A DNA stretch of 64,000 nucleotides from assembly GCA_025356475.1 (NCBI GenBank), contig JANXSX010000044.1, forward strand, positions 1 through 64,000, given 5' to 3'. The DNA comes from Isosphaeraceae bacterium. GTDB taxonomy: Bacteria; Planctomycetota; Planctomycetia; Isosphaerales; Isosphaeraceae. The notes under the pieces are model-generated. The model was not told the origin of the DNA. It searched no databases and worked only from the letters and a program-made list of their open reading frames with translations. A program made the translations under genes and the position numbers. How positions within the stretch are numbered: the stretch's first letter is position 1; the number at the start of each line of letters is the position of its first letter. Positions 1 through 64,000 of the stretch are shown here, piece after piece.

Positions 1-198
1 TTTTGAATCGAGGGTCGGCTCGACCCCACCGGCGTGCGGCCTGGGTTTGATCGCCCCGGTCTCGCGACGGAGTTGGAGGAGTCGAGTGATGGTCGAGACA
101 TTGACGGAGAACCGGACGGCGAGTTTGCGGCGAGAGCCTTCGTGGCAATCGACGGCGGCCAGAATGCGTTCGCGGAGATCGTTCGACAGGGGTTTCAT
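1..198 (-). CDS. IS630-family transposase, N-terminal part (runs off the window edge)
   Basis: On the minus strand an ATG at 198 opens a frame that stays open for 66 codons to the window edge. It begins MKPLSNDLRERILAAVD and continues with a helix-turn-helix pattern (RRKLAVRFSVNVSTITRLLQ). This is the usual DNA-binding start of IS630-type or IS630-like orfA transposases, which cut and paste with TA target duplication. The catalytic DDE domain would lie outside the window, so whether the element is intact cannot be seen. The stretch upstream of the ATG should hold one end of the element, but I could not identify its terminal inverted repeat. Confidence 0.72.
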   Translation of the reverse strand, partial: MKPLSNDLRERILAAVDCHEGSRRKLAVRFSVNVSTITRLLQLRRETGAIKPRPHAGGVEPTLDSK

Positions 199-601
199 GA
201 GTCGCCACCTTTCGAGGATCTGCATTCAAATCGTGTGCCAAGCGAAGGTGAACCGCTCTAAAACGGCTGTCGGCGTTGGGCTGATGAGCTTGAGGGGCGG
301 ACGGGTCCCCCAGGGTGATCGCTCGTCCCGGGCTCCCACTGATCCGGACTTGCGGATTTCCCGCATCCGGCTCGTTGCAAGGAAGAGGACAAAGGAAGAG
401 GACAGGCAATGCAATCTTAACAATCGTCCAGCCGTTTGACACACGATCTTGAAAAGCCCTTGGGAGAAACTTCAAACTATCCACGGTCATACACTGTCAT
501 CTTCAGCCGGGAACGCGTCGTTGGAGGATCGCCACCGACGCAACTGTCAATGAATCGCGAGCTGGTGTGGTGATCAAGATTGGGTGTAACGAAGAACTAC
601 G
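199..601. other. Intergenic region without a recognisable gene
   Basis: About 400 bases lie between the transposase start and the terminator of the next gene. Part is probably the noncoding end of the insertion sequence. A short tandem duplication of GGAAGAGGAC-type sequence occurs at about 380-404. No convincing coding frame, tRNA or promoter was seen. Confidence 0.5.
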
Positions 602-643
602 AAAAAAGCCTCGGCCCACACTGTCAGATGTGGGGCCGAGGCC
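602..643 (-). terminator. Rho-independent terminator of the secreted Cys/His protein gene
   Basis: A 13-14 bp GC-rich stem (GCCTCGGCCCACA paired with TGTGGGGCCGAGGC) has a short loop and, read on the minus strand, is followed by six T. It lies about 75 bases past the stop codon of the gene at 719-1252 and is the clearest intrinsic terminator in the window. Confidence 0.85.
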
Positions 644-718
644 ATATCGATCTCAGTGTCTAGGTCAACCGCGTTGGGTCGATTGACCTAGACTGTATTT
701 AAGCGAACTGAATTCAGC

Positions 719-1252
719 TCAGTTACCAGCGGGGCTCAGGAAGAGGGGGCTGGCGGTGACGGCGGGGGGAGGAGGAACGTCGCCAATGGCGGAGGAGATC
801 ATGCCGGTCTTGATCTGGCCGGTGGAGTAGGCCTGGCCCGAAGGAGCAGCCTGGTATGACGGGGCAACGCCGCCCTGGGGGGTGGCGTACTGAGCGGACG
901 GGTAAACCGAAGGAGCAGCCGTGGCGCAGGTGTCGCAGCCACCGCATGAAGGAGCGTGGTGCTTGACCTTCTTCTTCTTCAGGACCCATTCGTAGGTGTA
1001 AACTTTGGGCTGGTGAAGCTTGGCGAAAAGCTTACCGAGTCCGAGATCGCATTTCTTCTTCGCACAGGGATCGACTGCATCGCAACCGCCGGTCGCAATC
1101 ACGCTCTGGGCGCTGGCGACGGGGCCTTGGGGCGAGGCAATGCCACAGGTGGTGCAGGGGGCTTCGCCATGGCCGAGAAGGCCAGCGAAGCTAACGCTGC
1201 TTGCACCGAGGGCGATGGCCAAGCTGATGCTCAGGGTCAGGGGCTTCAACAT
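719..1252 (-). CDS. Small secreted Cys/His-containing protein, planctomycete type
   Basis: This 177-residue protein begins with a clear signal peptide (MLKPLTLSISLAIALGASSVSFA). The mature part carries paired cysteines (CTTCG, CAKKKC, CGGCDTC), a Lys/His patch (KKKKVKHH) and a low-complexity tail rich in Pro, Ser, Gln, Ala and Tyr. Secreted proteins of this type are common in planctomycetes and have no known function. Paired cysteines suggest disulfides or metal binding in the envelope, but that is inference. The gene is probably a single transcription unit because a strong terminator follows it. Confidence 0.75.
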   Translation of the reverse strand: MLKPLTLSISLAIALGASSVSFAGLLGHGEAPCTTCGIASPQGPVASAQSVIATGGCDAVDPCAKKKCDLGLGKLFAKLHQPKVYTYEWVLKKKKVKHHAPSCGGCDTCATAAPSVYPSAQYATPQGGVAPSYQAAPSGQAYSTGQIKTGMISSAIGDVPPPPAVTASPLFLSPAGN

Positions 1253-1704
1253 GGGAGACTATTCTCCTAGGCGAACGGTTTACAAAGGTGAGACAGGCTC
1301 CGACCGGCCGGTTTGGCACGGTCTCACCCTGTTTATGGGTCAGTCCAAGGCATCATCACCGGCGAGTGTTCCCGAGCACTCCAGGACCTTTCGGTCCCAA
1401 CCCAGCAAGCGATACCACCCAAACGATTCGGTGCTCCCGAGTCTCTCGCTGCGGCGTGACCTCAGCGAGCTATGCAACTTATCGACGAAGACCGCCCGCC
1501 GCTTGAGGACGCTTCACGTTTTCTAGCAAGGACTTACGGCGATCGGTCGTGCCGGATGTTGCGGTCCGGAAGACCGGGCAAGCTGGCCAAGAACGTTCGG
1601 CATCTCAACCGGCTCAACCCGCAAAGTCGCCATGACGAGGACGACCCAACCGGTAGGGTCTGGTTGATCGGAGAGGTTCAGCCGTCGGTATTGCCAACGA
1701 AACA
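1253..1704. other. Intergenic region, probable promoter region of the secreted protein
   Basis: Short frames on both strands overlap here without an RBS, a recognisable domain or a consistent codon pattern. The part next to 1252 should hold the promoter of the minus-strand secreted protein gene, but no clear -35/-10 pair was found. Confidence 0.4.
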
Positions 1705-1741
1705 CGGCCAGGGTTCGTCCTGGGTGGACGAATCCTGGCCG
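1705..1741 (-). terminator. Hairpin terminator downstream of the GT39 gene
   Basis: A 16 bp stem with one G-T mismatch (CGGCCAGGGTTCGTCC against GGACGAATCCTGGCCG) closes a 5-base loop. It starts 35 bases past the stop codon at 1776. On the minus strand it is followed by a T-rich stretch (TGTTTCGTT) rather than a perfect T run, so it is a likely but imperfect intrinsic terminator. Confidence 0.6.
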
Positions 1742-1775
1742 TAATCAAGGAAGACCCTGCAGGAAGACCGGAGGC

Positions 1776-3548
1776 TCAGCGACGGGTCGAGTCTGCCGAG
1801 TCGCTCGCCACCGCATGATCGTTGACTCGCAGAAGCACGAGTTCGCTCCGTTTGCGCTTGGGCTCGCGGTAGACGGCGGTGACGAGGCCATCGAGCGCTG
1901 TACCGAAGGTCTTCAAATCCTTCTCACGCATCAAGAAGTGGCGTGAGGCATTGCTGGAGTCACGCGTCCAGTCGATCAGCTTGGTCTTCTCGACCTCATA
2001 GCGCAGTTCCGGGTCGAGGATCAGCCGGTTTTTGCTCGCCGCGTCGGCGAGGTCGAACCCATCATTGTAAATCGGGTTGGTCCCGGGCACAGGGCGGAGG
2101 GCGTGCTTCTTCAGGTAGAACCACAGGCCTTCGTCAAGCTCGTGATAGAAGAGCAACGGCTTCTCGGAGTCGATCGGCAAATCGTCAAGGGTCTGGGCCA
2201 GAGTTCGATGGCTATAGTGGATATGCTCACCGGGGGCGATCACACCATAGCCGACGATGATTCCGAACGAGACCGAAGCGACTAAAGGGATCAAGGAACC
2301 GGCGTCGGCCCCTTGTCGCCAAACCAAAGCGCTGGCAACCACACCGATCGCGAGGGCGACGGCCATCACGCAGACAGCGAGAAAGGTGTTGGGCATCGTC
2401 TGCGACGCGACGACAGGACCCGCGATTGCCAAACTGAACAGAGCAACCCAGTGGAACTGGATCATGTGGACGGCCATGGGCACCGCCGACCTGGCCGCTC
2501 GACAGAGTCGGACCCACTCTAGGCCACAGAGGATCGCCAGGCCGGGGACACAGGGTAAGTAGTAGTTGGGTTTGGCCACGGTCCAGAAGCAGAACATGAC
2601 TAGGTTGCCAACCGACCAGAACCACAAGAGCCAGAGACCTCGCGGCTGGTCAACTCGCGAGCGCTTCACCAGCGGCATGACGATGCCCGAGAGTGCGACG
2701 AGGACCCAGGGGGCCGCCATCCAGGGCCAATCGACCGCCAGAGGTGGGCGATACTTGGCGTGATGGATGCCCGCTGTCCCTGTCTTCTGCGCCATCTCGA
2801 GATACCAGACCCGAATCGCGTTCGGGTCGCTCAAGATGACGGGGACCGGCCAGCTCAGAGCCAGTAATAGGAAGATCAGGACCCCCCAACCATCGATCAG
2901 GAGACGGAGGCCGACCTTAAGTCGTTTCTCAATCGCCAGATAGGGGACAAGGGCGAGACCCGCCATGAGCACAATGATCGGCCCCTTGGTCAGGAAACCG
3001 AGTCCGAGTGCTACATAGAAGAGGAGGACCCAGCGTCTGGCACCGATACCGGGCTGGGAACCCTCGGGATGGAGGCGTCGCCAGGCTGCATAGATAGCCA
3101 GTGTGGTGAAGAACGCGAGCGGGCCGTCGTTACCTGCCTGGCGAAGTTCGGCGATGAAGAAGCCGAGCGAGCTGAGCATCAGACCGCTCGCGAGCCCCAC
3201 GTCGTGGCCCCCGATCCGTTTGCCCAGCCCATAAACTAGCCCGATCATTCCGATCGCGGCCAATGCGCTCGGTAGGCGGACGATCCACTCATTGCGTCGA
3301 CCGGTCAGGGTCATTAATGTCGCGATTGTCCATCGCGGCAGAGGCGGCTTTTCCAGCCGAGGTCGACTTTGGATTTGAGCGATCAGCCAGTGATTCTCCG
3401 CCACCGTATCGATCGCCTCGGCTGCGGAGCGCTGCTCGCGCTTGCCCCAAAGATCGACCGAACCTAGGCAACCTAGAAAGGTAACGCAGGCCAGCAAGCC
3501 CAGGATCGCGACCGACGCCACCTGACTTCGATCCCGTTGCGTCGGCAT
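1776..3548 (-). CDS. GT39/ArnT-like membrane glycosyltransferase
   Basis: This 590-residue protein has about ten or more hydrophobic segments. Its first extracytoplasmic loop (LWGKREQRSAAEAIDTVAEN) lies where ArnT and protein-mannosyltransferase relatives bind the lipid-linked sugar donor. Family members move a sugar from a polyprenyl-phosphate carrier onto lipid, protein or another sugar on the outer face of the cytoplasmic membrane. The acceptor cannot be predicted. The C-terminal 170 residues form a soluble-looking domain after the last membrane span, as in many GT39 proteins. It lies 129 bases downstream of the TolB-like gene on the same strand, so co-transcription is possible. Confidence 0.82.
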   Translation of the reverse strand: MPTQRDRSQVASVAILGLLACVTFLGCLGSVDLWGKREQRSAAEAIDTVAENHWLIAQIQSRPRLEKPPLPRWTIATLMTLTGRRNEWIVRLPSALAAIGMIGLVYGLGKRIGGHDVGLASGLMLSSLGFFIAELRQAGNDGPLAFFTTLAIYAAWRRLHPEGSQPGIGARRWVLLFYVALGLGFLTKGPIIVLMAGLALVPYLAIEKRLKVGLRLLIDGWGVLIFLLLALSWPVPVILSDPNAIRVWYLEMAQKTGTAGIHHAKYRPPLAVDWPWMAAPWVLVALSGIVMPLVKRSRVDQPRGLWLLWFWSVGNLVMFCFWTVAKPNYYLPCVPGLAILCGLEWVRLCRAARSAVPMAVHMIQFHWVALFSLAIAGPVVASQTMPNTFLAVCVMAVALAIGVVASALVWRQGADAGSLIPLVASVSFGIIVGYGVIAPGEHIHYSHRTLAQTLDDLPIDSEKPLLFYHELDEGLWFYLKKHALRPVPGTNPIYNDGFDLADAASKNRLILDPELRYEVEKTKLIDWTRDSSNASRHFLMREKDLKTFGTALDGLVTAVYREPKRKRSELVLLRVNDHAVASDSADSTRR

Positions 3549-3677
3549 CCGTCGTCTCCTCCGTGAGACTCAGAGTATCCAAACCGAATCGTAGTCTTTT
3601 GCGGTTGGGAACATACCCGAGACACGTAAACAGGACAACCCGAGTCGAATTTGCCCTTCCGGTCGCGACAAATGTGG

Positions 3678-4859
3678 TCAATCCGCCGGAACACTCGGTT
3701 GCCAGTGTGGCCAGATGGCGGCCTGTCCGGGTTTGAGGTCGGTCAGTTGGTGCTCGGTGTGATCGGCCATCCGCCTCAGGAAGAGCTGGCGGACGCCATT
3801 GCGCTTCGAGCCATAGAGTAACCACTTGCCATCGGCGGAAGGCTGAACATGGTAATGAAGGGTCCCTTCGTTGGCTTTGGTGAGTTGCTCCGCCTGGCCG
3901 TCGAGACTGACCTGGAATAGCTCGACATTGGGGCCGACTTTCCCGGTCGAAAATACCGATCTACCGTCCCAGGACCAGACCGGGAGGTCGCTGCTTCCTC
4001 CGTGGAAGTCGGGGACGTCAAGGAGTTCGACCACACCTCGGTAGCCGGCTCGATCGAAGAGTTTCCGCAAGCCCGTTCCATCAGCGCGAACGATGTGGGG
4101 ATGGCAGTTATAGTGCTCGCCGGCCACGAAGAGAACCCACCGGCCGTCGGGCGACCACGTCGGCCCGAAGTTGAACGGGAGGCCAGTTTCGACCCTGTAG
4201 GGGTTCGTGCCATCGGCGTCGGCAAGGAAGACCTGATAGTTCTTGTGGTAAGCAATCCGCTTGCCGTCGCGGGAACTGGTGAACCCATAGGTGAATTCGT
4301 TCGAGCCTTTGGTCAGGTCCACCTTGTTGCGACCGTCCCGATCCATCCGGAACGGGTGCGAGTTGCCATCGATCAAAGCGGTCATACCGAGCTTGGACGA
4401 ATCGTTCGGCCAGAAGAAGGCGCTATTGTAAAAGCTGACCCGCTCGACAGACGTCACGTTCGTCGCCACTGCTGCCTGCATGTTCACAAGGTAAGAGTCT
4501 AAGAGCCAACCCTCCTTGGTGAACCGAAAGCTCTTATGCTCCTCCTCGTACTCCGCATTCTGCGGACTCTCCCAGCCGCGACTGATGACCGCTGTTGCTC
4601 CATCGGGTGACCAGCCCACGAACTGGGTCCAGGCGTCATCCTGATCAACGAGGTTACTCGCCACCTGTCGTTTATTTAAGCCGTCTGTATTGATAATCAT
4701 CGCGCGCATGGTTCGGATATTGGCATGTCTACCACCAGACAGATTTGTTTGTAGTTCTGTGTAGCCAATGAGACCTTTCGGTCGATCGGGGGGTGCCCCG
4801 AGGCCTATCGTGGTGGTCATAGCCAGCGTGAACCAGCCGACGTGAAGGCGATTTATCAT
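3678..4859 (-). CDS. TolB-like WD40/PD40 beta-propeller, exported
   Basis: The protein has a signal-like start followed by repeated PD40 blades: WSPDGATAV, SSRDGKRIAYHK, WSPDGRWVLFVAG, WSWDGRSVFSTG and PSADGKWLLYGS. These are typical of TolB-type propellers and of planctomycete oligogalacturonate-lyase-like or DUF5050-like proteins. A periplasmic binding or scaffolding role is likely; no catalytic residues could be assigned. The ATG at 4859 was chosen over the one at 4868 because an AGAGG motif abuts 4868 directly and is correctly spaced for 4859. Confidence 0.75.
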   Translation of the reverse strand: MINRLHVGWFTLAMTTTIGLGAPPDRPKGLIGYTELQTNLSGGRHANIRTMRAMIINTDGLNKRQVASNLVDQDDAWTQFVGWSPDGATAVISRGWESPQNAEYEEEHKSFRFTKEGWLLDSYLVNMQAAVATNVTSVERVSFYNSAFFWPNDSSKLGMTALIDGNSHPFRMDRDGRNKVDLTKGSNEFTYGFTSSRDGKRIAYHKNYQVFLADADGTNPYRVETGLPFNFGPTWSPDGRWVLFVAGEHYNCHPHIVRADGTGLRKLFDRAGYRGVVELLDVPDFHGGSSDLPVWSWDGRSVFSTGKVGPNVELFQVSLDGQAEQLTKANEGTLHYHVQPSADGKWLLYGSKRNGVRQLFLRRMADHTEHQLTDLKPGQAAIWPHWQPSVPAD

Positions 4860-5100
4860 CACTGTCATCCTCTGTAGCTATTGTATGTTCGTAAAGTTGT
4901 GATAAGACTGTTTTGGAGTTCGTTTCGAGCACCGAAGTTCACGCTCTAAAATGACCGCCCTGCGCGTGACAATCAAGGACTTTGCCGGGAGCCATGCAGA
5001 ATTGCGGTTGTGCGTCCAAGAGGTTGTCACCACACCTGGCGTACCCTTATGCTAGCAACAGACTTGATTCCACCCGACGCTTCTCAGCAGGGCTCCTTGC

Positions 5101-6603
5101 ATGACACCGCTGGCAATCCTTGTCCTGGCCTGCGGCGTAGTTGGCGATGCGCCGGCTCGACCCTCGCCGAACATTGTGTACATCCTGGCCGATGATCTCG
5201 GTTATGGCGATCTTCGCGCCATTTGCCCGGGCTCGAAGCTTGCCACCCCTCGACTCGATCGGCTGGCGGAGCAGGGGATGGTCTTCACCGATGCCCATTC
5301 GGGATCCGCGGTCTGTTCACCAACGCGGTACGGGATCTTGACTGGCCGGTACTCGTGGCGGTCGAAGCTCAAGAGCGGGGTGCTTGGCGGCTATTCACGA
5401 CGGTTGATCGAGCCGGGTCGCCTGACCGTTCCATCACTCCTGAAACAGCACGGGTACCGGACTGTCGCCATTGGTAAGTGGCATCTGGGCATGGATTGGC
5501 CCCTCAAGGCAGGGGGATTCGCGACCGATTATCCCGATGCCTGGAAGGTCGATTATTCGGTGCCGATCGTGAACGGGCCGATGTCGGTTGGCTTCGACTC
5601 GTATTTCGGCATCAGTGCGTCACTCGACATGCCGCCTTATGTTTACATCAAGAACGATCAAAGTCTCGGCCTGCCCACCGTAGAGAAGACCTGGATTCGC
5701 AAAGGGCCCGCGCACGAGGATTTCGAGGCGATTGACGTTCTACCCAGGCTGACTCGTGAGGCGATTGCCTTTCTCGATCAGCAGACGAAGACCACGCCGT
5801 TCTTCCTCTACATGCCACTGGCTGCGCCTCACACGCCGATCTTGCCGACCGACTCCTGGCGAGGTAAGAGCGGCATCAATGATTATGGCGATTTTGTCAT
5901 GCAAGTGGATGCGGCGATCGGTGAGGTGCTTGATGCGCTAGAACGGACCGGGCTTGCTGAAAATACATTAGTGATTGTCACGAGTGATAATGGTTGTGCC
6001 CCTGTTGCCAAGATCGACGAGATGATCGCCAAAGGCCATTATCCCAGTGGTCCCTTACGAGGTCATAAGGCCGACATCTTCGAGGGGGGGCATCGTGTCC
6101 CGATGATCGTTCGCTGGCCGGGTCACGTGAAGCCTGGCACGAGGTCGGATCGGCTCGTGGGTCTGATGGATCTTATGGCGACCTGTGCCGAGATCGTCGG
6201 AGCGAAGTTGCCCGACGGAGCAGGAGAAGATAGTGTGAGCATTCTTCCAACCTTACGAGGCCAGGATCAGCCCCCGCGCCTGCCGCTCGTTCATCATTCG
6301 GCGAATGGGTCGTTCGCGATCCGCCAAGGCCCGTGGAAGCTGGCGTTCTGCCCCGATTCCGGAGGTTGGAGTATCCCGAGGCCCGGAACCGAGGAAGCGA
6401 GAAAACTCCCAGACCGGCAGCTCTACAACCTGAGCGACGATCTAGCCGAGACCAAGAACCTCCTGGCCCAATATCCCGACGTCGTCGCCCGATTGACCAA
6501 GACGATGCAGACCTATGCTACTTCCGGTCGGAGTACGACCGGTGAACCACAAAAGAACGAAGGTCCGATCAACTTCCAGCGTCTCAAGCCCGCGAACCCA
6601 TGA
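5101..6603 (+). CDS. Sulfatase (arylsulfatase type)
   Basis: This 500-residue sulfatase belongs to the alkaline-phosphatase superfamily and hydrolyses sulfate esters, probably of polysaccharides. A short signal peptide precedes the metal-binding segment NIVYILADDLGYGD (two Asp near residues 31-32). The activation motif is CSPTRYGILTGR with Cys at residue 72, which formylglycine-generating enzyme would convert to formylglycine. Further conserved pieces are GKWHLG, the VTSDNG metal site and the HKADIFEGGHRVP segment. The length is normal. Planctomycetes carry many such enzymes, and the substrate cannot be inferred. It is transcribed divergently from the TolB-like gene; no maturase gene lies nearby. 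Confidence 0.92.
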   Translation: MTPLAILVLACGVVGDAPARPSPNIVYILADDLGYGDLRAICPGSKLATPRLDRLAEQGMVFTDAHSGSAVCSPTRYGILTGRYSWRSKLKSGVLGGYSRRLIEPGRLTVPSLLKQHGYRTVAIGKWHLGMDWPLKAGGFATDYPDAWKVDYSVPIVNGPMSVGFDSYFGISASLDMPPYVYIKNDQSLGLPTVEKTWIRKGPAHEDFEAIDVLPRLTREAIAFLDQQTKTTPFFLYMPLAAPHTPILPTDSWRGKSGINDYGDFVMQVDAAIGEVLDALERTGLAENTLVIVTSDNGCAPVAKIDEMIAKGHYPSGPLRGHKADIFEGGHRVPMIVRWPGHVKPGTRSDRLVGLMDLMATCAEIVGAKLPDGAGEDSVSILPTLRGQDQPPRLPLVHHSANGSFAIRQGPWKLAFCPDSGGWSIPRPGTEEARKLPDRQLYNLSDDLAETKNLLAQYPDVVARLTKTMQTYATSGRSTTGEPQKNEGPINFQRLKPANP

Positions 6604-6667
6604 CGCCAAGCGAGCCCGAATTAGAGGAAGCAAGTCTCTCGTCCTGCTGACGATCGGTCAAAGAATC

Positions 6668-7303
6668 TCAGAGCATGCCGAACTCGCGCCGACTACTGAC
6701 TGAGAACCGCTCGTCCAAATAGCGGGCGAGGGCGGAAACCAGAATTCCTTTCGCCTCTTCCTGGGTGTATCTGAGATCCTGGGTCAGCTCCTTCGCCCGC
6801 CCGCTGATTGCATCCGCGATCAGCTCGTGACAGATCGTGTACCTATCGAAGGCGCCGCCTTCGCGATGGGGCACGTTGGTGTAAGCGTACCGGAGGATTT
6901 CTGCGATCTCTCGGTGCCGAGTCAGGTCGCCCTCCTTGATCAGCTCGACTAACACTGCGTTGAAATAGCTGTCCCCGAACTCTCGCTCGGCCCCTCTCAT
7001 TGCGGCGCGAAGCCCGAAAGCAAACCGCTCCGCCTCCTGATCGGGGCTGATGGACTTGACCTCCAGCTTGATGAGCCCGGTATTGAGGTCGTCATCCCAC
7101 AGCACTGTGTCGAGCTGGGTCGGGCTTCCGTCTTCCTTGAATTGGACATACATTTCCGGCCTCCCTTGCCCGAACGCGCCGTTCGGCTGGAAGACCTCCA
7201 AGGAGGCAGAGGTATTGTTGAGCGAGAGGCGTCTCTTCCAATCGCGCAATCGCGGGTGTCGCGGTTCATTCGTTTCGCCAAAAAATTCATCGATCGTGGG
7301 CAT
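6668..7303 (-). CDS. Unknown protein overlapping a phosphorylase-fold gene
   Basis: I do not recognise a family. The 211-residue product has no signal peptide or membrane segment and looks like a soluble mixed alpha/beta protein. It contains a segment QLDTVLWDDDLNTGLIKLEV and ends in a Glu/Arg-rich helical region. Its ATG at 7303 lies inside the upstream gene (17-base overlap) and has a GGGAGTG RBS, so the two are translated together. The tight coupling implies that it acts with the nucleoside-phosphorylase-fold protein. A DNA- or nucleotide-directed effector or regulator is conceivable, but nothing in the sequence proves it. Confidence 0.65.
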   Translation of the reverse strand: MPTIDEFFGETNEPRHPRLRDWKRRLSLNNTSASLEVFQPNGAFGQGRPEMYVQFKEDGSPTQLDTVLWDDDLNTGLIKLEVKSISPDQEAERFAFGLRAAMRGAEREFGDSYFNAVLVELIKEGDLTRHREIAEILRYAYTNVPHREGGAFDRYTICHELIADAISGRAKELTQDLRYTQEEAKGILVSALARYLDERFSVSSRREFGML

Positions 7304-8177
7304 GTGATTTCACTCCCGAAGTCGCCTTGTCATCCCTCGAGTCATTTGACAAGGCGGACAGAACAAACAGCCCCGCGTTCCGGCAGGCGACTGGGCGGTT
7401 CGCCTTGATCACGGCATCGCGGTTCTCGTCCGCAAAGTCAGAGATCCCCTTCACCACACACCAGACCGGGTCCTCCCAACTCGCGGAGGCGGCCAGGAGA
7501 CCCACCCCTTCCATCTCTCCCCCGATGATCGGATCTTCGCCTGAAGGTACGCTCCGTACAAGTTCGTTTCGGTAGAATCCGCTGTGGATTCGCGCCGCCC
7601 CCGACAGCATTGCACCCAATTGGACGTTGAAATCGTGCGGTCGGCTCTGCTCCCTCCGGAATAACTCGATGAGGGCCGGTCGGGCCGGCTCGCGCGTAGC
7701 CTGTTTGTATTCGCTCATGAATCCCTCTCCACAAGACCATCGTTTCAGACGACAGCGGCGGGCAGGCTTGATGTCCCGGTTATCGTACGGGATGAGTGAC
7801 GTCGAGACCAGGACGTCGCCGGGTCTCTGTCTCTCGGGGTCGATGCCGAAGGCCATCCCAACCTGGACGATCGCTTTCGCGCCCGTTGCAGGTCGGAGCC
7901 GCATCGCCCTCTCAGCCGTCCCGAAGAAGCCGATCGACCCCATGACGAACTTCTTCTCGGGATCAAGTGAAGGCGGCAGGACGATGACGCCAGGTTCATT
8001 ACCGACAGGGCCCAGATCGTAGTAGTCAACCTTGAGGGGGGTGTCCTTCGCCTTGACCTTTAAGAATGGAATCCCGCAGGTGTCCGCTGCTTCCTTCAGG
8101 CCTCTCTCCTCGGCGGGGGTTGCCACGAGGAGTAATAGGGAGCATCTGAACTCGTGTGGGACCGGCTTTTCGTGCAT
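7287..8177 (-). CDS. Nucleoside phosphorylase-fold protein (MTAN/PNP_UDP superfamily)
   Basis: This 296-residue protein belongs to the nucleoside phosphorylase/nucleosidase superfamily, which cleaves the glycosidic bond of nucleosides. It keeps an N-terminal ATPAEE segment, the IVQVGMAFGI glycine region, the substrate-binding GGEMEG (E221-E223) and the catalytic Asp in VKGISDFAD (D247). These match the Glu and Asp of methylthioadenosine/S-adenosylhomocysteine nucleosidase. It is longer than the housekeeping enzyme (about 230 residues), as in phosphorylase domains of bacterial conflict systems. The next gene overlaps it. A role in nucleotide-based signalling or defence is inferred from context; a metabolic enzyme remains possible. 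Confidence 0.75.
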   Translation of the reverse strand: MHEKPVPHEFRCSLLLLVATPAEERGLKEAADTCGIPFLKVKAKDTPLKVDYYDLGPVGNEPGVIVLPPSLDPEKKFVMGSIGFFGTAERAMRLRPATGAKAIVQVGMAFGIDPERQRPGDVLVSTSLIPYDNRDIKPARRCRLKRWSCGEGFMSEYKQATREPARPALIELFRREQSRPHDFNVQLGAMLSGAARIHSGFYRNELVRSVPSGEDPIIGGEMEGVGLLAASASWEDPVWCVVKGISDFADENRDAVIKANRPVACRNAGLFVLSALSNDSRDDKATSGVKSHAHDR

Positions 8178-8523
8178 GGCGACCCCTCGACGAGACCTGA
8201 TAACCCAATCCTCAGGCGTGTGAGCCTCATGACATCCATCATATTCGTAGTATAGTCGCTGTTCAGTCTTTCGAGGTCACACGGTCGTCTATTTTCTTGA
8301 TGGTTAGTTCTTGTCGAGTCCTGAAAGTTAATAAATTTTCATAAATCGACCAGAAGAACCTATTATTAATAATGCACTGACAATTCGGCAATTATGCAAA
8401 TTTCTGTGTACAATGAGTCGCACGTGACCAGTGATTTCCGTGTGCTGAGAGGCCGTCTTCGAGCCTTGCTCAAGGCGATCGTCGCGTTACTCTTCGATCT
8501 TATGAGCGTCCGTCGAGAGACCG
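8178..8523. other. AT-rich intergenic stretch after the broken toxin gene
   Basis: The part at 8250-8400 is clearly more AT-rich than its surroundings and contains the palindromic TTATTAATAA. It lies between the phosphorylase-fold gene and the toxin remnant. It may contain decayed toxin sequence or the promoter of the phosphorylase operon. No coding frame is convincing. Confidence 0.4.
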
Positions 8524-8646
8524 TCAAGAGTTTTTACGAGCCCGGTGATTGCCACGAACGGACGTCCCCGCATCCGCTGTGTGGCTCAGTTGAGGATCGT
8601 TCAGAACAAACAAGAGGAATGCATGCGTATCGAGTAAAAGTCGCAT
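8524..8646 (-). pseudogene. Truncated PIN-domain toxin (VapC-like) remnant
   Basis: The reading frame starts at an ATG that shares its A with the antitoxin stop codon (TAATG). It begins MRLLLDTHAFLLFVLNDPQL, the first strand and helix of a PIN-domain RNase toxin, including the first acidic active-site residue in LLLDTHAF. After about 25 residues similarity ends, and a stop follows at codon 41, whereas intact toxins have about 120-130 residues. No continuation was found in the other minus-strand frames. The remnant lacks the later catalytic acidic residues and should not cleave RNA. Confidence 0.7.
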
Positions 8647-8876
8647 TACATGTATTCCTCGAAATTTTCAAGATGCTTGTCATCGTCGGCAACGATCCGG
8701 ATCATGCCGATGCAGTTTCCCGCCTTGCGCGGCTGGTGACGTTTCGGCGATTCGCTGACGAGTTTCGCCACCGGTTGCTGGTTCCGGGTCAGAATCACTT
8801 CATCCCCAGGCGTCAGACTGTCGAGCAGTTCGGGCAACGTCACCGTAATATCTTCCACTGCCATCGTCGTTTGCAT
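8646..8876 (-). CDS. Phd/YefM-type antitoxin
   Basis: This 76-residue protein has the pattern of a type II antitoxin: an N-terminal DNA-binding part (VEDITVTLPELLDSLTPGDEVILTRNQQPVAKLV) and a C-terminal toxin-binding tail ending DDDKHLENFEEYM. Such proteins repress their own operon and neutralise a PIN toxin. The start is firm, with GGAGGAG correctly spaced upstream. Its partner immediately downstream is truncated, so this is an orphan antitoxin. It could still repress DNA or neutralise a related toxin elsewhere. Confidence 0.85.
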   Translation of the reverse strand: MQTTMAVEDITVTLPELLDSLTPGDEVILTRNQQPVAKLVSESPKRHQPRKAGNCIGMIRIVADDDKHLENFEEYM

Positions 8877-9216
8877 GAACTTCTCCTCCGGTCACGTTGA
8901 CCAAAACTCGCAGTGAACTTCCCAAGGATGCCAGGATCGCTCCGAGACCGGCATCTGCCAGTAGTACTCAGAGAAGAGACACCTCGTGAATCGGCCGTTA
9001 CGGGGATTTCGCCCTTAATCCGTCTGTCGCATGAGCTTAGCCGGGGCCTTGATCGCCTCAATCAAGACCGAGGGCGGATGCTGGACCTGTTGAGATTTGT
9101 AGATTCCGCCGAAAGATCGGATTTGACTACTCACGTAGACTCTATCGCCTGGATAAGATGATAGAGTGAAGAATCGCCCGTTCTCTGTTACTTGTGACGA
9201 TCGAGGACTGCACCTG
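8877..9216. other. Intergenic region between antitoxin and metalloprotease
   Basis: This divergent region of about 340 bases should contain the promoters of both neighbours. No gene, strong hairpin or clear promoter hexamers were identified. Confidence 0.4.
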
Positions 9217-12200
9217 ATGACTCACCCCCGCCGAGGGCGACACTCGCTCGCCCTCCTTCTGATGGCCGGCACCATGGCCTGGCCCCTCACTTATACATTG
9301 GCTCAGTCCCCAGCCAAAGAAGGTCCTGCGAATTCTGGCCAGCCACAAGAGGCTGGGCCGAAAGATGCGCCGATTGGGATTCCTCCCGAAGTGCTCGCCC
9401 GGTTGGGTGGCATGGTGGGCGGAGGAGTTTCAGGACCAAACGAAGCCGATTTCCCTTCCCTTGAGAAGGTGACGGAAGGCTACGAGAAGATCGTCTCGAC
9501 CGCCGATGGTCAGGCGAGCCTCTACACCATTTGGGTCCGGCGCAAAGATGGTCAGATGCTGGCCGAACTTCCGCGCAACTATATGGCGCAAAAGCACTTT
9601 ATCGCCATGACTGTGGCCAGTGGCGAAACCTATGCTGGGCTTCAGGCAGGCGATACCTACGTCTACTGGAAGGCTTACGACAAGCGGTTGGCGCTGATCG
9701 AACCCAATATCGAGACCCGATCGACGGGCGATAATGAGTCGAAGTCGTCGGTTCAGCGACTCTTCACCGACCGGGTTCTCCTGGATGTGCCGATCTTGAC
9801 GATGGTTCCGCGCGGCGGTCCGGTGATCGACCTTGATGAACTTCTGGTCGGCAATGCGTCCAAGTTCTTCGGCCCTCGGGTCATGGTGAGCAACCCCCGT
9901 TTGAGCACCATCAAGACCGCCAAGGCGTTCCCGAACAACGTTGAGATTGGTATCGAAGTACCGACCCGGAATGGTCAGCTTCAGACCTTGCACTACTCGA
10001 TCAGCCTGATCCCCGATAACACTGGCTACACTCCTCGCGTGGCCGATGAGCGGGTCGGCTTCTTCACGACGGCGTACACCGACCTCGGCAAGTTCAAGGA
10101 ACGTGAGACCCGCACTCGGTTCATCAACCGCTGGAATCTGGAAAAGGCCGACGCCTCGCTCGACATCAGCCCGCCCAAGAACCCGATCGTGTTCTACATT
10201 GAGCACACCACCCCGGTTCGCTACCGACGTTGGGTTCGGGAAGGGTTACTCTTCTGGAACACAGCGTTCGAGAAGATCGGCATCTCCAACGCGATCGAGG
10301 TCTATTACCAGGACGCCGCCACCGGTGCCCACATGGAGAAGGACCCCGAAGATGTCCGCTACAACTTCATCCGCTGGCTGAACAACAATATCGGCACCGC
10401 CATCGGGCCAAGCCGCGTTCACCCGCTGACCGGCCAGATTCTCGACGCAGACATTATCTTGACCGACGGCTGGATTCGCCACTATTGGAAGCAATTCAAC
10501 GAAGTGCTTCCCGAAGTTGCGATGGAGGGCTTCAGCGCAGAGACCCTCTCCTGGCTCGAAACCCACCCCGAGTGGGACCCGCGTTTTCGGCTCGCTCCTC
10601 CGGCTGAACGTCAGTCGATCCTCAACGAACGTGCCCGACTCGGTGCCAGGCCGTTTGGCGATCATGCGATGACCCATGCCGATTCCAAGTTGCTCGGCAC
10701 CAACGAGTACGACGGCCTGATCGGTCGAGGCAGCCAGACCAACGGCCTTTGCCTGGCCTCGCGCGGTAAGGCGATCGATGTGGCGACGATGCGTATGCAC
10801 CTCGACATGATCGACTTCGACGATCTCGACGCACAGACTCCTGCACCTGCTCCCAAGCCGGGCGACCCCGCCAAGCCCTCCGATGCACCGAAGACCCCCG
10901 AGAAACCCAAGCCCAAGCTGGTCGACGGGATGCCCGAGGCCTTTATTGGACCTCTGCTTGGCGACCTTGTCGCACATGAGGTAGGGCACACTCTGGGCCT
11001 TCGGCACAACTTCAAGGCGTCGAGCATCTACACCTTGGCCGAGATCAATAGCAAGGCGATCAAGGGGACCAAGCCGTTCACCGGATCGGTCATGGACTAC
11101 ATCCCGGTCAACATCAACGTGGAAACTGGCGAAATCCAAGGCGATTACGGCATGATTGGCCTCGGGCCTTATGACCTCTGGGCGATCGAGTACGGCTATG
11201 CCTTCACGAACGACCTGAAGCCGATCCTCAGCCGAGTGGCCGAGCCGGAACTCGCCTACGCCACCGATGAAGATACCGGTGGGCCCGACCCGCTCGCGCG
11301 GCGGTATGACTTCAGCAAGAATCCGCTCGACTACGCCAAGAACCAGATTCGGCTCGCCAAGTATCACCGAGGTCGGATTCTCGACAAGTTCGTCAAAGAT
11401 GGCGATAGCTGGTCGAAGGCCCGATCGGGGTACGAACTCACCTTGCTTAGCCAGACGACCGCCGTCAATGCGATGGCCGGATGGGTGGGCGGAGCGTTCA
11501 TTACTCGCGATCGCAAGGGAGACAAGAACGCTCGGCTCCCGGTCGAGGTCGTTCCGGTCAAGACTCAGCGCGAGGCTCTTGAGTTCGTCATCGCCAACAG
11601 TTTCTTCGATGAGTCCTACGGCCTGACTTCGGATCTGCTCAGCCGGATGACGGTCGACAAGTGGCTCGACGGTGACGGAGCCCGGTTCGCCATGAACAGC
11701 GAGCCGACCTGGCCGATCCACGATCGGATCATGGGCATTCAGGCATCGACCCTGACCATGATCATGAACCCCACCACACTTCGCCGCGTCTACGACAACG
11801 AATTCCGGATTCCCGCCGACCAGGAAGCGGTAACGCTTCCCGAGTTGCTCGGTACGGTGACCTCGTCGATCTGGAAAGAGCTCGAGACGAAGGCAGAAAA
11901 GCCCTATACGGCTCGCAAGCCGATGATCTCCAGCCTCCGTCGAAACCTCCAGCGTGAGCACATGGAGCGACTCATTGATCTGACCCTTCCGAGCAGTGGG
12001 TTCACCGCCGCTCAGAAGCCGATCTCGAACCTCGCAATGATGGAGCTACGCGGGATGCGGGAGAAGATTGGCAAAGCTCTCGAACAGTCGGGAGCCAACG
12101 CCGATCCCTACACCGTCGCCCACCTGACCGAGATCAAGGATCGGATCGGCAAAGCCCTTGACGCTCATTACATCTACAACGCCAAGGACTTCGCTCCCAG

Positions 12201-12249
12201 AGGCCAGCAGACCTTCATCCTCCAAGCCGAAGGCCAAGAGAAGAAGTAA
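9217..12249 (+). CDS. Secreted zinc metalloprotease, HExxHxxGxxH type (DUF5117/DUF4953-like)
   Basis: The 1,010-residue exported protein has a signal peptide (RRGRHSLALLLMAGTMAWPL). A long N-terminal beta-rich region matches the DUF5117/DUF5118-type modules of bacterial zinc-dependent metalloproteases. The catalytic motif HEVGHTLGLRH begins near residue 587 and is metzincin-like, with three His ligands and the active Glu. A downstream Met (SVMDYIPV) may be the Met-turn. A Pro/Lys-rich linker precedes the catalytic part. The ATG at 9217 has GAGGA nine bases upstream and is preferred over an in-frame GTG at 9166. A terminator follows it. The substrate is unknown. Confidence 0.87.
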   Translation: MTHPRRGRHSLALLLMAGTMAWPLTYTLAQSPAKEGPANSGQPQEAGPKDAPIGIPPEVLARLGGMVGGGVSGPNEADFPSLEKVTEGYEKIVSTADGQASLYTIWVRRKDGQMLAELPRNYMAQKHFIAMTVASGETYAGLQAGDTYVYWKAYDKRLALIEPNIETRSTGDNESKSSVQRLFTDRVLLDVPILTMVPRGGPVIDLDELLVGNASKFFGPRVMVSNPRLSTIKTAKAFPNNVEIGIEVPTRNGQLQTLHYSISLIPDNTGYTPRVADERVGFFTTAYTDLGKFKERETRTRFINRWNLEKADASLDISPPKNPIVFYIEHTTPVRYRRWVREGLLFWNTAFEKIGISNAIEVYYQDAATGAHMEKDPEDVRYNFIRWLNNNIGTAIGPSRVHPLTGQILDADIILTDGWIRHYWKQFNEVLPEVAMEGFSAETLSWLETHPEWDPRFRLAPPAERQSILNERARLGARPFGDHAMTHADSKLLGTNEYDGLIGRGSQTNGLCLASRGKAIDVATMRMHLDMIDFDDLDAQTPAPAPKPGDPAKPSDAPKTPEKPKPKLVDGMPEAFIGPLLGDLVAHEVGHTLGLRHNFKASSIYTLAEINSKAIKGTKPFTGSVMDYIPVNINVETGEIQGDYGMIGLGPYDLWAIEYGYAFTNDLKPILSRVAEPELAYATDEDTGGPDPLARRYDFSKNPLDYAKNQIRLAKYHRGRILDKFVKDGDSWSKARSGYELTLLSQTTAVNAMAGWVGGAFITRDRKGDKNARLPVEVVPVKTQREALEFVIANSFFDESYGLTSDLLSRMTVDKWLDGDGARFAMNSEPTWPIHDRIMGIQASTLTMIMNPTTLRRVYDNEFRIPADQEAVTLPELLGTVTSSIWKELETKAEKPYTARKPMISSLRRNLQREHMERLIDLTLPSSGFTAAQKPISNLAMMELRGMREKIGKALEQSGANADPYTVAHLTEIKDRIGKALDAHYIYNAKDFAPRGQQTFILQAEGQEKK

Positions 12250-12295
12250 TCCGAAACCATGAGAGATCGGGCATACGTGCCTGAAATCAATCCCC

Positions 12296-12333
12296 CAAGG
12301 GCCGGCCTCCTTCACCGAAGGGGCCGGCCCTTT
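12296..12333 (+). terminator. Terminator of the metalloprotease gene
   Basis: A GC-rich stem (AAGGGCCGGCC against GGCCGGCCCTTT) with a loop of about 13 bases lies 47 bases past the stop codon and ends in a short T run. The stem is long and stable. Confidence 0.72.
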
Positions 12334-12638
12334 GCAGGGACTGCCCACGAATGGCTCACTTGGCGACGATGTCTGAACGAGTTCGCCCCGTAGCTCTTCA
12401 CAGCCAAGGCAAGCGCACCCGCAGCGTCACGGCCAGGACAAAGACTCCCGAGAGGGCCGATCGCCTTGGGCCCCGACGACAAAGCGGCATTTCCAGCCGC
12501 TCCCGAGGGGTTCGACCAGAAGCGTGAAGGGATCGAACACGGTAAGATCCAGACGGTGGAATACGACTCTACGACCGAAGAATGTACCCCACATCTGGCA
12601 TCTACCAACTGAATTCTGGAGGGCATCCGTTCCTGGGT
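12334..12638. other. Intergenic region between convergent genes
   Basis: It separates the protease terminator from the end of the acyltransferase. A 71-codon minus-strand frame here has no RBS or recognisable motif and is not called as a gene. Confidence 0.4.
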
Positions 12639-13829
12639 TCATGCGGGCTTGGGATTAGCGCAGTCTCGCGCGTGTGTTTTAGAACGTCGCAGACGGTCTG
12701 AGAGAAGGATGCTCGGCTTTTCGACAAGTCGAAACATGACTACTGCTGCACCAAGACTTGCCAGGAACGCAACCCCCATCCCCAGAAGACCCATCCATGG
12801 AGAACGGCTCCAGAGCCGTGAGCCCACGCTTTCGACGAGCCACAGGGTGGGGTAGTGGATCAAGAACAAGCTGTAGGAGATGTGTCCAATGGCAATGAGT
12901 GGTCTAAAGAGTTTATAAGAATTGATCCAAGTGCTTCGACTGAACCAGTGAATGAGGACTCCGACCGCCAAGGCGAGTGCCAGGCGATCTCGCCACTCGA
13001 CGATCAGGCCCCCGACCAGAACGGTTGCGTAGAGCCAAAACATGGTGACTGGAACCCGGCCGGTGGAGGACCAGCCGCAGATCACTCCCAGGTAGAGGGA
13101 TCCGAAGTAGTACGAGAGCCAGATATCGTGATCGGGGTCCTGGTTCCAGACGAAGACGGACATGATCGCCCAAGGCATTGACAGTGAGATGAGCAGGGCG
13201 GAGTCGAGCATGCGAGATCGGACGCGGAACAACGTGATGAGGGCGCGGTGGATTAAGATCATCAGGCCGAAGAGAAGGCCAAACTGGAAGTCGATCCCGA
13301 GATACCAGAACCCGACCGAGAGATGATGATAACCAAGAAAATCTTGCAAAAATAAGATATGCGAGAACATTGCCTGCCATGAGATCTCGTCATATAACGG
13401 AAATGTCGAGAACCTTGCTGGTACAAGAGCGGTCAGCGTCAGCATGATGACAATGGTTGCAAGATAGGGAAAGCCAAGTCGCACATAACGCCTCGCGACG
13501 AACCGGGCGTAATCTTCTAGGCCGAATGGACCGCGACTCAGCGTCAACGCAGTCACGAATCCGCTGATCACGAAAAAGACCTGAACTGCGAGTCGGCCAT
13601 ATCCCCAAACCCAGTCGATTTGGGTCGGGATCAACTCCATGGCCAGGTCGGACGATGGTCCATAGGTGCAAATATGATGAGCAACGATCATCATGGCTGC
13701 GAGCCCACGCAGCGCGTCGATAAAATCGAGGCGATGCCGCACACCGGTAGGGGCATCAGCAGGGGCCAACCCCGCAGTCCCCACGATTGCTTTCGGCTCG
13801 CTGGGAACCGTTGGGATGGGTTCGTCCAA
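12639..13829 (-). CDS. Acyltransferase family 3 (OafA/YrhL-like) membrane protein
   Basis: This 396-residue integral membrane protein has about ten spans. It carries the family hallmark near the N terminus: RLDFIDALRGLAAMMIVAHH, with the conserved Arg and catalytic-type His. FFVISGFVTALTL follows. The family moves acetyl or other acyl groups onto surface polysaccharides, lipids or antibiotics. The start is uncertain: the frame opens with TTG at 13829 without a clear RBS, and a GTG about 15 codons later is an alternative. No linked biosynthetic gene indicates the acceptor. Confidence 0.85.
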   Translation of the reverse strand: MDEPIPTVPSEPKAIVGTAGLAPADAPTGVRHRLDFIDALRGLAAMMIVAHHICTYGPSSDLAMELIPTQIDWVWGYGRLAVQVFFVISGFVTALTLSRGPFGLEDYARFVARRYVRLGFPYLATIVIMLTLTALVPARFSTFPLYDEISWQAMFSHILFLQDFLGYHHLSVGFWYLGIDFQFGLLFGLMILIHRALITLFRVRSRMLDSALLISLSMPWAIMSVFVWNQDPDHDIWLSYYFGSLYLGVICGWSSTGRVPVTMFWLYATVLVGGLIVEWRDRLALALAVGVLIHWFSRSTWINSYKLFRPLIAIGHISYSLFLIHYPTLWLVESVGSRLWSRSPWMGLLGMGVAFLASLGAAVVMFRLVEKPSILLSDRLRRSKTHARDCANPKPA

Positions 13830-13992
13830 GGAGAGTTCTCAAATCTGGGCCGACTCACTCACTCAGGCTGGTGATCCACGTGGAACCGACGTTCCAGGAT
13901 CGTCGAATCAGTACCAAGAATCCAGAGTTGCGCAGATCTGGACCATGATTTTGTGGAGGGTCGGTGGTTCCCCAACATCGGGGTGTATCCCA

Positions 13993-14011
13993 CAAAGGTA
14001 CGAAAACTCTC
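13993..14011 (+). repeat. Left inverted repeat core
   Basis: CAAAGGTACGAAAACTCTC, an exact reverse complement of 14296-14314. After one mismatch (A versus G) the match continues with CAG. Confidence 0.8.
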
Positions 14012-14295
14012 ACAGAACCCATCGGCGACTATCAATAAGAGACCCGCTGAAAATGGGTTTGAAGCTTAACAAATAGGGTTTGTCAGCTTCGTTGACGAAA
14101 TAAGCTCAGTATTCTCGTTAGTTCGCAGCGTCGATAATCCCTCACGAACTGGCTAAAGCCTAACTGGCAGGGGGGCGTTCCTCGGATTCGAGTTGAACGG
14201 AGTCTCCCAAATCTTGGAGTCACAGCATACCACCGATTTGAGGACGCCGTTTTGTCGTAACTCCCTGTACTTCCAGCGAATCTCAAAATCGCTGC

Positions 14296-14314
14296 GAGAG
14301 TTTTCGTACCTTTG
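14296..14314 (-). repeat. Right inverted repeat core
   Basis: GAGAGTTTTCGTACCTTTG, the exact inverse of the copy at 13993-14011. It lies next to the palindrome GGGGGAACCCCC. Confidence 0.8.
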
Positions 14315-14343
14315 CGGGGGAACCCCCAACCACCGGGGGCACG

Positions 14344-16293
14344 TTACTCATCGCGACCGGCTGGCGGAAAACGGTCGAGCGGACCGTCTTCATAGTAGTC
14401 GATATAACCGATCATCATTTCATCGAAAGTCTGCTCTCCCCAACGGACGACCTGGGTGGGGTCCGGATTTGCGAGGTTCGCCAGCGAGTTATCGAAGTGG
14501 GCGAGGCAATCGATCCGTGTCCCTCTGGGGAGTGACAGAGGCTCGCTCAGGCGATAGACACTCTGCCAGGCGAAGTCGTACGCAGGGACGGAAAGCAAGG
14601 GTTCTGTCCGACCGTTGGGATAAGTGACATTATAGATGAAGTCTTTACCTCGGAGATGCATATGAGGCATAAAACTCAGCAAGTGGGCGTCGCGTACGAA
14701 GGTCCATGAGCTTCGCGAAACATGATTCGCCACACCAGCGGGAATCGATAACGCCTTGTCGGAGATCCCCCTCGTCAACGCCCTATGCTCGGGAGGTCGA
14801 GTGGCAATGACCAAGCCGATCGAGGACCGGTCGTATCGGACTTGACCAATGGGTGTATAGTGGATCTCGAACTTCAGATCCGACCCGGCTGGGATCTTCT
14901 TGGCCACGCCGGGCGGAAAGATCGAGGGCATGTCCCCAGGCGCATACCCCACCAGAACCGTCTTGGGATTTGGCTTGCCGTCGGCTCCTTTAGAGTGATC
15001 ATCAATAAAAACGAAGATATGATGAACCACAGCGCGGTCACCGGGGCGGATCTCAGCGGCCTGAACCCAGACATCTTCTGTGAAGTGAGTTGGAATACGG
15101 AGGTGTTGGGTGGGTAGGGTCCCCTCGGCCTTCACAGCGTAGCTTTCGGGCATTTCGAAAAGGAGGTCTGGTGAACCAATCGTCCACCCTTCCGAAAAGT
15201 TCGGCGGCTTGGGCGCGGTCGCTAGATCGCCCGCCGGTGCCGCTTGTTCGACCCAAGCAAGCAGCACGGCCCGCTCGCGCGGACTGAGACTACGATCGTT
15301 TTCAAAGTGACCGTAGCGAGGGTCCGCCTGCCAGGGAGGCATCCGGCGATCTTCCACAACCTCGCCGATCGACGTCGCCCACCGCCTGGCTTGCTCATAG
15401 GTCAAGAGCGAGAATGGGGCAACCTGCCCAGGTCGGTGACACGACCCGCACTTCGCATGAAGGATTGAAGCCACTTCACCTGCGTAGGTCACATTGCCAA
15501 CATCGATCGTCACCTCGGCCAATTCGGGGGCGGATTTAAGTCCGCCTGGAGCGGCCCGAAGCTGTGCTCGAGCTTGAACGACCTCGCGTTCGATCGGGCA
15601 ACCGACAACAGGCGTGGTCGCGACCGAGACGGTCCGCCCTGTCAGTAGGGCGTCGAGCGCTTCGGTCAAGTAATGCCGTGTCGGCTGATCTTTTCGCGAG
15701 CCGAGCGCATATTGATCATCGATCGCTCCTTGGTAGAGGAGTTGTCGAGATCGACCGTCGATCACCAAGGTCTCGCAGGTTCGTTGGGCCAATAACTGGT
15801 CGGCGAGCTTATTTGCGGGATCTTTCAAGACAGGAAAAACGATCGCCGCCGATCGAGCGTGCGCTGCCACATCTTCGACCGATTCACTCGCGTTCGAGTT
15901 CACCGCGATGAAGGCGACCCCACGATCTTTGTAACGCTCGGCAATCTCCATGAGGCGGGGCAGGTAGAGGTCCCCAACCGGGCAGCTCGTGCCGGTGAAG
16001 ACGAGAACTACCGCCGCTTTCGTTTGGAATTGCGTCAGCGAGACCGACTGATCCGTGAGGACATCGCGAAGCGAGAAGTCCGCGACCGCTGTGCCCAGCT
16101 TTCGGCCGACCATCCTCGATCCCGGTTGAAAGGCGAAATATCCCACAGTCAAACTCAGGAGCAATCCAACAAAGACCAACCTACGTAAGGATTTCCGTCG
16201 TCCCGATCCGATCTTCTCACGAGCGACGATCGGGACGAGCCTACGCAATCGCCGCAAAGCGTGCTTGCCAGAGACGGGAGGAGCTGGATTCAT
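14344..16293 (-). CDS. Redoxin - cytochrome c - copper type II monooxygenase-like fusion
   Basis: The 649-residue protein has an N-terminal membrane anchor (residues about 38-54). A thioredoxin-fold redoxin domain follows (about 65-215) with a single active-region Cys, GTSCPVGD, C104. Next comes a c-type haem site CGSCH (282-286) in a cytochrome region. The C-terminal half resembles the copper domains of peptidylglycine/dopamine monooxygenases (VVHHIFVFID, IHYTPIG, MPHMHLRG). A role in extracytoplasmic redox chemistry is likely; the substrate is unknown. The ATG at 16293 is used because GGAGA lies eight to nine bases upstream. Similar fusions occur in planctomycetes and acidobacteria. Confidence 0.83.
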   Translation of the reverse strand: MNPAPPVSGKHALRRLRRLVPIVAREKIGSGRRKSLRRLVFVGLLLSLTVGYFAFQPGSRMVGRKLGTAVADFSLRDVLTDQSVSLTQFQTKAAVVLVFTGTSCPVGDLYLPRLMEIAERYKDRGVAFIAVNSNASESVEDVAAHARSAAIVFPVLKDPANKLADQLLAQRTCETLVIDGRSRQLLYQGAIDDQYALGSRKDQPTRHYLTEALDALLTGRTVSVATTPVVGCPIEREVVQARAQLRAAPGGLKSAPELAEVTIDVGNVTYAGEVASILHAKCGSCHRPGQVAPFSLLTYEQARRWATSIGEVVEDRRMPPWQADPRYGHFENDRSLSPRERAVLLAWVEQAAPAGDLATAPKPPNFSEGWTIGSPDLLFEMPESYAVKAEGTLPTQHLRIPTHFTEDVWVQAAEIRPGDRAVVHHIFVFIDDHSKGADGKPNPKTVLVGYAPGDMPSIFPPGVAKKIPAGSDLKFEIHYTPIGQVRYDRSSIGLVIATRPPEHRALTRGISDKALSIPAGVANHVSRSSWTFVRDAHLLSFMPHMHLRGKDFIYNVTYPNGRTEPLLSVPAYDFAWQSVYRLSEPLSLPRGTRIDCLAHFDNSLANLANPDPTQVVRWGEQTFDEMMIGYIDYYEDGPLDRFPPAGRDE

Positions 16294-16296
16294 CAA

Positions 16297-16720
16297 CGGG
16301 ATCTCCGTGCAGCACCCGTCGTCGATCCCACCGGCATATTGTGCGTATCGATCAAAGGATCAGAAGTATCGCCCGATATCATGCCCACTCTTACAGTTCC
16401 GTCAATCGCGGTTCGTCACATTTTTGGAGGCGCCCAAAACCGCAAAATGGTGCCCCAACTTTACCCTCAAGCCAAATCTCGGTCGCATGATTCGGAATGG
16501 ATGAGGACATGAAAGCATTACCGAGTTCAGTTGCTGTTTGCCGTCGAAGTGATCGATTAGCTCAGAGATAAGCAATTGAAGATTCGTCCGGCGAGAGCGC
16601 CAGAGCTTAAGAAATGCAGACTCATTGTTGACTTTGGGTCGGGTTATGGAAACGATCTTGATGAGCTTCGCACGGAATGACTCAGCTAGGCGGTCCGACA
16701 AAAATGGAGAGCGACATCCG
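16297..16720. other. Divergent intergenic region without a gene
   Basis: About 420 bases lie between the divergent redoxin-monooxygenase and PepSY-like genes. Several short frames occur, but none has a good RBS or motif. It should contain both promoters; none was clear enough to place. Confidence 0.4.
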
Positions 16721-17443
16721 ATGATGGTCACATCGATTAGGACTTTTACTCTAAGTTTCGTTGTCGCATTGACCGCGATCCTAAGTGCGATCGGTGCGGA
16801 CGATCCGCCCAAGATCAAGCTTTCCGACTGCCCGGCTCCTGTCAAAAAGACGATCGAACTGGAGGCGAAGGGGGCCAAGATCGATGGAGTGGTTAAGACG
16901 ACTCTCGAAGAAGAGACGACTTATGCGGCAAGCTTCGTGATGGGGACTCGCCACTATCACATTGAAGTCGACGCCGACGGAACCCTCAATGAGTTGAGCC
17001 TTGAGGTCGGCGACGATGAGGTCGCGTTCACGAACTGTCCTGCGGCTGTGCAGGCGATGTTTCGCAAAGAGACTTCCAAAGAGACAAAATTCGATGTCTT
17101 GAGCAAGGATCTCAAGTATGGGGTCACGATTTATGAGGCGGTGGTCGCGGTTGGGAATAAGGAGTACTCGATCGTCGTCGCCGAGAACGGGACGCTGGTC
17201 GAAAAAATGCTGATCTTTGCCGAAGATGAGATCGACCTCTCACACTGCCCGACTGCTGTCCAGCATACCCTCAAAGAGCATGCACGCGGGGGCGAGATTG
17301 GTGGGATCACTCGCTCAACCGGAATCAGCGGGCATGTTTACGAGGCAGAACTCCAAATTGCAGGTAAGGCATATCTCCTCGAGGTCACCGAAGGGGGCGG
17401 CTTGATTACCAAGTCGCTCTTGGATGACCTCGACCAGAGTTGA
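16721..17443 (+). CDS. Secreted protein with three PepSY-like repeats
   Basis: The 240-residue product has a signal peptide (TFTLSFVVALTAILSAIGA). Three tandem units follow, each starting with a Cys-Pro motif: LSDCPAPVKKTI, FTNCPAAVQAMF and LSHCPTAVQHTL. Each unit ends in a strand pair such as YHIEVDADGTL or YSIVVAENGTL, as in PepSY-like/BLIP-like domains. Such domains occur in the periplasm, where they may inhibit peptidases or bind ligands. ATG codons at 16721 and 16724 follow GGAGAGCG at suitable spacing, so the longer upstream frame is not used. The role is unknown. Confidence 0.72.
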   Translation: MMVTSIRTFTLSFVVALTAILSAIGADDPPKIKLSDCPAPVKKTIELEAKGAKIDGVVKTTLEEETTYAASFVMGTRHYHIEVDADGTLNELSLEVGDDEVAFTNCPAAVQAMFRKETSKETKFDVLSKDLKYGVTIYEAVVAVGNKEYSIVVAENGTLVEKMLIFAEDEIDLSHCPTAVQHTLKEHARGGEIGGITRSTGISGHVYEAELQIAGKAYLLEVTEGGGLITKSLLDDLDQS

Positions 17444-17456
17444 CACGAGGTTTCGC

Positions 17457-18233
17457 TCAGCGGATCGTCAAGGCGGTGCTGAGTTCTCGCATCGCCAACT
17501 GAACCGATCCAAGGGCTTGGGCGTGGCTGGTCGTTCTCCCTTGGGTGGACAGTTGCTGATTCACTGCCCCGAGGGATTGGGCCGCCTTGCGCATCCGGGC
17601 GTCGGATTGCGCTTGTGGCAGAGGTTTATGGTTCTGATTGGCGACGACGTTCTGTCGCCCTCGGCCTCCAGCGTTGTTCATCCCCGTCCTCCGCGACGAG
17701 GTATGCGAGAGTTGGCTCACTGCTCTGCTGATGGCGTGGATCGCCTTGACACGATGGCCCTTGTAGTCGTGGTCGAGCCGGGCAAGCGACGTTCGCGTCG
17801 AACGCAGTCGCGAGACCAAGAGGCGAGTCGAGCGGTTGTTCGTTGCCGAGCGATTCGAGTAGCTGTTGCCTCGGTATTGCCGGACCCCCGGTCGATAGGC
17901 ATAGGTCCGCCCACGGCGGGGTTGCGGGCCTGGTCGGTACGTCCTCTGACGCTGCATGGACTGCCTTGTCATCGCAGACTGTGCGTTCGCTTGGCGTTGC
18001 ATTGCCTGCAATTGCAGAGATTGGCGTTGCATCGCTTGATATTGCATCGCCTGGCGCTGCTGATTCCTACTGTGGTTTTGGGCAACGGCTTGGGGTTTTG
18101 ATGCCGAGAAGTGGGGTGCTTTGGGAGGCTTCGGGGCCGCCGGCTTGCCATCGGCCACCGCGTCTGGGACCAGGCTCAAAAGCATGCCGACCACCATGAC
18201 CAACGTCACGATCCGCCGAGTTCGCGTCTTCAT
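17457..18233 (-). CDS. Secreted Gln/Arg-rich low-complexity protein
   Basis: The 258-residue protein has a signal peptide (MKTRTRRIVTLVMVVGMLLSLVPDAVA). A stretch of Gln-Ala-Met repeats (QAMQYQAMQRQSLQLQAMQR) and an Arg/Tyr-rich middle (RPGPQPRRGRTYAYRPG) follow. The C-terminal part looks helical. It is basic overall and has no recognised domain. Its tail converges with the PepSY-like gene, leaving only 13 bases between the stops. An envelope or matrix role is guesswork. ATG 18233 is preferred over a GTG six codons upstream. Confidence 0.6.
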   Translation of the reverse strand: MKTRTRRIVTLVMVVGMLLSLVPDAVADGKPAAPKPPKAPHFSASKPQAVAQNHSRNQQRQAMQYQAMQRQSLQLQAMQRQANAQSAMTRQSMQRQRTYRPGPQPRRGRTYAYRPGVRQYRGNSYSNRSATNNRSTRLLVSRLRSTRTSLARLDHDYKGHRVKAIHAISRAVSQLSHTSSRRTGMNNAGGRGRQNVVANQNHKPLPQAQSDARMRKAAQSLGAVNQQLSTQGRTTSHAQALGSVQLAMRELSTALTIR

Positions 18234-19085
18234 GGAGAGATCCCCGCGCACGTTGATCGTCCGGGTTCGGGCTCCTCGCGTCGTAGCGTCGGCGAGAAAG
18301 TCAAGACGATCAAGGCTATGGAACTCAACCCCGTCGCGGACTCAAAGTATCTCGAACCGCCGCTCTGAGGCATTTTGTTTCCCAAATACAACCTGGTCCT
18401 CTTCATTGCTTGCGTAAGAACCATCCTTTCGTGGTGGAATCGGTCTTGAAGAACTGAAGGAGCAGATTGCCTACCTTCCGCTGAGTCTGAGCGGACTCGT
18501 GCATCCGGTCGTTTTCCGGGAAGTCGTCGATCCCGAATCGAACGCCATTGCCGCGAGAGGTTGTTCCGTTCGACCAGCAATACGCCACCCAAATCAGTCT
18601 ATGGATATTCGTTCGGATGATGTTCGTTGGCGAGGACTCTTCCCGGGCTGGGACACGCGGGCATCGGTCGGGAAGACCCTGGGGCACCCGAAGAAAAGTG
18701 ATTCCTTGCCTATTCCTGAGGATCGTGATTCTCATGTTGTGACCCTCAGCTTGACGAGTCTTCCTTTTTTCATTTTGAACTTTGATTCTCCATTGAACCG
18801 ACTTTTTGAGAGTTTGATGCACAAGAATATTTGCGAAGGACAATCCAAAAAGATGTTCTAAGCTTCAGAGGCTTTTGGCCTACCCTGATTGTCTCCGAGG
18901 TGATTTGTCGGAGGATCGCGCACGGGAGTCGTGGCGGATCCAGTTTTCATCATGATATTTAGCAGGATTGGTCGATTCCGCGATGTTTGCGGAACTGAGC
19001 CGAAGCGTTCAACGTCTTGATTCCCTGCTTCGGAATCGGGATGGCGGCTCATTCGGGATGTTGGCTCCGAGGAGGAGTACCTCTA
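18234..19085. other. Long intergenic region, no supported gene
   Basis: About 850 bases contain short overlapping frames on both strands (for example 18403-18843 minus and 18499-18861 plus). None has a signal peptide, motif or good RBS. The end near 18234 should hold the promoter of the Gln/Arg-rich gene. Decayed coding sequence cannot be ruled out. Confidence 0.4.
19069..19077 (+). promoter_or_regulatory. Strong RBS that fixes a GTG start
   Basis: GAGGAGGAG lies eight bases before GTG 19086 and too far from ATG 19104, so it supports the GTG as the start of the glycosyltransferase. Confidence 0.65.
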
Positions 19086-20474
19086 GTGCAAACGGATTCG
19101 GCAATGCGGCGATTGGTCTGGTCGCTTTTGATCGTGGCCTTCCTCCTCAGGTTAGGTTTAGGGCTCGCGTTAGGACTAAATGATCCTCCCAAGACCGGCT
19201 CCGATGCCGAGGAATACGATACTTACGCTTGGAATGTGGTCAAGGGTCATGGATATCGGGGCATGAGTCCCGACGTGTCCAACCAAGACCATTTAACCGC
19301 CTATCGGCCTCCAGGAACCTCACTGACGTGGGCGATGATCTACCGAGTCGTCGGTCATCGCTTCGATGCGATCCGTCTTTTTGGATGTATTCTTGGCGCG
19401 GCTTCCGTATACGAGGTGTTTCGGCTCGGCCGGCGGCTGTTTACAACCAATGTTGGGTTAATTTCCGCAGCGGGATACACGATCTTCCCCCACGCCATTT
19501 TCTATTCCGTTGATCTAGGATCCGAAGTCGGGGCAACCTACCTATTCCTGCTCTACCTCAATCTTTTGCTTGACTTCGCCGATCGTCCCAACTGGACCAG
19601 CGCAACACTTGCGGGACTGGCCTTGGGGCTGGCGATGCTCTACCGGCCTGCATTCATGTTCATGATTCCGCTGACCATTCTCTGGGGAGCCTGGCAGTTC
19701 CGTAAGGTCCCTCATTCGATTGTCCAGGCCTCCTTCACAGTGGTCGTGGCGGTTACCTGCTTGATCCCCTGGACCGTGCGGAATTACGTTGTCTTCCAAG
19801 CCTTCATCCCGTTCTCAACGATGGGTGGGTCGGTCCTGCTCCAAGGCAATAACCGAATCGTGGCCGAGAACCCCGAGTTCTTCGGTTACAACGTCTGGGA
19901 CACGCAGATTCCCGAGTATGCTGATGCCCTTCGAGCACCCAACGACGAGCTTGTTCGCGACCGAGTCGCCGGTGATCTGGCGAAGGCGTGGATGAAGGAC
20001 AACCTGGAAAAGCTTCCGCTCATGGCTCTGGCCAAGTTGTATCGCGGCTGCACCCCCTTCTTGCAGCCGAAATCACCTTGGCATTTCCGTTGGGGAACAA
20101 GTTTGTCTTGGGGGCCTGTCCTCGTCCTGTTTCTGCTATCGGTGATCCCAACGCTGGTGGGCATGCTTCGATCCGAAAACCCGGGATGGATCATTCACCT
20201 GGGTCTCTTGCATTATGTTGCGGCGACCCTGATTTTCTTTGGCTACGCCCGTTATCGCCACGCGATCGAACCCCTCTGCCTGGTCCTTGCCGCAGTAAGT
20301 TTGCAGTATCTTTGGATCGAGATCGGCTCGTACGTAGTGAATACAGTTCGAGTGTTGAAGAGCAACACGAGACCGCTCCAACCCTGGAGCGTTCCCTCTC
20401 GCTTGATCCAAGCAAACCGTCGCATCGGCTGGCGTGATAAGGTCGTACCAGCCACGTCAGACGCCCAGGTTTAG
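19086..20474 (+). CDS. GT39-type membrane glycosyltransferase
   Basis: The 462-residue protein has many membrane spans and a first periplasmic loop with KTGSDAEEYDTYAWNVVKG. The acidic SDAEEY resembles the donor-binding Asp/Glu of PMT/ArnT-like enzymes, and HLTAYRPPGTSL also fits the family. It would transfer sugar from a polyprenyl-phosphate donor at the outer membrane face. It differs clearly from the GT39 gene at 1776-3548 and has a shorter soluble tail. It precedes the flagellar operon on the same strand by 342 bases, so it is probably not co-transcribed with it. Confidence 0.82.
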   Translation: MQTDSAMRRLVWSLLIVAFLLRLGLGLALGLNDPPKTGSDAEEYDTYAWNVVKGHGYRGMSPDVSNQDHLTAYRPPGTSLTWAMIYRVVGHRFDAIRLFGCILGAASVYEVFRLGRRLFTTNVGLISAAGYTIFPHAIFYSVDLGSEVGATYLFLLYLNLLLDFADRPNWTSATLAGLALGLAMLYRPAFMFMIPLTILWGAWQFRKVPHSIVQASFTVVVAVTCLIPWTVRNYVVFQAFIPFSTMGGSVLLQGNNRIVAENPEFFGYNVWDTQIPEYADALRAPNDELVRDRVAGDLAKAWMKDNLEKLPLMALAKLYRGCTPFLQPKSPWHFRWGTSLSWGPVLVLFLLSVIPTLVGMLRSENPGWIIHLGLLHYVAATLIFFGYARYRHAIEPLCLVLAAVSLQYLWIEIGSYVVNTVRVLKSNTRPLQPWSVPSRLIQANRRIGWRDKVVPATSDAQV

Positions 20475-20816
20475 AGTCGCCCCGCAGCCCTGACGCGGTC
20501 TGTTTCCTATACCGAAGGTCGGGACGTTGGAAAGGAAGCGAAGCCCCACGCCGATCGCCCAGACTGCCCCGAACTGGACTTGGATTCACCGCGAATCTGA
20601 TAAAAAATCGCCTGTTTGACATTGCTTGGTCGAGTTCTCGGGCTCCGATTGACAAAATCTGGCGATCTGCGATAACTCGCAACGCAGGATGCGGCAGATC
20701 TCGTCGTCCCATGGATGGGGCGGTTCCAGCGAGGTCTCACCCGACGTCCGATCCTCGAAACTTCGACGCCGACTCCCAGGGAACAGATCCCTGATGTGTG
20801 GCCGGGAGGCGAGTTG
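20475..20816. other. Leader region of the flagellar operon
   Basis: About 340 bases precede fliF. It contains a sigma-70-like promoter candidate (20649-20676) and a long untranslated leader. No sigma-28 consensus (TAAA and GCCGATAA) was seen. Confidence 0.45.
20649..20676 (+). promoter_or_regulatory. Candidate promoter of the fliF operon
   Basis: A perfect -35 (TTGACA) is followed after 16 bases by GATAAC as -10. Transcription would begin about 130 bases before fliF. A second TTGACA at 20616 has no partner -10. Confidence 0.4.
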
Positions 20817-22301
20817 ATGCGGACCGAGAGCCCCGACTCCCCCCGTTCGGCGTTCGATCGTATGAGATCGCGATTCGCCCAGTTCGGCACATGGCTAGCC
20901 GATCGCCCCTACCAAGCGCGATGGGGGCTGGGCATCGGTGCCGTCGTGATCATCGCGGCGCTCATCTATCTAGCGATCCCGACCGAACCGACCACTATCG
21001 CCTGGCTCGAGAGTGGCAAAGCATTTTCCGGTGAGCACTATGCCTCGGTCGTCAAGGCCCTTGCCTCCGAGGGGATCATCTATCGGCGCGATGGACAGGG
21101 TCGAATCGGTGTGGCGGCTGAGAAACTCCGGGAGGCGCAGACAGCGCTCACGAAACACAAGGTCAAGATCGACACCGTCAATACCCTCTTCGAGATTGAA
21201 CGCGACGTCTTGATCATGGACGGACCCGCAGAACGCGAGCAACGTTCACGAGGATCTACTGAGAAGTCGCTCCAAGCAATGATTGAAGATATTGATAATT
21301 CGGGTATCGAAACCGCAAGCGTGAAGATTCATCGGATCGTAGACCGGGTCGGTATCCGACCACAAACCAATGTTAGTGTCACTGTTTATGTGACGACCCA
21401 GAACAAGCGGAGTTTGAGCGGCGAGACCGTTCAGGCAATTCAAGCGTTCTCCCGGCTGATGATCCCTGAGTTGAAGCCGACTGCGGTCAATCTGGTCGAT
21501 CGCCAAGGACGTGAATACCTATCCTCTAAGAATCCCACCGCTGAGGTGATGTCACTCACCAAAGCGCGTGAGGAGAAGCTCAGCGATGGAATCGCCGAGA
21601 AGCTCGACTTCATCCCAGGCGTGAAAGTCACAGTCCGGATTGATCCACCGCCGGCCCCCATTCCAACGGTAGCCATCAAGTCCGTCCTGCCGCCCGAGCC
21701 CTTCGTTCGGCCCAATCATCCGATCGAGATTACCCCACCCGGAGCGGCGGATTCGGTCGGTTCAATGCCGCCGCAACTGGTCGAGATGACCGCGATGCCG
21801 CAGGGCAAAGCCCGGGTCTTGGTGCAAGTTCCTCGTAGCTTCTATCTCCGAGAGTTCCGCGCAGCCAATCGTCGCGATCCGTCACCAGAGGATCTCGGAC
21901 CTTACATCAATAAGATTCGACTGCTGGTGGATTCGGCAGTATCGATGATGTTTGCTCCCAAAGAAGGGGATGTACACATCGATATGATTCCCGACGAAAT
22001 CGAGCCCTTGCTCGCTACGGGTCTGACTGCGGCTTCGGACGAGCGCCGGGTGGCTCCATGGTGGTTGCCGGTTGGAGCGATGGTGGCGGCTGGGCTGGTT
22101 TTGTCGTTCGCGGCAGTTGGGGCCAGAAGCTTACGTCGTCCGGCATTACGATCAATCGTTCCGGCTCCCCATGCCCGATTCGACGCGGCCGAGATCGCGG
22201 GACCTGGACCTTCGGAACGAGTCCGCGACCTGATCCGCCGTAACCCGACCGCTGCTGCCGGAGTCCTCCAACGCTGGATTGGTCAAGGAGGGCGCGGCTG
22301 A
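20817..22301 (+). CDS. fliF: Flagellar MS-ring protein FliF
   Basis: FliF forms the membrane ring that carries the export gate and C ring. The 494-residue protein has a first span (GLGIGAVVIIAALIYLAI), periplasmic ring-building domains of the YscJ/FliF type and a second span (WWLPVGAMVAAGLVLSFAAV). A cytoplasmic tail ends with RVRDLIRRNPTAAAGVLQRWIG, the usual helix that binds the N-terminal domain of FliG. It is somewhat shorter than typical FliF (about 550). ATG 20817 follows GGGAGGCGAG and is chosen over an upstream in-frame start. Its stop overlaps the next gene (TGATG). Confidence 0.9.
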   Translation: MRTESPDSPRSAFDRMRSRFAQFGTWLADRPYQARWGLGIGAVVIIAALIYLAIPTEPTTIAWLESGKAFSGEHYASVVKALASEGIIYRRDGQGRIGVAAEKLREAQTALTKHKVKIDTVNTLFEIERDVLIMDGPAEREQRSRGSTEKSLQAMIEDIDNSGIETASVKIHRIVDRVGIRPQTNVSVTVYVTTQNKRSLSGETVQAIQAFSRLMIPELKPTAVNLVDRQGREYLSSKNPTAEVMSLTKAREEKLSDGIAEKLDFIPGVKVTVRIDPPPAPIPTVAIKSVLPPEPFVRPNHPIEITPPGAADSVGSMPPQLVEMTAMPQGKARVLVQVPRSFYLREFRAANRRDPSPEDLGPYINKIRLLVDSAVSMMFAPKEGDVHIDMIPDEIEPLLATGLTAASDERRVAPWWLPVGAMVAAGLVLSFAAVGARSLRRPALRSIVPAPHARFDAAEIAGPGPSERVRDLIRRNPTAAAGVLQRWIGQGGRG

Positions 22302-22849
22302 TGAGTGCGACGACGGAATCCATCGCGAGCGAGAACACATCCGCAGTAACCTCGCCCCTGCGCAAAGCGGCCATACTACTGGTAAGTTTGGAGCAACCGC
22401 TGGCATCGCAACTGCTTGCCCAACTCGATCGATCGGCAGTCGAGGCGGTGACACTCGAGATCGCCCGACTTGATCGGATCGCTCCGACCGAACAACACTC
22501 CGTTCTTGAGGAATTTTACGGCTTGGGTTTGCGACGTCTGCGATTTGTCTTCGATGATCTTGTGAAGATGGACGATAAAGTGATTCGGGATGTGTACCAC
22601 GACGAAGACTCACGCGCCTGGGCACTTGCCCTTGCGAGTGCATCTCGACCGGTACGCGATAAGGTGTTGAATGCCCTGTCGGTCAGCTCTTCGGAGTCTC
22701 TCAACAGGACACTCAATCACCTCGGCCCTTTTCGGCTGGATGACGCTGAAGCGGCTCAGGCCGACCTGGCCGAGCGACTTCGACGGCTCCATGACCATGG
22801 CCAACTCACCCTACCCGACCCCGAAGGTCAGGAGGCCATCCTTGTCTGA
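22301..22849 (+). CDS. fliG: Compact FliG-like protein: FliG N domain joined directly to a C domain
   Basis: FliG links the MS ring to the rotor and stator. This protein has only 182 residues, against about 335 normally. Residues 18-78 (LRKAAILLVSLEQPLASQLL to VLEEFY) match the FliF-binding N domain. From about residue 84 (FVFDDLVKMDDKVIRDVY) it matches the C-terminal torque domain; the middle domain with its EHPQ FliM-binding motif is missing. By hand alignment to E. coli FliG, the torque-helix residues K264, R281, D288 and D289 are Ala, Ser, Arg and Thr, and only R297 is kept. A strong AAGGAGGG RBS precedes it. A second FliG-like gene follows. Confidence 0.8.
   Translation: MSATTESIASENTSAVTSPLRKAAILLVSLEQPLASQLLAQLDRSAVEAVTLEIARLDRIAPTEQHSVLEEFYGLGLRRLRFVFDDLVKMDDKVIRDVYHDEDSRAWALALASASRPVRDKVLNALSVSSSESLNRTLNHLGPFRLDDAEAAQADLAERLRRLHDHGQLTLPDPEGQEAILV
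22830..22835 (+). promoter_or_regulatory. RBS that fixes a TTG start for the second FliG-like gene
   Basis: A perfect AGGAGG inside the end of the first fliG-like gene lies six bases before TTG 22842. ATG 22791 lies upstream of it and has no comparable RBS. Confidence 0.75.
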
Positions 22850-23150
22850 CCTCGTCGATTTTGAAGATCTCAACCAGCTCGACGGCGGCGACCTTCGCGC
22901 TGTTTTCGATCAGGTTGAAGAGCCTCTGGTGCTTGACGCACTCGTTGGCTCATCTGTCAACCTGCGGCAGCGGCTCCTGACGACATTGCCGCGAGCCTCG
23001 GCCCAACGGATCGAAGATCACCTCATTACGCACCGTGTGGTCACGTTCGAGATGGCGTTTGCCGCCCAGCGAACGGTGGTCGAGACCATGTGCCGGCTCA
23101 GTCGAGCCGGTATCGTGGCCTTCGATGACCCTGCGGATATGGTCGCATAG
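22842..23150 (+). CDS. Second FliG C-domain-like protein
   Basis: This 102-residue protein starts at TTG inside the end of the preceding gene (8-base overlap) and is led by AGGAGG. DFEDLNQLDGGDLRAVFDQV and the following helices (LRQRLLTTLPRASAQRIEDHL, VVETMCRLSRAGIVAF) align with the FliG C-terminal domain over its whole length, so it looks like a free-standing duplicate. In hand alignment to E. coli FliG, K264 becomes Val, R281 Ala, D289 His and R297 Thr; D288 alone is kept. It may form part of a split or modified C ring. It is not a frameshifted tail of the first gene, because that gene already has its own C domain. Confidence 0.68.
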   Translation: MSDLVDFEDLNQLDGGDLRAVFDQVEEPLVLDALVGSSVNLRQRLLTTLPRASAQRIEDHLITHRVVTFEMAFAAQRTVVETMCRLSRAGIVAFDDPADMVA

Positions 23151-23204
23151 ACAGGCTCATCTGAGATCAACACGTTTCGACCGACCTCGGGAAAGGATGC
23201 CCCG

Positions 23205-23678
23205 ATGTGCCGCTGGATGCCAGGCACTGGATGGTTCAACGACCAAAGGCGCTGGACGAGAGCTTTGGGCTGCTGGGGGTTGGGATTTGTCCTGATCACC
23301 GCAGTCCCAGTTCTGGCCCAAGGTCCGGACCAATCCGCGAATCCACAACGATTGACAATTTCACCTCCCTCGGGGAGGCACAGCGTATTGGCCAGTCCGG
23401 GGTCGTCCTCGACCGGTTGGTGGGCAGGAACGGCCGGCATGACGCTCGCACTTGCAGCCTTCGGCGGCGTGAGTCTGGCGGTAAAGCGTTGGGGTGTGCC
23501 CAGCGTCGGTGAACCGGCACTTCTTCGCGTTGTCAGTCGTACATCTCTGTCACCCCGACACTCCGTTTATGTCGTCAAAGTTGAAAACCGAACCCTCCTG
23601 ATCGGTACTGGCCCCCAGGGTCCTCCGTCAATTCTGGCCGAACTCGCCGCCGCCGACGATCCAGGGGGGGCAGAATAA
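23205..23678 (+). CDS. fliO: Flagellar export protein FliO
   Basis: FliO helps FliP assemble into the export gate. The 157-residue protein has a signal-like first segment, a membrane span (WWAGTAGMTLALAAFGGVSL) and the typical cytoplasmic tail LLRVVSRTSLSPRHSVYVVKVENRTLLIG, matching the FliO pattern of Leu-basic-Ser-Leu, hydrophobic strand and LLIG. Low conservation is normal in this family. Its place between fliG and fliP supports the call. The stop overlaps the fliP start (TAATG). Confidence 0.82.
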   Translation: MCRWMPGTGWFNDQRRWTRALGCWGLGFVLITAVPVLAQGPDQSANPQRLTISPPSGRHSVLASPGSSSTGWWAGTAGMTLALAAFGGVSLAVKRWGVPSVGEPALLRVVSRTSLSPRHSVYVVKVENRTLLIGTGPQGPPSILAELAAADDPGGAE

Positions 23679-24466
23679 TGCGCTGGTTTGCCCCCCTATT
23701 CGGCATGGCAATCTTGGTTCTGATGATAGGCGCTGGCCCCGACTCATCGGCCAACAAGCCAGTTGCCGGACCGTCGCCTGTGCAGGTCGTCTCCGCAAGT
23801 CCGATCAGTCCGGACATCGCCCGAACTTTACAATCCGTCGCCATATTCTCATTAGCACCGCTCGCCGGTGCTGCTGTGCTCATGCTAACGTCCTTTGTGC
23901 GAATGAACATTGTGCTGGTCCTCTTGAGGCAAGCGTTGGGGAGTCCGCAAGTCCCCGGCAACCAAGTCCTGTCGACACTGGCACTCTTATTGACCGCGAT
24001 CGTGATGGGTCCGGCGCTTGAGCAAGTCTACACAAAGTCGATCGAGCCCTACGCTGCGGGCAAGCTGCCTGCCCCCCAGGCGTGGGATCAAGGTGTTGGG
24101 CCGATCAAGACATTCATGCTCACTCAGATCATCAGAACGAAACATGAAGACTACCTCTGGGCCATGTACCACCAGATTGAGCCCCCGAGTCCAGGGCGCG
24201 CGGAACCTACTGAGGCAGAAGAGTTTCCCCTTCGGGCGGTCGCTCCAGCGTTCTTGATCAGCGAGCTGCAAACCGCCCTCTGGATTGGGTTCTTGATCTA
24301 TCTGCCGTTCTTGGTGATCGACCTGGTGGTGTCGGCAGTCCTTGCGGCGATGGGGTTGTTCATGCTCCCGCCTGCATTAGTGTCCATGCCGCTGAAACTG
24401 GTCCTCTTTGTACTTGCCGATGGCTGGATGCTGGTCGCCGGCATGTTGATCCGTGGATTTGCGTAG
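23678..24466 (+). CDS. fliP: Flagellar export gate protein FliP
   Basis: FliP forms the pentameric core of the export channel with FliR and FliQ. The 262-residue sequence has a signal peptide and then SFVRMNIVLVLLRQALGSPQVPGNQVLSTLALLLT, the classic first signature. The second is PAFLISELQTALWIGFLIYLPFLVIDLVVSAVL. The methionine-rich gate loop region is present (MGLFMLPPALVSMPLKLVLFVL). Length and key residues are normal, so this part of the machine appears functional. Confidence 0.95.
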   Translation: MRWFAPLFGMAILVLMIGAGPDSSANKPVAGPSPVQVVSASPISPDIARTLQSVAIFSLAPLAGAAVLMLTSFVRMNIVLVLLRQALGSPQVPGNQVLSTLALLLTAIVMGPALEQVYTKSIEPYAAGKLPAPQAWDQGVGPIKTFMLTQIIRTKHEDYLWAMYHQIEPPSPGRAEPTEAEEFPLRAVAPAFLISELQTALWIGFLIYLPFLVIDLVVSAVLAAMGLFMLPPALVSMPLKLVLFVLADGWMLVAGMLIRGFA

Positions 24467-24495
24467 GATGGGCACGCCCCTCCTTCTGAGGTTTT

Positions 24496-24762
24496 ATGAA
24501 CACGTCACACGTCATCGACTGCTCACGCGAAGCGCTTCGGATGGCTCTCTTACTTGGTGGCCCACTTTTGGTGGTCGCCCTGGTTGTTGGGTTGTTCGTT
24601 GGCGTGATCCAGACGCTGACACAGATGCACGAACCTGTCGTTGCCATGGTTCCGCGACTGGTCGCCGTGCTGCTTGCCGCCTTATTTTCACTCCCTTGGC
24701 TGATCGGTCGTTGGGTGGCGTTTGCAGTCGACCTGATTGGTTCGATTCCCGATCGATTCTAA
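24496..24762 (+). CDS. fliQ: Flagellar export gate protein FliQ
   Basis: The 88-residue protein has two membrane helices and the FliQ pattern LLLGGPLLVVALVVGLFVGVIQTLTQMHE, followed by VPRLVAVLLAALFSLPWLIGRWV. It packs around the FliP/FliR core of the export gate. Length is normal. It lies 29 bases after fliP. Confidence 0.93.
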   Translation: MNTSHVIDCSREALRMALLLGGPLLVVALVVGLFVGVIQTLTQMHEPVVAMVPRLVAVLLAALFSLPWLIGRWVAFAVDLIGSIPDRF

Positions 24763-24784
24763 TAGACGATAGAAGTAAATATTT

Positions 24785-25546
24785 GTGCTGAATTTAAGTT
24801 CACTCGAAGCTTGGATTCCTTTGGTCGTCCCCGGACTTCTCTTGTTCGCACGGGTGGCCGGCATGTGCGCGACCTCTCCGGGATGGTCGACGCCTGGTCT
24901 GTCCTGGCCGATGCGGATTGTGGGGGCAGGGTGGGTTGCGTTCACCGTTTGGCCATTGGTTAGTCCTTCGTTGGTTGTGCCCGAAGGGTCGATCGTCGGC
25001 TGGGCAGTTCTTGGCGAACTGATCGCGGGCGTGACGCTCGGACTGACCGCCGGCTTGATCATCGCGGGTGCTCGGCAGGCCGGTGAGGTTGTGGGGATGC
25101 AAGCCGGCCTCTCGCCCGCAGCACTCTTCGACCCCGAGGTCGGTGATGAGTTAACACCCATGGGGCATCTGTATGGTTTGATTGCCCTTGCTGTTTTTCT
25201 GTCGCTCGACGGTCCCCTTGTGCTCGTAAGTGGCTTGGCCGAGAGCTATCAGACCTGGCCGCCGGGGGGGATTGGCGGTCCTGAAGCGGTCGCCGAGGCG
25301 TTCGCTCGCGTTGGGCAAGCCCTCACTCTGGCCGTGCGAGTTGCTGCGCCTGCGGCTTTGGCCCTGACCTTGGCTGGGGTTGCGATTGGTCTCCTCGGCC
25401 GCGCCGCGCCGTCACTGCCCCTGGTCGCCTTGTCGATGCCGATCCGGTTCATTGTTGGACTCTTAATAATCCTTGCAAGTATTACCACTCTGATATCGAC
25501 CTTGTCGTCGGCCTGGATGGTATCGGGCCTGGGATTTACGAAATAA
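24785..25546 (+). CDS. fliR: Flagellar export gate protein FliR
   Basis: FliR completes the FliP5Q4R1 gate. The 253-residue protein has six or more membrane spans and the conserved segment ARQAGEVVGMQAGLSPAALFDPE, matching the G-x-Q-G-F-A/S-x-A region of FliR. It starts with GTG, and the RBS is weak (AGAAGTAAAT region), so it may depend on coupling to fliQ 22 bases upstream. Nothing vital appears lost. Confidence 0.9.
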   Translation: MLNLSSLEAWIPLVVPGLLLFARVAGMCATSPGWSTPGLSWPMRIVGAGWVAFTVWPLVSPSLVVPEGSIVGWAVLGELIAGVTLGLTAGLIIAGARQAGEVVGMQAGLSPAALFDPEVGDELTPMGHLYGLIALAVFLSLDGPLVLVSGLAESYQTWPPGGIGGPEAVAEAFARVGQALTLAVRVAAPAALALTLAGVAIGLLGRAAPSLPLVALSMPIRFIVGLLIILASITTLISTLSSAWMVSGLGFTK

Positions 25547-25564
25547 TGGCCAAGGAATGTTTTC

Positions 25565-26599
25565 ATGTCCGAGTCTGAAGATCGCACTCAAACGCCGTCG
25601 AAACACCGTCGCGATCAGGCTCGTGAGGCTGGGATTGTGGCGCATAGCCCCGAATTGACCAGCGCTGTCGGGATGCTTGTAGCCGTTGGTTTGATCGCGG
25701 TGCTCGGCGGTAGCCTGATCTCAGGCTTGGTCGAACTGATCCGCGCCCCTTTGGTCGGCACGAACGACCTCTCGGTTGGCCCACTCGAGTTCGCTTCACT
25801 GGTACGCAGCCAAGTTCTCGCCGTGGTGATCCCGCTCTTGTGCATTCTGGTCGGAGCGGCCTTCGCGGCGTTTCTGACCCATCAAGCTCAAGTGGGCGGC
25901 TTATGGGTTCCTTCGAGGATCGCGCCCGACCTATCGCGTCTTGCCTCAGGTTGGCCCGGAATGGGCGCGGGGATGTTCGACCGATTGGGCCGAGGTCTGT
26001 GGGGACTGGCCAAGGCGACGATCGTCGGGGCGGTAGCGGCCTGGGTCATCACGAGTCGCTGGACGGAATTTCAGACATTGGGACGTTTGGATTCCACGTC
26101 GATAACACAAGTGTGTGGCGCGGCAGTGCGAGCACTGGCGGGCTGGTTGGCCTTGTCCATCGTCGTTCTCGGCCTGATCGACTTTGCGATCCAATACGCA
26201 CGGATTGAGTCTCGACTCCGCATGACTCCTGAAGAGTCGCGAGAAGATCTTCGATCGAACGATGGCGACCCCGCCCTCCGAGCCCGCCGCCGCAAGCTCG
26301 CCCAGGGTTGGCGTGCGGACCCTGCCGAAGCTTTGGTCGGAGCCTCCTTGGTCATCGCCGGCGTGGGGGGCCTGACCGTGGTCTTGGGCGGAGGTCCACC
26401 CCCAAAGCTGATCACCTTTCGGGCCATCGCCAAGGGATCAGCGGGGCGTCGCATGAGGCAAGCTGCCGAGACGTCGGGGGTCCTCCTTCATGATGGTCCC
26501 GAACTTGCCAACCAACTCGCTTTACGACGGATGCCGGGCCAGCCGATGCCGATCGAGGTCGCTCGCGAGTTGTCCGCAATTTGGCCACCCGCCATTTGA
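25565..26599 (+). CDS. flhB: Flagellar export switch protein FlhB lacking the NPTH cleavage motif
   Basis: FlhB is the export-gate protein that normally cuts itself at Asn-Pro-Thr-His to switch from hook to filament substrates. This 344-residue protein starts typically (SESEDRTQTPSKHRRDQAREAG), has four spans and keeps the linker EDLRSNDGDPALRARRR. At the cleavage site it reads LVIAGVGGLTVVL, so residues 266-269 are GVGG instead of NPTH. The rest of the C domain (FRAIAKGSAGRRMRQAAETSGVLLHDGPELANQL) still aligns. The protein should therefore not self-cleave. It is the last gene of the operon. Confidence 0.9.
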   Translation: MSESEDRTQTPSKHRRDQAREAGIVAHSPELTSAVGMLVAVGLIAVLGGSLISGLVELIRAPLVGTNDLSVGPLEFASLVRSQVLAVVIPLLCILVGAAFAAFLTHQAQVGGLWVPSRIAPDLSRLASGWPGMGAGMFDRLGRGLWGLAKATIVGAVAAWVITSRWTEFQTLGRLDSTSITQVCGAAVRALAGWLALSIVVLGLIDFAIQYARIESRLRMTPEESREDLRSNDGDPALRARRRKLAQGWRADPAEALVGASLVIAGVGGLTVVLGGGPPPKLITFRAIAKGSAGRRMRQAAETSGVLLHDGPELANQLALRRMPGQPMPIEVARELSAIWPPAI

Positions 26600-26623
26600 G
26601 TTGAAACCAACGAGTGAATGGGC

Positions 26624-26649
26624 TTGACAGATCCTTAATTGCGGATAAT
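26624..26649 (+). promoter_or_regulatory. Weak promoter candidate before the hydrolase gene
   Basis: A perfect TTGACA is followed by GATAAT, but the spacing is only 14 bases; TAATCT at 16 bases is the alternative. It lies 62 bases before the hydrolase start, after the end of flhB. Confidence 0.3.
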
Positions 26650-26710
26650 CTTCGCCAGTTCCACGAAAGAAACCTTCGGTTCAAACCCAATCTTCATGGA
26701 TGAGGTGGGC

Positions 26711-27811
26711 ATGACACGGATCGTCATCCCCTCGCTTCGAGGGGTTGTTGCCTTGCTGATTAGCATGGCAACGTCGCATGCCCTTGGCGGCGAACCACTA
26801 CCGCCCGTCTACGGACATCGCACGATCAACCGCTACGAATTCGGCGCAGGAGCCAAGTCGTATTTCCTATTCGAGCCTGCCGAGCCGACTCCGCTCAAGT
26901 CCCCAGTCATCGTCTTTCATCATGGTTGGCTGGCTTTCAACCCCGGTGTGTACGGGGCCTGGATCGAGCATCTTGTGCTCCAAGGAAACATTGTCGTTTT
27001 CCCTCGCTATCAATCAGACTGGTCGACACGGCCGGCTCAGTTCCTCTCCAATGCTCAGGCGGCTGTTCTTGATGCCATTCATGTTTTGAGAACTTCATCC
27101 GCTCATGTCAAGCCCGACCTCGATAAGTTTGTCTTGATCGGCCATTCCGCAGGTGCGAACATTTCCGTACTCATGGCCGCGTCGGCGGAAGAGGTCGGAC
27201 TGCCCGTACCTAAGGCAATCATCGCGCTCACGCCTGGCGAGGTCCAGAGTGTTCCTGGTCCAGATCTCGCCAGTATTCCCGCTCAGACCTTGCTCGTCGT
27301 GATCGCGGTCGAGGCGGATATCGTGGTCGGTGATGGCCGAGCCCGTCAGATCTTTATTGAGTCACTGGCGATCCCATCCGCGCGCAAGAAATACATCTTG
27401 TATCGATCTGACCGCCGCGGCCTCCCCTGGCTTATCGCCGATCACTTTGCGCCGACCGCTGGTTTGCACAAATTCGATAGTGGCGACGGTCCTTTTCGCA
27501 CAGTACAAATGATGCGTGCCGAGACCAATGCCCTCGACCGAGCTGGCTTTTGGCGGGTCGCGGATATCACGTTTGACGCTGCCTTCCGGGGCAAGACTTT
27601 GGATGAAGCGACCGACCGAGGAGCTGCGTTTCGCACGCTTGGCTTCTGGAGCGACGGTCGCCCCGTACTCCCGCCGTTCGTAAGTGACGACCTGACGATG
27701 ATCCCCCGTGTCCTCCCGCCCCACGGTGTCCGACTGATCCCCTGGACCTCGTCTGAGCTCCTCAAGGAACGAACTGGGGTCGCCGATCGACGCTTGGGTG
27801 AAGAACCTTGA
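26711..27811 (+). CDS. Exported alpha/beta-hydrolase (dienelactone hydrolase/PETase-like)
   Basis: The 366-residue protein has a signal peptide (IVIPSLRGVVALLISMATSHALG) and the alpha/beta-hydrolase fold. It shows the strand and oxyanion segment PVIVFHHGWLAFNPG and the nucleophile elbow GHSAGAN. A His follows near the end of the fold (IADHFAP). The substrate is unknown; esters, lipids or polymers are all possible. ATG 26711 follows GGATGAGG and is preferred to earlier in-frame starts. It lies between the two convergent flagellar clusters but has no obvious link to them. Confidence 0.8.
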   Translation: MTRIVIPSLRGVVALLISMATSHALGGEPLPPVYGHRTINRYEFGAGAKSYFLFEPAEPTPLKSPVIVFHHGWLAFNPGVYGAWIEHLVLQGNIVVFPRYQSDWSTRPAQFLSNAQAAVLDAIHVLRTSSAHVKPDLDKFVLIGHSAGANISVLMAASAEEVGLPVPKAIIALTPGEVQSVPGPDLASIPAQTLLVVIAVEADIVVGDGRARQIFIESLAIPSARKKYILYRSDRRGLPWLIADHFAPTAGLHKFDSGDGPFRTVQMMRAETNALDRAGFWRVADITFDAAFRGKTLDEATDRGAAFRTLGFWSDGRPVLPPFVSDDLTMIPRVLPPHGVRLIPWTSSELLKERTGVADRRLGEEP

Positions 27812-27936
27812 GCGAGGGAGCAAGGCTCTCCTGCCCGAAGTCCCTTCCAACATCGGCACACGGATCGTACTCTATCTCGTGACATCGAGACTTCGAGATT
27901 GAAGCCCCGAGTCGAGTGAGTGAGAGGCCGATCCAG

Positions 27937-29121
27937 ATGAACCGGGCGGAACTCGAAGAGCTTTTGAGTGATGTCGAGTCCGATCGAGTCGAGCGAACGA
28001 TTTCGACGACGGATGTCGAGAAGTTCAGTGAAGCGATTTGTGCATTTTCGAACGACATGGCCGGTAGTCGCAAGCCTGGTTATCTCTTCATTGGTGCCAA
28101 CCCTGGTGGACTCGCCAGCGGAGCGGTGATCAGCGACCAGTTGCTGCAAAATCTTGCAGCCATTCGGTCGGATGGGAATATTTAACCGTTGCCCATGATC
28201 AATGTCCAAAAGTGGTTGATTGATGGGGGTGAGGTTGCGGTCGTCGAAGTCATCCCCTCGGACTCTCCACCAGTTCGATACAAAGGTCGAACCAGCATTC
28301 GCGTGGGTCCTCGCCGGGCATTCGCGACACCTTCGGAAGAGCGGATTCTTAGCGAAAGGCGAATCGATCGCGATCGAACCTGGGACGCGCGTTTCTCTTG
28401 GGAGGCGACTCTCGATGACTTGTCTTTGGATCTCTTTTCACTCACCTATCGACCAAACGCCATCGCCCAAGAAGTCATCGACGAGAATGATCGCCCGATT
28501 GATGTACAACTCGCATCCCTAAGGTTTTTCGACCTCAAAGCCAGCCATCCCAATCATGCGGGTGTGTTTCTCCTTGGGAAAACAGCACGATCGTTTATCC
28601 CGGGCGCCTATGTCAAATATGTGCAATACTGTGGTGAGTCTCAGGCCGATGAGGTCATTCGCGAGAGGGTCCTCAACGGAGATCTTTTGGACATACTGAG
28701 GGACCTGGACCGACTTGCTCGGGATATCGCCGAAAGTCGTCCCGCTGTCACAGCAAATCTGTCAGATCAGACAGTGTTCGATTACCCTCCCCGTGCCATG
28801 CATGAACTATTCATGAACGCAATGATACACCGAAATTATGATAGTTCAACAACGCCGGTGATGATCAATCATTATGTAGATCGGATCGAGATCCAGAACC
28901 CTGGGGGGCTGTTTGGGGACCTGACGGTGGAACAATTCCCCAACGGTACCTCCTATCGAAACCCCATTCTGGCGGAAGCCGCCAAGGTGCTTGGTTTTGT
29001 CAACCGATACGGTCGCGGTGTCAGCATCGTTCAGGACCATCTCCGGCGAAATGGGTCAGAACCGGCGGTATTTGAGCCTCATCCGAATCATTTCTTGGTC
29101 ACCGTTCGGAGACACCCATGA
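27937..29121 (+). pseudogene. AlbA_2 / HATPase_c_4 (Schlafen-like, RecG-related) gene with one internal ochre codon
   Basis: The frame encodes an N-terminal AlbA_2 domain (LEELLSDVESDRVERTIST, then ICAFSNDMAG and YLFIGANPGGLASG). A C-terminal HATPase_c_4 module follows (MHELFMNAMIHRNYD, RIEIQNPGGLFGDL, NRYGRGVSIVQDHL). A single in-frame TAA at 28183-28185 interrupts it at GNI*PLP, where a Leu codon (TTA) would be expected, so one T-to-A change explains it. The rest of the frame is intact for 311 codons. Related proteins are putative nucleic-acid-binding regulators. It may be a recent pseudogene, a readthrough gene or two proteins. The ParA gene overlaps its end. Confidence 0.75.
28189..29121 (+). 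CDS. C-terminal open frame of the interrupted AlbA_2/HATPase gene
   Basis: After the ochre codon the frame can restart at TTG 28189 or ATG 28195, with only a poor RBS. It holds the end of the AlbA_2 domain (VAVVEVIPSDSPPVRYKG, SIRVGPRRAFATPSEER), a helical linker and the ATPase-like C domain. The N-box Glu and Asn (HELFMNAMIH) are kept. If translated alone it would lack the first half of the DNA-binding domain. Its stop overlaps the ParA start by ATGA, so translation of this part may drive the next gene. Confidence 0.6.
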   Translation: MPMINVQKWLIDGGEVAVVEVIPSDSPPVRYKGRTSIRVGPRRAFATPSEERILSERRIDRDRTWDARFSWEATLDDLSLDLFSLTYRPNAIAQEVIDENDRPIDVQLASLRFFDLKASHPNHAGVFLLGKTARSFIPGAYVKYVQYCGESQADEVIRERVLNGDLLDILRDLDRLARDIAESRPAVTANLSDQTVFDYPPRAMHELFMNAMIHRNYDSSTTPVMINHYVDRIEIQNPGGLFGDLTVEQFPNGTSYRNPILAEAAKVLGFVNRYGRGVSIVQDHLRRNGSEPAVFEPHPNHFLVTVRRHP

Positions 29122-30149
29122 AAACAGTCGCTTTTTTCAACAGTAAAGGAGGCGTTGGCAAGACTTCACTTGTTTATCATCTGGCATGGATGTTTGCTGA
29201 AATTGGCATCAATGTTGTTGTTGTGGATCTTGATCCCCAATTAAACCTCACTTCTTTCTTCTTGGAGGACCAAGCTCTCGAAGAACTCTGGGGACCCAAT
29301 ACCTCTCCTCGTACGATTCTCAGAGCGGTTCAGCCACTTATCGATCGAATCGGTGACATCTCTACAACTGAAGTCATCTCTGTCTCCCACCGGATTGGTC
29401 TTGTTGCTGGTGATTTGGGTCTGAGCCGTTTTGAGGACCGACTTGCAACCGCCTGGGGAGACTGCCTTGATGACAATCTCGCCAATTCGCAAGATGCATT
29501 TCAAGTGACAACCGCGTTCTATCGCGTCATGGAGCAAGCGGTAAAGCAACAAGATGCCGAATTAGCACTCATCGATCTGGGTCCCAATCTGAGCGCCATC
29601 AATCGTGCCGCCCTGGTCGCCTCGGACAATGTGGTGATCCCGCTCGCGGCAGATCTTTTCTCCCTACAAGGGCTAAGGAATCTCGGCCCAACCTTGCGGA
29701 GTTGGCGGTCCGGTTGGCAAGCTCGCCGCCAGACCTACTTTCAAAGAAATGTACAAACTAGTAGCGGATTGCTCTCCATCCCATCGGGATTGATGACACC
29801 TGCCGGTTACGTCGTGATGCAGCCTTCAATTCGAGCAAACTACCCTGTCAGGTCTTACCTCAAATGGATCGAGCGGATAGCCGATGTCTATCGCTCGGAG
29901 ATCCGTGATATGCCGCACCTATCCCAGATTCCTGTCCCCTTAGCAACCTTGAAGATTTATCGAAGTCTTGCGCTCATGGCTCAAGAGGCGAGAAAACCGA
30001 TGTTCGAGCTAAAGCCCTCCGACGGAGCGATCGGCGGTCACACTGCTGCGGTTCAAGAGTGCTATCGAGTCTTTCACCGATTGGCGGAGCAGATTGCAAA
30101 AGCCTGTGAAGTGAAGTTACCAAATTTGGAACTCGCTACAAATTCATAG
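29118..30149 (+). CDS. ParA/Soj-family ATPase
   Basis: The 343-residue protein has the deviant Walker A NSKGGVGKTSLVYHLA at the very start and a Walker A' VVVVDLDPQLNLT. A Walker B-like ALIDLGPNLSAIN follows. Such ATPases position plasmids, chromosomes or protein clusters, or act as regulatory switches. No parB or centromere repeat is nearby. The ATG overlaps the end of the AlbA_2/HATPase gene (ATGA), which implies a joint function. Base use is slightly more AT-rich than in neighbouring housekeeping genes, in keeping with an acquired module. It is distinct from the MinD-like FlhG at 31380-32306. Confidence 0.85.
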   Translation: MKTVAFFNSKGGVGKTSLVYHLAWMFAEIGINVVVVDLDPQLNLTSFFLEDQALEELWGPNTSPRTILRAVQPLIDRIGDISTTEVISVSHRIGLVAGDLGLSRFEDRLATAWGDCLDDNLANSQDAFQVTTAFYRVMEQAVKQQDAELALIDLGPNLSAINRAALVASDNVVIPLAADLFSLQGLRNLGPTLRSWRSGWQARRQTYFQRNVQTSSGLLSIPSGLMTPAGYVVMQPSIRANYPVRSYLKWIERIADVYRSEIRDMPHLSQIPVPLATLKIYRSLALMAQEARKPMFELKPSDGAIGGHTAAVQECYRVFHRLAEQIAKACEVKLPNLELATNS

Positions 30150-30260
30150 AAACATATCGTTGTCGTATGTGGTTTCCGGCGACCCATTCTGATCGCTAAA
30201 TCATGGAGTGGCAGCACTCTATATTCTAGTGTGATGGGAATTTGAACCATGTCGCCAACG

Positions 30261-30323
30261 GTGAACACGGAACGAAACAAGGCAGTCGACCCATATTCTT
30301 TGGTCGACTGCCTTGGTGTTCAC
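30261..30323. terminator. Nested inverted repeat between convergent genes, probable bidirectional terminator
   Basis: An inner 14 bp stem (CAAGGCAGTCGACC with GGTCGACTGCCTTG, loop of ten bases) is enclosed by an 8 bp outer pair (GTGAACAC with GTGTTCAC). A nine-base bulge lies on one side only. It lies between the ends of the ParA gene and fliA. No T run follows on either side, so termination may be Rho-assisted. Confidence 0.55.
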
Positions 30324-30347
30324 GAATTCACTTAAGACCTAGCGATC

Positions 30348-31124
30348 TCAGGTACCGAACTCGGGCCTGCGGGCTGAGAGTTGGCCCTGGAGCCGCGTGA
30401 TGATTGAGGAGTGCATCTGGGAGACCCGCGACTCGCTCAGGTCGAGCGTAGCGCCGATCTCTTTCATGGTCAACTCTTCATAATAGTAGAGGATGATGAT
30501 CAACCGCTCGTTGCGGTTCAAACCTTTCGTCACCATACGCATCAGATCTTTGCGCTGGAGACGTTTGGTGGGATCTTCACCTTTTTTATCTTCAAGAATG
30601 TCGATTTCGCGAACATCCTTGTAACTATCTGTCTCATACCATTTTTTGTTCAGACTAATCAGTCCGACAGCGTTGGCGTCGGAGGCCATTTTTTCGTATT
30701 CAGACAGGGGCAGGCCGAGGCGTTCGGCGAGCTCACCGTCGGTTGGGGGCCGGCCATGCTGGGCTTCGAGGCTCTTACGGGCCTCTTCCATCTTGGTGTG
30801 CTTGGAGCGCACCAGGCGTGGCACCCAGTCCATGGTTCGCAATTCGTCGAGCATGGCTCCGCGGATTCGAGGGACGCAGTATGTCTCGAACTTGACGCCA
30901 CGCGTCAGGTCGAAGGCATCGATCGCATCCATCAGTCCGAAGACACCCGCACTGATCAGGTCGTCGAGATCGACTCCCTCGGGAAGGCGCTGCCAGATTC
31001 GCTCGGCGTTGTACTTGACCAATGGCAAGTACCGTTCGACCAGGCGATTCCGCAGGGGCGTGGTGGGCTGTTCCTTGAACTCCCGCCAGAGTTCGGTCAC
31101 ATCCACGTCCAACTTGGTTGACAT
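30348..31124 (-). CDS. fliA: Flagellar-type sigma factor FliA (sigma-28/WhiG family)
   Basis: The 258-residue sigma factor directs RNA polymerase to late flagellar or related promoters. Region 2 (VKYNAERIWQRLPEGVDLDDLISAGVFGLMDAID, VKFETYCVPRIRGAMLDELR) and region 4 (ERLIIILYYYEELTMKEIGATLDLSESRVSQMHS) are complete, and WVPRLVRSK is typical of FliA. ATG 31124 has GGAGG five bases upstream and is chosen over an earlier in-frame ATG. It is last in the flhA-flhF-flhG-fliA series, after a 255-base gap. No FlgM-type anti-sigma gene is visible. Confidence 0.88.
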   Translation of the reverse strand: MSTKLDVDVTELWREFKEQPTTPLRNRLVERYLPLVKYNAERIWQRLPEGVDLDDLISAGVFGLMDAIDAFDLTRGVKFETYCVPRIRGAMLDELRTMDWVPRLVRSKHTKMEEARKSLEAQHGRPPTDGELAERLGLPLSEYEKMASDANAVGLISLNKKWYETDSYKDVREIDILEDKKGEDPTKRLQRKDLMRMVTKGLNRNERLIIILYYYEELTMKEIGATLDLSESRVSQMHSSIITRLQGQLSARRPEFGT

Positions 31125-31379
31125 CCAGACCTCCATGTCCGGCAGCAAGGGGATATCACTTCCTGTGAAAAGCGGGGGGTCGCTCGCATCAAAGATGCTG
31201 ACCTATCAACAGCCACGTCGCCATTGAGCCGTTCGGCCCGCTGGTCGTCGGGGGCCGTACCCCTCGCTATTTTCCCCTCGCGGTCCAAGGAACTCGTGAC
31301 TTACTTAGATATCGGATAACCGACCCATTCGACTTGAGTCGCAAAGCCGAACAATTCGGCACAACCGGCAAATTCGTTC

Positions 31380-32306
31380 TCAGCGACCGACTTGTTCGAG
31401 TGCCCACCGCGCACGGAGCGTGGTGAAGAACCCTGGCCGTCTCGCTCGAGAACCTCGCTCATCGGTCAAGATGCCGGCAAGCCGGCGTGTCGATCGAGAA
31501 GCCAGACCATTTGGTGCTTCAATGAGGTAGGGGCGTCGGGCCCGCACCGCGTCTGGAACACCAAGATCATGACGGATATAGCCGAGTGGCTCGACCACCA
31601 TACCAAGGAACTCGCGACTTGTCGCCGTGATTCGTGACAAGAGCTCGGAGCCCTCGACGTCAGTCCGCGCCTGGTTGACCAGAATGCGGAGCATCGGTGG
31701 ATGTGGTAAGCGCCGGAATCGTCCGATCGCGGCGTGGGCATCCGCAGTGGATGTCGGCTCGGGCGTCGTGACCACCACGACTTCATCAGCCGCAGCGGCC
31801 AATGTCGCGATGGCCGATCCAAGCCCGCTACCGGCATCAATGATCACGTGATCGGATTCCGCCTCAAGTGCGGCGAGACCAGCAGCGAGCCGGGCTGGCC
31901 CATCGGCCAATACCTCGACCAGCGTCCGCATTCCGTGCGCACCTGGAACGATCTTGATCCCTGCCGGACCGTCGACAATCGCGGATTCGAGGGGGCAATC
32001 GCCCACCAGAACGTCGCCAAGGTCACAGCGAGGAGCCAGCCCGCACAACAGGTCGATATTGGCGAGACCAAGATCGGCGTCGACCAGCAGGACGCGACGT
32101 CCCAACTCTCCCAGCGCGATTGCCAGGTTGAGGGCCACGTTCGATGTGCCGACGCCTCCCTTGCCGCTCGTGAACAGCAAAGATCGGGCCTTGGTCTTCG
32201 GTCGTGGAGGTTCAGGCTGAGCTGGTCGTGGAGGTGGATCGGCCAGCCCGGTACTTCCCGAGCGTGCCTGGACCCATTGTCGTAATCCGTCGGCTTGGTC
32301 GGGCAT
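31380..32306 (-). CDS. flhG: FlhG/FleN-type MinD-like ATPase with altered P-loop
   Basis: FlhG controls flagellar number and stimulates the GTPase FlhF. The 308-residue protein starts with the activator motif DQADGLRQ (DQAxxLR). It has the MinD-like signatures LLVDADLGLANIDLLCGL and HVIIDAGSGL. In the P-loop it reads GKGGVGTSNVALN, so the invariant lysine of GKT/GKS is Thr54 (ACA); an AAA-to-ACA change explains it. ATP hydrolysis is probably impaired, while the FlhF-activating N terminus is kept. GGGGAG precedes the chosen ATG. Confidence 0.85.
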   Translation of the reverse strand: MPDQADGLRQWVQARSGSTGLADPPPRPAQPEPPRPKTKARSLLFTSGKGGVGTSNVALNLAIALGELGRRVLLVDADLGLANIDLLCGLAPRCDLGDVLVGDCPLESAIVDGPAGIKIVPGAHGMRTLVEVLADGPARLAAGLAALEAESDHVIIDAGSGLGSAIATLAAAADEVVVVTTPEPTSTADAHAAIGRFRRLPHPPMLRILVNQARTDVEGSELLSRITATSREFLGMVVEPLGYIRHDLGVPDAVRARRPYLIEAPNGLASRSTRRLAGILTDERGSRARRPGFFTTLRARWALEQVGR

Positions 32307-32381
32307 ACTTGCTCCCCTCTGGATCAGTCGTGAATGATGGCGATGACGTGACATTCTCTCAGAATATGATGCGTATGACCG

Positions 32382-33509
32382 TTATTGAACAACCTCATGA
32401 CCTAAGATCAAACGTGCTAATCTCGCCCGATTCGCAGGCTCAATATCGTCGGGAACCGCCTGGCCCGTCGTCAAGTAACTTACAGGTCGATCCGCATGAC
32501 CAAGTACGGAAAGCACCCCGCCCAGGCCGTCGGCTTCATCCAGCTTGGTCAGGATCAACCGATCCGCGCGGACGATGCTGAACCGTTCGACGGCTGCCCG
32601 GAGACTTCGCTCGCCAGCAACCGCACTTAATACGAGGTGGGTCTCATCGGGACGAACCGCGCTCAAGAAGTCGGCAAGCTCACGGATCTTGACCTCATCA
32701 CGCGGGCTACGTCCTGCGGTGTCAATCAGTACGAGATCGACATCCCCAAGCTCTTCGATCGCCCTGCGCATCTCTCCAGGGGCGTTCGCGACAGCCAGAG
32801 GTAAATCGATGATCTCGGCATACGTTCGCAACTGTTCGACTGCAGCGATCCGATAGGTATCGACCGTCACCAGGCCTGTTCGCAGACCATGAGCCAGTTT
32901 GAAGTTCGCGGCCAGCTTCGCCACTGTGGTCGTTTTACCGACGCCTGTGGGACCGACCAGGGCGACAACTCGTCGTGTACCGGGCACCACAGCGATCGGT
33001 GGAGCGATTGGTACGCACCCTTCCACCGCGTCGCACAAGGCGAGCCGGACAGCCTCAGGTCGGGCGAATTCCTCGGGTTCGAGCCGCTCGGCAACGTGGC
33101 GGACCAGTCGTCGTGCGAGAGCCTCGGGGACTTCCGCTTCGAGCAAGTTCGCATAGGTTGGGACGAGCTCTGCGGGTAACTCGGGGAGCAAGTGATCGAT
33201 GCGTCCCTGGCGGCTCAGATCTTCAACCATCGCGTGGAGCCGGCTCAGTTGGTCTCCGAACGAGGCCTGGAAGTTACTGACCGGCGAGATGATGGGGACG
33301 GAGACAGTCGGTGTGTTGGTGGAGGCCGAGGACATTGCGTTGTCAGTCGCGGTGACCTCGACCAATTCGCGGGTGCCCAGGCCGAGGAATCTTCGACGGC
33401 GGACCTCACGCGTGCCGAGGATTACCGCACCTCCGCCCAGGTCCCGCCGGACCTGCGTCAGGGCTTCCTTGAGAGTCGCGGCTCGGTAAGTTCGGGGGTT
33501 CGCGGGCAT
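32382..33509 (-). CDS. flhF: SRP-type GTPase FlhF
   Basis: FlhF marks the site of flagellar assembly at the membrane. The 375-residue protein has a basic N-terminal region (PANPRTYRAATLKEALTQVRRDLGGGAVILGTREV) and a middle linker. The SRP-type NG domain shows GPTGVGKTTTVAKLAA, VDTYRIAAVEQLRTYA, LIDTAGRS and LTKLDEADGLGG. All GTP-binding motifs appear intact. It lies 52 bases after flhA and 75 before flhG. Confidence 0.93.
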   Translation of the reverse strand: MPANPRTYRAATLKEALTQVRRDLGGGAVILGTREVRRRRFLGLGTRELVEVTATDNAMSSASTNTPTVSVPIISPVSNFQASFGDQLSRLHAMVEDLSRQGRIDHLLPELPAELVPTYANLLEAEVPEALARRLVRHVAERLEPEEFARPEAVRLALCDAVEGCVPIAPPIAVVPGTRRVVALVGPTGVGKTTTVAKLAANFKLAHGLRTGLVTVDTYRIAAVEQLRTYAEIIDLPLAVANAPGEMRRAIEELGDVDLVLIDTAGRSPRDEVKIRELADFLSAVRPDETHLVLSAVAGERSLRAAVERFSIVRADRLILTKLDEADGLGGVLSVLGHADRPVSYLTTGQAVPDDIEPANRARLARLILGHEVVQ

Positions 33510-33561
33510 CTGGTCACCCCTCTGGATTCGAGATCACTTGAATGATTTCTGCGATACTAAG

Positions 33562-35694
33562 TTAGCCGATTGTCACAGCGGTACTCATATTATTGACTGT
33601 CTGACTTTCATCCTCAATGACGAGGCCAACGGTCTCGACCGGGGTATCGCGAGGAATCTCGCGCTGGCTGAGGACGACGAGTCGGTGCAGATCGGCACGG
33701 GTGAGATCCTTGAGAACGGGTCTCGCCTCAGGCGAGCAGAGAACGATCGGCGGGTGGCCTTCCTCAATGAGTGGCTCGACCGCGTGGGCCACGGCCCGGA
33801 TCAAAGCGCGGGTCGCCTCCGCGCCAAGTAGAGCTGAGGGACGGGTTTCCGACTGACCACCGATCGCCATCAACTTCAAGTCGAGCGACCTGGGGATGCT
33901 GATCACACGAAGATGACCATCTGTGCCGAGGTAACTTTGGGTGATTCGCCTGGCGAGGCCTCGCCTTACGTGTTCGGTCAAGGCGTCGGTATCACGGGTC
34001 CGGCTTGCCTCCATCGCGAGGGTTTCCAGAATCGTTTCCAGGTCACGGATACTGACCCGCTCCCGGAGTAGATTCTGCAAGACCCGCTGGACTTCACCGG
34101 CGCGGAGCAGGCCTGGGATAACTTCGTCAACCAGGGTAGGGGAGGTGGTCCTGACCCGATCGAGCAGCCTCCCCACCTGTTCACGTGTCATGAGTTCATC
34201 GACATGCGAGAGGACGATTTCGGCGAAGTGCCCCGCGACGACTGCGGATGCTTCGAGCACTCGGCAACCTGCGAGTTCAGCCACTTCGCGACCGTCAGCA
34301 TGAATCCAGACCGCTGGCTGGCCTGAGACCGGCTCAACGCCGTCTCGCCCGGTCGGTTGTGAGACCAATCCTTGGGGAGGAATTGCCAGAAGGCGACCGG
34401 CGTAGGCAACCCCTTGGCCCACGACTGCGCCTCGGATCTTCAAGCGGTAGTCATGAGGTCCCAAGCCGATCTCATCGCGAATTCGTACTTGGGGCACGAT
34501 CACGCCAAGATCGCGAGCGACCCGCTGTCGAATCGATCGAAGTCGTTCGAGCAGGTCACCTCCCCGGGTCGGCTCGGCGAGCGAGATCAGGCGATAGCCG
34601 ATCTCAAGCTCGAGCGGATCGACCTGGAGGAGATCCTCCATACGGTCAACGGGAACTTCCTTCGCTTCCTGGACGCTCGCTTCGTGCTCCGGACGCACGC
34701 TTGCAGTCCGCTTACGCGTTGCGAGAACGTAGGAGCCTGTCCCTAACGCAGCCGCAAGGGTCAAGAGCGGGGCTTTGGGGAGTTCGGTCAAAGAAAGCAG
34801 GACAAGGAAGACGGCCGCAGCGCCTAAGACCTCGGGTCGACCGAAGAGTTGGCTCGTCACATCCTTGCCGAGATCGCTCTCCGACGAGGACCGAGTCACG
34901 ATCAAGCCTGCTGCAAGTGAGATCAGGAAGGCAGGCACCTGACTGACAAGGCCATCACCGATGGTGAGCTTGGTGAAGATCTCGACTGCTTCGCCGATGT
35001 TCATCCCGTGGACGACGATCCCCATATAGAGGCCGCCGAGAATGTTCACAAAGGTGATCGCGACACCTGCCACGGCGTCACCTCGGACGAATTTCCCAGC
35101 CCCGTCCATTGCTCCGAAGTAGTCGGCCTGACGATAGACCAGGTCGCGACGTCGGGCGGCTTCGTGTCCGTCGATGATATTCGCGTGCAGGTCGGCGTCG
35201 ATCGCCATCTGGCGACCGGGGAGACCATCAAGCATAAATCGGGCCGCCACTTCGCTGATACGAGTGGCCCCTTTGGTGATCACGACGAACTGGATGACCA
35301 CGAGGATCGCGAACAAAATCGCGCCGACCACGACCTGATCACCAGCAACGAACTCGCCGAACGCCCGGATCACGCCCCCCGCCGCATCAAGGCCTTTTTC
35401 GCCCCCTTGGGTGAGGACGAGTCGGGCAGTTGCGACGTTGAGGACCAAACGCGTCAGGGTGGTTGTTAGCAGTATTGTTGGGAACGCGCTAAACTCTTGG
35501 GGGCTCTTAATCGCAAGCGTGGTCAAGAGAACGAGCACGCCGAGGGTGATGTTTGCCGAGAGCAAAATGTCGAGCGCCCAGGCCGGGACCGGAACGACGA
35601 AGACGAGGATCGCGCCGATGATTGTGATCGGTAACACCACGCCAGTCAGGCGTGAGATACCGACCGATTCGCCGATGGGCGGTGTGGGAGGCAT
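33562..35694 (-). CDS. flhA: Flagellar export gate protein FlhA
   Basis: FlhA forms the nonameric export gate that couples proton flow to export and binds substrate-chaperone complexes. The 710-residue protein has eight spans in the first half. It carries the FHIPEP signature RISEVAARFMLDGLPGRQMAIDADLHA, with Arg in place of the common Lys, and FVRGDAVAGVAITFVNILGG. The cytoplasmic C domain starts near residue 340. Length is normal. GAGGAGAGG precedes the ATG. It is the first gene of the minus-strand flagellar cluster. Confidence 0.95.
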   Translation of the reverse strand: MPPTPPIGESVGISRLTGVVLPITIIGAILVFVVPVPAWALDILLSANITLGVLVLLTTLAIKSPQEFSAFPTILLTTTLTRLVLNVATARLVLTQGGEKGLDAAGGVIRAFGEFVAGDQVVVGAILFAILVVIQFVVITKGATRISEVAARFMLDGLPGRQMAIDADLHANIIDGHEAARRRDLVYRQADYFGAMDGAGKFVRGDAVAGVAITFVNILGGLYMGIVVHGMNIGEAVEIFTKLTIGDGLVSQVPAFLISLAAGLIVTRSSSESDLGKDVTSQLFGRPEVLGAAAVFLVLLSLTELPKAPLLTLAAALGTGSYVLATRKRTASVRPEHEASVQEAKEVPVDRMEDLLQVDPLELEIGYRLISLAEPTRGGDLLERLRSIRQRVARDLGVIVPQVRIRDEIGLGPHDYRLKIRGAVVGQGVAYAGRLLAIPPQGLVSQPTGRDGVEPVSGQPAVWIHADGREVAELAGCRVLEASAVVAGHFAEIVLSHVDELMTREQVGRLLDRVRTTSPTLVDEVIPGLLRAGEVQRVLQNLLRERVSIRDLETILETLAMEASRTRDTDALTEHVRRGLARRITQSYLGTDGHLRVISIPRSLDLKLMAIGGQSETRPSALLGAEATRALIRAVAHAVEPLIEEGHPPIVLCSPEARPVLKDLTRADLHRLVVLSQREIPRDTPVETVGLVIEDESQTVNNMSTAVTIG

Positions 35695-36177
35695 CCGTTC
35701 CTCTCCTCAGCGCAGGGTGACTGTCCATCGCGGGCGGAGGGCTGAAAACGATCGTTCAGCCCAGGTCGGCATCCATGCACGAAACCCGCTAAACCGTCTT
35801 CAAGCCATCCATTTTCCCGCGTCGTCGACTCAGGTTCGACGTGCGACCGGACGATACTACGGAGTTCCCCTCCTGTCTATCCCGACTGGCGATGATTGCC
35901 ACCCCGCTCCATTTTCCCAACTGAGGATCTACGTCGGACGCGCATTTCGCTTTCCAGAGTTAGCGCACGAGGTTCCTCCAATTCGCCGGTATTGGCCCGC
36001 CTTTCGGACTAGGCTTCTGGACTTCTCGCGGGATGGGCGTGATCCGAGCCCCGAGTTTGTCGCTGACTTCTCAGATCGTATTCGAAGTCTTGGCTGCGAG
36101 TGCTCGCGTACCAGCAGAGAGCCTCATTGGGTGGCTCAAGACTTTACCCAAAGCATTTCTCCGATGCCAGCTTGTTT
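35695..36177. other. Intergenic region upstream of flhA
   Basis: About 480 bases with no supported gene. The promoter of the flhA operon should lie here on the minus strand. No sigma-28 or sigma-54 consensus was recognised. Confidence 0.4.
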
Positions 36178-37029
36178 CTAATGGATTGCGGTCCGTTTCA
36201 AGATCCCGCCCGAGGCATCTGCCAGTGGATAAATAACGATAAACGCTAACTCATCAATGCCGAGAGTAATGCTCTTGACTTTACCGATCTCAAGCCTGGT
36301 CACAACGCAGAAGAGAATGTCTTGATCGAGACCGCTGTGCCCGCCTCGTCCCTTATAAATCGTTACGCCACGACCCAGGACGCCCGTAATGGCTTGGCGG
36401 ATCTTGTCACTCTGTTCGGAAATAATGGTGATCGCTGTGTATTCCTCGATCCCATGAAGAATAAAGTCGAGCGTCTTCGATGCGGACACATATGTTAGAA
36501 TTGAGTAAAGCGCTGATTCGATCCCCAGAACGAATGCGGCGGTCAAGAAAATGACGATGTTCAGACCAAGGATGACATCTCCGACCTTGAGCAAGTGTGA
36601 TTTCTTACTGATCAGGAGTGCAGCGATCTCCGTCCCGTCGAGAACGGCTCCTCCACGCATCGCCAAACCGATCCCGGCCCCAATAAAGAACCCGCCGAAA
36701 ATCGCTGTAAGGACCTTATCTTCCGTGACGTTGGGAAAGTGGATCGTCGCTAGAACCAGCGACAAACCGGCCATCGCCAGAGCGCCCCGAATTGCAAAGG
36801 CCCGGCCAATATGGCGGTAGCCCAAGGCAATAAACGGTAAGTTAAGCACCAGAATCAAGAGCGGCAGCGGTACTTGGAGAATTTTCGCCAGCAACATCGA
36901 AATGCCGGTCACTCCGCCGTCGATGAAGTGGCTCGACATCAGGAACCCATGAATGCCCATCCCCTCCGACAGAACGCCCAAAGTGATGAGCCCAACATTG
37001 ATCAACTCGCGTAGAGGATGTTTCATCAT
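36178..37029 (-). CDS. YitT-family membrane protein (DUF161 + DUF2179)
   Basis: The product of about 283 residues has five to six membrane spans with SSHFIDGGVTGISMLLA and GGAVLDGTEIAALLI, typical of the YitT membrane domain. A C-terminal DUF2179-like ligand domain follows (YTAITIISEQSDKIRQAI, GVTIYKGRGGHSGLDQDILFCVV). The family is widespread, and transport or regulatory roles are only suggested. The start is uncertain: ATG codons at 37029 and 37026 lack a good RBS, and a TTG at 37107 is in frame. It lies 90 bases past a 40-residue gene on the same strand. Confidence 0.82.
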   Translation of the reverse strand: MMKHPLRELINVGLITLGVLSEGMGIHGFLMSSHFIDGGVTGISMLLAKILQVPLPLLILVLNLPFIALGYRHIGRAFAIRGALAMAGLSLVLATIHFPNVTEDKVLTAIFGGFFIGAGIGLAMRGGAVLDGTEIAALLISKKSHLLKVGDVILGLNIVIFLTAAFVLGIESALYSILTYVSASKTLDFILHGIEEYTAITIISEQSDKIRQAITGVLGRGVTIYKGRGGHSGLDQDILFCVVTRLEIGKVKSITLGIDELAFIVIYPLADASGGILKRTAIH

Positions 37030-37119
37030 GGAGAAGACAATAACGGCAACGGACTCTGCGACGCAACTGCGACCGCATGAATCGACCTGATCGAGATCCA
37101 GAATCAAGGGCTGGGTCGA

Positions 37120-37242
37120 TCACCAGCCGCAGAGGTGGCCTTGCTCCTCTAGACGAAGGGCAAGCCGGTGGATCGCATAAAGGGCTGCTCCCAGACCACC
37201 CGAGATCACGACCAACCACGTCAGAGAGGACCATTCGCTCAT
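37120..37242 (-). CDS. Forty-residue single-span membrane protein
   Basis: The frame MSEWSSLTWLVVISGGLGAA runs on to LYAIHRLALRLEEQGHLCGW, and nothing else is needed to call a small single-span membrane protein. GAGGAG lies seven bases before the ATG, which is strong support for a real start. The C-terminal Arg/Glu-rich tail (HRLALRLEEQG) would face the cytoplasm. Similar short membrane proteins occur in planctomycetes, as far as I recall, without a known role. It may be co-transcribed with the YitT-type gene. Confidence 0.6.
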   Translation of the reverse strand: MSEWSSLTWLVVISGGLGAALYAIHRLALRLEEQGHLCGW

Positions 37243-38078
37243 CGGCGTCTCCTCACCATGTCCATGTCTCAACATCGGACAAGCAAGTCTGACTGGGATG
37301 CTCGACAAACGATCTTGATCAAAAGTCAGGTAGGTGCTTGAGCAGGAAATCAATCGCTGACCAACGCTTGGTGATATAAGCGACCTTTCGACTTAGCTGA
37401 GATGTGCGTCGATCCATTCTCGAGGTCACTCATGGTCGCTTCTCTTCCAAGAGTCCGACCAGGAATCTCTCAGCGGAACCTAACATCACCCCTCCGTTGC
37501 CGAACGTGAGGTGGGCATGCGCGATCATCCCTTCATTGCCTGGAACGACCAGACGCTTTGCAAAGCCAAATGCCTTACAGAGCCACTCGATCGCGGCGGG
37601 GCATCGTGATAAAGCAATCCCGGAGTGATTGTCGGAGACGCGAGAGATGAGCGATGCATGCGAGTCTCGTCACTAAGCCCGTGAATGATCCATGAACGGC
37701 ATTCACAGGCTATAACCTCGCAAAACTCATCGCGATAGGCAAGACTCTGAGCGCGATCCCGACACCATTTGCGGAATGGGTAAGGATTGCCACTACCGAT
37801 CCTTTCTCTGATCGATAGGACGGGGCTCGTTGACAAATTCAGTTAAGCCGGCCCAAACTCTCTGCCTATTTGTTGTGCCGCTTACTTTGGCGTGAATGCT
37901 TTCCGTCCCATGTCGTCACACCATTCAACCCCTCTGGATCAAGCGTTGTGTCTAAGCTTCGCCCGATCGCCTAGTCTCCCAACCGCCATATTCCCTTACC
38001 ACATCCTTGCATATAGGCCATTCATCCAGCATATTCGGTTCACGCGACGTCCGCTCTCAAATACGCCGGAGTTTCACC
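37243..38078. other. Long intergenic region, no supported gene
   Basis: About 830 bases separate the 40-residue gene from the DUF4041 nuclease gene. A 103-codon minus-strand frame (37525-37836) opens with TTG, has no recognised motif and no good RBS. The stretch may be a boundary between core and acquired DNA. Confidence 0.4.
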
Positions 38079-39860
38079 ATGTTCTACATTATCACTGGTT
38101 TGATCGTCCTCGCGTCGATCGGATTGGCCCTTTACGCCTTACTCAATAAAAGCGAGATGGCTGCTCAAATCTCCGCTCTGCAACGTGCAATCGAGGAGCA
38201 GGATGCCAGCTACAGCTCAGAGATTGAAGTTTTGAGGATTGATCTCTCCAAACTCGATAAACTCAAGGATGTACCGAATATTATCCAACGATCAAAGAAA
38301 CTCGAAGCCGACATCGCGGCCAAGATTGAGCAAGCACAGAAGGAAGCCGATCAAATAATCAAAGCCGCAAATCAGGATGCTGATATCCTAAAAGAGCAGA
38401 CCATCACAGAAACCAAAAACGCTGTGACAACGGCGAGAGAAGCCCTTAGAATCGCGGATTTGCAGACCAAGAACCTCATAGTAGAAGCTCAGAAGAAGGC
38501 TAAGGAAATCGCGTCTCAGGCCAGGAAGGAAGCCAAAGAGAAGACACAGAAAGTAGACGACACCCTGATGAGTGCCACGGTCTACGCTTTGGAGATCCGG
38601 GAAAAAGCCGAGGCGCGAGCTCTAGAAATTGGTGGAATGGCATACGAAGCATTAAAGCGGAATGAATTCTATGAGACTGCTGCCAATGCTATGAAAAACA
38701 TTGTTGATGGATATGGCGATACATACATGGTTCCGCCTGCCCACATCCTGGATGAATTGGCTGAGGAGTATGGCTTCCATAAGGCGGGTGAACGCCTGAA
38801 AATTGCCCGGGAGCGAACGAGTATCATGGAAAAGGGCGGGACTGCTGCCACCTGTAACTATCCCGAGGGTTGGAAACGAGAGTATGCCATTCGGTTTGTT
38901 CTTGGCGCTTTCAATGGAAAAGTTGATTCCATCCTGGCGCGGCTCAAGCCTGCGAATCAGGGAAAGCTCATTCAGGAAATCAAGGACGTATACGCCCTCT
39001 CCAATCACAATGGGGAAGTATTCAAGAACGCAAGGATTCATCAAGAGTATTTTGATGCCAGGCTGGAAGAACTCAAATGGGCCGTGGCCGTTCAGCGGTT
39101 GAAGGAGAAAGAACGAGAGGAGCAGCGGACCATCCGCGAGCAAATCAGGGAAGAGGAGAAGTCGCGGAAGGAATACGAGAAGGCCATCCGCCAGGCTGAG
39201 CGAGAAGAGGAACTGCTAAGCCGGGCCATCGAGAGAACTCGCCAGGAATATACTAGTGCAAACGCTGAAGACCGAGTGAAATACGAGTCCAAACTTCAGG
39301 AACTCGCGGAGAAACTGCGAGAAGCCGAGGAGAGAAACCAGCGTGCTCTTTCGATGGCTCAACAAACAAAATGCGGGCATGTTTATGTGATATCAAATCT
39401 CGGTTCATTCGGAGAAGATGTCTACAAGATTGGACTAACTCGAAGGTTGGAGCCGCTCGACCGCGTCAAAGAGCTAGGAGACGCGAGCGTTCCATTTGCA
39501 TTCGACATCCATGCAATGATCTATTCTCAGGACGCGCCGGCCTTGGAGACGGCTTTACACCGCCGATTCCTTCTGAATCAAGTCAACAAGGTGAATCGAA
39601 GGAAGGAATTCTTCCGGTTGAGGCTCCAGGAGATTCGCAGCGTACTCGAGGACATGAAGCACGATGTCAAATGGACACTCGCGGCCGAAGCCAAGGACTA
39701 CCGCGAGACTATCGCGATGGAACGTCAGATGCGAGAAGATCCCGAGTTTCGCGAGCGGTGGACCACAGCAGAGTCTGCTTATCAGTCGCGTCTCCCCTTC
39801 GAGGACGATGATGAGAACGTCCAAGAAGATGAGGATTTCGCTCTCGCCGAGAACGCTTAA
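38079..39860 (+). CDS. DUF4041 coiled-coil protein with C-terminal GIY-YIG (T5orf172-like) nuclease domain
   Basis: The 593-residue protein starts with a membrane helix (MFYIITGLIVLASIGLALYAL). A long Glu/Lys/Ala-rich coiled coil follows, then the DUF4041 region (AYEALKRNEFYETAANAMKNIVDGYGD and the segment after it). A second charged coiled coil (about 350-430) leads to a GIY-YIG-type domain, CGHVYVISNLGSFGEDVYKIGLTRR, with a later HRRF and RKEFFRL. The domain has the family's Tyr pairs and an Arg. Such proteins occur in phages and in accessory islands. A DNA-cutting role anchored at the membrane is inferred. The acidic tail ends NVQEDEDFALAENA. Confidence 0.85.
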   Translation: MFYIITGLIVLASIGLALYALLNKSEMAAQISALQRAIEEQDASYSSEIEVLRIDLSKLDKLKDVPNIIQRSKKLEADIAAKIEQAQKEADQIIKAANQDADILKEQTITETKNAVTTAREALRIADLQTKNLIVEAQKKAKEIASQARKEAKEKTQKVDDTLMSATVYALEIREKAEARALEIGGMAYEALKRNEFYETAANAMKNIVDGYGDTYMVPPAHILDELAEEYGFHKAGERLKIARERTSIMEKGGTAATCNYPEGWKREYAIRFVLGAFNGKVDSILARLKPANQGKLIQEIKDVYALSNHNGEVFKNARIHQEYFDARLEELKWAVAVQRLKEKEREEQRTIREQIREEEKSRKEYEKAIRQAEREEELLSRAIERTRQEYTSANAEDRVKYESKLQELAEKLREAEERNQRALSMAQQTKCGHVYVISNLGSFGEDVYKIGLTRRLEPLDRVKELGDASVPFAFDIHAMIYSQDAPALETALHRRFLLNQVNKVNRRKEFFRLRLQEIRSVLEDMKHDVKWTLAAEAKDYRETIAMERQMREDPEFRERWTTAESAYQSRLPFEDDDENVQEDEDFALAENA

Positions 39861-40116
39861 CCCGCGACTGGAAAATCACCTAAACACAATTAAAGTTATC
39901 ATGTCTAATATGAAGTTAAAATGTGCTTATATCAATATAAATGAATAATTATTTCACCGTTCGATTCGATTTCGGCTGTGCAACGCGAGCCCAGCCAACT
40001 TAGCAGCAAGGAAACCAACTCTCCACGCGGTCGAAGATGAGTGAGCTTCGGGGAAGACGCCTACCGATTCACTTCGCTCAAATTCCAGGCGTCAGTCCCC
40101 GATCTTTTCTGCTCGA
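39861..40116. other. AT-rich intergenic stretch after the nuclease gene
   Basis: Bases 39880-39960 are much richer in A and T than the surroundings (TAAAATGTGCTTATATCAAT). No gene or clear terminator was seen. The composition fits the edge of transferred DNA. Confidence 0.45.
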
Positions 40117-40887
40117 TTAGAGCAAGCTTTCCAGGAGGAGCTTGAGCTTGCGGACCTCGACCTCGGTATCGAACGGGCTGTCGAGGTCATCGCGGATTGC
40201 TACGGTGAGGGCTCGGTTGTAGCCGTAGCGTTCAAGCTGGGCGACGACTCGGCCATACTCGATTTCACCCTGGCCGATCCGCACCTGGAACTCGCCAAGC
40301 TTGCGACTGGTGTCGCGAAGGTGGACGTTTTGGACGAACGGAAAGAGTGCGTCGTAGTTGGCACCGGCGAACGTGCCCTGGAGATAGTGACTGGGATCGA
40401 GCGTCACACCGAGACCAGGGACCGCCTGGCAGAGTGCCAACGCCTGAGCAGGATCGGCGGTCAAGGTCTCGGAATTGGTCTCGACGGCTAGGACTAATCC
40501 CTCGCGCATTGCGAATGAGGAGAATCCACTGAGGCGTTTGACTTCATCATCAAACGAGCTGCCGAACGGTGCGGCGGGTATCGTCAGGACGGCGACGGTT
40601 AGTGGCTTGGCCAGCCGGCACATCGACTCGAATCGCTTGCGGAACACAACGCTGTGAATGTCGAGATCGCCAAAGTTCAGGCCGATGGCAGACGGGGTCA
40701 GGCTGGGGCCCTGCCGGAGCCGGAGTGCGGCGGCTTCGAGATTTTCAGCCGCGATTGAGGGCTTTAGATGGGTTCCGGGCTCGACGATCTCGAGGTCGAA
40801 CTTTTCGAACTCAAGCTCGGCGATATGCCGGAGCGCGGTCTCAAGTGGCTCTTTCGTGAAGCAAAGCGTGCTGCAGGCGACGTACAA
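40117..40887 (-). CDS. Sugar phosphate isomerase/epimerase-like TIM-barrel protein
   Basis: The 256-residue protein belongs to the xylose-isomerase-like/AP-endonuclease-2 TIM-barrel group. It has a Glu-containing strand (LVLAVETNSETL), the metal-site segment GVTLDPSHY, the NVHLRDT strand and a Gln-Gly-Glu turn (RIGQGEIEYGRV). These give the usual Glu, Asp, His and Glu metal ligands. The substrate cannot be named. The start is fixed as TTG 40887 by GAGGAGG six to seven bases upstream; upstream codons in frame read as unrelated sequence. Confidence 0.8.
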   Translation of the reverse strand: MYVACSTLCFTKEPLETALRHIAELEFEKFDLEIVEPGTHLKPSIAAENLEAAALRLRQGPSLTPSAIGLNFGDLDIHSVVFRKRFESMCRLAKPLTVAVLTIPAAPFGSSFDDEVKRLSGFSSFAMREGLVLAVETNSETLTADPAQALALCQAVPGLGVTLDPSHYLQGTFAGANYDALFPFVQNVHLRDTSRKLGEFQVRIGQGEIEYGRVVAQLERYGYNRALTVAIRDDLDSPFDTEVEVRKLKLLLESLL

Positions 40888-41014
40888 GGACCCCTCCTCA
40901 CCCTCCGTGCGGGCGTCCGAACGGTCGTTGGGTTGGATGCGGCGGCACTTGGAGCAAGGCAACAAGGACCTTGCTCCACGCGGGATCAACCTTGATCCGA
41001 CGACAGGGCTTATC

Positions 41015-44000
41015 TTACCGCAAGGTTCGTCCGCGCGGTAGGTCAGACGGCTCGCCGGCCGTGCGGGTCAATCCATCAGCGGTGCCGCCAGGTCGGATCT
41101 CGTCGACACGCTTGGCCCAGTGTGAGCCCGAGAGCCGGGCGAAGTCGGCGTAGCGCTGCTCTCGGTAGGCCTGAAGGGCTGAAGACAATGCGCGGCGGGC
41201 ATTGAGCCGTTCGACCTCGGAGAGGGCCGCCCCGGAAATGCTCAAATCATCGAGCCAAAGGCTCCCCGGACTGAGCATCTCAACCCGAACTCGGACCCCT
41301 TCGAGAGGTCCGGCAGGCAGCCCCGAGGCCCGAACTCGGACCGTGTTCCACTCGGGATTAATAACCAGGTCCGAGTGACGGGTGAATCGGCCACCACTCG
41401 ACTCGGCATCGATCCAGAGTCGAGCCTTGGTGTCAGGTCGATCGGCGCGAAGTGAGGCGGTTAACGTCAGTGAAGGACCTTCCGGAGCAGGAAACAGGTC
41501 GCTCACGACCGAGGCGGGGATATTGGACGACATCAGTCGCAAGCTTCCACGGCCCGCATGCGGGCGGACCGGATCGATCTCAACGGTCGCGGAAGGGTTA
41601 CCCGCCACGTGCCAACCGGGCGGAGCGGCCGCTGTCGCGAGTTGGATCGCCGAAGGTTCGAAACCCGGATTCGGTGGGCCGAGCTTGGCATCGGCAGAGA
41701 GCCGATTGAGCCTTGCCAGAACAGCCGAGAGGTCATCGTAACGAGCCTTCATACCCGCAAGAACCGCCGCCGGAGGCAGAGGCGTGACCGACTCGAGCTT
41801 CGCGTCTGCCGAACCGATGCGGAGAGCCGAGACCCCGTAAGGTTCGAGATCGAGGACCACCCGGTGTCCATTGGCGATCGTTTCCGGAGCGAGCCGGAAG
41901 CCTCGGGCAAGGTCCTGGACCGGAGACTCCGACGGGGCGGCAATCTTGGTATCGACCCGGATTGGGTAAGGGGTATCGTTCGCCAGACTGATCACCGTGG
42001 TCGAGCCGACAACCGCCGAACGAATCGAAACCAGTCCTTTAGCGGACGTGAGCGTGGTCGCTTCCGCGTCCGCAGGAAGGGCGTGGAGGACGCGGGCAAA
42101 TTTGCGGAGACGCTCCTCTTGACCATTTACGGACGACGCGGAGACCAGGACAAACAAAGGGTCGAGGGCCGCCAAGGCATGCCCAAACGGCTCGTCACCG
42201 AGCGGGCCATGGGCGAGCGGTTCGGCGATCAGGGTCGGGCCGCGCCGCCTGGGTATATTGAGGCCGAGAAGCAGCCCACGACGAGACTGAAGTGCGACCT
42301 GGGCGTCGAGTTCCGGACTGGTCGCGAGGTCATGGGCGAGGTTCGTTGGGCTGGACCCGACCCCTCGGACCACGATGGGAGCCTGATCACCGGTCGGCCA
42401 AAGCTTGAAGTCGAGTCCGACCGAGAGCCAAGCCTGGGTCGCCGACTGGCCCGCCGCGTCAATCCTCCGCGCTTCATCGCCTGCCACATGGTCATCCAAC
42501 CCAGGGGTAGCGACCATCAGGACGGCTGTAGGACATGCCTTGTGAACAGCTTCCGCCAACTCCTCATAGACCTTGGCCAGCTTGGCCGCCCGCCATCCGA
42601 GCCACGTCTGCCGACCGGCCCCCTCCACAAATCGAGCTCGAAGGCCGAACCGATCGAGACCACTCGTGGTCAGACCTGGCACCCCTTTGGCATGGACACC
42701 GTCCATCGTCTCGGTCACGTAAGCGGTGTAGGTCGCGTCATCCAGGCCGGTGTCTGGCCCACCGAGTAAGGTCGAGCCCGGTCCGAGTCGGACCAAGACC
42801 CCTGCGAGGTTAGGCGAAGTGCCCTGCGCGGAGAGTGCATCCGTCAGCCGTCGAGCCATCGCGGCCCGGACGTCGGCATGGAGTAACTGATAGGCCGGAC
42901 CATCCGCCTTACCGCGACGGTCAACTCGAGCGATTCCTCGAGCCAGTGCCTCGGCGGAATCTGCCGAAGGGAGACCAGGAAGAGTTCCCTCGAAGGGGAG
43001 GTCGAGCCAAGCTGTCACCCCGCGTCGAGCCAGTGTCGCGAGTATCAGATCGAGCCGGTCAGGGCCCGAGCTATCCTCAGCGAGTTGCCCATCGAGAGCA
43101 CGTCTCCCTGCTCGATCTGCCAAGCCATCGGGAAGAACCACAGTCCTAGCTGAGGTACTGACCAAATAATCCGCCAGGTTTCTCGCCTGCGACCAGGCAT
43201 CGATCCCGAACCGATCAAGCTCAGCTCGATCCGCATAACGCAACCCAACGGAGCGACCTGTCACTTCGGGTACGGGAAGGGGGGGGGCTTCAGTCAACTC
43301 GGCGAGAGTCACGAGACCGAGCTGGACGGCCGAGGTGTCACTCCGGTTCGCAAACGCCAGGACCGGTTCCGCGACGGTCGGCCAGACGATCCAATTGAAG
43401 GTTGTCGGCGGGCCACCCGGCACGACGGGAGCACCCGAACCGCAAGCATCAAGGGCAAGCCGAGCTTCCGACCGACTTCCCGTCGGAGGCTCGACCAATG
43501 CGACCGCAAGCGCTTCAGGGTCGCCACCGACCACGGTCAGCGTCAGTCGATGGGGCCGGCCAGTTCGCACAACGCGGGTCGTGACCGCCGACCACGCCAG
43601 GCCTGAAACGTCCGCCGGGGGGAGTGAGACAGGGTCGGACCGGCCCGCAATGAGACCCATGATCCGGTCGCGCCGGGCGACGTCGGTGAGCGCCGCGTCC
43701 GGAAGGGGCCAGCCTGACGTTGAGCCAGGTACGAGTGTGGGGGCTCGGCCAGTGGCAATGGTCCGGCCCGACCGGGGACGTGCCAGGTCGATCGAATCAA
43801 CCTCGGCCCCGACTCCAGCGAACGTCCGACCCGCGTCACTTCCGACAACGACCAGCGAGAGCCGACGAATCACCGTATTCGGACTCACCGTCTTGCGGCG
43901 GAACAGGCGACGAGGTGAACGAGAGGTATCGACGTTCGGGGGGTCCCAGGCTGCCTTTAGCTCCAGAACGTAAGTCCCCTCAATGGTCGGCATCTTCACG

Positions 44001-44665
44001 TTGAAGTTGGTCGAAGGGGCGGGAAAGGTGTTGGTTGCGACGTTTCCAGCCCACTCCTGACGCCAGTGCGGCCCGTCGCCCGAGGTCGATCGCAACTCAG
44101 CCACAAGGCGGACGTTGATCTCGGCAAGGTCGGCGGAGAGCATGTTTAAGCCGACCGATACCGATACTGTCGCGCCCGGCTTGGCAATCCCATCGCCAGT
44201 GATCGACGTCTCAACTACGTCCCAACTCAACCGCTCGATCGATAAGGTGAACGCCCCATCAGAGGTGGTCAACTCTTGACTACCGTCGCAGATGGCGCGG
44301 ATTGGAACACTTAAACTCTGACCAGCGACCTTAGTGATTAGGTTGGCATCGAGCGGCGTTTCCAGCCGAACTCGGACGCGGCCCCCTTTGACACTCCCTA
44401 TAGTCCATAGGCCAGCACTCGACCGCCTTACCAAGGAACTGGGCGCGGCCGTCACCTCGCGGATATCGAGCACTTTTCCGGAGTTCACCGACAACTCGAC
44501 CGAGCCCGTCAAACGATCGGAAGCCGGGTCCGTCATCCGCCACGCCAGCTCGACTGTCATCCGAGGCGTACCCGCCGCGAACGCCGACGAACTCACCGAC
44601 AGAAGTCCCATTGCGAGGAACAACCCGTAAAGCCCGCTCCGGACCTCTTGCCATCCATAGCACAT
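41015..44665 (-). CDS. Very large secreted protein with glycoside-hydrolase-like middle and CBM-like C-terminal domain
   Basis: The 1,216-residue protein has a signal peptide (SGLYGLFLAMGLLSVSSSAFA). Beta-sandwich-like regions follow (about residues 30-330). The middle resembles a GHL10/DUF187-type TIM barrel (residues about 490-760), with RSVGLRYADRAELDRFGIDA and WLGWRAAKLAKVYEELAEAVHKACP. A C-terminal domain looks like a carbohydrate-binding module (GWHVAGNPSATVEIDP to LWLDDLSIS). I cannot assign catalytic acids. A role in polysaccharide binding or breakdown is inferred. ATG 44665 is used; a GTG eight codons earlier is possible. Confidence 0.7.
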   Translation of the reverse strand: MCYGWQEVRSGLYGLFLAMGLLSVSSSAFAAGTPRMTVELAWRMTDPASDRLTGSVELSVNSGKVLDIREVTAAPSSLVRRSSAGLWTIGSVKGGRVRVRLETPLDANLITKVAGQSLSVPIRAICDGSQELTTSDGAFTLSIERLSWDVVETSITGDGIAKPGATVSVSVGLNMLSADLAEINVRLVAELRSTSGDGPHWRQEWAGNVATNTFPAPSTNFNVKMPTIEGTYVLELKAAWDPPNVDTSRSPRRLFRRKTVSPNTVIRRLSLVVVGSDAGRTFAGVGAEVDSIDLARPRSGRTIATGRAPTLVPGSTSGWPLPDAALTDVARRDRIMGLIAGRSDPVSLPPADVSGLAWSAVTTRVVRTGRPHRLTLTVVGGDPEALAVALVEPPTGSRSEARLALDACGSGAPVVPGGPPTTFNWIVWPTVAEPVLAFANRSDTSAVQLGLVTLAELTEAPPLPVPEVTGRSVGLRYADRAELDRFGIDAWSQARNLADYLVSTSARTVVLPDGLADRAGRRALDGQLAEDSSGPDRLDLILATLARRGVTAWLDLPFEGTLPGLPSADSAEALARGIARVDRRGKADGPAYQLLHADVRAAMARRLTDALSAQGTSPNLAGVLVRLGPGSTLLGGPDTGLDDATYTAYVTETMDGVHAKGVPGLTTSGLDRFGLRARFVEGAGRQTWLGWRAAKLAKVYEELAEAVHKACPTAVLMVATPGLDDHVAGDEARRIDAAGQSATQAWLSVGLDFKLWPTGDQAPIVVRGVGSSPTNLAHDLATSPELDAQVALQSRRGLLLGLNIPRRRGPTLIAEPLAHGPLGDEPFGHALAALDPLFVLVSASSVNGQEERLRKFARVLHALPADAEATTLTSAKGLVSIRSAVVGSTTVISLANDTPYPIRVDTKIAAPSESPVQDLARGFRLAPETIANGHRVVLDLEPYGVSALRIGSADAKLESVTPLPPAAVLAGMKARYDDLSAVLARLNRLSADAKLGPPNPGFEPSAIQLATAAAPPGWHVAGNPSATVEIDPVRPHAGRGSLRLMSSNIPASVVSDLFPAPEGPSLTLTASLRADRPDTKARLWIDAESSGGRFTRHSDLVINPEWNTVRVRASGLPAGPLEGVRVRVEMLSPGSLWLDDLSISGAALSEVERLNARRALSSALQAYREQRYADFARLSGSHWAKRVDEIRPGGTADGLTRTAGEPSDLPRGRTLR

Positions 44666-45059
44666 GCGGCGGTTCGACCTTCCTGGCACGTCCGGTCCAT
44701 CCTTGGACCGAAGTATCTACGACCTCATCGTCGCTCATCGACCCGAAGCCGCTCACTTCTCCAATAGAATCACCCAAATCCCCCGAATTAGTACAGACCG
44801 ACTCTGGACTTTTCCGAAAGATGGGCAATCCTGATTAAGTGGGGTAGATAGCGATTTATCTTGGCGAGGTCTTCGCGGGAGCGGCGTGGGTTTGTGCCGA
44901 AGAAAGCACTGGCTGTCCGCCTCTTGGCACATCGGTTGCTGGGGGCTTGACGACACCCCCCTTTCCTCTGTACAAATAATTACTTAAGTCGTGTGCTCGA
45001 CTGCCTGCGAGATGCTTCGCAGCCGGTCTAGCCTTGTCTTTGACGAGGACTTGTTGGCC
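44666..45059. other. Divergent promoter region
   Basis: About 390 bases separate the large minus-strand gene from the YiiX-like plus-strand gene. No further gene was seen, and no promoter could be placed with confidence. Confidence 0.4.
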
Positions 45060-45857
45060 ATGTGGACTTTCGTCTGGTTCGTCACGACATTTCTGGGCGG
45101 GCATGATGGGCTTGAGCTGACCGACCGACTGACGCCCAAGACGTTCCAGGGCAACCCCTGGGGGCCTGCCGCGTACGAGGCTCGCCGGGTCGGGACTCTG
45201 CCCCTGATCAAGTTCACGCCCGAGATGAAGCAGTGGCAAGCCTGGGGTAAGACCAACCTTCGCGACGGTGATATTCTATTCCGCCGTGGCGACGCCCGGC
45301 TTGTCATGGGTTACTTCCCATTTAGCAAGTTTCTGGCGAGTGTCACCAACAGCCGGTTCTCACATACCGGCCAGGTCGGGATGGAAGATGGCGAGCCTTA
45401 TGTGTACGACATGACCTATTCGGGAGTCCGTCGTCAGGCTCTTTCGGTCTGGATTCTCGACAACATTGGACCTTTTGCAGTCAAGCGGATCCGCAGCGAC
45501 CACTCAGCCGACGCCGCCAAGGCGCTCGCGTTCTGTCAAGAAGTCTATCGCCGTCAAGTCCCATTTGACTTCGAACTCCACATTGACGACCGAGCCTTTT
45601 ACTGCATCGAATTGACCGAAAAGTGTTACCGAGCCGCCGGTGTCCCCCTTTCTGAGCCCGTCTTGCTCGGCGACATGGAACGCGCTTCGGAGTACCCGAT
45701 CTGCATGTACCTGTTTCAGGTCTTCTCGCCGCTCCGGCTCGATCAACCGGTCTTCTTCCCCGGCAATGATCGCCATGGGATCTGGTCGTGCCCGTTGCTC
45801 GAAACGGTCTACGAGTCCCCCGCAACGAACCTCGCCCGGGCAACGAGCGCCCACTGA
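45060..45857 (+). CDS. YiiX-like permuted NlpC/P60 hydrolase
   Basis: The 265-residue protein has the arrangement of YiiX/YebB permuted NlpC/P60-type enzymes: a DGDILFRRG strand, SRFSHTGQVGM with the catalytic-type His and, near the C terminus, FYCIELTEKCYRAAG with the catalytic-type Cys. The family acts on peptide or lipid amide bonds, often in the cell wall. The N terminus (MWTFVWFVTTFLGG) may be a signal anchor. GAGGA lies 11 bases upstream. A second gene on the strand starts about 290 bases later. Confidence 0.75.
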   Translation: MWTFVWFVTTFLGGHDGLELTDRLTPKTFQGNPWGPAAYEARRVGTLPLIKFTPEMKQWQAWGKTNLRDGDILFRRGDARLVMGYFPFSKFLASVTNSRFSHTGQVGMEDGEPYVYDMTYSGVRRQALSVWILDNIGPFAVKRIRSDHSADAAKALAFCQEVYRRQVPFDFELHIDDRAFYCIELTEKCYRAAGVPLSEPVLLGDMERASEYPICMYLFQVFSPLRLDQPVFFPGNDRHGIWSCPLLETVYESPATNLARATSAH

Positions 45858-46148
45858 GAACGAGTTTGGGAACCAATCAAGCCGTTTGAAGTCGATCGAT
45901 CCGGCGGTAGCCCCAACTCTGGGCAAGGGCTGGGAGATTGTCTCCTGGCCAAGCGCCCAGGAGAAGCCTCCGAGCCCTCCCCAGTAGGGAGATGCGGCGA
46001 CTACCGGTTACTTCGCACTCGAGGCTGTGAGTGTGGACCAACTTCCGAAGCCCTCGACCAAGGCCACAGCTCCGTTCGACACGGAGACCGCTCAGAACTG
46101 CGTCGTCTTTAAGTGCTTATGATCATCACGTGCGTTGCGAGGTAATCG

Positions 46149-46655
46149 ATGGATTACTCCGATTATCCTGCATCGCCTGGGCCATATAAGGGATTTTCGC
46201 CGATCTACTTTGGCTGTGAACGCCGGGTCAAGTCGGTGTTGAACTTTGTGGGACACGATGATCGCGGCGTCTTGGAGATGTCGCCCAAGCGACTTGTTTT
46301 CACAGGGATGGAAGTCCTGGTCGACTGCCCGAATGTCACCTCGATCGACATGGTCGGCGAGCCTTTCCAATGGCCTGGCCTCCTCGGAGTGTCTCTCGTA
46401 CTGATCGTCATGGTCTACATGTCTGGTGATTTCGGTGGAATTCCCTGGGGGCACCCGCTGGTTGTCCCAGGGATGGTCATCTTCATGGCGATCGTCGGAG
46501 CAACGAGCCGGAGGAGTTGGGTCAAGGTGGATTACCTCGACGCAATCGCGACCCCGCATTGCGTCTATTTCAAATACGAATCGCCGTTCTTTCCGAGTCG
46601 TCGAGCGACGATACGGCTTTACAACGAGATGAGATCGAAGATTTTGGGATCCTAA
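46149..46655 (+). CDS. Hypothetical membrane protein with two spans
   Basis: The 168-residue protein has two adjacent membrane spans (WPGLLGVSLVLIVMVYMSG and VVPGMVIFMAIVGAT) between two soluble parts. The first soluble part, ERRVKSVLNFVGHDDRGVLEMSPKRLVFTGMEV, looks like a bPH-type domain, and the C-terminal segment DAIATPHCVYFKYESPFFPSRRATIRLY may finish it. No enzyme motif is visible. It lies between the YiiX-like gene and the metal-efflux set but is not clearly tied to either. Confidence 0.6.
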   Translation: MDYSDYPASPGPYKGFSPIYFGCERRVKSVLNFVGHDDRGVLEMSPKRLVFTGMEVLVDCPNVTSIDMVGEPFQWPGLLGVSLVLIVMVYMSGDFGGIPWGHPLVVPGMVIFMAIVGATSRRSWVKVDYLDAIATPHCVYFKYESPFFPSRRATIRLYNEMRSKILGS

Positions 46656-46793
46656 AACCGCAATCTACGAATGCAGTGTGGAAGCCGAAAGCCGGGATCA
46701 GCTCGGCCTCGCTTGACCTTAAGCCTCCAAGGTGAATAATAGTAGCTGTAGGATCAGGTTCAAAATGAGGCGAATGCCTTTTTTGAAAGAACG

Positions 46794-47321
46794 ATGATGA
46801 AGCGAGTTGGGGGTCGATTCGGTCGGGCAGCTCGCTTGGTGACGATTGTCGCCACGGTGCTGGCCTTGGTCCGGGTCCCGTTCCCGCAGCTCGACTATCA
46901 CAACATTCGTCATAATGATGGTCCGGGCGAAGTTTGTACGTACCACGACCATCTCTTGAGGTGGCACCCTCAGGCGGGCAACACCCAGGAAGTGACAGTG
47001 CTGCACTGGCACTGGTTCACACCCGCCGATGCCGGTGAAAGCCTGCCCAATTCGCCTCTGGACCGGAATGGTCCTGCGTGGCATGCTCACGTGCCCGTCC
47101 CCGAAGGGCTGGCAGGGGACGATGTGGTCAGTGTCGTCTCGGGACACGAGCCCCAACTGCTCGCTCGGGGGGTGGCAACCCTTCCGGTGGCAGAATTCGT
47201 GCTACCTCCGCCACGATCGATCGGCCTGGGCCGAGACGGATTGGCGAGGCTCCATGGCTTTGCGGCCACGTTTGCGCCTAGCACTGCGCGCATTGCACTC
47301 TTGAACCGCTGGAATTGCTGA
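46794..47321 (+). CDS. His-rich exported protein next to a metal-efflux operon
   Basis: The 175-residue protein has a signal-anchor start (RAARLVTIVATVLALV) and clusters of His with some Cys: DYHNIRHND, CTYHDHLLRWHP, VLHWHWFTP and AWHAHVPV. The spacing suggests metal binding. It ends 105 bases before an RND adaptor gene on the same strand. A periplasmic metal-binding or sensing partner of the efflux pump is a reasonable inference. The family is unknown to me, and the metal cannot be told. Confidence 0.7.
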   Translation: MMKRVGGRFGRAARLVTIVATVLALVRVPFPQLDYHNIRHNDGPGEVCTYHDHLLRWHPQAGNTQEVTVLHWHWFTPADAGESLPNSPLDRNGPAWHAHVPVPEGLAGDDVVSVVSGHEPQLLARGVATLPVAEFVLPPPRSIGLGRDGLARLHGFAATFAPSTARIALLNRWNC

Positions 47322-47425
47322 GTCTCCACTTCGCTTCGTGGTGATATTTTCCCGCGTTTCGATGGTTTCTGACCTCCTCTCGTGTCGATCGTTCGACCTG
47401 TGGGTTGGTCCAGAAGGAGAGTCTC

Positions 47426-48931
47426 ATGCAAGTCCCAAGTTGGTTCCATGGTCGACCGTTGAAGGTGATCTTGTACACTCTGAGTCTGGTCGCAGCCGTT
47501 ACGGTCGCGAACTTGACCCACGACCTCATCTGGCACCATTCGCGGGTCGAGGCAGCCACGACACCCGCCCCTGTGTCAAAACCAGGCCTACCTCACTCGC
47601 TGACCTTGCCGGAGGGGAAGGCGCACGCCGCCGCAATCCAGCTCGAAGCGGCCAAAGAGGTCGAACTGTCGAGTGAAGTCGGAGTCACAGGCCGGATCGA
47701 GCCGAACGTCGATCGTCGGGTCGACATCCGACCGCGAGCCTCAGGCGTGGTCCGAACGGTGAATGTGACACTCGGCCAGGCCGTGAAGGCGGGCCAGCCG
47801 CTGTTGACCCTCGATAGCCCCGACATCGGTACGGCCCGGCTCAATCTAAGGGCTAAACAACGCGAGCTTCAGACCGCGCAAACCGAGACCGATTGGCGGC
47901 AAACCGTCGCCGCTAACGTCAATCAATTGGTTATCGCGCTTAAAAAAGCAACTCCGTCCAAAGAGATCGAATCCAAGTTTGCCGAGAAACCGCTCGGGGC
48001 GAATCGTCAGACCTTGTTGACTGCTTATGCCGAATATGACATGGCCACCCACGAGGAAGAGAAGCAAATCGAGTTTAATAAGCTCAAGATCGTGGGTGAG
48101 CACCCCATGCTGCAGGCGATCCACTCACGTGAGGCGGCCCAGTCGAAGTTTGAAGCGGCGCTCGAACAGGTCAAATTCGACGCCGCCCAACAAAGGCGTA
48201 TCTCCGATCAACAAGTTCACGCTGCGGAGGCTGCTGTCATTGATGCGGCCGCTCGGTTGCGAATCCTTGGGGTCGTTGTCGACCGACCAACCTTGTTGAG
48301 TTCGACCCCTCCCGAGGTGTCACTTGCGTCGGATGATGTGACCATCTATACAATTGATGCTCCATTCGATGGACGCATCATCGCGCGATCGGCTGTGCCG
48401 AGCCAACGGGCCGAACCGACCGACGTACTCATGACCCTCGCCGACCTCTCCACAGTCCGTGTCTCAGCCGATGTGCCCGAGTCGGATGTGGCCAAGCTAC
48501 CTCGCCTCGAAGGAGGAGATGTCCGGCTGACCGCCGCAGCCTATCCCGGCAAGTCGTTCGCCGCCAGGGTGCTGAGCATTGGGTCCCAGGTCGATCCTTC
48601 AACGAGGACGGTCTCGCTGATGGCCGAACTCCCCAATCCCGAGGGGCTACTCAAGCTCGGCATGTTCGTTCGTGTCTCATTGGGTGGGGACCAGGCCGAT
48701 CGGGCTCTGGTTGTTCCCGCTGCGGCTGTTGTCGAGATCGATGGCCAAACGGTGGTCTTCACCCCCGCCAAAACGGATGATACCTACGATGTCCGTGCAG
48801 TTGTCGCGGGACGTGAGGCCGATGGGTTCCGGGTGATTACTTTGGGGCTGAAGGTTGGCGATCCTGTCGTCACTTCGGGAGCCTTCTTGCTCAAGAGCGA
48901 GTTGTTGCTCCAAGCCGAAGGCGATGAGTAA
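47426..48931 (+). CDS. RND efflux membrane-fusion adaptor (CusB/CzcB type)
   Basis: The 501-residue adaptor has an N-terminal anchor (VILYTLSLVAAVTVANL). A beta-barrel/lipoyl region (GRIEPNVDRRVDIRPRASGVVRTVNVTLGQAVKAGQPLLTLD) and a long helical hairpin (residues about 150-280) follow, closing with the second lipoyl half IDAPFDGRIIARSAVPSQRAEP. These link the inner-membrane pump to an outer-membrane channel. AGAAGGAGAG before ATG 47426 fixes the start. No outer-membrane TolC-like gene is in the window. The following gene is the pump. Confidence 0.88.
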   Translation: MQVPSWFHGRPLKVILYTLSLVAAVTVANLTHDLIWHHSRVEAATTPAPVSKPGLPHSLTLPEGKAHAAAIQLEAAKEVELSSEVGVTGRIEPNVDRRVDIRPRASGVVRTVNVTLGQAVKAGQPLLTLDSPDIGTARLNLRAKQRELQTAQTETDWRQTVAANVNQLVIALKKATPSKEIESKFAEKPLGANRQTLLTAYAEYDMATHEEEKQIEFNKLKIVGEHPMLQAIHSREAAQSKFEAALEQVKFDAAQQRRISDQQVHAAEAAVIDAAARLRILGVVVDRPTLLSSTPPEVSLASDDVTIYTIDAPFDGRIIARSAVPSQRAEPTDVLMTLADLSTVRVSADVPESDVAKLPRLEGGDVRLTAAAYPGKSFAARVLSIGSQVDPSTRTVSLMAELPNPEGLLKLGMFVRVSLGGDQADRALVVPAAAVVEIDGQTVVFTPAKTDDTYDVRAVVAGREADGFRVITLGLKVGDPVVTSGAFLLKSELLLQAEGDE

Positions 48932-48989
48932 TCAAGTCGTCAACAGTTCTCACCAAAGCTGACATCTCATATCTATCGCGAGACCTTCC

Positions 48990-51900
48990 ATGCTTAATGC
49001 ATTGATCGAAGGCGCGTTGCGCAATCGATTCCTGGTATTAATTGGCACGTTCCTTGTTGCTGGGCTCGGTCTGTATTCCGCCTTTCGGTTGCCGATCGAC
49101 GCGGTTCCTGACCTGACGAACATCCAGGTCCAGGTGATCACCGAGGCACCGGCGCTCAGCCCTCTTGAGGTCGAGACACTCCTCTCTTTCCCCGTCGAGG
49201 GGGCGATGTCGGGCTTGCCAGACGTCGAGCAGATCCGCTCGATCTCCAAGTTCGGGATCTCGGTGGTTACCGTCGTTTTCAAGGAAGGAACCGATATCTA
49301 TCGGGCGCGTCAGCTTGTCGGTGAGCGGCTCTCACGAGCGGCCGAGTCGATCCCATCCGGTTATGGAACCCCGATGCTCGGCCCAATTGCGACGGCACTC
49401 GGCGAGGTCTATCAGTTCCAGGTCAAGGGGAAAGGCTTCAGCCCGATGGAGCTGAGGACCACGCTCGACTGGTTCATCGCCTACCAGTTACGGACGGTCC
49501 CAGGTGTGACCGAAATCAATGCACATGGCGGTGATTACAAGACCTATCAAATTCAGCTCGACCCCGATCGACTGGGCACTTATGGTCTGACCATCAGCGA
49601 AGTGATGGCAGCACTCAAGGCGAATAACGCCAACGTCGGCGGCGGCTACTTGGTGCGTGATGGCGAGGCCCGCTATATCCGAGGCGAGAGCCAGGCGCAC
49701 ACCGTTGCCGATATCGCCGCGATCGTACTCGACGAACGGGATGGCGTACCGATCACGATTGGCAAAGTCGCGGAGGTCGAGCCGGCCCCGATGATCCGCG
49801 CAGGGCTGGTCACTCGCGACGGTGAGGGCGAGATCGTGACCGGCCTGGTCATGATGCTCATCGGCCAGAACTCGCGAGAAGTGGTCGCACGCGTTAAGGT
49901 CGAAATCGAACGGTTGAATAAAAGCTTGCCGCTAGGTATGAGCATTGAACCACTGTATGACCGGACCCACCTGATCGATCAGACCCTCGACACCGTGATG
50001 CATAACCTGGTCGAAGGGGGCGTCCTCGTGATGGCGGTCCTCCTGTTGCTGCTGGGGGATCTGCGAGGCGGGTTCATTGTGGCGCTGGCGATACCACTCT
50101 CGATGCTGTTTGCAGCCAACATCATGTTTGCAACCGGTGTGACTGCCAGCCTGATGAGTCTCGGGGCGATCGACTTCGGCCTGATCGTCGACTCCAGCGT
50201 CATCATGGTCGAGAACTGCGTGCGAAGGCTCGGTCACGAGGGTTCGTCGCGGTCGAAACTCGAGATCGTGCGTGATGCGGCGGTCGAAGTGCGGCGTCCC
50301 ACGATGTTCGGTGAGCTGATCATCGCGATCGTCTACCTGCCAATCCTGGCGCTCGAAGGGACCGAGGGGAAGTTGTTCCGGCCAATGGCATTGACCGTGA
50401 TCTTCGCACTGGCCGGTTCCATGGTTCTTTCGCTGACCTTGATGCCGGTACTGGCGTCCATCTTCCTCAAAGTTCGTGGTGAAGAGAAGGAAGTTTGGCT
50501 CGTCCGAATGATCAAGTGGTTTTATGCTCCTATGCTCAAATCGTTTGTCAAACATCCGGTGGCTGCGGCATTGGTCGCTCTGGCCCTGATCGCCTCAAGT
50601 GTGCCAGTGGCGATGGGATTGGGGGGTGAGTTTATGCCCAAGCTCAACGAAGGCGACCTCTTGGTGGAAGCTGTGCGCATCCCTTCGGCTTCACTCGAAG
50701 GGGCGGTGACGTCGTCAACTCAGATCGAGAAGGTCTTGAAGGAGTTTCCTGAGGTTCGAACCGTCTTCAGCAAAACCGGTCGACCCGAGATCGCAAACGA
50801 CGTGATGGGGGTGCATCAGACCGATGTCTGGACATTGTTACATCCGCAAACGGAGTGGCGACCCGGGTTGACGCGTGATCAGTTGATCGAAGATATGGAC
50901 AAGGCACTGAATGAAAACGTACCCGGAGTCAAGTTCGGGTTCAGCCAACCCATCGAGATGCGAGTCAACGAACTGGTCGCAGGGGTCAAGAGCGACGTCG
51001 CCGCTCTAATCTATGGGCCTGATCTCGATGTCCTGAGCAAGAAGGCGACCGAGATCGAGCACGTGCTCGCAGGAATCAGCGGTGCGACCGACCTGAAATC
51101 GCCAAGCTCCGGTCGGCTGCCGATGCTCCGGGTCAAGGTCCGGCGCGATCAGCTCGCCAGGTTTGGGATCAAGGCCTCCGACGTACTCGACGCCATCGCA
51201 GCGCTCGGCGGCACGACCGTTGGGATCATCTTCGAAGGCCAGGCCCGCCATCCGATCCAGGTTCGGCTCCCCATCGCCTGGCGTAACGATATCAGCAAGA
51301 TCGGCTCGATTCGTGTGGTCGATCCCAAGGGTCGACCGATCGCGCTTCGTGATCTGGCAGAGCTTATCCAAGAGGAAGGTCCTAGCGAGGTCGAGCGCGA
51401 GAACGTCCAACGCAGGGCGGTCGTTGGCGTCAACGTGCGAGGTCGCGACCTGACCGGTTTTGTTGCCGATGCCCAGAAAGCGATCAGCCAGCAGGTCAAA
51501 CTACCGCCCGGCTACATATTAAGGTGGGGGGGACAGTTCGAGCACCTTCAGACTGCAACCCATCGGCTCCTGATTGTGGTTCCTGTGGCACTAGGCTTGA
51601 TCTTTATCTTGCTCTATTCAACATTCGGCTCGACCCGACTGGCCAGCCTTATCTATCTGGCCGTTCCGATGGCTGCCACCGGAGGCGTCTTTGCTCTGGC
51701 GTTGCGAGGCTTACCCTTCTCGATCTCAGCGGGGGTCGGGTTCATCGCGTTGTTTGGTGTCGCGGTTCTCAACGGCTTGGTCTGGGTCAGCGCGGTCGAG
51801 CACCTCCGCGATTCCGGTACCGAGCCGCACGAAGCCGCACTTGAGGCGGCCCTTGTCCGGCTCCGGCCCGTTTTGATGACCGCGCTGGTGGCTGGTCTTG

Positions 51901-52067
51901 GCTTTCTCCCCATGGCCGTCGCCACCACCCCGGGCGCGGAGATTCAGCGACCGCTGGCCACAGTCGTCATCGGCGGTCTTGTCACGAGTACACTCCTCAC
52001 GGTCTTGGTCTTACCTGCGATTTACCCGTGGTTTGCCAAGCGATCGAAAGAGGGGTTCAACTCATGA
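48990..52067 (+). CDS. Heavy-metal RND efflux pump (CusA/CzcA type)
   Basis: This 1,025-residue HME-RND pump is full length. The proton relay in the fourth span reads AIDFGLIVDSSVIMVEN, with Asp, Asp and Glu kept as in CzcA. Porter-region motifs include FSKTGRPEIANDVMGVHQTDVWTLL and LGGEFMPKLNEGDL. Divalent or monovalent metal ions would be moved from the periplasm out of the cell with proton influx. The metal is uncertain. The stop overlaps the next gene by ATGA. Neighbours are the adaptor and the His-rich protein. Confidence 0.93.
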   Translation: MLNALIEGALRNRFLVLIGTFLVAGLGLYSAFRLPIDAVPDLTNIQVQVITEAPALSPLEVETLLSFPVEGAMSGLPDVEQIRSISKFGISVVTVVFKEGTDIYRARQLVGERLSRAAESIPSGYGTPMLGPIATALGEVYQFQVKGKGFSPMELRTTLDWFIAYQLRTVPGVTEINAHGGDYKTYQIQLDPDRLGTYGLTISEVMAALKANNANVGGGYLVRDGEARYIRGESQAHTVADIAAIVLDERDGVPITIGKVAEVEPAPMIRAGLVTRDGEGEIVTGLVMMLIGQNSREVVARVKVEIERLNKSLPLGMSIEPLYDRTHLIDQTLDTVMHNLVEGGVLVMAVLLLLLGDLRGGFIVALAIPLSMLFAANIMFATGVTASLMSLGAIDFGLIVDSSVIMVENCVRRLGHEGSSRSKLEIVRDAAVEVRRPTMFGELIIAIVYLPILALEGTEGKLFRPMALTVIFALAGSMVLSLTLMPVLASIFLKVRGEEKEVWLVRMIKWFYAPMLKSFVKHPVAAALVALALIASSVPVAMGLGGEFMPKLNEGDLLVEAVRIPSASLEGAVTSSTQIEKVLKEFPEVRTVFSKTGRPEIANDVMGVHQTDVWTLLHPQTEWRPGLTRDQLIEDMDKALNENVPGVKFGFSQPIEMRVNELVAGVKSDVAALIYGPDLDVLSKKATEIEHVLAGISGATDLKSPSSGRLPMLRVKVRRDQLARFGIKASDVLDAIAALGGTTVGIIFEGQARHPIQVRLPIAWRNDISKIGSIRVVDPKGRPIALRDLAELIQEEGPSEVERENVQRRAVVGVNVRGRDLTGFVADAQKAISQQVKLPPGYILRWGGQFEHLQTATHRLLIVVPVALGLIFILLYSTFGSTRLASLIYLAVPMAATGGVFALALRGLPFSISAGVGFIALFGVAVLNGLVWVSAVEHLRDSGTEPHEAALEAALVRLRPVLMTALVAGLGFLPMAVATTPGAEIQRPLATVVIGGLVTSTLLTVLVLPAIYPWFAKRSKEGFNS

Positions 52068-52819
52068 ACGAATCAACAATTGACCGCATGGCACCGACGA
52101 TCCGCCCCCCAGGGCCTGCTCTGATGTATCAGAGCTGGAGGCATTTGCTCTTCCTGCACTGGGAGGTTCCGGTCGAGGCTCTGGCTCGACTCTTGCCACC
52201 CGGCCTTACGATCGACACCTATGATGGAAAAGCCTATGTGGGGCTTGTCCCTTTCACGATGCGAGGGGTCCGTCCAAGGGGCCTCCCCGCCGTTAGCTGG
52301 CTTTCAAACTTTCACGAAACGAACGTGCGAACCTACGTCCGGGTCGGTAACGCCGATCCTGGGGTCTGGTTCTTCAGTCTTGAGGCAGCAAACAGGATTG
52401 CAGTCACGCTTGCTCGAACTTTCTTCCATTTGCCCTATTTCCATGCCAGAATGAGCCTTACGACCGATTCATCCGGTCAAATCACCTACTCATCGACCCG
52501 TTGTGTCTCGAGTGTGAATCCTCCGTTCACGCGCGTTCGGGCCCGACCGATAGAGGGGGTCGCGCCCTGCATTCAGGGTACATTGGAACACTTCCTGATC
52601 GAGCGTTACATCCTCTACGCCGGACATGGTGGCCGGCTCTCGCGTGGACGGGTCCACCACTCATCTTACCCAGTCCAGCACGCCGAGCTTTTTGGGCTCG
52701 AAGAAAATTTGTTGGAATCCATGACAATTGTCCGACCAGACTTACGACCACTTGTCCACTATGCATCGGGGGTAGATGTGGAGATATTTCCCCTAGAAAA
52801 GCTGAATATTTCGGGGTAA
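52064..52819 (+). CDS. YqjF-like protein (DUF2071)
   Basis: This 251-residue protein is a full-length member of the DUF2071/YqjF family, with SWRHLLFLHWEVPVEALARLLPPGL, AYVGLVPFTMRGVRP, FHETNVRTYVR and a C-terminal LRPLVHYASGVDVEIFPLE. Its function is unknown, but the family is widely conserved. It starts at ATG 52064 inside the pump stop (ATGA), so it is translated with the efflux unit. A role in metal response would be a guess. Confidence 0.88.
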   Translation: MNESTIDRMAPTIRPPGPALMYQSWRHLLFLHWEVPVEALARLLPPGLTIDTYDGKAYVGLVPFTMRGVRPRGLPAVSWLSNFHETNVRTYVRVGNADPGVWFFSLEAANRIAVTLARTFFHLPYFHARMSLTTDSSGQITYSSTRCVSSVNPPFTRVRARPIEGVAPCIQGTLEHFLIERYILYAGHGGRLSRGRVHHSSYPVQHAELFGLEENLLESMTIVRPDLRPLVHYASGVDVEIFPLEKLNISG

Positions 52820-53137
52820 ACGCGTTGCAACGCGGAGGGTATTTCTTGTGACTCGGAAAATCGCTTAAAATCGAAAAATTTCAAAATTCTTGAGATTTTG
52901 GTCAAAATTGGTCTTGCAATCGGCGAGACGATCTCTCAATCTGTGCCTCAGACGTGGGAGTCGAGTGAGATCGTTTCGCCAGAGGCACGAATTTCAAGGA
53001 GGCTGTGTCGCAGGGCTCAAAGGAGGAGCAGGCGGATCGATCTCGAAACGACAGATGGCATTCGGGCTGCCTTGGGGTGGTCTGACCTGCGTCGGTTCGA
53101 GGGAGTTGGAACGTTGCCAGATCGAAACACCATCAGG
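52820..53137. other. AT-rich intergenic region
   Basis: Bases 52850-52920 are rich in A and T, with repeated AAAATC/AAATTT-type words. No terminator is certain. A long in-frame leader precedes the CAP-domain gene but has no RBS or domain. Confidence 0.4.
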
Positions 53138-53683
53138 ATGAACACTCGTGCAACAGTTTTTGTGTTGCTGGCCTTCGGGTCGCTGAACGTCTGGACGACG
53201 AAATCTTTTGGCCAGGCCCTTGTGGCCCCGGTCGCTGTCCCCGCAGTCGCAACTGCTACCCCATCTCCCGTCGCGGCCACGGTCCCGGTCGCAAGCCTTG
53301 TTCCCACCACGTACGTCACCACCGTCCCTGCTCAACCGGCGCAGCAGCCAGTTCCGCAGATTGCAGCCGTTGCTGCGGGCGACCCGTACGGATTCACTGT
53401 TTGGTTGAACGCGACGCGGGCTCAGTACGGCCTCCGCGCAGTGGGCTATGACCCCAACCTTGCATCGTGGTGCGGTGCCAACAACGCCCAGCAGGCGTCG
53501 CGCGGAATGGGCCACCACGTGATGGGCCCCGCCCGCCGACAGAACTGCGCCATGGGTGCTTATGCCAATATCGGTGCCATGTGGCTCAACAGCCCCGCGC
53601 ACCGGGCAGCCTTGCTCGATCCGTCGATCTCCTCGATCGGCATCGCGGGCTGGGGCGCTTATTGGACCTTCAACGCCTACTGA
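53138..53683 (+). CDS. Secreted CAP-domain protein
   Basis: The 181-residue protein has a signal peptide (TRATVFVLLAFGSLNVWTTKSFG), a Pro/Ala/Val/Thr-rich linker and a CAP (SCP/PR1) fold domain. The domain shows LNATRAQYGLRAVGYDPNLASWCGANNAQQ, GHHVMG and AMWLNSPAHRAALLDPSISSIGIAG. CAP proteins are extracellular with diverse or unknown roles. The usual His/Glu pairs are only partly visible, so activity is unclear. The start ATG is followed by a signal peptide, but the RBS (ATCAGG) is weak. Confidence 0.75.
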   Translation: MNTRATVFVLLAFGSLNVWTTKSFGQALVAPVAVPAVATATPSPVAATVPVASLVPTTYVTTVPAQPAQQPVPQIAAVAAGDPYGFTVWLNATRAQYGLRAVGYDPNLASWCGANNAQQASRGMGHHVMGPARRQNCAMGAYANIGAMWLNSPAHRAALLDPSISSIGIAGWGAYWTFNAY

Positions 53684-53817
53684 TTTGTTTATCAGGCGTC
53701 TCATGCTACACACGTCGCAACGAGGCGACGTAACTGAGTAGACCGGCCCCCATCTCGGACAAGTGTGCGAGGCTTCGAGATTCGGGGCGCCGTGGGATAT
53801 CTACCGAACTCGTGATG

Positions 53818-53849
53818 CAAGACCTAGGAAGTGCACATCCTAGGTCTTG
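53818..53849. terminator. Inverted repeat between convergent genes
   Basis: A perfect 12 bp stem (CAAGACCTAGGA with TCCTAGGTCTTG) has an eight-base loop. It lies between the CAP-domain and lipoprotein gene ends. There is no clear T run, so the terminator role is likely but not certain. Confidence 0.55.
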
Positions 53850-53851
53850 GG

Positions 53852-54415
53852 TCACAGGAACAGCGTCTCTTTGATCCGACCGAGAATCACCTGCTCGAGT
53901 TTCGTGTCCCGGCCACGGTCGATCCATTGGATGGGGCTGGGGACTGGCCCGATGACCTCTCGGGTCCGGTTCAGTGGAATCTCGTTATTGAAAACAGCGC
54001 GGCCAATCGCTTGCCGTTCAGGCTGGGCGAGGTCTTCGAGCTGTTTGAAGACCTGGACCTTAATTTTGTAACCGCCACCAGGAGCGGGGTCGACATTGGC
54101 GATCGCGAAGCGGCGGATCGTTTGGAGACTGGATTCCAGGCGGTCGTGGAGGCCGACCGAATCACCGCTCCAGGGCTCTAATAAGGTGGCCCCAGGCCTT
54201 GGTTGCGTCACGATCTTGCGGGCACGACGGTCCTCGGTTGCGAGGTCGAAGTACTCGTCAAGGATCGTCACAGTCGCACGCCAGGCGCTCTCGAAATCGG
54301 CCGATGGGGCCAGGATCGGATTCTCGACCACGGCGGGGCGAGTCGCGGCGCTGAAGGTCGCGCAGCCGGTCGGCACCAGCGCGAACGAAACCAGCAAGAA
54401 AGACCTGCGACGCAT
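53852..54415 (-). CDS. Putative lipoprotein
   Basis: The 187-residue protein has a basic start and a hydrophobic segment ending LVPTGCAT, a lipobox-like site with Cys at about residue 18. The mature part includes DFESAWRATVTILDEYFDL and a strand/turn set (GGGYKIKVQVFKQLED), without known catalytic motifs. It may be a small envelope lipoprotein of planctomycete type. The ATG at 54415 is chosen because the frame otherwise opens with TTG. Confidence 0.6.
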   Translation of the reverse strand: MRRRSFLLVSFALVPTGCATFSAATRPAVVENPILAPSADFESAWRATVTILDEYFDLATEDRRARKIVTQPRPGATLLEPWSGDSVGLHDRLESSLQTIRRFAIANVDPAPGGGYKIKVQVFKQLEDLAQPERQAIGRAVFNNEIPLNRTREVIGPVPSPIQWIDRGRDTKLEQVILGRIKETLFL

Positions 54416-54660
54416 GGGCAACTCTCGCCACCGGACCTAACGGACAAATCTCTGCGACGCAGGTCACAAACGTGTTGGGCGGCGAGAGGTGTGTGGCAAA
54501 TCCGAAAGACCCTGCGCGGCGGGCATGATGCGGATTATCGTTATTTCTGGCAAGGCTAATCCTCAGGGGAAAACCGGACGTAGGCTTGCCTCAGTGGAAC
54601 TCGCCTGCGCGTTCTTCCGCGTTTCGGCGAGATCGATTGGGGACCAGGAGGATACGGACC

Positions 54661-55695
54661 ATGTTCGACACCATGAAGACAGTCGCAGACAGACCCTCGC
54701 GCAATGGCGTGCTCGCGCGCCTCAAGTCGGCTTGGTGCTCAATAATGTCCGCGCATCGAGAAACGTCGAGTTTGGTTCTCCATGAGTTCGCCCAGAGTCT
54801 GGAGGAGAGTCGCGAGCCAGCCGAGGTCCAGGTTGCATTCTTGCGTCGCGTTTACGAACTCAGTGGAGCAGTCAAAGCGGAACTCTGGATCGAAAGAGAA
54901 GGTCGCCCCCAATATGTCTCTTGCTGGCCTGAACCGCGTACCGGGGAGTCTGCCCGCGTGACCAAGGGCTCGAGCGTAAGTGATGCAGACTGGATCCGCC
55001 TGCCGATCCGTGGTGGTGGCCAGGCCCAGGGAACCCTCCGACTCCTTTCCTCCCCCGGCCAAGTCTGGTCCGGTCAGACCCTGCGTGACCTAACGACGAT
55101 GGCCGTTATGGCAACTTCCGCAGAGCGAGCCCTTCGCAACGATCGACTTGCTGAAGCCGAGACGACACATGACGTGATTTCAGGTCTACACAACAATACA
55201 TTTCTCCAAGCCTTCTTAAATTACACCGTCCATCAAGCCCAGAGGCGTCATGAATCCGTGTCGCTACTCTACCTGGGAATCGACCGCCTGGGAGCGATCG
55301 AGAGCCTGCATGGTCCCGAAGTGACGATTCAGGCGATGCGATGCGTGGCTCGGGCGACGTTAAGCACTCTGCGATCGGGCGACGTTGTTGGCCGACTCAA
55401 CGACGGACGCCTCGTCGCTGTTCTGCCCAACGTCGCCTCTGCAGACAGCTTGATTGTGGCGGAAGCTCTTTGTGCCGCGATTGCCGAGGCAGGTAAGGCG
55501 ACGATCGAAATGCCGGTTCTGACCGCCTCGTTGGGAGTGGCCACGTATCCTGACCATGCTCACGATGCCGCAAGCCTTCGAGCCGCCGCCGCTGCCGCCT
55601 TGTTGCGAGCCCAGGCACTCGGTCGAAATCAAGTGCTCGGGACGTCGGCGGTGAATCCGCGATCGACACTCTCGGTCATGAACGCGGCGGGTTAA
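54661..55695 (+). CDS. GAF-like + degenerate GGDEF protein, probable c-di-GMP-binding receptor
   Basis: The 344-residue protein has an N-terminal GAF-like region (about 38-160) and a C-terminal GGDEF fold starting HDVISGLHNNTFLQAFLNYTV, with LLYLGIDRLGAI. The active-site motif is NDGRL (247-251) instead of GGDEF, so cyclase activity should be lost. Five residues upstream, RSGD (238-241) keeps the RxxD I-site pattern that binds c-di-GMP in many cyclases and in receptors such as PelD. AGGAGG lies 8-9 bases before ATG 54661. The target pathway is unknown. Confidence 0.8.
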   Translation: MFDTMKTVADRPSRNGVLARLKSAWCSIMSAHRETSSLVLHEFAQSLEESREPAEVQVAFLRRVYELSGAVKAELWIEREGRPQYVSCWPEPRTGESARVTKGSSVSDADWIRLPIRGGGQAQGTLRLLSSPGQVWSGQTLRDLTTMAVMATSAERALRNDRLAEAETTHDVISGLHNNTFLQAFLNYTVHQAQRRHESVSLLYLGIDRLGAIESLHGPEVTIQAMRCVARATLSTLRSGDVVGRLNDGRLVAVLPNVASADSLIVAEALCAAIAEAGKATIEMPVLTASLGVATYPDHAHDAASLRAAAAAALLRAQALGRNQVLGTSAVNPRSTLSVMNAAG

Positions 55696-55701
55696 TCGAA
55701 C

Positions 55702-57180
55702 TCAGTTGGGGCCCGGCCCGACTTCTTGAACAAGCATCGAATTATGTCCAAGCCCGCCGGGGATACTTCCTCGCACGAGCACAACTTTGTCCCCGGCCTT
55801 GATCAAGCCTTGGCCCTTGGCCCAGTCGATTGCGAATGCCATGGCTTCGTCGGCGTCGGCGATTTGGGGGTAGACCAGGGGGGTAACTCCCCAGTACAAG
55901 GCCATCGAACGCGCGTTGGCGGCGTTATCCGCAAGGGCCAAGGTCCGGGTGGCGTTCCGTCGCTTTGAGAGTGCCAACGCCGTCCTTCCCGAGTGCGTTG
56001 CAACCACTAATAAGGGAGTCCCTAACCGCCGAGAGACAAGACTCGCCCCTTCAACCACTGCGTCGGTCGTCGCCGAGATCGGGTCGTACGACCTCGGATC
56101 GTTTTGGAGCGGCTGGAGGTTGCCGCTGTAATCGCTGGAGAACAAGAGCGCCTCGGCTTCGGCGGCGATCCGGCTCATCGTCGACACGGCCTCGATTGGA
56201 TAGAGCCCCATCGCGGTCTCGCCCGAGAGCATCACGGCATCGGTTCCATCGAGCACCGCGTTGAACACATCGGAGGCCTCCGCGCGAGTCGGTCGGCTCG
56301 ATTGTTCCATGCTATTGAGCATCTGAGTTGCGGTGATCACCGGAACCCTCGCCCGGTGACAGGCGGAAATGATCCGCTTTTGGATCGCGGGAACCTGCGC
56401 CACATCCATCTCAACCCCAAGATCCCCACGCGCCACCATCACGGCATCTGTCCGCGCGATGATCGCGTCGAGATCATCAACAGCCTCGGGCTTCTCGATC
56501 TTGGCCACAATCCGAGCCTTGCAGTTCCGAGCGGCGAGCTCCGCCCGAAGCTGATCGACATCCGCCGCCCTCCGCACGAACGACAGGCCGACATATTCGA
56601 CCTGGTGGGCTGCAGTCCAGTCGAGGTCTCGGAGGTCTTTCTCGGTCAGGGCGTTGATCTTCAGATCCGCTCCGGGCAGGTTAATCCCTTGGTTCGACCT
56701 GAGTTTACCGGCGAGCGTGACTAGCAGCTTCACCCCTGGGTCATCCACGGCGGTGACATTCATAATGACAGCTCCGTCGGCGAACAGCAGAACATCCCCC
56801 ACCTTGAGATCCTGAGGAAGTTCGCGATACGTACACGTCAATTCGGTCGGGTCGTCGGAGGTCCGGTCGGCGACCAGTCGGAACTTGGCCCCGAGCGCAC
56901 AATCGACTTCCCCACCCGGAATCGCCCCCAGCCGGATCTTCGGTCCTCCCAGGTCTTGAAGCACCGCAATTTGCCGATCGGCTTCATTCGCGACTCTCCG
57001 CACCGTTTCGAGCATTGCGGAGTGATCGTCATGCGTCCCGTGCGAGAAGTTGAGCCGGACCACATCGACCCCGGCGTCGAACAGTTCTCGAAGGATCTGA
57101 GGGTCGCGCGAAGCCGGCCCGATCGTCGCCACGATCTTGGTACGGACCTGGCCCAAAGCCTCATTGCGTCGGATCGTCAC
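55702..57180 (-). CDS. pyk: Pyruvate kinase
   Basis: The enzyme makes ATP and pyruvate from phosphoenolpyruvate in the last step of glycolysis. The 492-residue sequence has TKIVATIGPASRDPQIL, VVRLNFSHGTHDDH, QDLGGPKIRLG, the Mg-binding MVARGDLGVEM and the active-site ITATQMLNSM and PTRAEASDVFNAVLDGTDAVMLSGETAMG. It is complete, with its C-terminal allosteric domain. It starts at GTG 57180. It stands alone next to unrelated genes. Confidence 0.95.
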   Translation of the reverse strand: MTIRRNEALGQVRTKIVATIGPASRDPQILRELFDAGVDVVRLNFSHGTHDDHSAMLETVRRVANEADRQIAVLQDLGGPKIRLGAIPGGEVDCALGAKFRLVADRTSDDPTELTCTYRELPQDLKVGDVLLFADGAVIMNVTAVDDPGVKLLVTLAGKLRSNQGINLPGADLKINALTEKDLRDLDWTAAHQVEYVGLSFVRRAADVDQLRAELAARNCKARIVAKIEKPEAVDDLDAIIARTDAVMVARGDLGVEMDVAQVPAIQKRIISACHRARVPVITATQMLNSMEQSSRPTRAEASDVFNAVLDGTDAVMLSGETAMGLYPIEAVSTMSRIAAEAEALLFSSDYSGNLQPLQNDPRSYDPISATTDAVVEGASLVSRRLGTPLLVVATHSGRTALALSKRRNATRTLALADNAANARSMALYWGVTPLVYPQIADADEAMAFAIDWAKGQGLIKAGDKVVLVRGSIPGGLGHNSMLVQEVGPGPN

Positions 57181-57511
57181 GGTTCAAGACCTTCCTGAGA
57201 CTCTGAAAGAGAGCGAACCGTCGCTCGTGAATTGCCCCATATCGTGCCGTGGATCGGCTGCGATGTCCACCAGGCAGGTCAAGACAGAGCCGTTGGATCA
57301 GCCATTCTCTGCGATCACCCTCTGGCGACTGCCCTTTTGGGTCAGACCAGGTGGCGACCGGCAACGGTCTGACCTGGCAAACGAGTTCTCTTGATTTGTG
57401 TGGTCTCCGCCGGTTTGATCAACACCCATCATCGGGTGAGTGCTTCCCCCTACGCGCCGCTACCGATATGATCAGGATGTGGAAAAACTTGGGAATAACG
57501 AGCGGTGAGAC
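57181..57511. other. Divergent region between pyk and the HSP70-like gene
   Basis: About 330 bases without a gene. A 9 bp inverted pair (GGTCAGACC and GGTCTGACC, about 57350-57374) lies here; it is not clearly a terminator or operator. Confidence 0.4.
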
Positions 57512-59275
57512 GTGACAGGAACGATTATCGGCATCGATCTCGGGACGACGAACTCCGTCGTGGCGATCATGGAGCCCGACGGGCCCCGACTGATCCCGAA
57601 TGCGCTCGGACAAATGCTTACTCCTTCAGTCGTTGGTGTGGATCTTGAGGGCAATGTCGTTGTTGGTCAGGTTGCAATGGACCTGATGGTCACGCATCCG
57701 GAACGATGCACATCTCAGTTCAAGCGACGGATGGGAAGCGAGTGGACGGTCACGCTTGGCGATCGATCGTTCACTCCTGAGGAACTCTCGGGATTGGTAC
57801 TTCGGTCCGTAAAGCAGGACGCGGAGGCGGACCTCGGACGACCGATCACTCGAGCGGTGATCACCGTACCCGCCTATTTTAACGACCCCCAACGGAAGTC
57901 GACCATCCACGCGGGACAGATTGCCGGGCTGACCGTCGAGCGAATCCTCAACGAACCGACCGCCGCTGCGCTTGCCTACGGGCTCAAGGATCCTGGAGGA
58001 GACCAGGTCCTCCTGGTGTTCGACCTCGGGGGTGGAACGTTTGATGTCTCGGTCGTCGATGTCATGGATGGGGCGATTGAAGTCAAGGCCTCAGCCGGTG
58101 AGGGGTTCTTGGGGGGCGAGGACTTCACCCGTTCGATTGCCGCTCGACTGCTCGAGCGGCGTGGGCTCGCCTTTGAACATGTAGAGATCTCAGCACCACG
58201 CCAGGTCTCTCGGCTTCTGCAACAGTGCGAACTCGCCAAGCGGGCACTCACAAAGCGCGATTCCACCGAAGTACGTGTCCCCAATCGGGAAGGGCAACTC
58301 GACCTCGATCCAGCCGCGTCTGTAGAGATTGTCACCCGCGACGAATTCAAGAAGTGGACCGAACACCTCATGGCTCGAATCGAGGTCCCGATCCGCCGAG
58401 CTTTAGGCGATGCCCATCTCAAACGGACCGATATCCAGGAGGTCATTCTTGTCGGCGGCGCGACCCGGATGCCTCGGGTCATCGAGCGGGTGAATGACCT
58501 GTTTGGCAAGGTTCCCTCCTGTACGATCAACCCCGATGAAGTGGTGGCGCTAGGGGCCGCTGTTCAGGCCGGACTGATCGGACGCGAGGCTACACTCGAT
58601 GATCTGGTCGTCACCGATGTCGCGCCGTTTTCGTTAGGAATTCATATCAGCAAGGCATTCGGCTCCGAGCAAAGGCGCGGCTATTTCCTGCCGGTCATCG
58701 ACCGGAATACCACCATCCCGGTGAGCCGTGTGCAGACCGTGACGACCATCGGTTCGAACCAGACCGAGATCAAGGTCGAGATCTATCAGGGCGAAGGCCG
58801 GCGGGTCGAGGATAATCTGCTCATTGGCGAGTTCACTGTGGCTGGAATTCCGCGCGGGCCGGCGGGCCAGCCGATCGAAGTGCGGTTCACCTATGACCTG
58901 AACGGGGTGCTCGAAGTGGAGGCGACGGTCGCCGCGACGCAGCGGACCTTCACCCACGTCGTCACTCGCCACTCGCGCGGACTGACCCCCGATGCCATTG
59001 CTCGCGCCGTTGAGGCGATGAAGATTCTCAAGACTCGGCCTCGTGAAGAGGCGGTGAACCGCTACCTCTTGCAACGCGCGGAGCGGATCTTTGGCGAGAT
59101 CGGGGCCGACGCCCGAACGACGCTGGGCGAGATGCTCGACGGGTTTGAAGAATCGCTCGAAATCGGCGATGTTGAGGCAATCGAACGGCACCGCGAAGCC
59201 CTCGCCGCGTACCTCGACATCCTGGACTCGTCGACGGGAGACGAGCAGGGGGGTGGCGGTGATGGCACCTGGTGA
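57512..59275 (+). CDS. HSP70 family chaperone (DnaK/HscC-like, short)
   Basis: The 587-residue protein has the complete HSP70 nucleotide-binding domain: [58 protein letters not shown] and [13 protein letters not shown] substrate domain follows with the usual [19 protein letters not shown]. It is shorter than DnaK (about 638), with a reduced lid and no EEVD-like end. It is probably a second HSP70 with a dedicated partner set: the next two genes overlap it and each other. It starts at GTG 57512. Confidence 0.92.
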
Positions 59276-60455
59276 AAAAACCCCAGCTCAGGAACAGCTC
59301 AAATCGTTTGCGACCGCCTTGCTCAAGCTCAACTCTAGCCTACCTGATCTCGAAGTAAAGTCCGCACTTTTTCGACGACTCCGGGATGAAGGCTTCATGG
59401 TCGATCCACTCGCCCACGAGGCCGTGCAGGCCTTCGCAGGTCGATCCGGACCGCTCCTGACCGAGGCGATGAGGTGTGTCCAGGAACGCCTGCTCTGGGA
59501 GCAGGTTGAGACGTATGCCGCTTCCTTTTTTGATATGACAGTCGACAATCGTCGTGAACATTGGCGATCGCTCTCAAAGGCATGTAAATCCCATCAACGC
59601 TTGATCGACCGGTTGGTGTGGCTTAGACCTGGCCTGACCCTCGAGCGACAGGAGATCATGGCGCGCTCTCCCCTCGTTAGCCGGATGGCGCACGATCTGT
59701 TGAAAATCTTCGTCGAACGCCCCGAGCCGAGAGCTGTACTCACCCGTAAGCTCGTGCACAGCGTCCGGTCCGACCCGTCGCTGACGACGGCGGATCGATC
59801 TCGCGCAGCAAAGCAGCTCATGAAGGCATATCCAGAGATCGCGGCACTCTCCCCTGCGTATCTCGCGAGCTTCATTGTCACCAAGCCGGCGAAGCAGCCA
59901 AAACGTCGTCAGCCGGCAGGTTCCAATTGGCTCTCTCGGGCAGTCGAGCCATTCGTCAACATGCCGAAGAATGGCGCTGCCATAAGATCCCTGAGGCTGA
60001 TGGGCTTCTTAGCGGCGATGGCTGTCTATCACTTATTCCTCCGTCCGGCCTTCGACTCCAAACCCTCAAGGGAACGAGCACCAGGCTACACACCACCTGT
60101 ATATCAGCAGCCGGTGTCGGTTCCCGAGTACGGACCTCTCAATCCTTTCGAATTAGAGAGTTTTCGCGAGATCCTCGGGCGGCGTATTCTCTTCGAGCTG
60201 AGTCTGGTGGGTAAGACGTTGGATCGGCCGGAACTCAATCAAGTGATTTGGGGTCTGCCGATCTACGAGATTCGCAAGAACGGGGCCGCCCCTGTCACGG
60301 TGAGTCTTGAGTTCGCGCCAGTCGCACTCCGCACCCGCTTTATTGAGGAACTCAAGACCAGGCTGGCCGCCACAGACCTCGGGCTCGATGCTGAACAGCT
60401 CGACGCAGTGGTTCGCAAGTGTTTTCCCAAGCCGGAACCCGCTGCGGAACCATGA
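59262..60455 (+). CDS. Single-span membrane protein of the HSP70 operon
   Basis: The 397-residue protein has a helical N-terminal half ([32 protein letters not shown]), one membrane span (residues about 245-265; [19 protein letters not shown]), a Pro-rich linker and a C-terminal domain without a known family. Its ATG lies within the end of the HSP70 gene (14-base overlap), and its stop overlaps the J-like gene (ATGA). Translational coupling of all three implies one complex, possibly bringing HSP70 to the membrane. It has no known motif. Confidence 0.7.
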
Positions 60456-61867
60456 GTGATCATTCACTATCCCCTGACTCATCAACCTGGCCCAAAGACC
60501 CGTTTCAGCTCTTGGGGGTCGCGCGCGACGTCTCAGAACGCGACCTGCGCAAGGCCTACCTTCACCTAATCCGAAGCTATAAGCCTGAGCATGCTCCTCT
60601 GGAATTCCGACTGATCCGCCAGGCCTACGAGACCGCCCAGAACTATCAGAAATTCGCCCAGACTTGGGATGAACCGACGGAAGACCTTTTCATCAACAAG
60701 GTGATCGTCTCCACACCAACGGTTTCGCCGTTAGCTCCCGGTCCTGATTTTTGGGAACAGGCTTGTCAGGGTCAGATCGAGGAGGCGTATCGCGGCTTGG
60801 TTGACCTGGCGAGCCGAACTCCTTCGGGTGAGGAGACCTACCTTCAGCTCTACTGGCTGCTCGTCCATCTCCCCAAACTCGATTCCGCTCGCGGACCGAT
60901 CGATTGGTTAATTCGTGGTCTGACCGCGATCAAGAGCGATGACACTAAGGGGCGGCTCCGGGAACTCCTGAATCGAGAGTTCTCCGCGTCCCCGAAACAG
61001 GCGATCGCGGAGCGAGTCTCCGCTCTGTTTGCACCTGGCACCCCGCTGGTTCTGGTCCAGGATGTGACACGAACTCGTTGGAAAGTGGCGCGGGCGCAGA
61101 AGCAATGGGAGTTGATCACAGCAGACATTGCGAACCTCCGAGTCTGGGTTCCTGAGGTTGACGAGGTGGCTTGGGTCCGGCTCCTGATCGCCTCTGCAGC
61201 GAATCTGGCATGGGCCGAGGATTCGGCAGGCGGGAGGTTCCAGAACGCCGTTCGCGAGATCGAGCAGCTTCTGATCCATCATCACCGAGGGCTCGCAGAG
61301 GAACTCGACCTGGTCGAGTACATTCAGGCCGTCATGGCAGGGTTGATTCAGCTCGGGTTTCGCAGTGACGCGGTCTCGACGATCTATCCGGTTTTATCGA
61401 TCGCTTGGGACGATCATGGACCCGAGTATCGGACCCGAGTCCGAACCTATTTCCGACAAATCGCCAGTGATCCCAAGGGTGCGTTGCGGATGCTCGACCG
61501 GGTTCGCACCGAAGCTCCCGCCGCGCTTGGCAGACTTTGCGAATTGCTTGGCGGCTTCGGTTTCGAGCAGTTCGAGTTCTCACAGCTTGCTTTGGATACC
61601 ACGCACATCATCGCGACGATCAAAGAGTTCCTGATGTTCACCCCATGGTCTGACTATCTCAGCTTCCGCGTTCGTTTGATCGACTTTTGCCTCCGAGAAC
61701 GAATTTCACCATCCCTTACTGGCATGGTCGTCGAGCAAGAACCCGGCTACGAGCTGGCCGAGAACATTTCCCTGGGTCAAACCATCCTCGACGACTGGGC
61801 CTTGCGCCATGTCTATCGAGCCTGCGAACTCGACGCTGTCGATCCCTCGAACGAGATCGCAATCTGA
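60452..61867 (+). CDS. J-domain-like protein lacking the HPD motif
   Basis: The 471-residue protein starts with a J-domain-like helical unit: DPFQLLGVARDVSERDLRKAYLHLIRSYKPEHAPLEFRLIRQAYETA. At the loop where J-proteins carry His-Pro-Asp it reads KPE (44-46), so it should not stimulate ATP hydrolysis as usual. The remaining helices look TPR- or repeat-like, without named motifs. The ATG overlaps the upstream stop (ATGA). It may tune, not activate, its HSP70, or bind client proteins. Confidence 0.75.
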   Translation: MSDHSLSPDSSTWPKDPFQLLGVARDVSERDLRKAYLHLIRSYKPEHAPLEFRLIRQAYETAQNYQKFAQTWDEPTEDLFINKVIVSTPTVSPLAPGPDFWEQACQGQIEEAYRGLVDLASRTPSGEETYLQLYWLLVHLPKLDSARGPIDWLIRGLTAIKSDDTKGRLRELLNREFSASPKQAIAERVSALFAPGTPLVLVQDVTRTRWKVARAQKQWELITADIANLRVWVPEVDEVAWVRLLIASAANLAWAEDSAGGRFQNAVREIEQLLIHHHRGLAEELDLVEYIQAVMAGLIQLGFRSDAVSTIYPVLSIAWDDHGPEYRTRVRTYFRQIASDPKGALRMLDRVRTEAPAALGRLCELLGGFGFEQFEFSQLALDTTHIIATIKEFLMFTPWSDYLSFRVRLIDFCLRERISPSLTGMVVEQEPGYELAENISLGQTILDDWALRHVYRACELDAVDPSNEIAI

Positions 61868-61968
61868 GTCTTAGGCCCCTCGGATTCCGCGCATCCGGCA
61901 GGATTGGCAATGGCTCATCGGTATAATGTGAGACGGGTCGTCATCGAAATCGTGGACCAGGTGGTGAT

Positions 61969-62340
61969 GTGTCTGAAAAAACGGATGATACGGCCCCTTT
62001 GTCTCCTTGGCGTGCGATTCTTCGAACGCGATGCCCTCGTTGCCGTCGTGGGGCGCTCTTTTCGTCGTTCATGACAATGAACTCGCACTGCCCGGCCTGT
62101 GGGTTGAAGTTCGAGCGGGGCCCAGGCTACTTCACTGGGGCGATGTATTTCAGCTATGGAATGGGAATCCCGATCATTGCCTTGTTGACCCTGATCATCT
62201 GGAGGTTCCAGCCCGATTGGGCGCTTTATCAGCTTGTGGCGCTCGCCTGGGTGGCGTTCTTACCCTTGGTTCCACTCGTTTGGCGATACTCACGCGTCAT
62301 CTTTCTTTACATTGACCGGTACTTTGATCCAGAAGATTGA
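61969..62340 (+). CDS. DUF983 membrane protein with zinc-ribbon start
   Basis: The 123-residue protein has two Cys pairs, TRCPRCRRGALF and SHCPACGLKFERGPGYFTGAMYFSYGMG, as in DUF983. Two spans follow (IPIIALLTLIIWRF and VALAWVAFLPLVPLVW). It is a small membrane protein of unknown function found in many bacteria. The start is a GTG (GTGTCTGAA). It lies 101 bases after the HSP70 operon. Confidence 0.88.
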   Translation: MSEKTDDTAPLSPWRAILRTRCPRCRRGALFSSFMTMNSHCPACGLKFERGPGYFTGAMYFSYGMGIPIIALLTLIIWRFQPDWALYQLVALAWVAFLPLVPLVWRYSRVIFLYIDRYFDPED

Positions 62341-62523
62341 AGGATCGGCAGGAATTTCGACAAGATCTGCTGTCGGTATGCGATGACTCTCCGGGTTGTC
62401 AAGGTGGCGGTGCGAGAGATCTTGGCAACGGAATTGACGGACGTCGGTTTGTACCGGAGAATTGCGCGGGCGAAAGAGTGGTGAACTCTGCTGACTCTAG
62501 ACCGACCTGGGGAATCTCGACTG

Positions 62524-64000
62524 ATGAAGCGGACGTTCGCTGTCGTCGCCCTGCTTGCCGCGCTCGGTGTGCTGATGAAGCTCGCCTGGTATGAGGCTCC
62601 ACGTCTGGTGGTCCTCCCTGGCGGCCAACTCCCTACCACTGCGGTTGAACCTGCTCGTGATGTCGAGGCCGATCTCCTGGCCAGATATCAGGTTCCGTCC
62701 GAACGCACTCTCGTTGAGCGCTCGCTTGACCGCTATCACAATATGGCCGTCTCCATCGAACGGACCGATGGATTGCGAGGCTTGGTTCTGCTCGACAAGC
62801 TCGACCTGGAAGCGATCCACCTCTATGAGAAGTATCCTCGCGACTTCCGTCGCCTTCGCGATAGCCTGACCGATGATGCTGCGGCTGAGCTCCTCCTCCA
62901 TTGGCGAGGCTACTTCGGGCTCAAACACGCCGACGAGACCGACCGATCGATCCTGATCGCCGAAATCGCCCGGCTCTCGCCCGCCCAGCGAAAGGTTGCG
63001 TCAGCCTATCCTAACGCGTTGCCCCTACTTTTGGCCGATCCGGTCGGCGTGACCGAGATGGTCAATCGCTGGTCGGGTGATCCCAAAGATCTCGGTGACC
63101 TGCTGGTCCTTCTGACGTTCGTTAGCCTCGACGCCGGCTCATCCGACATTCGGGCCGCCCTTCGGACACTTGATGACCACGGGCCGCTCGCCCTAAAGGC
63201 GTTTCGGATTCAGGGGTTAGATGGATTCGCCCTTGTCTGCCTCTACGGCCCAATCTTGCAGAGTCTGGGAGACGCGCTTCCGCTCGATCAGGCGTTGATT
63301 CTCCTGAAGGTGAATTCCGACTACGTGGAGGGGCTGTCACGGACTTCGCGTCCCGAGACGATCGCTGGGTATCTTGCCCATGTGGCCGAGCTTGGGCTGG
63401 TGGATGCCGTAGGTTCGAGTGCTCATGGTCTTCAACTGATCGTCGAACATGGTGTCCTCGGTGAGCGGGCTCTCTCTCCATTGGGTGCGGGTCCTGACGC
63501 GGCGGATGTGGTTTATGAGGATTATCAGGACCAGGATCTCCGCAATCAGGCGGTCGCGGCGCTTGCGGAGCACGGCTCGATGGCCCTGGCGATTCTCGAC
63601 AAGTACGCCTCGAATGCCGATTTCCGCAACATCTTACGACGGTACGGGTCGGCGGTGATCGGCCCGATTGCCCGGACCGACTCGGGGCCGGCGGCCCTGG
63701 CGGCTCTCCAGGCGAAGTCGCGTTGGACGGCTTCGGAGTGGTTGGCCGGGAACGTCCTCTGGCTCTCGGGAGATAGTGGTCAGGCCACGATCGAGCTGAT
63801 CAAGAAGGACGGTCTGGGTCGGGTGGTGGCCCTCAACTCGACCGATGTTCAGTTCCAGCAATTCCTTCCCCTCTATGACGTGCTCCACCTCGCCAATGTG
63901 ATGGGGCATGGCCAGACCCCGACCTCCGGGGAGATGACCTGGGCCCTTGTCGATGGTTGCTTTGTTGTGCTCGATGCGCTGAGCTTGGCCGCGATCCAAC
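62524..64000 (+). CDS. Hypothetical protein, 3'-incomplete at the window edge
   Basis: The ATG at 62524 follows GGGGAAT and opens a frame that stays open for 492 codons to the window end. It begins MKRTFAVVALLAALGVLMKL, a signal or anchor sequence. The visible product is rich in Leu, Ala and Asp and looks helical, with repeat-like units (EDYQDQDLRNQAVAALAEHGSMALAILD and similar). No enzyme motif is recognised. It may be a HEAT-like or other repeat scaffold. Its C terminus is missing from the window. Confidence 0.7.
   Translation, partial: MKRTFAVVALLAALGVLMKLAWYEAPRLVVLPGGQLPTTAVEPARDVEADLLARYQVPSERTLVERSLDRYHNMAVSIERTDGLRGLVLLDKLDLEAIHLYEKYPRDFRRLRDSLTDDAAAELLLHWRGYFGLKHADETDRSILIAEIARLSPAQRKVASAYPNALPLLLADPVGVTEMVNRWSGDPKDLGDLLVLLTFVSLDAGSSDIRAALRTLDDHGPLALKAFRIQGLDGFALVCLYGPILQSLGDALPLDQALILLKVNSDYVEGLSRTSRPETIAGYLAHVAELGLVDAVGSSAHGLQLIVEHGVLGERALSPLGAGPDAADVVYEDYQDQDLRNQAVAALAEHGSMALAILDKYASNADFRNILRRYGSAVIGPIARTDSGPAALAALQAKSRWTASEWLAGNVLWLSGDSGQATIELIKKDGLGRVVALNSTDVQFQQFLPLYDVLHLANVMGHGQTPTSGEMTWALVDGCFVVLDALSLAAIQ

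Follow-up and report, generated by a model that had tools for sequence, protein, structure and literature searches.

A shortened FliG and a FliM–FliN fusion suggest a flagellum-derived export machine in the Isosphaeraceae

To our knowledge, what is known of how a flagellum turns into a secretion machine without motility comes mainly from a single ancient event, the one that led to the injectisome. In the flagellar C-rings of Escherichia coli and Thermotoga maritima, FliG is encoded after fliF, contains the FliG_N and FliG_C folds and has the FliF tail as its partner, while its middle domain binds FliM. The sorting platform of the injectisome (SctK, SctQ) combines a FliM-like and a FliN-like part in a single protein and has a short adaptor beneath its inner ring. 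Two further systems are described in excerpted texts. The non-flagellated bacterium Lysobacter enzymogenes keeps FlhA, FlhB, FliP, FliQ, FliR and FliI, and its flagellum-type export genes influence twitching and allow the export of a foreign flagellin (PMC7277350). The non-flagellar Myxo type III secretion systems (T3SS) of the Myxococcales are strongly conserved export cores that have no rod, stator or FliG and no assigned function, and they keep the ATPase and a smaller inner ring protein (PMC3459982). Among the titles and abstract parts of the open-licence PMC literature, we found no description of a planctomycete torque-less export system.

The window analysed here is a stretch of 64,000 nucleotides from an Isosphaeraceae bacterium (contig JANXSX010000044.1 of the assembly GCA_025356475.1). 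Its plus strand carries fliF, two short fliG-like genes designated G1 and G2, and then fliO, fliP, fliQ, fliR and flhB, in this order:

20715..22301, plus strand: fliF, diverged, coding for the MS-ring protein (PF01514, 59.8 bits, residues 107-266)
22215..22298, plus strand: C-terminal tail of FliF, ERVRDLIRRNPTAAAGVLQRWIGQGGRG (this tail type in 23/25 loci)
22301..22849, plus strand: G1, coding for a mini-FliG of 182 aa, ATG start (Pfam, AF2 model, fold match)
22355..22522, plus strand: FliG_N part of G1, residues 19-74 (PF14842, 52.8 bits; fold match 5tdy_B)
22529..22813, plus strand: FliG_C part of G1, residues 77-171 (PF01706, 78.2 bits; fold match 8ucs_H)
22830..22835, plus strand: ribosome-binding site AGGAGG of G2, within the 3' end of G1 (sequence; AGGAGG or GGGAGG in 11/11 G2 loci)
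22842..23150, plus strand: G2, coding for a FliG_C-only protein of 102 aa; starts at a TTG and overlaps the 3' end of G1 (PF01706, 41.1 bits)
23205..23678, plus strand: fliO (PF04347, 32.5 bits)
23678..24466, plus strand: fliP (PF00813, 211.4 bits)
24496..24762, plus strand: fliQ (PF01313, 76.2 bits)
24785..25546, plus strand: fliR (PF01311, 159.4 bits)
25565..26599, plus strand: flhB without the NPTH autocleavage motif (PF01312, 153.1 bits)

The start of G1 overlaps the stop codon of fliF, and fliF lies upstream of G1 in the relatives too. In the Pfam search, YscJ_FliF was the sole matching domain of the fliF product, with no match to YscJ_FliF_C. By homology, the tail of this protein is the putative FliG_N-binding segment; the E. 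coli FliF tail, IREMSDNDPRVVALVIRQWINNDHE, serves for comparison. In other bacteria, the FliF tail co-folds with FliG_N, as described in a part of the text of PMC7355467. FliF is weakly conserved. Upstream of fliF, the relatives carry conserved PMT-type glycosyltransferase genes and one gene without a family, none of them recognisable as part of a T3SS.

The preliminary description of this DNA proposed that fliG is replaced by two short FliG-like genes. The profile searches bore this out: since the Pfam matches of G1 and G2 lie above the cut-offs, their likeness to FliG is not due to chance. The FliG_N match of G1 (cut-off 25) covers positions 4-59 of the 104 in the profile, its FliG_C match (cut-off 23.3) covers positions 14-108 of 108, and the FliG_C match of G2 (cut-off 23.3) covers residues 3-92 of the protein. 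FliG_M, the domain with the EHPQR motif, is missing from G1 by the Pfam criterion: it scored 20.3 bits, under the cut-off of 25, and on the same residues as the FliG_N match. G1 consists of FliG_C preceded by only the first half of FliG_N. The direct joining of an N to a C domain was thus described correctly, but the N part is only a half, and the deletion of ~167 residues takes the remainder of FliG_N and ARM_C together with the whole middle domain. The NCBIfam equivalog of FliG (TIGR00207, cut-off 226.7) was reached neither by G1 (91.2 bits) nor by G2 (20.6 bits). In the 232 contigs of the same genome, FliG_C scored above the cut-off at G1 and G2 only, the third match (12.9 bits) lying below it, and no full-length fliG was found.

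The AlphaFold model of G1 (single chain, 25 sequences, pLDDT 88.1) predicts that the two parts are joined by one continuous helix, residues 62-81. Residues 15-80 of the model were matched by FliF-bound FliG_N (5tdy_B; Z 11.2, rmsd 1.5 over 66, 39% identity), the fit to FliG_M being poorer (4qrm_D; Z 8.1, rmsd 2.4 over 62, 23%), and residues 83-170 matched the FliG_C bound to MotAB (8ucs_H; Z 13.1, rmsd 1.7 over 88). The alignment with other planctomycetes gave the same borders: LRKAAILLVSLEQPLASQLLAQLD...VLEEFY of G1 tracks the start of their FliG_N, and LRRLRFVFDDL of G1 resumes at their IRRLMFVFEDL. G1 descends from FliG, yet it fails two features that define FliG.

For the family-wide comparison, a scan of named genomes for the mini-FliG yielded 37 loci, 24 of them from Isosphaeraceae, which overlap partly with the sample of 45 Isosphaeraceae genomes used below. 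These were compared with a profile of 346 positions built from 13 full-length planctomycete FliGs. All 24 named Isosphaeraceae loci match this profile up to position 73-78 and then again from 240-242, and the deletion appears from this alignment to be exact and old in the family. The observation is therefore larger than first noted: the junction is shared by all the named Isosphaeraceae loci, and this, together with the family-wide retention, rules out a local decay or an accident in one genome. Outside Isosphaeraceae, the 13 scan loci, from other classes and phyla, all code for an ordinary full-length FliG; locus L130, considered as a candidate N–C protein, was rejected because its product is a normal FliG of 341 aa. 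FliG is also full-length in 30 of the best 30 loci of the class and in L096-L099 of family f3, in which two other loci (L100, L101) run off contig ends. G1 is strongly diverged in the deepest lineages (L041, L052).

The second gene was also described correctly as another FliG_C copy with its own AGGAGG (22830-22835) and TTG start. A second adjacent FliG_C gene was found in 12/45 Isosphaeraceae genomes. In each of the 11 G2 loci read from these 12 genomes, the TTG precedes the G1 stop by exactly 5 bases and itself follows AGGAGG or GGGAGG, while a TTG at this position is retained in 2 of the 14 loci without a detected G2. To judge by these features, G2 is a real gene. A frameshift or split of one full-length FliG is ruled out, because both G1 and G2 carry FliG_C and neither carries the middle domain, and because neither the junction nor the TTG start varies between loci. 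In the G1 tree, G2 occurs in the deep branches and is missing from several nested ones; an ancestral G2 with more than one later loss is therefore probable.

In the sample of 45 Isosphaeraceae genomes, to which the genome of the window (G000) belongs, 26 are designated here as good (completeness of 90% or more, contamination of 5% or less). A FliN-type domain occurs in one protein per genome in 34/45 genomes and in 21/26 good ones. In the genome under study, this protein has 380 aa and is encoded behind genes for a histidine kinase and a response regulator. Its single-chain model (31 sequences, pLDDT 84.3) matched the FliM middle domain at residues 14-186 (4gc8_A; Z 15.7, rmsd 3.2 over 168) and an engineered FliM(SpoA)::FliN fusion at residues 206-380 (4yxc_B; Z 15.2, rmsd 2.8 over 141), and so the sole FliN-type protein is modelled as a FliM–FliN fusion. 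The FliM profile scored above the cut-off in 0 of 21 Isosphaeraceae genomes; in 3 of these 21, it gave matches below the cut-off in same-length open frames beside the FliN match. At E. coli FliM position 133, all 25 planctomycete FliMs have G, and none of the 31 fusions does (F in 18, Y in 9, D in 2, H in 2). This glycine lies within the GGXG motif, which is part of the contact with FliG_M. As the middle domain of FliG is deleted and the glycine is gone, both sides of this contact are missing. The fusion scored 92.4 bits against the SctQ-type family TIGR02551 (cut-off 100.8), and its fold is nearest to FliM_M and a FliM–FliN fusion; the list of fold matches contained no SctQ N-terminal structure, and the fusion may still be an SctQ-type protein. 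The fusion is absent from 5/26 good genomes (G003, G004, G005, G012 and G034); therefore, it is not essential everywhere.

The torque residues were read by alignment in E. coli numbering, using 25 G1 proteins from the 39 genomes with a FliG_C match. In the G1 of the window, K264A, R281S, D288R and D289T are found and R297 is retained, whereas its G2 has K264V, R281A, D289H and R297T and retains D288; the hand alignment of the preliminary description agrees with this. K264, R281 and acidic residues at 288 and 289 are each present in 13/13 full-length planctomycete FliGs. Meanwhile, K264 was found in 0/25, R281 in 2/25, acidic 288 in 2/25 and acidic 289 in 1/25 of the G1 proteins. R297 is kept in 23/25 G1 proteins, the other 2 having K. 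In the G2 proteins, the counts were 0/11 for K264, 0/11 for R281, 3/11 for acidic 288, 1/11 for acidic 289 and 0/11 for R297. As far as the alignment tells, the charged torque residues have been lost across Isosphaeraceae.

The other parts of a motor were searched for in the same 45 genomes. MotB_plug, by which the stator was judged, scored above the cut-off in 0/45 genomes (1/45 sub-threshold), flagellin also in 0/45 (3/45 sub-threshold), and the FliI/SctN ATPase (TIGR01026, which covers FliI and YscN) in 0/45 at the cut-off of 379.5, the best score being 237 bits. The sub-threshold matches to TIGR01026 are presumably the F-type ATPase and Rho. No rod or hook proteins were found in the genome under study. 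In the sample, Flg_bbr_C (FlgE/F/G-type) exceeded the cut-off in 1/45 genomes and Flg_bb_rod in 3/45. The Flg_bb_rod matches in G018 and G043 are an orphan FlgB on homologous contigs with a G+C content below that of another locus of the same genome, and the third genome with such a match, G006, has no FliG or FlhA match. These rod and hook matches are probably foreign contaminant contigs. By these searches, a rotary motor is undetectable, and the earlier statement that a full rotor of this kind should not turn normally was accordingly an understatement; the FliM and FliN that the same description had asked for are represented by the fusion protein. One could still imagine a mini rotor turned by an unconventional stator, of the ExbB/TolQ type or another, for example in gliding: the FliG_C fold of G1 is the one bound to MotAB, R297 is largely kept, and Isosphaera pallida glides according to the excerpted PMC7716859. 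Since the MotB plug was not detected above the cut-off in any genome and the torque charges are lost family-wide, including in members described as non-motile, we regard such a rotor as very improbable.

The export core is complete as to its gate: FlhA, FlhB, FliP, FliQ and FliR each exceeded the Pfam cut-off in the window. FlhA scored 761.2 bits as the flagellar equivalog (cut-off 772.1) and 510.8 bits as SctV (cut-off 692.25), neither cut-off being reached. In the FlhA tree, the 14 Isosphaeraceae tips, two of which are one gene, are monophyletic (support 1.0) among the flagellar FlhAs of planctomycetes, which argues for vertical descent. The residues R147, R154, D158, K203, D208 and D249, which we take to have a role in proton-coupled export, are retained in 13/13 Isosphaeraceae FlhA sequences, and from this the export engine looks live. 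NPTH was seen in 0/24 translations of Isosphaeraceae FlhB, of which three are repeat loci of a genome and four cannot be judged at the site; it is present in the FlhB of 2/2 other planctomycetes and of E. coli. With hook and filament absent, a specificity switch would be useless, as there is nothing to order. As for the energy, the excerpt of PMC4230889 reports for Salmonella that secretion without the ATPase is possible under a raised proton motive force.

Lysobacter enzymogenes resembles Isosphaeraceae in being non-flagellated and in keeping FlhA, FlhB and FliPQR. According to the same partial text (PMC7277350), FlhA, FlhB, FliI and FliR affect twitching there, so that in Isosphaeraceae, too, the anatomy may be all that stands and the retained system may regulate something else. 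We consider this quite unlikely: Lysobacter keeps FliI and exports a foreign flagellin, whereas no FliI was found in the 45 Isosphaeraceae genomes. The latter also differ by the remodelled FliG, the FliM–FliN fusion, the FlhB without NPTH and the retention across the whole family.

The possibility that the cluster is a functionless remnant of a lost flagellum, now in decay, is raised by the many missing parts (rod and hook, MotB, FliI, flagellin), by the loss of G2 and the FliM–FliN fusion in some lineages and by the biology of the family. In the excerpted descriptions, Isosphaeraceae other than the gliding Isosphaera pallida are non-motile (PMC7716859, PMC12402505, PMC12603096), and flagellar assembly genes are poorly represented (PMC5352709). 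However, FliG_C was found in 39/45 and FlhA in 42/45 Isosphaeraceae genomes, both in 26/26 good ones. The dN/dS ratio is well under 1, namely 0.08-0.32 in 6 pairs of G1 and 0-0.46 in 4 pairs of G2, and the selection on both genes is purifying. The FlhA charges are invariant, and the start of G2 is identical wherever it was read. Plain loss looks different, as in family f3, in which at least 9 genomes are without both FliG and FlhA. We therefore think a relic improbable.

A second group of genes lies on the minus strand, from 35694 down to 30348:

33562..35694, minus strand: flhA, well conserved (PF00771, 777.7 bits)
32382..33509, minus strand: flhF, coding for an SRP-type GTPase (TIGR03499, 195 bits, cut-off 174.15)
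31380..32354, minus strand: gene for a MinD/FlhG-like ATPase (AAA_31/ParA match; minD-type families below the cut-off)
30348..31148, minus strand: gene for a FliA/WhiG-type sigma factor (TIGR02479, 268.6 bits, cut-off 189.6)

FlhF acts in the polar placement of flagella. A comparison of the window with nine other loci showed flhF and fliA-type genes adjoining flhA in 10/10 and a MinD-like gene beside it in 5/10. The sigma-28-type promoter pattern matched once in the window, where 0.57 matches were expected, which is the chance level, and not at the flagellar-type genes; 11 of 215 loci have one match each. The presence of FlhF, the sigma factor and the MinD-like protein is equally compatible with a non-exporting polar scaffold, positioned by FlhF together with the MinD-like ATPase and serving budding or cell polarity; polar budding is the mode of division in the excerpts of PMC12402505 and PMC12603096. 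A scaffold has no need for the proton-channel residues of FlhA or for the whole FliP/FliQ/FliR/FlhB gate, which makes it an unlikely explanation.

We favour, with a probability of about 0.6, a flagellum-derived export machine without torque and without an ATPase, in which the mini-FliG is a static adaptor between FliF and the FliM–FliN fusion. Motility would have been lost in the ancestor of Isosphaeraceae, leaving a type III export machine of flagellar descent. In G1, one continuous helix would link what is retained of FliG_N, the half that binds FliF, to the terminal C1-6 domain. As its domain content suggests, G1 would hold the ring of the FliM–FliN fusion, in genomes that have this protein, beneath the ring of FliF and the gate of FlhA, FlhB and FliPQR. 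In this it may be likened to SctK, which links the ring and the SctQ pods in the injectisome. G2 would be a duplicated C1-6 domain made by coupled translation from the same message, probably a ring partner of G1 forming a further C1-6 layer, and lost several times. Secretion is the candidate function suggested by the gene content; it would be powered by the proton motive force and proceed without FliI and without the FlhB specificity switch.

Compared with the FliG of flagellar C-rings, G1 is without ~167 residues and the torque charges, and a second C-domain gene follows it. The Myxo systems of PMC3459982, as excerpted, share the core without rod or stator, but Isosphaeraceae keep a reduced FliG, no ATPase was found in them, and their FlhA groups with planctomycete flagella. 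The sorting platform of the injectisome offers an apparent analogy in its FliM/FliN-like protein and short adaptor; however, G1 descends from FliG rather than SctK, the SctN ATPase was not detected, and the FlhA score favours the flagellar type (761 vs 511 bits). The machine fails defining features of the flagellum and also, judged by the SctV and SctN tests, of the injectisome. We propose only tentatively, as something that may well prove wrong, that Isosphaeraceae have a third kind of type III machine that arose independently out of a planctomycete flagellum, with no motor, axial filament, ATPase or FlhB switch, a C-ring made of the mini-FliG and the FliM–FliN fusion, and the export of a family-specific substrate driven by the proton motive force only.

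These results suggest that in Isosphaeraceae the machine no longer serves swimming but has been put to a different use, protein export being the most likely one. This would be an apparent second case of the passage from flagellum to secretion, vertically inherited and present in cultured bacteria, including Singulisphaera acidiphila. The fate of each part can be read: the torque charges, the middle domain, the ATPase and the cleavage motif are lost, and the proton-coupling residues are kept. It thus becomes testable which parts export alone requires, and whether a FliM–FliN fusion and a short FliF adaptor recur once rotation is no longer selected.

The FliM-FliN fusion gene has a conserved neighbour, which was found across the compared loci and is represented here by its copy at locus L037:

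L037:1320-2183, (-) strand, protein of ~288 aa without a Pfam family, with counterparts at other loci

This gene is flanked by a response regulator gene and by the FliM-FliN fusion gene.

FliG was also examined in f3, a planctomycete family other than Isosphaeraceae, at six loci (L096-L101). Of the charged residues, numbered as in E. coli FliG, R281 and the acidic 288/289 were retained in all six proteins and K264 in five, while R297 was retained in none (0/6). At the same loci, EQ-type sequences stand in place of the EHPQ of FliG. Among the 19 f3 genomes covered by the FliM profile search, one had a match above the cut-off.

Several genomes of another family, f5, contain a second FlhA-like match that is confined to the profile's C-terminal half (roughly positions 309-656 of 657). 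These half-length matches sit in frames of ~505-533 aa.

Two genes for PMT-type glycosyltransferases are present in the window:

window 1779-3548, PMT-type glycosyltransferase gene
window 19017-20474, PMT-type glycosyltransferase gene

A relative of the former lies a short distance upstream of fliF in several Isosphaeraceae genomes.

Orphan flgB genes were seen on L212 and L213, homologous contigs from two Isosphaeraceae MAGs of different genera; these contigs probably represent the same kind of contaminant.

Follow-up and report, generated by a model that had tools for sequence, protein, structure and literature searches.

Flagellar export genes are already known to be retained in bacteria without flagella. 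Lysobacter enzymogenes OH11, a non-flagellated bacterium, keeps an export core with a non-flagellar phenotype (PMC7277350), and the secretin-less 'Myxo' T3SS of the Myxococcales, which is derived from a flagellum, has been long conserved without motility parts or a secretin (PMC3459982). A further structure, the 'hat', is linked to FlhA_C and FliP and not to the rod or filament (PMC9380563). In Salmonella, export is possible without the ATPase (PMC4230889). For the Isosphaeraceae, a comparison of four members reported flagellar assembly genes to be poorly represented and motile swarmer cells to be absent (PMC5352709); a retained export core is not described in the literature we found. Here we analysed a 64,000-nucleotide stretch of DNA from an Isosphaeraceae bacterium (the whole of which we call the window) that carries such a core. 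It is very likely a functional non-flagellar remnant, neither a flagellum nor a decaying relic.

Gene set and layout

The genes named in a first-pass annotation, made from sequence alone, were confirmed at their positions, and the gene set is shown in Table 1. Between its two halves (26639-30149) lie three genes, encoding a hydrolase, a RecG-type HATPase and ParA, which are unrelated to the export-gate set. Other Isosphaeraceae genera carry the genes in a single direction, in the order fliF-fliG1-(fliG2)-fliO-P-Q-R-flhB-flhA-flhF-(flhG)-fliA, and since both halves are collinear there, one half must have been inverted in the window. In some genomes of the family the two halves are separated. 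In several Isosphaeraceae flhG and fliG2 went unmatched, and only some members of the family have fliG2. The source genome is 99.98% complete (5.9 Mb, 232 contigs), and an FlhA search places Singulisphaera, Aquisphaera, Tautonia and other Isosphaeraceae closest to it.

Some gene boundaries remain approximate. An alternative in-frame start at 20715 is possible for FliF, the FliG2 frame begins with TTG and overlaps the FliG1 stop codon, and the true start of FliA is probably a few codons further downstream. The neighbour K284 was set aside, as it belongs to no detectable family.

Table 1. Export-core genes of the window and the SpoA-domain gene of the same genome.
Feature	Position	Strand	Evidence or remark
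FliF (MS-ring)	20817..22301	+	Pfam PF01514, E 4e-16; Foldseek matches to FliF MS-ring chains
FliG1	22301..22849	+	Pfam FliG_N + FliG_C; aligned with E. coli and related sequences
FliG2, a second, free-standing FliG_C-type protein	22842..23150	+	PF01706, E 2e-10
FliO	23205..23678	+	Pfam PF04347, E 9e-8
FliP	23678..24466	+	Pfam PF00813, E 1.5e-62; TIGR01103
FliQ	24496..24762	+	Pfam PF01313; TIGR01402
FliR	24785..25546	+	Pfam PF01311; TIGR01400
FlhB	25565..26599	+	Pfam PF01312; alignments; model
FliA/WhiG-family sigma factor	30348..31148	-	TIGR02479 over cut-off
FlhG/MinD-type ATPase	31380..32354	-	start probably 32306
FlhF GTPase	32382..33509	-	TIGR03499 over cut-off
FlhA	33562..35694	-	Pfam PF00771, E 1.3e-233
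SpoA-domain protein	L050:178-1320	-	on a contig other than the window's

Distribution of the core across the family and class

Profile searches spanned as many as 119 Planctomycetia genomes together with 14 control genomes. FlhA was found in 42 of the 45 Isosphaeraceae genomes and FliP in 39, the six genomes without FliP being only 64-85% complete. The absences are equally a direct result of these searches. Flagellin (PF00669) was found in none of the 45 but in 57 genomes of other families, and FliI exceeded the TIGR01026 cut-off in none of the 45 as against 56 other genomes. FliE was missing from all 43 Isosphaeraceae sampled, and no genome of the family had the stator protein MotB (PF13677) over the cut-off. 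Separate FliM and FliN were likewise not found in Isosphaeraceae, where proteins with a SpoA domain number at most one per genome. The source genome itself has no flagellin, rod/hook domain (PF00460), MotB, FliE or FliK, and no FliI over the cut-off. Thus the complete set of stator, C-ring, hook and flagellin genes that would refute a non-flagellar reading was sought in this genome and in the family and was not found. Identical searches recovered FliI, flagellin, FliE, rod, FliK and MotB in almost every flagellated sister family.

A few exceptions were seen. The rod/hook domain occurs in 3/45 Isosphaeraceae (G002, G016 and G024), the match in G016 being weak, and FliK passed its cut-off in one of 43 (G002). 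In G002, FliK lies with FlgE on a 6.2-kb contig; this genome is 5% contaminated and has neither FlhA nor FliP. G024 has a lone FlgB on a contig.

Other families of the class have wholly lost FlhA and FliP (f8 and part of f3), so retention of the gate is not automatic. It has, however, occurred elsewhere. In family f2, which from inference is likely Pirellulaceae, three genomes (G084, G087 and G117) contain FlhA and FliP but no FliI, rod or flagellin, and in three others (G058, G060 and G093) such an orphan set coexists with another, different set of flagellar genes. The FlhA tree unites the six orphans in a clade (97/98) nested within the native flagellar FlhAs of f2, and the Isosphaeraceae form a separate clade (100/100). 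The FliP tree is concordant, with support of 98/95 for the Isosphaeraceae, and places the orphans nearest an f2 flagellar sequence (92/91). Because both trees place the two clades apart, the core must have been kept twice. The orphan lineage retains FliOPQR and FlhA, and FliF adjoins the core in only one of the six genomes. Conserved neighbouring genes were considered as candidate cargo and rejected, none being common to both lineages outside the core.

Residues kept and lost in the gate

The first-pass annotation had proposed that changes in FliG, FlhB and FlhG each affect a feature specific to rotation, substrate switching or number control, and that FliP, FliQ, FliR and FlhA are intact. The first two changes and the intact gate held; the third change is real but not specific to gate-keeping genomes. 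In FliG1, FliG_N is fused directly to FliG_C, and all 13 members compared lack the middle domain, which carries the EHPQ motif for FliM binding; the torque charges of the E. coli protein (K264, R281, D288 and D289) are as a rule not retained. In FlhB, the NPTH autocleavage site is replaced by G-V-G-G (at about 26360-26371) and is gone from every Isosphaeraceae member with an alignable C-domain, whereas flagellated relatives have NPTH or NPTE at this position. The site is lost in both gate-keeping lineages, and the FlhB cytoplasmic domain is still predicted to fold (moderate model confidence). The sequence 'GGPPPR' was rejected as the replacement, as the alignment pairs NPTH with the preceding G-x-x-G. 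FlhG has KGGVGTS in its Walker A motif instead of KGGVGKS/T, but flagellated relatives likewise lack the P-loop lysine (GGVGTTT, GGVGVST, VGVGATT), and the change is therefore no evidence for lost rotation or number control. We also rejected FlhG as a sign of lost number control since its N-terminal FlhF-activating motif DQAxxLR is intact (DQADGLR).

FliF is predicted to have RBM1-3 and two membrane helices. Its beta-collar-forming insertion in RBM3 has about 50 residues fewer than that of E. coli and is predicted to be disordered, and the AlphaFold model has a mean pLDDT of 66. Conservation of the whole protein is 30-37%; it is poor in the periplasmic part and highest in the C-terminal tail that binds FliG.

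FlhA columns were compared between 27 non-redundant Isosphaeraceae plus the six orphans and 24 type-A flagellar FlhAs. Ten residues are invariant in all 33 (R94, R147, R154, D158, R185, D199, D208, D249, R270 and G368), and K203 is nearly so; all of these except G368 are charged residues in the membrane part of FlhA and its loop. R147, R154 and D158 have been proposed to bind protons, and the role of D208 is debated (PMC7911332). In contrast, F459 and T490, which are F/Y and T in 24/24 type-A proteins, are changed in 33/33, and V482 and T454 are also lost in both lineages. In Salmonella FlhA, the binding dimple for chaperone-filament cargo includes D456, F459 and T490 (PMC10965912). The residue pattern thus shows that both lineages kept charged residues implicated in proton-driven export and lost the chaperone/filament-cargo dimple. 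Among 246 columns conserved in the type-A proteins, 31 were lost in Isosphaeraceae, 19 in the orphans and 11 in both, an overlap with a hypergeometric p of 8e-7 (0.003 within the cytoplasmic domain), although this test ignores differences in rate between sites.

The export gate is under purifying selection in Isosphaeraceae. Pairwise dN/dS between two Singulisphaera genomes was 0.02-0.35 over all twelve genes (FlhA 0.06, FlhB 0.09, FlhF 0.02, FliA 0.03 and FliP 0.33); values from other genome pairs were blurred by open-frame boundaries. Evolution is faster in FliO and FliP than in FlhA and FliA, and identity across the family is 85-97% for FliA and up to 83% for FlhF.

In 34/45 Isosphaeraceae exactly one protein ends in a SpoA (FliM/FliN/SctQ) domain. 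At 18 of the 20 loci inspected, its gene adjoins one for an uncharacterized protein, the other two having a locus or contig end nearby or no match, and in many genera it lies behind histidine kinases and response regulators. The first 300 residues of the protein have no detectable relative. Because some genomes that keep the core yield no SpoA match (G004, G010, G011 and G019), its link with the gate is merely suggestive. Orthology with the third SpoA protein of flagellates was rejected, as the profile suggesting it had been iterated over all of these proteins; a profile built from Isosphaeraceae only showed no preference for the third protein. The FliA regulon could not be traced by promoter motif. 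The genome scan with the planctomycete flagellin-gene promoter motif gave 7 matches against 11 in the control, with no enrichment.

Function of the core and its relation to known systems

Since the gate has been kept under strong selection across the family, and independently in a second lineage, it very likely does some other job. We favor, by a modest margin (probability about 0.58), a proton-motive-force-driven, ATPase-free gate that exports non-flagellar cargo, with transport and cargo both inferred. That the apparatus was kept for another cargo, as the first-pass annotation proposed, is supported but remains an inference, the cargo being unidentified and export not shown. The gate would have been inherited from the ancestral planctomycete flagellum. 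Its assembly is also inferred: FliF would be the ring, FliPQR-FlhB the pore, and FlhA the motor and docking ring, with FliG1 seated on FliF's cytoplasmic tail, and FlhF, where present, as it usually is, serving placement. An ATPase, rod, hook, filament and stator are all missing. FlhA may use the proton motive force to drive unfolded cargo, free of chaperones, through FliPQR, FlhB would no longer switch substrate class, and FliA would transcribe a regulon that is unidentified. Exit into the periplasm is inferred because no structure is built on top of FliPQR. Against this reading, we found no cargo, chaperone or outer-membrane exit, the promoter-motif scan gave no excess over its control, and FliO and FliP are faster-evolving than FlhA and FliA.

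The main rival, which remains possible, is a non-secretory inner-membrane scaffold or signaling hub, in which FliF, FliG1, FlhF and FlhA serve as a positional marker in the cell (e.g., at the budding pole) or gate FliA without any export. The cytoplasmic-facing and regulatory parts are indeed the most conserved (FliA, FlhF, the FliF tail and FliG1), and weak conservation of the FliF periplasmic part together with a strongly conserved tail suits that role too. In many members the operon that encodes the single SpoA protein also holds histidine-kinase and response-regulator genes, and the export genes of L. enzymogenes OH11 affect type IV pilus twitching (PMC7277350). Evidence against a scaffold is that the proton-coupling charges of FlhA and the pore protein FliP persist in every sufficiently complete genome and in two lineages, and that the orphans keep FliOPQR and FlhA with FliF rarely beside them. 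It is unlikely that the core builds the hat or membrane nanotubes. The hat is altered when flagellar FlhA_C/FliP function is lost and needs neither FliF nor a visible flagellar intermediate (PMC9380563), and the Isosphaeraceae gene set is close to the one linked with it. Yet it has been described only in Proteobacteria and Bacilli species with flagellar export genes, with no planctomycete in the table, and FliF is dispensable there, whereas Isosphaeraceae keep fliF-fliG.

The remaining two alternatives are both very unlikely. A decaying relic of a lost flagellum would fit the loss of several flagellar genes, the internal deletion in FliG and the loss of FlhB cleavage, but the frames are open family-wide, gene order is conserved, dN/dS is well under 1 in the cleanest pair, and the same core was retained twice independently, although FlhA and FliP have disappeared altogether from other non-flagellates of the class. 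A complete but unrecognized flagellum or injectisome could have outer parts too divergent for the profiles, and the contigs with FlgE and FliK (G002) and FlgB (G024) might be read that way. The same searches, however, easily detect the missing parts in sister families, described members make no motile swarmer cells (PMC5352709), the filament-cargo dimple of FlhA is lost, and G002 is contaminated and lacks FlhA and FliP.

A bolder reading is that the flagellar gate of Planctomycetia has a second, flagellum-independent cellular function, and that on loss or replacement of the flagellum the gate was retained and remodeled alike, losing the chaperone dimple and FlhB switch and keeping the proton motor. 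We offer this tentatively, with the odds slightly against it. Were it true, an axis-free, ATPase-free type III exporter into the periplasm would be a distinct class of secretion system. A natural, family-wide, twice-evolved type III gate pared to ring, pore and proton motor makes both the role of the gate without an ATPase or axial structure and a flagellum-independent role testable, and cultured hosts exist (Singulisphaera acidiphila, Isosphaera pallida, Aquisphaera and Tautonia). A flagellum-independent role for the core also bears on the hat structure, on nanotube reports and on models for the origin of secretion systems from flagella.

One close relative of the core is the native flagellum of the same class (e.g., in G053, G066 and G113), with which it shares the flhA-flhF-flhG-fliA and fliO-P-Q-R-flhB gene orders and, as the trees group the cores, direct descent. 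It differs from that flagellum in having no FliI, FliE, rod, hook, FliK, filament or MotB, and in its FliG without a middle domain, uncleavable FlhB and changed FlhA dimple. Flagellar models outscore Sct models for FliP, FliQ, FliR and FlhA, and the two are nearly equal for FlhB. No injectisome ATPase SctN exceeded the TIGR01026 cut-off (which covers FliI/YscN) in Isosphaeraceae, and neither a secretin nor a needle gene was seen within the gene cluster, the only place considered. The Myxo T3SS belongs to the injectisome branch, whereas the Isosphaeraceae gate derives from the local flagellum. The hat has so far been seen in other phyla, and its own genes are unidentified. In Lysobacter, fliI is retained and a heterologous flagellin can be exported, whereas Isosphaeraceae lack the ATPase and the chaperone dimple, in a state that is fixed family-wide and arose twice. 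It is this family-wide, twice-evolved, ATPase-free form, with matching residue losses, that appears to be new.

Other genes of the window and a SpoA operon

In the gap between the two halves of the fli/flh cluster, one gene encodes a RecG-type HATPase_c_4 protein and another a ParA ATPase; neither was found near the cluster in relatives. Two PMT_2-type glycosyltransferases are also encoded in the window, and a homolog of the first adjoins fli/flh genes in three other genera (loci L038, L070, and L075).

A six-gene operon on another contig of this genome encodes a PAS histidine kinase, two response regulators, a response regulator-kinase, an unknown 284-aa protein, and a SpoA-domain protein. 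With counterparts at L051-L069, the operon is kept across many Isosphaeraceae genera, and its SpoA-domain protein is the sole SpoA protein in genomes carrying it.

Locations of the features discussed
Feature	Location
First PMT_2-type glycosyltransferase	window 1776-3548
Second PMT_2-type glycosyltransferase	window 19017-20474
RecG-type HATPase_c_4 protein and ParA ATPase	window 28189-30149
SpoA operon	G000 contig 152, L050:178-6913
Isolated FliK-FlgE	L152 (G002:C92)
Isolated FlgB	L153 (G024:C511)
Second FlhA-like frame, example	G071:C1:5629209-5630222
Divergent f2 set	L092 (G063 contig 1)

Stray genes and a putative FliA promoter

Isolated FliK-FlgE and FlgB genes, each in one Isosphaeraceae assembly, represent either contamination or remnants. 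The motif CTAAW-N16-KCCGAT, a putative planctomycete FliA promoter, occurs 5' of flagellin genes at L142, L145, L146, and L151; a genome scan showed no enrichment in the window's own genome.

Export genes in families f5 and f2

Besides a full FlhA, genomes of family f5 (G048, G057, G065, G068, G071, G083, G086, G101, G107, and G113) carry an additional open frame of ~510 aa that resembles only the FlhA cytoplasmic half, aligning to profile positions about 310-656 alone.

Six genomes of f2, probably Pirellulaceae, contain orphan flagellar export cores (L085-L090, L095, and L097-L101), in which FlhB, where found, is truncated or lacks the NPTH autocleavage site; three of the six also have a different flagellar set. 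A third, very divergent set with FlhA, FliP, and FliI is present in another f2 genome, G063, that also has a flagellum, and may possibly be a non-flagellar T3SS.

Follow-up and report, generated by a model that had tools for sequence, protein, structure and literature searches.

In the flagellum, the gate part of FlhB sits on FliPQR (PMC7064499), and rod and hook subunits dock on its C domain (PMC8983047). FlhA is described as having a chaperone-binding site that includes Asp456, Phe459 and Thr490, and as depending on Arg94, Lys203, Asp208 and Asp249 for proton coupling or for its transport activity (PMC8179193). In Salmonella the FlhA changes T490M, F459A and D456V are reported to raise export in ATPase-less mutants, and T490M to lift the FliJ requirement in cells without FliH and FliI (PMC8179193). 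The injectisome switch protein (YscU, EscU or SctU) shares the fold of FlhB. Export genes are also described outside a working flagellum, as in non-flagellated Lysobacter enzymogenes, which keeps them without building one (PMC7277350), and in the non-flagellar type III secretion system of Myxococcales (PMC3459982). Isosphaeraceae species, with the exception of the gliding Isosphaera pallida, are described as non-motile (PMC12402505, PMC7716859), and a four-genome comparison speaks of a "poor representation" of flagellar assembly genes (PMC5352709). Among titles and abstract openings of open-access literature we saw no account of a switch-less FlhB or export core in planctomycetes.

The window, which is the whole stretch of 64,000 nucleotides analysed here (Isosphaeraceae bacterium, class Planctomycetia, contig JANXSX010000044.1), holds an flhB-like gene amid a partial flagellar gene set (Table 1). 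Its product resembles flagellar FlhB (TIGR00328; FliPQR-FlhB structure 6s3l) in gate part and C-domain fold, but differs in having no Asn-Pro site, in scoring 103.9 bits against TIGR00328, below the cut-off of 349.25, and in having no axial proteins to export. It likewise has the fold of the injectisome switch; however, it has no injectisome setting, its neighbours FliO, FlhF and FliA all being of the flagellar kind. L. enzymogenes differs in that FliI is present there and heterologous flagellin can still be exported (PMC7277350). Set against the description of the Myxococcales system (PMC3459982), the window system keeps FliF, FliO, FlhF, FlhG and FliA, and its family lacks the ATPase.

Table 1. 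Flagellar-type genes and FlhB features in the window.
Feature	Position	Strand	Remarks
fliF-like (MS ring)	20715..22301	+	PF01514 59.8 bits
Short FliG-like, FliG_N and FliG_C, middle domain weakly matched	22301..22849	+	PF01706 78.2 bits, PF14842 52.8 bits
Second FliG_C-type ORF, true start uncertain	22671..23150	+	PF01706 39.4 bits
fliO-like	23205..23678	+	PF04347 32.5 bits; TIGR03500 41.1
fliP (export gate)	23678..24466	+	PF00813 211.4 bits
fliQ (export gate)	24496..24762	+	TIGR01402 74.9 bits
fliR (export gate)	24785..25546	+	PF01311 159.4 bits
flhB-like gene, 344 aa	25565..26599	+	PF01312 152.5 bits; gate part and C domain without cleavage motif
Globular C domain of FlhB, from residue 260	26342..26599	+	AlphaFold2 mean pLDDT 89.3; Foldseek matches; fold retained in the model
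GVGG replacing NPT[E/H], residues 266-269	26360..26371	+	Codons ggc gtg ggg ggc
FliA/WhiG-type sigma factor	30348..31148	-	TIGR02479 268.6 bits, above cut-off 189.6
flhG-like MinD ATPase	31380..32354	-	ATPase domain recognised
flhF	32382..33509	-	TIGR03499 195.0 bits, above cut-off 174.15
flhA	33562..35694	-	PF00771 777.7 bits; R91, K201, D206, D247 kept; pocket lost (S457, G488)

Homology to PF01312 (cut-off 24.4 bits) extends over the gate part and C domain, from profile position 1 to 323 of 335, and places the window protein in the FlhB/YscU family; a profile built from it and its relatives reached solved FlhB chains at 9.2e-95. The initial annotation had reported GVGG in place of the self-cleavage motif NPTH in a C domain that aligned on both sides, and both the codons and a class-wide alignment bear this out, with ASLVIAGVGGLTVV of the window FlhB lying under ADVVVTNPTELAVA of the full FlhBs of the class, in frame on either side. 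NPTH itself proved too narrow an expectation. All 42 full FlhBs of the class in the alignment carry NPT[E/H], 24 as NPTE and 18 as NPTH, so NPTE outnumbers NPTH, and what matters is that Asn-Pro is absent. The Asn-Pro-Thr-[His/Glu] of a self-cleaving switch FlhB is absent from the window protein; reading through the translation we found no Asn-Pro pair anywhere, which leaves no motif placed elsewhere, and a PF01312 search of the whole assembly (5.92 Mb, 232 contigs, 99.98% complete) found no FlhB besides this one, with or without NPTH. Judged from its sequence, FlhB cannot cleave itself at GVGG through the known Asn-based reaction.

The AlphaFold2 model predicts the C-domain fold of a switch FlhB, a fold that tail-less relatives (see below) do not have, and puts GVGG in the turn between strands 260-265 and 271-276. 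The best Foldseek matches were FlhB of the FliPQR-FlhB complex and the C domains of YscU and EscU, mostly uncleavable mutants, but since all E-values were above 0.001 these structural matches are by themselves suggestive. We also considered FlhB P28, an ATPase-bypass position, as an indicator and found it uninformative, Ala being frequent there in flagellar FlhBs too.

FlhB was present in 38 of 45 Isosphaeraceae genomes, and in all 26 of at least 90% completeness and at most 5% contamination. No NPT[E/H] remains in any of the 37 family FlhBs aligned over the gate part (the 38th, a 90-residue fragment at a contig end, was left out), so the loss, which the initial annotation had proposed to look for across a clade, is shared throughout the family. 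The C domain is kept in 27 of the 37, with Gly in the Asn column in 25 and Asp in two, a pattern that rules out chance or a sequencing error as the source of GVGG. In the other ten it is absent from the frame, once through a contig-end cut, once through a probable frameshift and eight times in tail-less proteins, which include all four from the genus of Tautonia sociabilis; several family genera, as far as their reading frames tell, are without the entire FlhB switch domain. Mean pairwise identity in the family is 0.41 for the C part and 0.41 for the gate part, compared with 0.65 and 0.41 among NPTE FlhBs and 0.55 and 0.30 among NPTH FlhBs, and dN/dS over the aligned columns of 27 family pairs was 0.06-0.81 for the C part and 0.10-0.52 for the gate part. 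The drop in identity, taken with these ratios, shows that an extra constraint on the family C domain has gone, yet that the domain is not free.

Genes for flagellin, rod, hook and export ATPase are almost wholly missing from the family. The flagellin N-domain was detected in 0 of 45 family genomes and the rod/hook N-domain in three, as isolated matches, positive controls being detected in both searches; a profile search of the window's own genome found no rod or hook proteins. We then compared 80 genomes (reduced from 108), comprising 19 of the family, 51 others with an FlhB lacking NPT[E/H] (called no-site here) and 10 flagellated ones. Rod/hook matches occurred in 1/19, 1/51 and 10/10 of these, respectively, and FliI, by which we judged the export ATPase complex FliHIJ, in 0/19, 23/51 and 10/10, whereas FlhA was found in all 80 (19/19, 51/51 and 10/10). 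Parts of the window's flagellar set lie within 20-kb stretches of 20 family genomes, with few of these genes inside the stretches of G012, G020 and some others.

Two further alterations, of FliG and FlhG, had been proposed at the outset. That of FliG holds: positions 22301-23150 encode a 182-residue FliG_N/FliG_C protein and a FliG_C ORF in another frame, an odd split, while a full N-M-C FliG is present in two other no-site lineages (L177 and L179). That of FlhG finds no support, as the protein has a recognisable ATPase domain and an N-terminal DQADGLR that fits the FlhG motif DQAxxLR. At the methionine gate of FliP, 14 of the 29 family proteins have LFM (seven were unreadable by the pattern), where all 17 flagellar FliPs have M[MLV]M; LFM could point to another kind of gate, or to one that is failing.

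FlhA has changed in one respect and stayed the same in another. F/Y459 and T490 occur together in 10 of 10 flagellated genomes, 0 of 13 family genomes and three of nine other no-site FlhAs. The three keepers of the pocket (G220, G362 and G349) all have FliI, as do five of the six other no-site genomes without the pocket, while the sixth (G321) lacks FliI. Position 456, being D or E in 32 of 32, was uninformative. R94, K203, D208 and D249 are unchanged in 13/13 family and 9/9 other no-site FlhAs, and the window genes encode a FliPQR-FlhA gate with its proton-coupling residues. In light of the effect of T490M in Salmonella, the changed T490 of the family fits a machine without FliI; we regard the altered position 490 and the absent FliI as a suggestive pair and make no causal claim. 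Second FlhA matches comprising the cytoplasmic part alone (profile 309/314-656) were seen in three class genomes (G070:C1:5629209-5630222, G082:C1:3419256-3420281 and G237:C1:2744771-2745808).

Going by gene content and sequence, the family has lost the rod, hook, filament and export ATPase and, in all members read, the FlhB site and the late-substrate chaperone pocket of FlhA, with the proton residues invariant. The gate probably serves another, non-flagellar job. We consider it fairly probable that the window FlhB belongs to a stripped basal body (FliF, FliG-like, FliOPQR, FlhA, FlhB, FlhF, FlhG and FliA) that builds no flagellum and has been repurposed as an ATPase-less, proton-driven inner-membrane gate for non-flagellar cargo. 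The FlhB switch would have gone for want of anything to switch between, since flagellin and the export ATPase are absent from the family and rod and hook genes almost so. The remaining gate would still be assembled and would work as an ATPase-independent, proton-driven translocator for one fixed class of cargo; such a translocator would have no use for substrate switching or for either flagellar dock, and these would therefore have decayed. Alternatively the loss of the docks could reflect slow decay, the identity of the family C domain having come down to the level of the gate part. The non-switching export machine of the initial annotation accordingly stands in that no hook-to-filament switch is possible, but the family has no flagellum-building machine in which that switch could fail.

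A gate without export is conceivable, in which the MS ring, FlhA, FlhF and FlhG mark a cell site or signal (at the bud site, in gliding or with type IV pili) and the sigma factor runs unrelated genes. FlhF, FlhG and FliA do remain with the gate genes, flagellar export genes are reported to affect twitching in non-flagellated Lysobacter (PMC7277350), and a FliM/FliN-type protein occurs in 15 of 19 family genomes, beside two-component genes in the loci read; but a pure scaffold would need neither FliPQR nor invariant proton-coupling residues in FlhA, and we hold this explanation to be unlikely. The FliM/FliN C-domain was found in 31/51 other no-site and 10/10 flagellated genomes as well. The one FliM/FliN-type protein of each of the 15 family genomes lies at a distance from the export genes; in L219 (181-1365, minus strand) and L220 (5580-6854, minus strand) it is near a conserved ORF of ~290-320 residues that matches no Pfam family, and response regulators are also nearby in L219.

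Decay offers another account, in which the genes are leftovers of a lost flagellum and the FlhB motif went first as the most dispensable part. The relaxed C domain, absent in eight family members, and the scores of FliF, FliG and FlhB, far under their NCBIfam cut-offs, are what a relic would show. Against this, FlhB and FlhA are retained as counted above, FlhA with its proton-coupling residues, and dN/dS is below 1 in every comparison, including 0.07-0.27 for FlhA in seven pairs (stop-to-stop frames). Mean FlhA identity is also higher in the family (0.73/0.67) than in the flagellated sample (0.64/0.54), though the latter is taxonomically broader. The gate-core genes of the family are, on these ratios, under purifying selection, and we think a relic quite improbable.

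It is very unlikely that the genes form a structure known from elsewhere, whether the CORE that forms nanotubes or the hat-like complex of the inner membrane; both are linked to the flagellar export core, but the hat was observed in species having a full flagellar system (PMC9380563), and nothing in the present genomes points to either. An ordinary flagellum with overlooked divergent axial genes or an overlooked second FlhB is hardly credible: the PF00460 model is short, Pfam models can overlook divergent rod proteins, and isolated matches exist in G006, G018 and G043, but the flagellin, FliI and FlhB counts and the described non-motility of the species largely contradict it, and the G006 match is a FlgE-like ORF whose 6.2-kb contig belongs to a genome that is 85% complete, 5% contaminated and without a detected FlhB.

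Across the class, FlhB was found in 334 of 397 genomes. Splitting full-range from degenerate FlhBs at a Pfam E-value of 1e-60 (our choice), flagellin was detected in 216 of 232 genomes with a full-range FlhB (232 of the 233 such genomes entered the tally) versus one of 101 with a degenerate or family FlhB (69 degenerate, a few of them contig-end fragments, and 32 family). Flagellin was not detected in 16 of the full-range genomes; the exception G238 has rod genes and two FliI, and is therefore probably a dual genome. The gate part could be aligned for 161 FlhBs; NPT[E/H] is present in 42 of these, 33 have a C domain without the site and 86 have no C domain in frame. These tail-less proteins stop at median profile column 249, just past the linker helix and short of the Asn column (270). 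A frameshift or split gene was rejected as the cause, 84 of the 86 rows having no C-domain ORF nearby; the two exceptions are L013, a contig-end cut, and L030, whose C part lies in a different frame.

In a quick maximum-likelihood tree computed from FliP, FliQ, FliR and the FlhB gate part (138 of the 161 rows, 660 columns), the site-less rows join the subtree formed by site-bearing rows at 15 points, or at 11 after collapsing branches with less than 80% support and at eight with less than 95%, the tree being built on the very genes under question and some class genomes being incomplete MAGs; unordered parsimony, which allows the motif to be regained, needs six changes. Of the 36 re-searched genomes that gave at least two matches, 20, which are flagellated, hold a full FlhB alongside a tail-less one, and in the 12 dual genomes read the full copy has NPTH in every case and falls within a 14-row NPTH clade (support 0.999). 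We infer that these dual lineages swim by a second, perhaps laterally acquired flagellum, and that the older system persists in stripped form. The losses recur in the class, and the same conversion would have taken place more than once, also in genomes with a complete second flagellum. We put forward only tentatively that switch-less type III gates have arisen recurrently, in eight or more lineages of planctomycetes, the core having been freed from the flagellum, with loss of the FlhB switch domain or site and often of the FlhA pocket and ATPase too, and serving as a standing proton-driven translocator for new cargo, sometimes beside a complete second flagellum.

These genomes are a natural experiment that takes a type III exporter apart, keeping the gate and the proton-coupling residues of FlhA and dropping the self-cleaving switch, the early-substrate dock, the late-substrate chaperone pocket and the ATPase. 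They offer a clean system for asking what the gate can do without axial structures, and whether an FlhB that ends after the linker helix still works. An flhB annotation, in turn, is no proof of motility.

Next to these clusters we found neither cargo nor chaperone genes, and no conserved partner gene of a non-flagellar kind; the conserved neighbours considered as cargo (leuA, a protease and DUF1559 pilin-like proteins) were set aside as ordinary surroundings. A search for sigma-28-like promoters was negative both for the window and for 202 loci, and since flagellated loci were among these, the search pattern was possibly unsuited.

Several smaller observations were made in the class. Kinase-domain ORFs lie directly upstream of fliF in L176 and L179, with a weak match in L170, and an ORF that by eye is sulfotransferase-like lies between flhB and flhA in L177 (10775-12082, minus strand) and L179 (10985-12127, plus strand), the two belonging to different families. 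Stand-alone short FlhB C-domain matches (profile ~260-335), which we take to resemble the FlhX/YlqH type, accompany a full FlhB in G110, G179, G218, G140, G046, G055, G182, G328, G298 and G047. The no-site FlhB of L120 (genome G083) has NGMA at the site, an Asn without Pro, and this Asn-Gly might still be able to form a succinimide.
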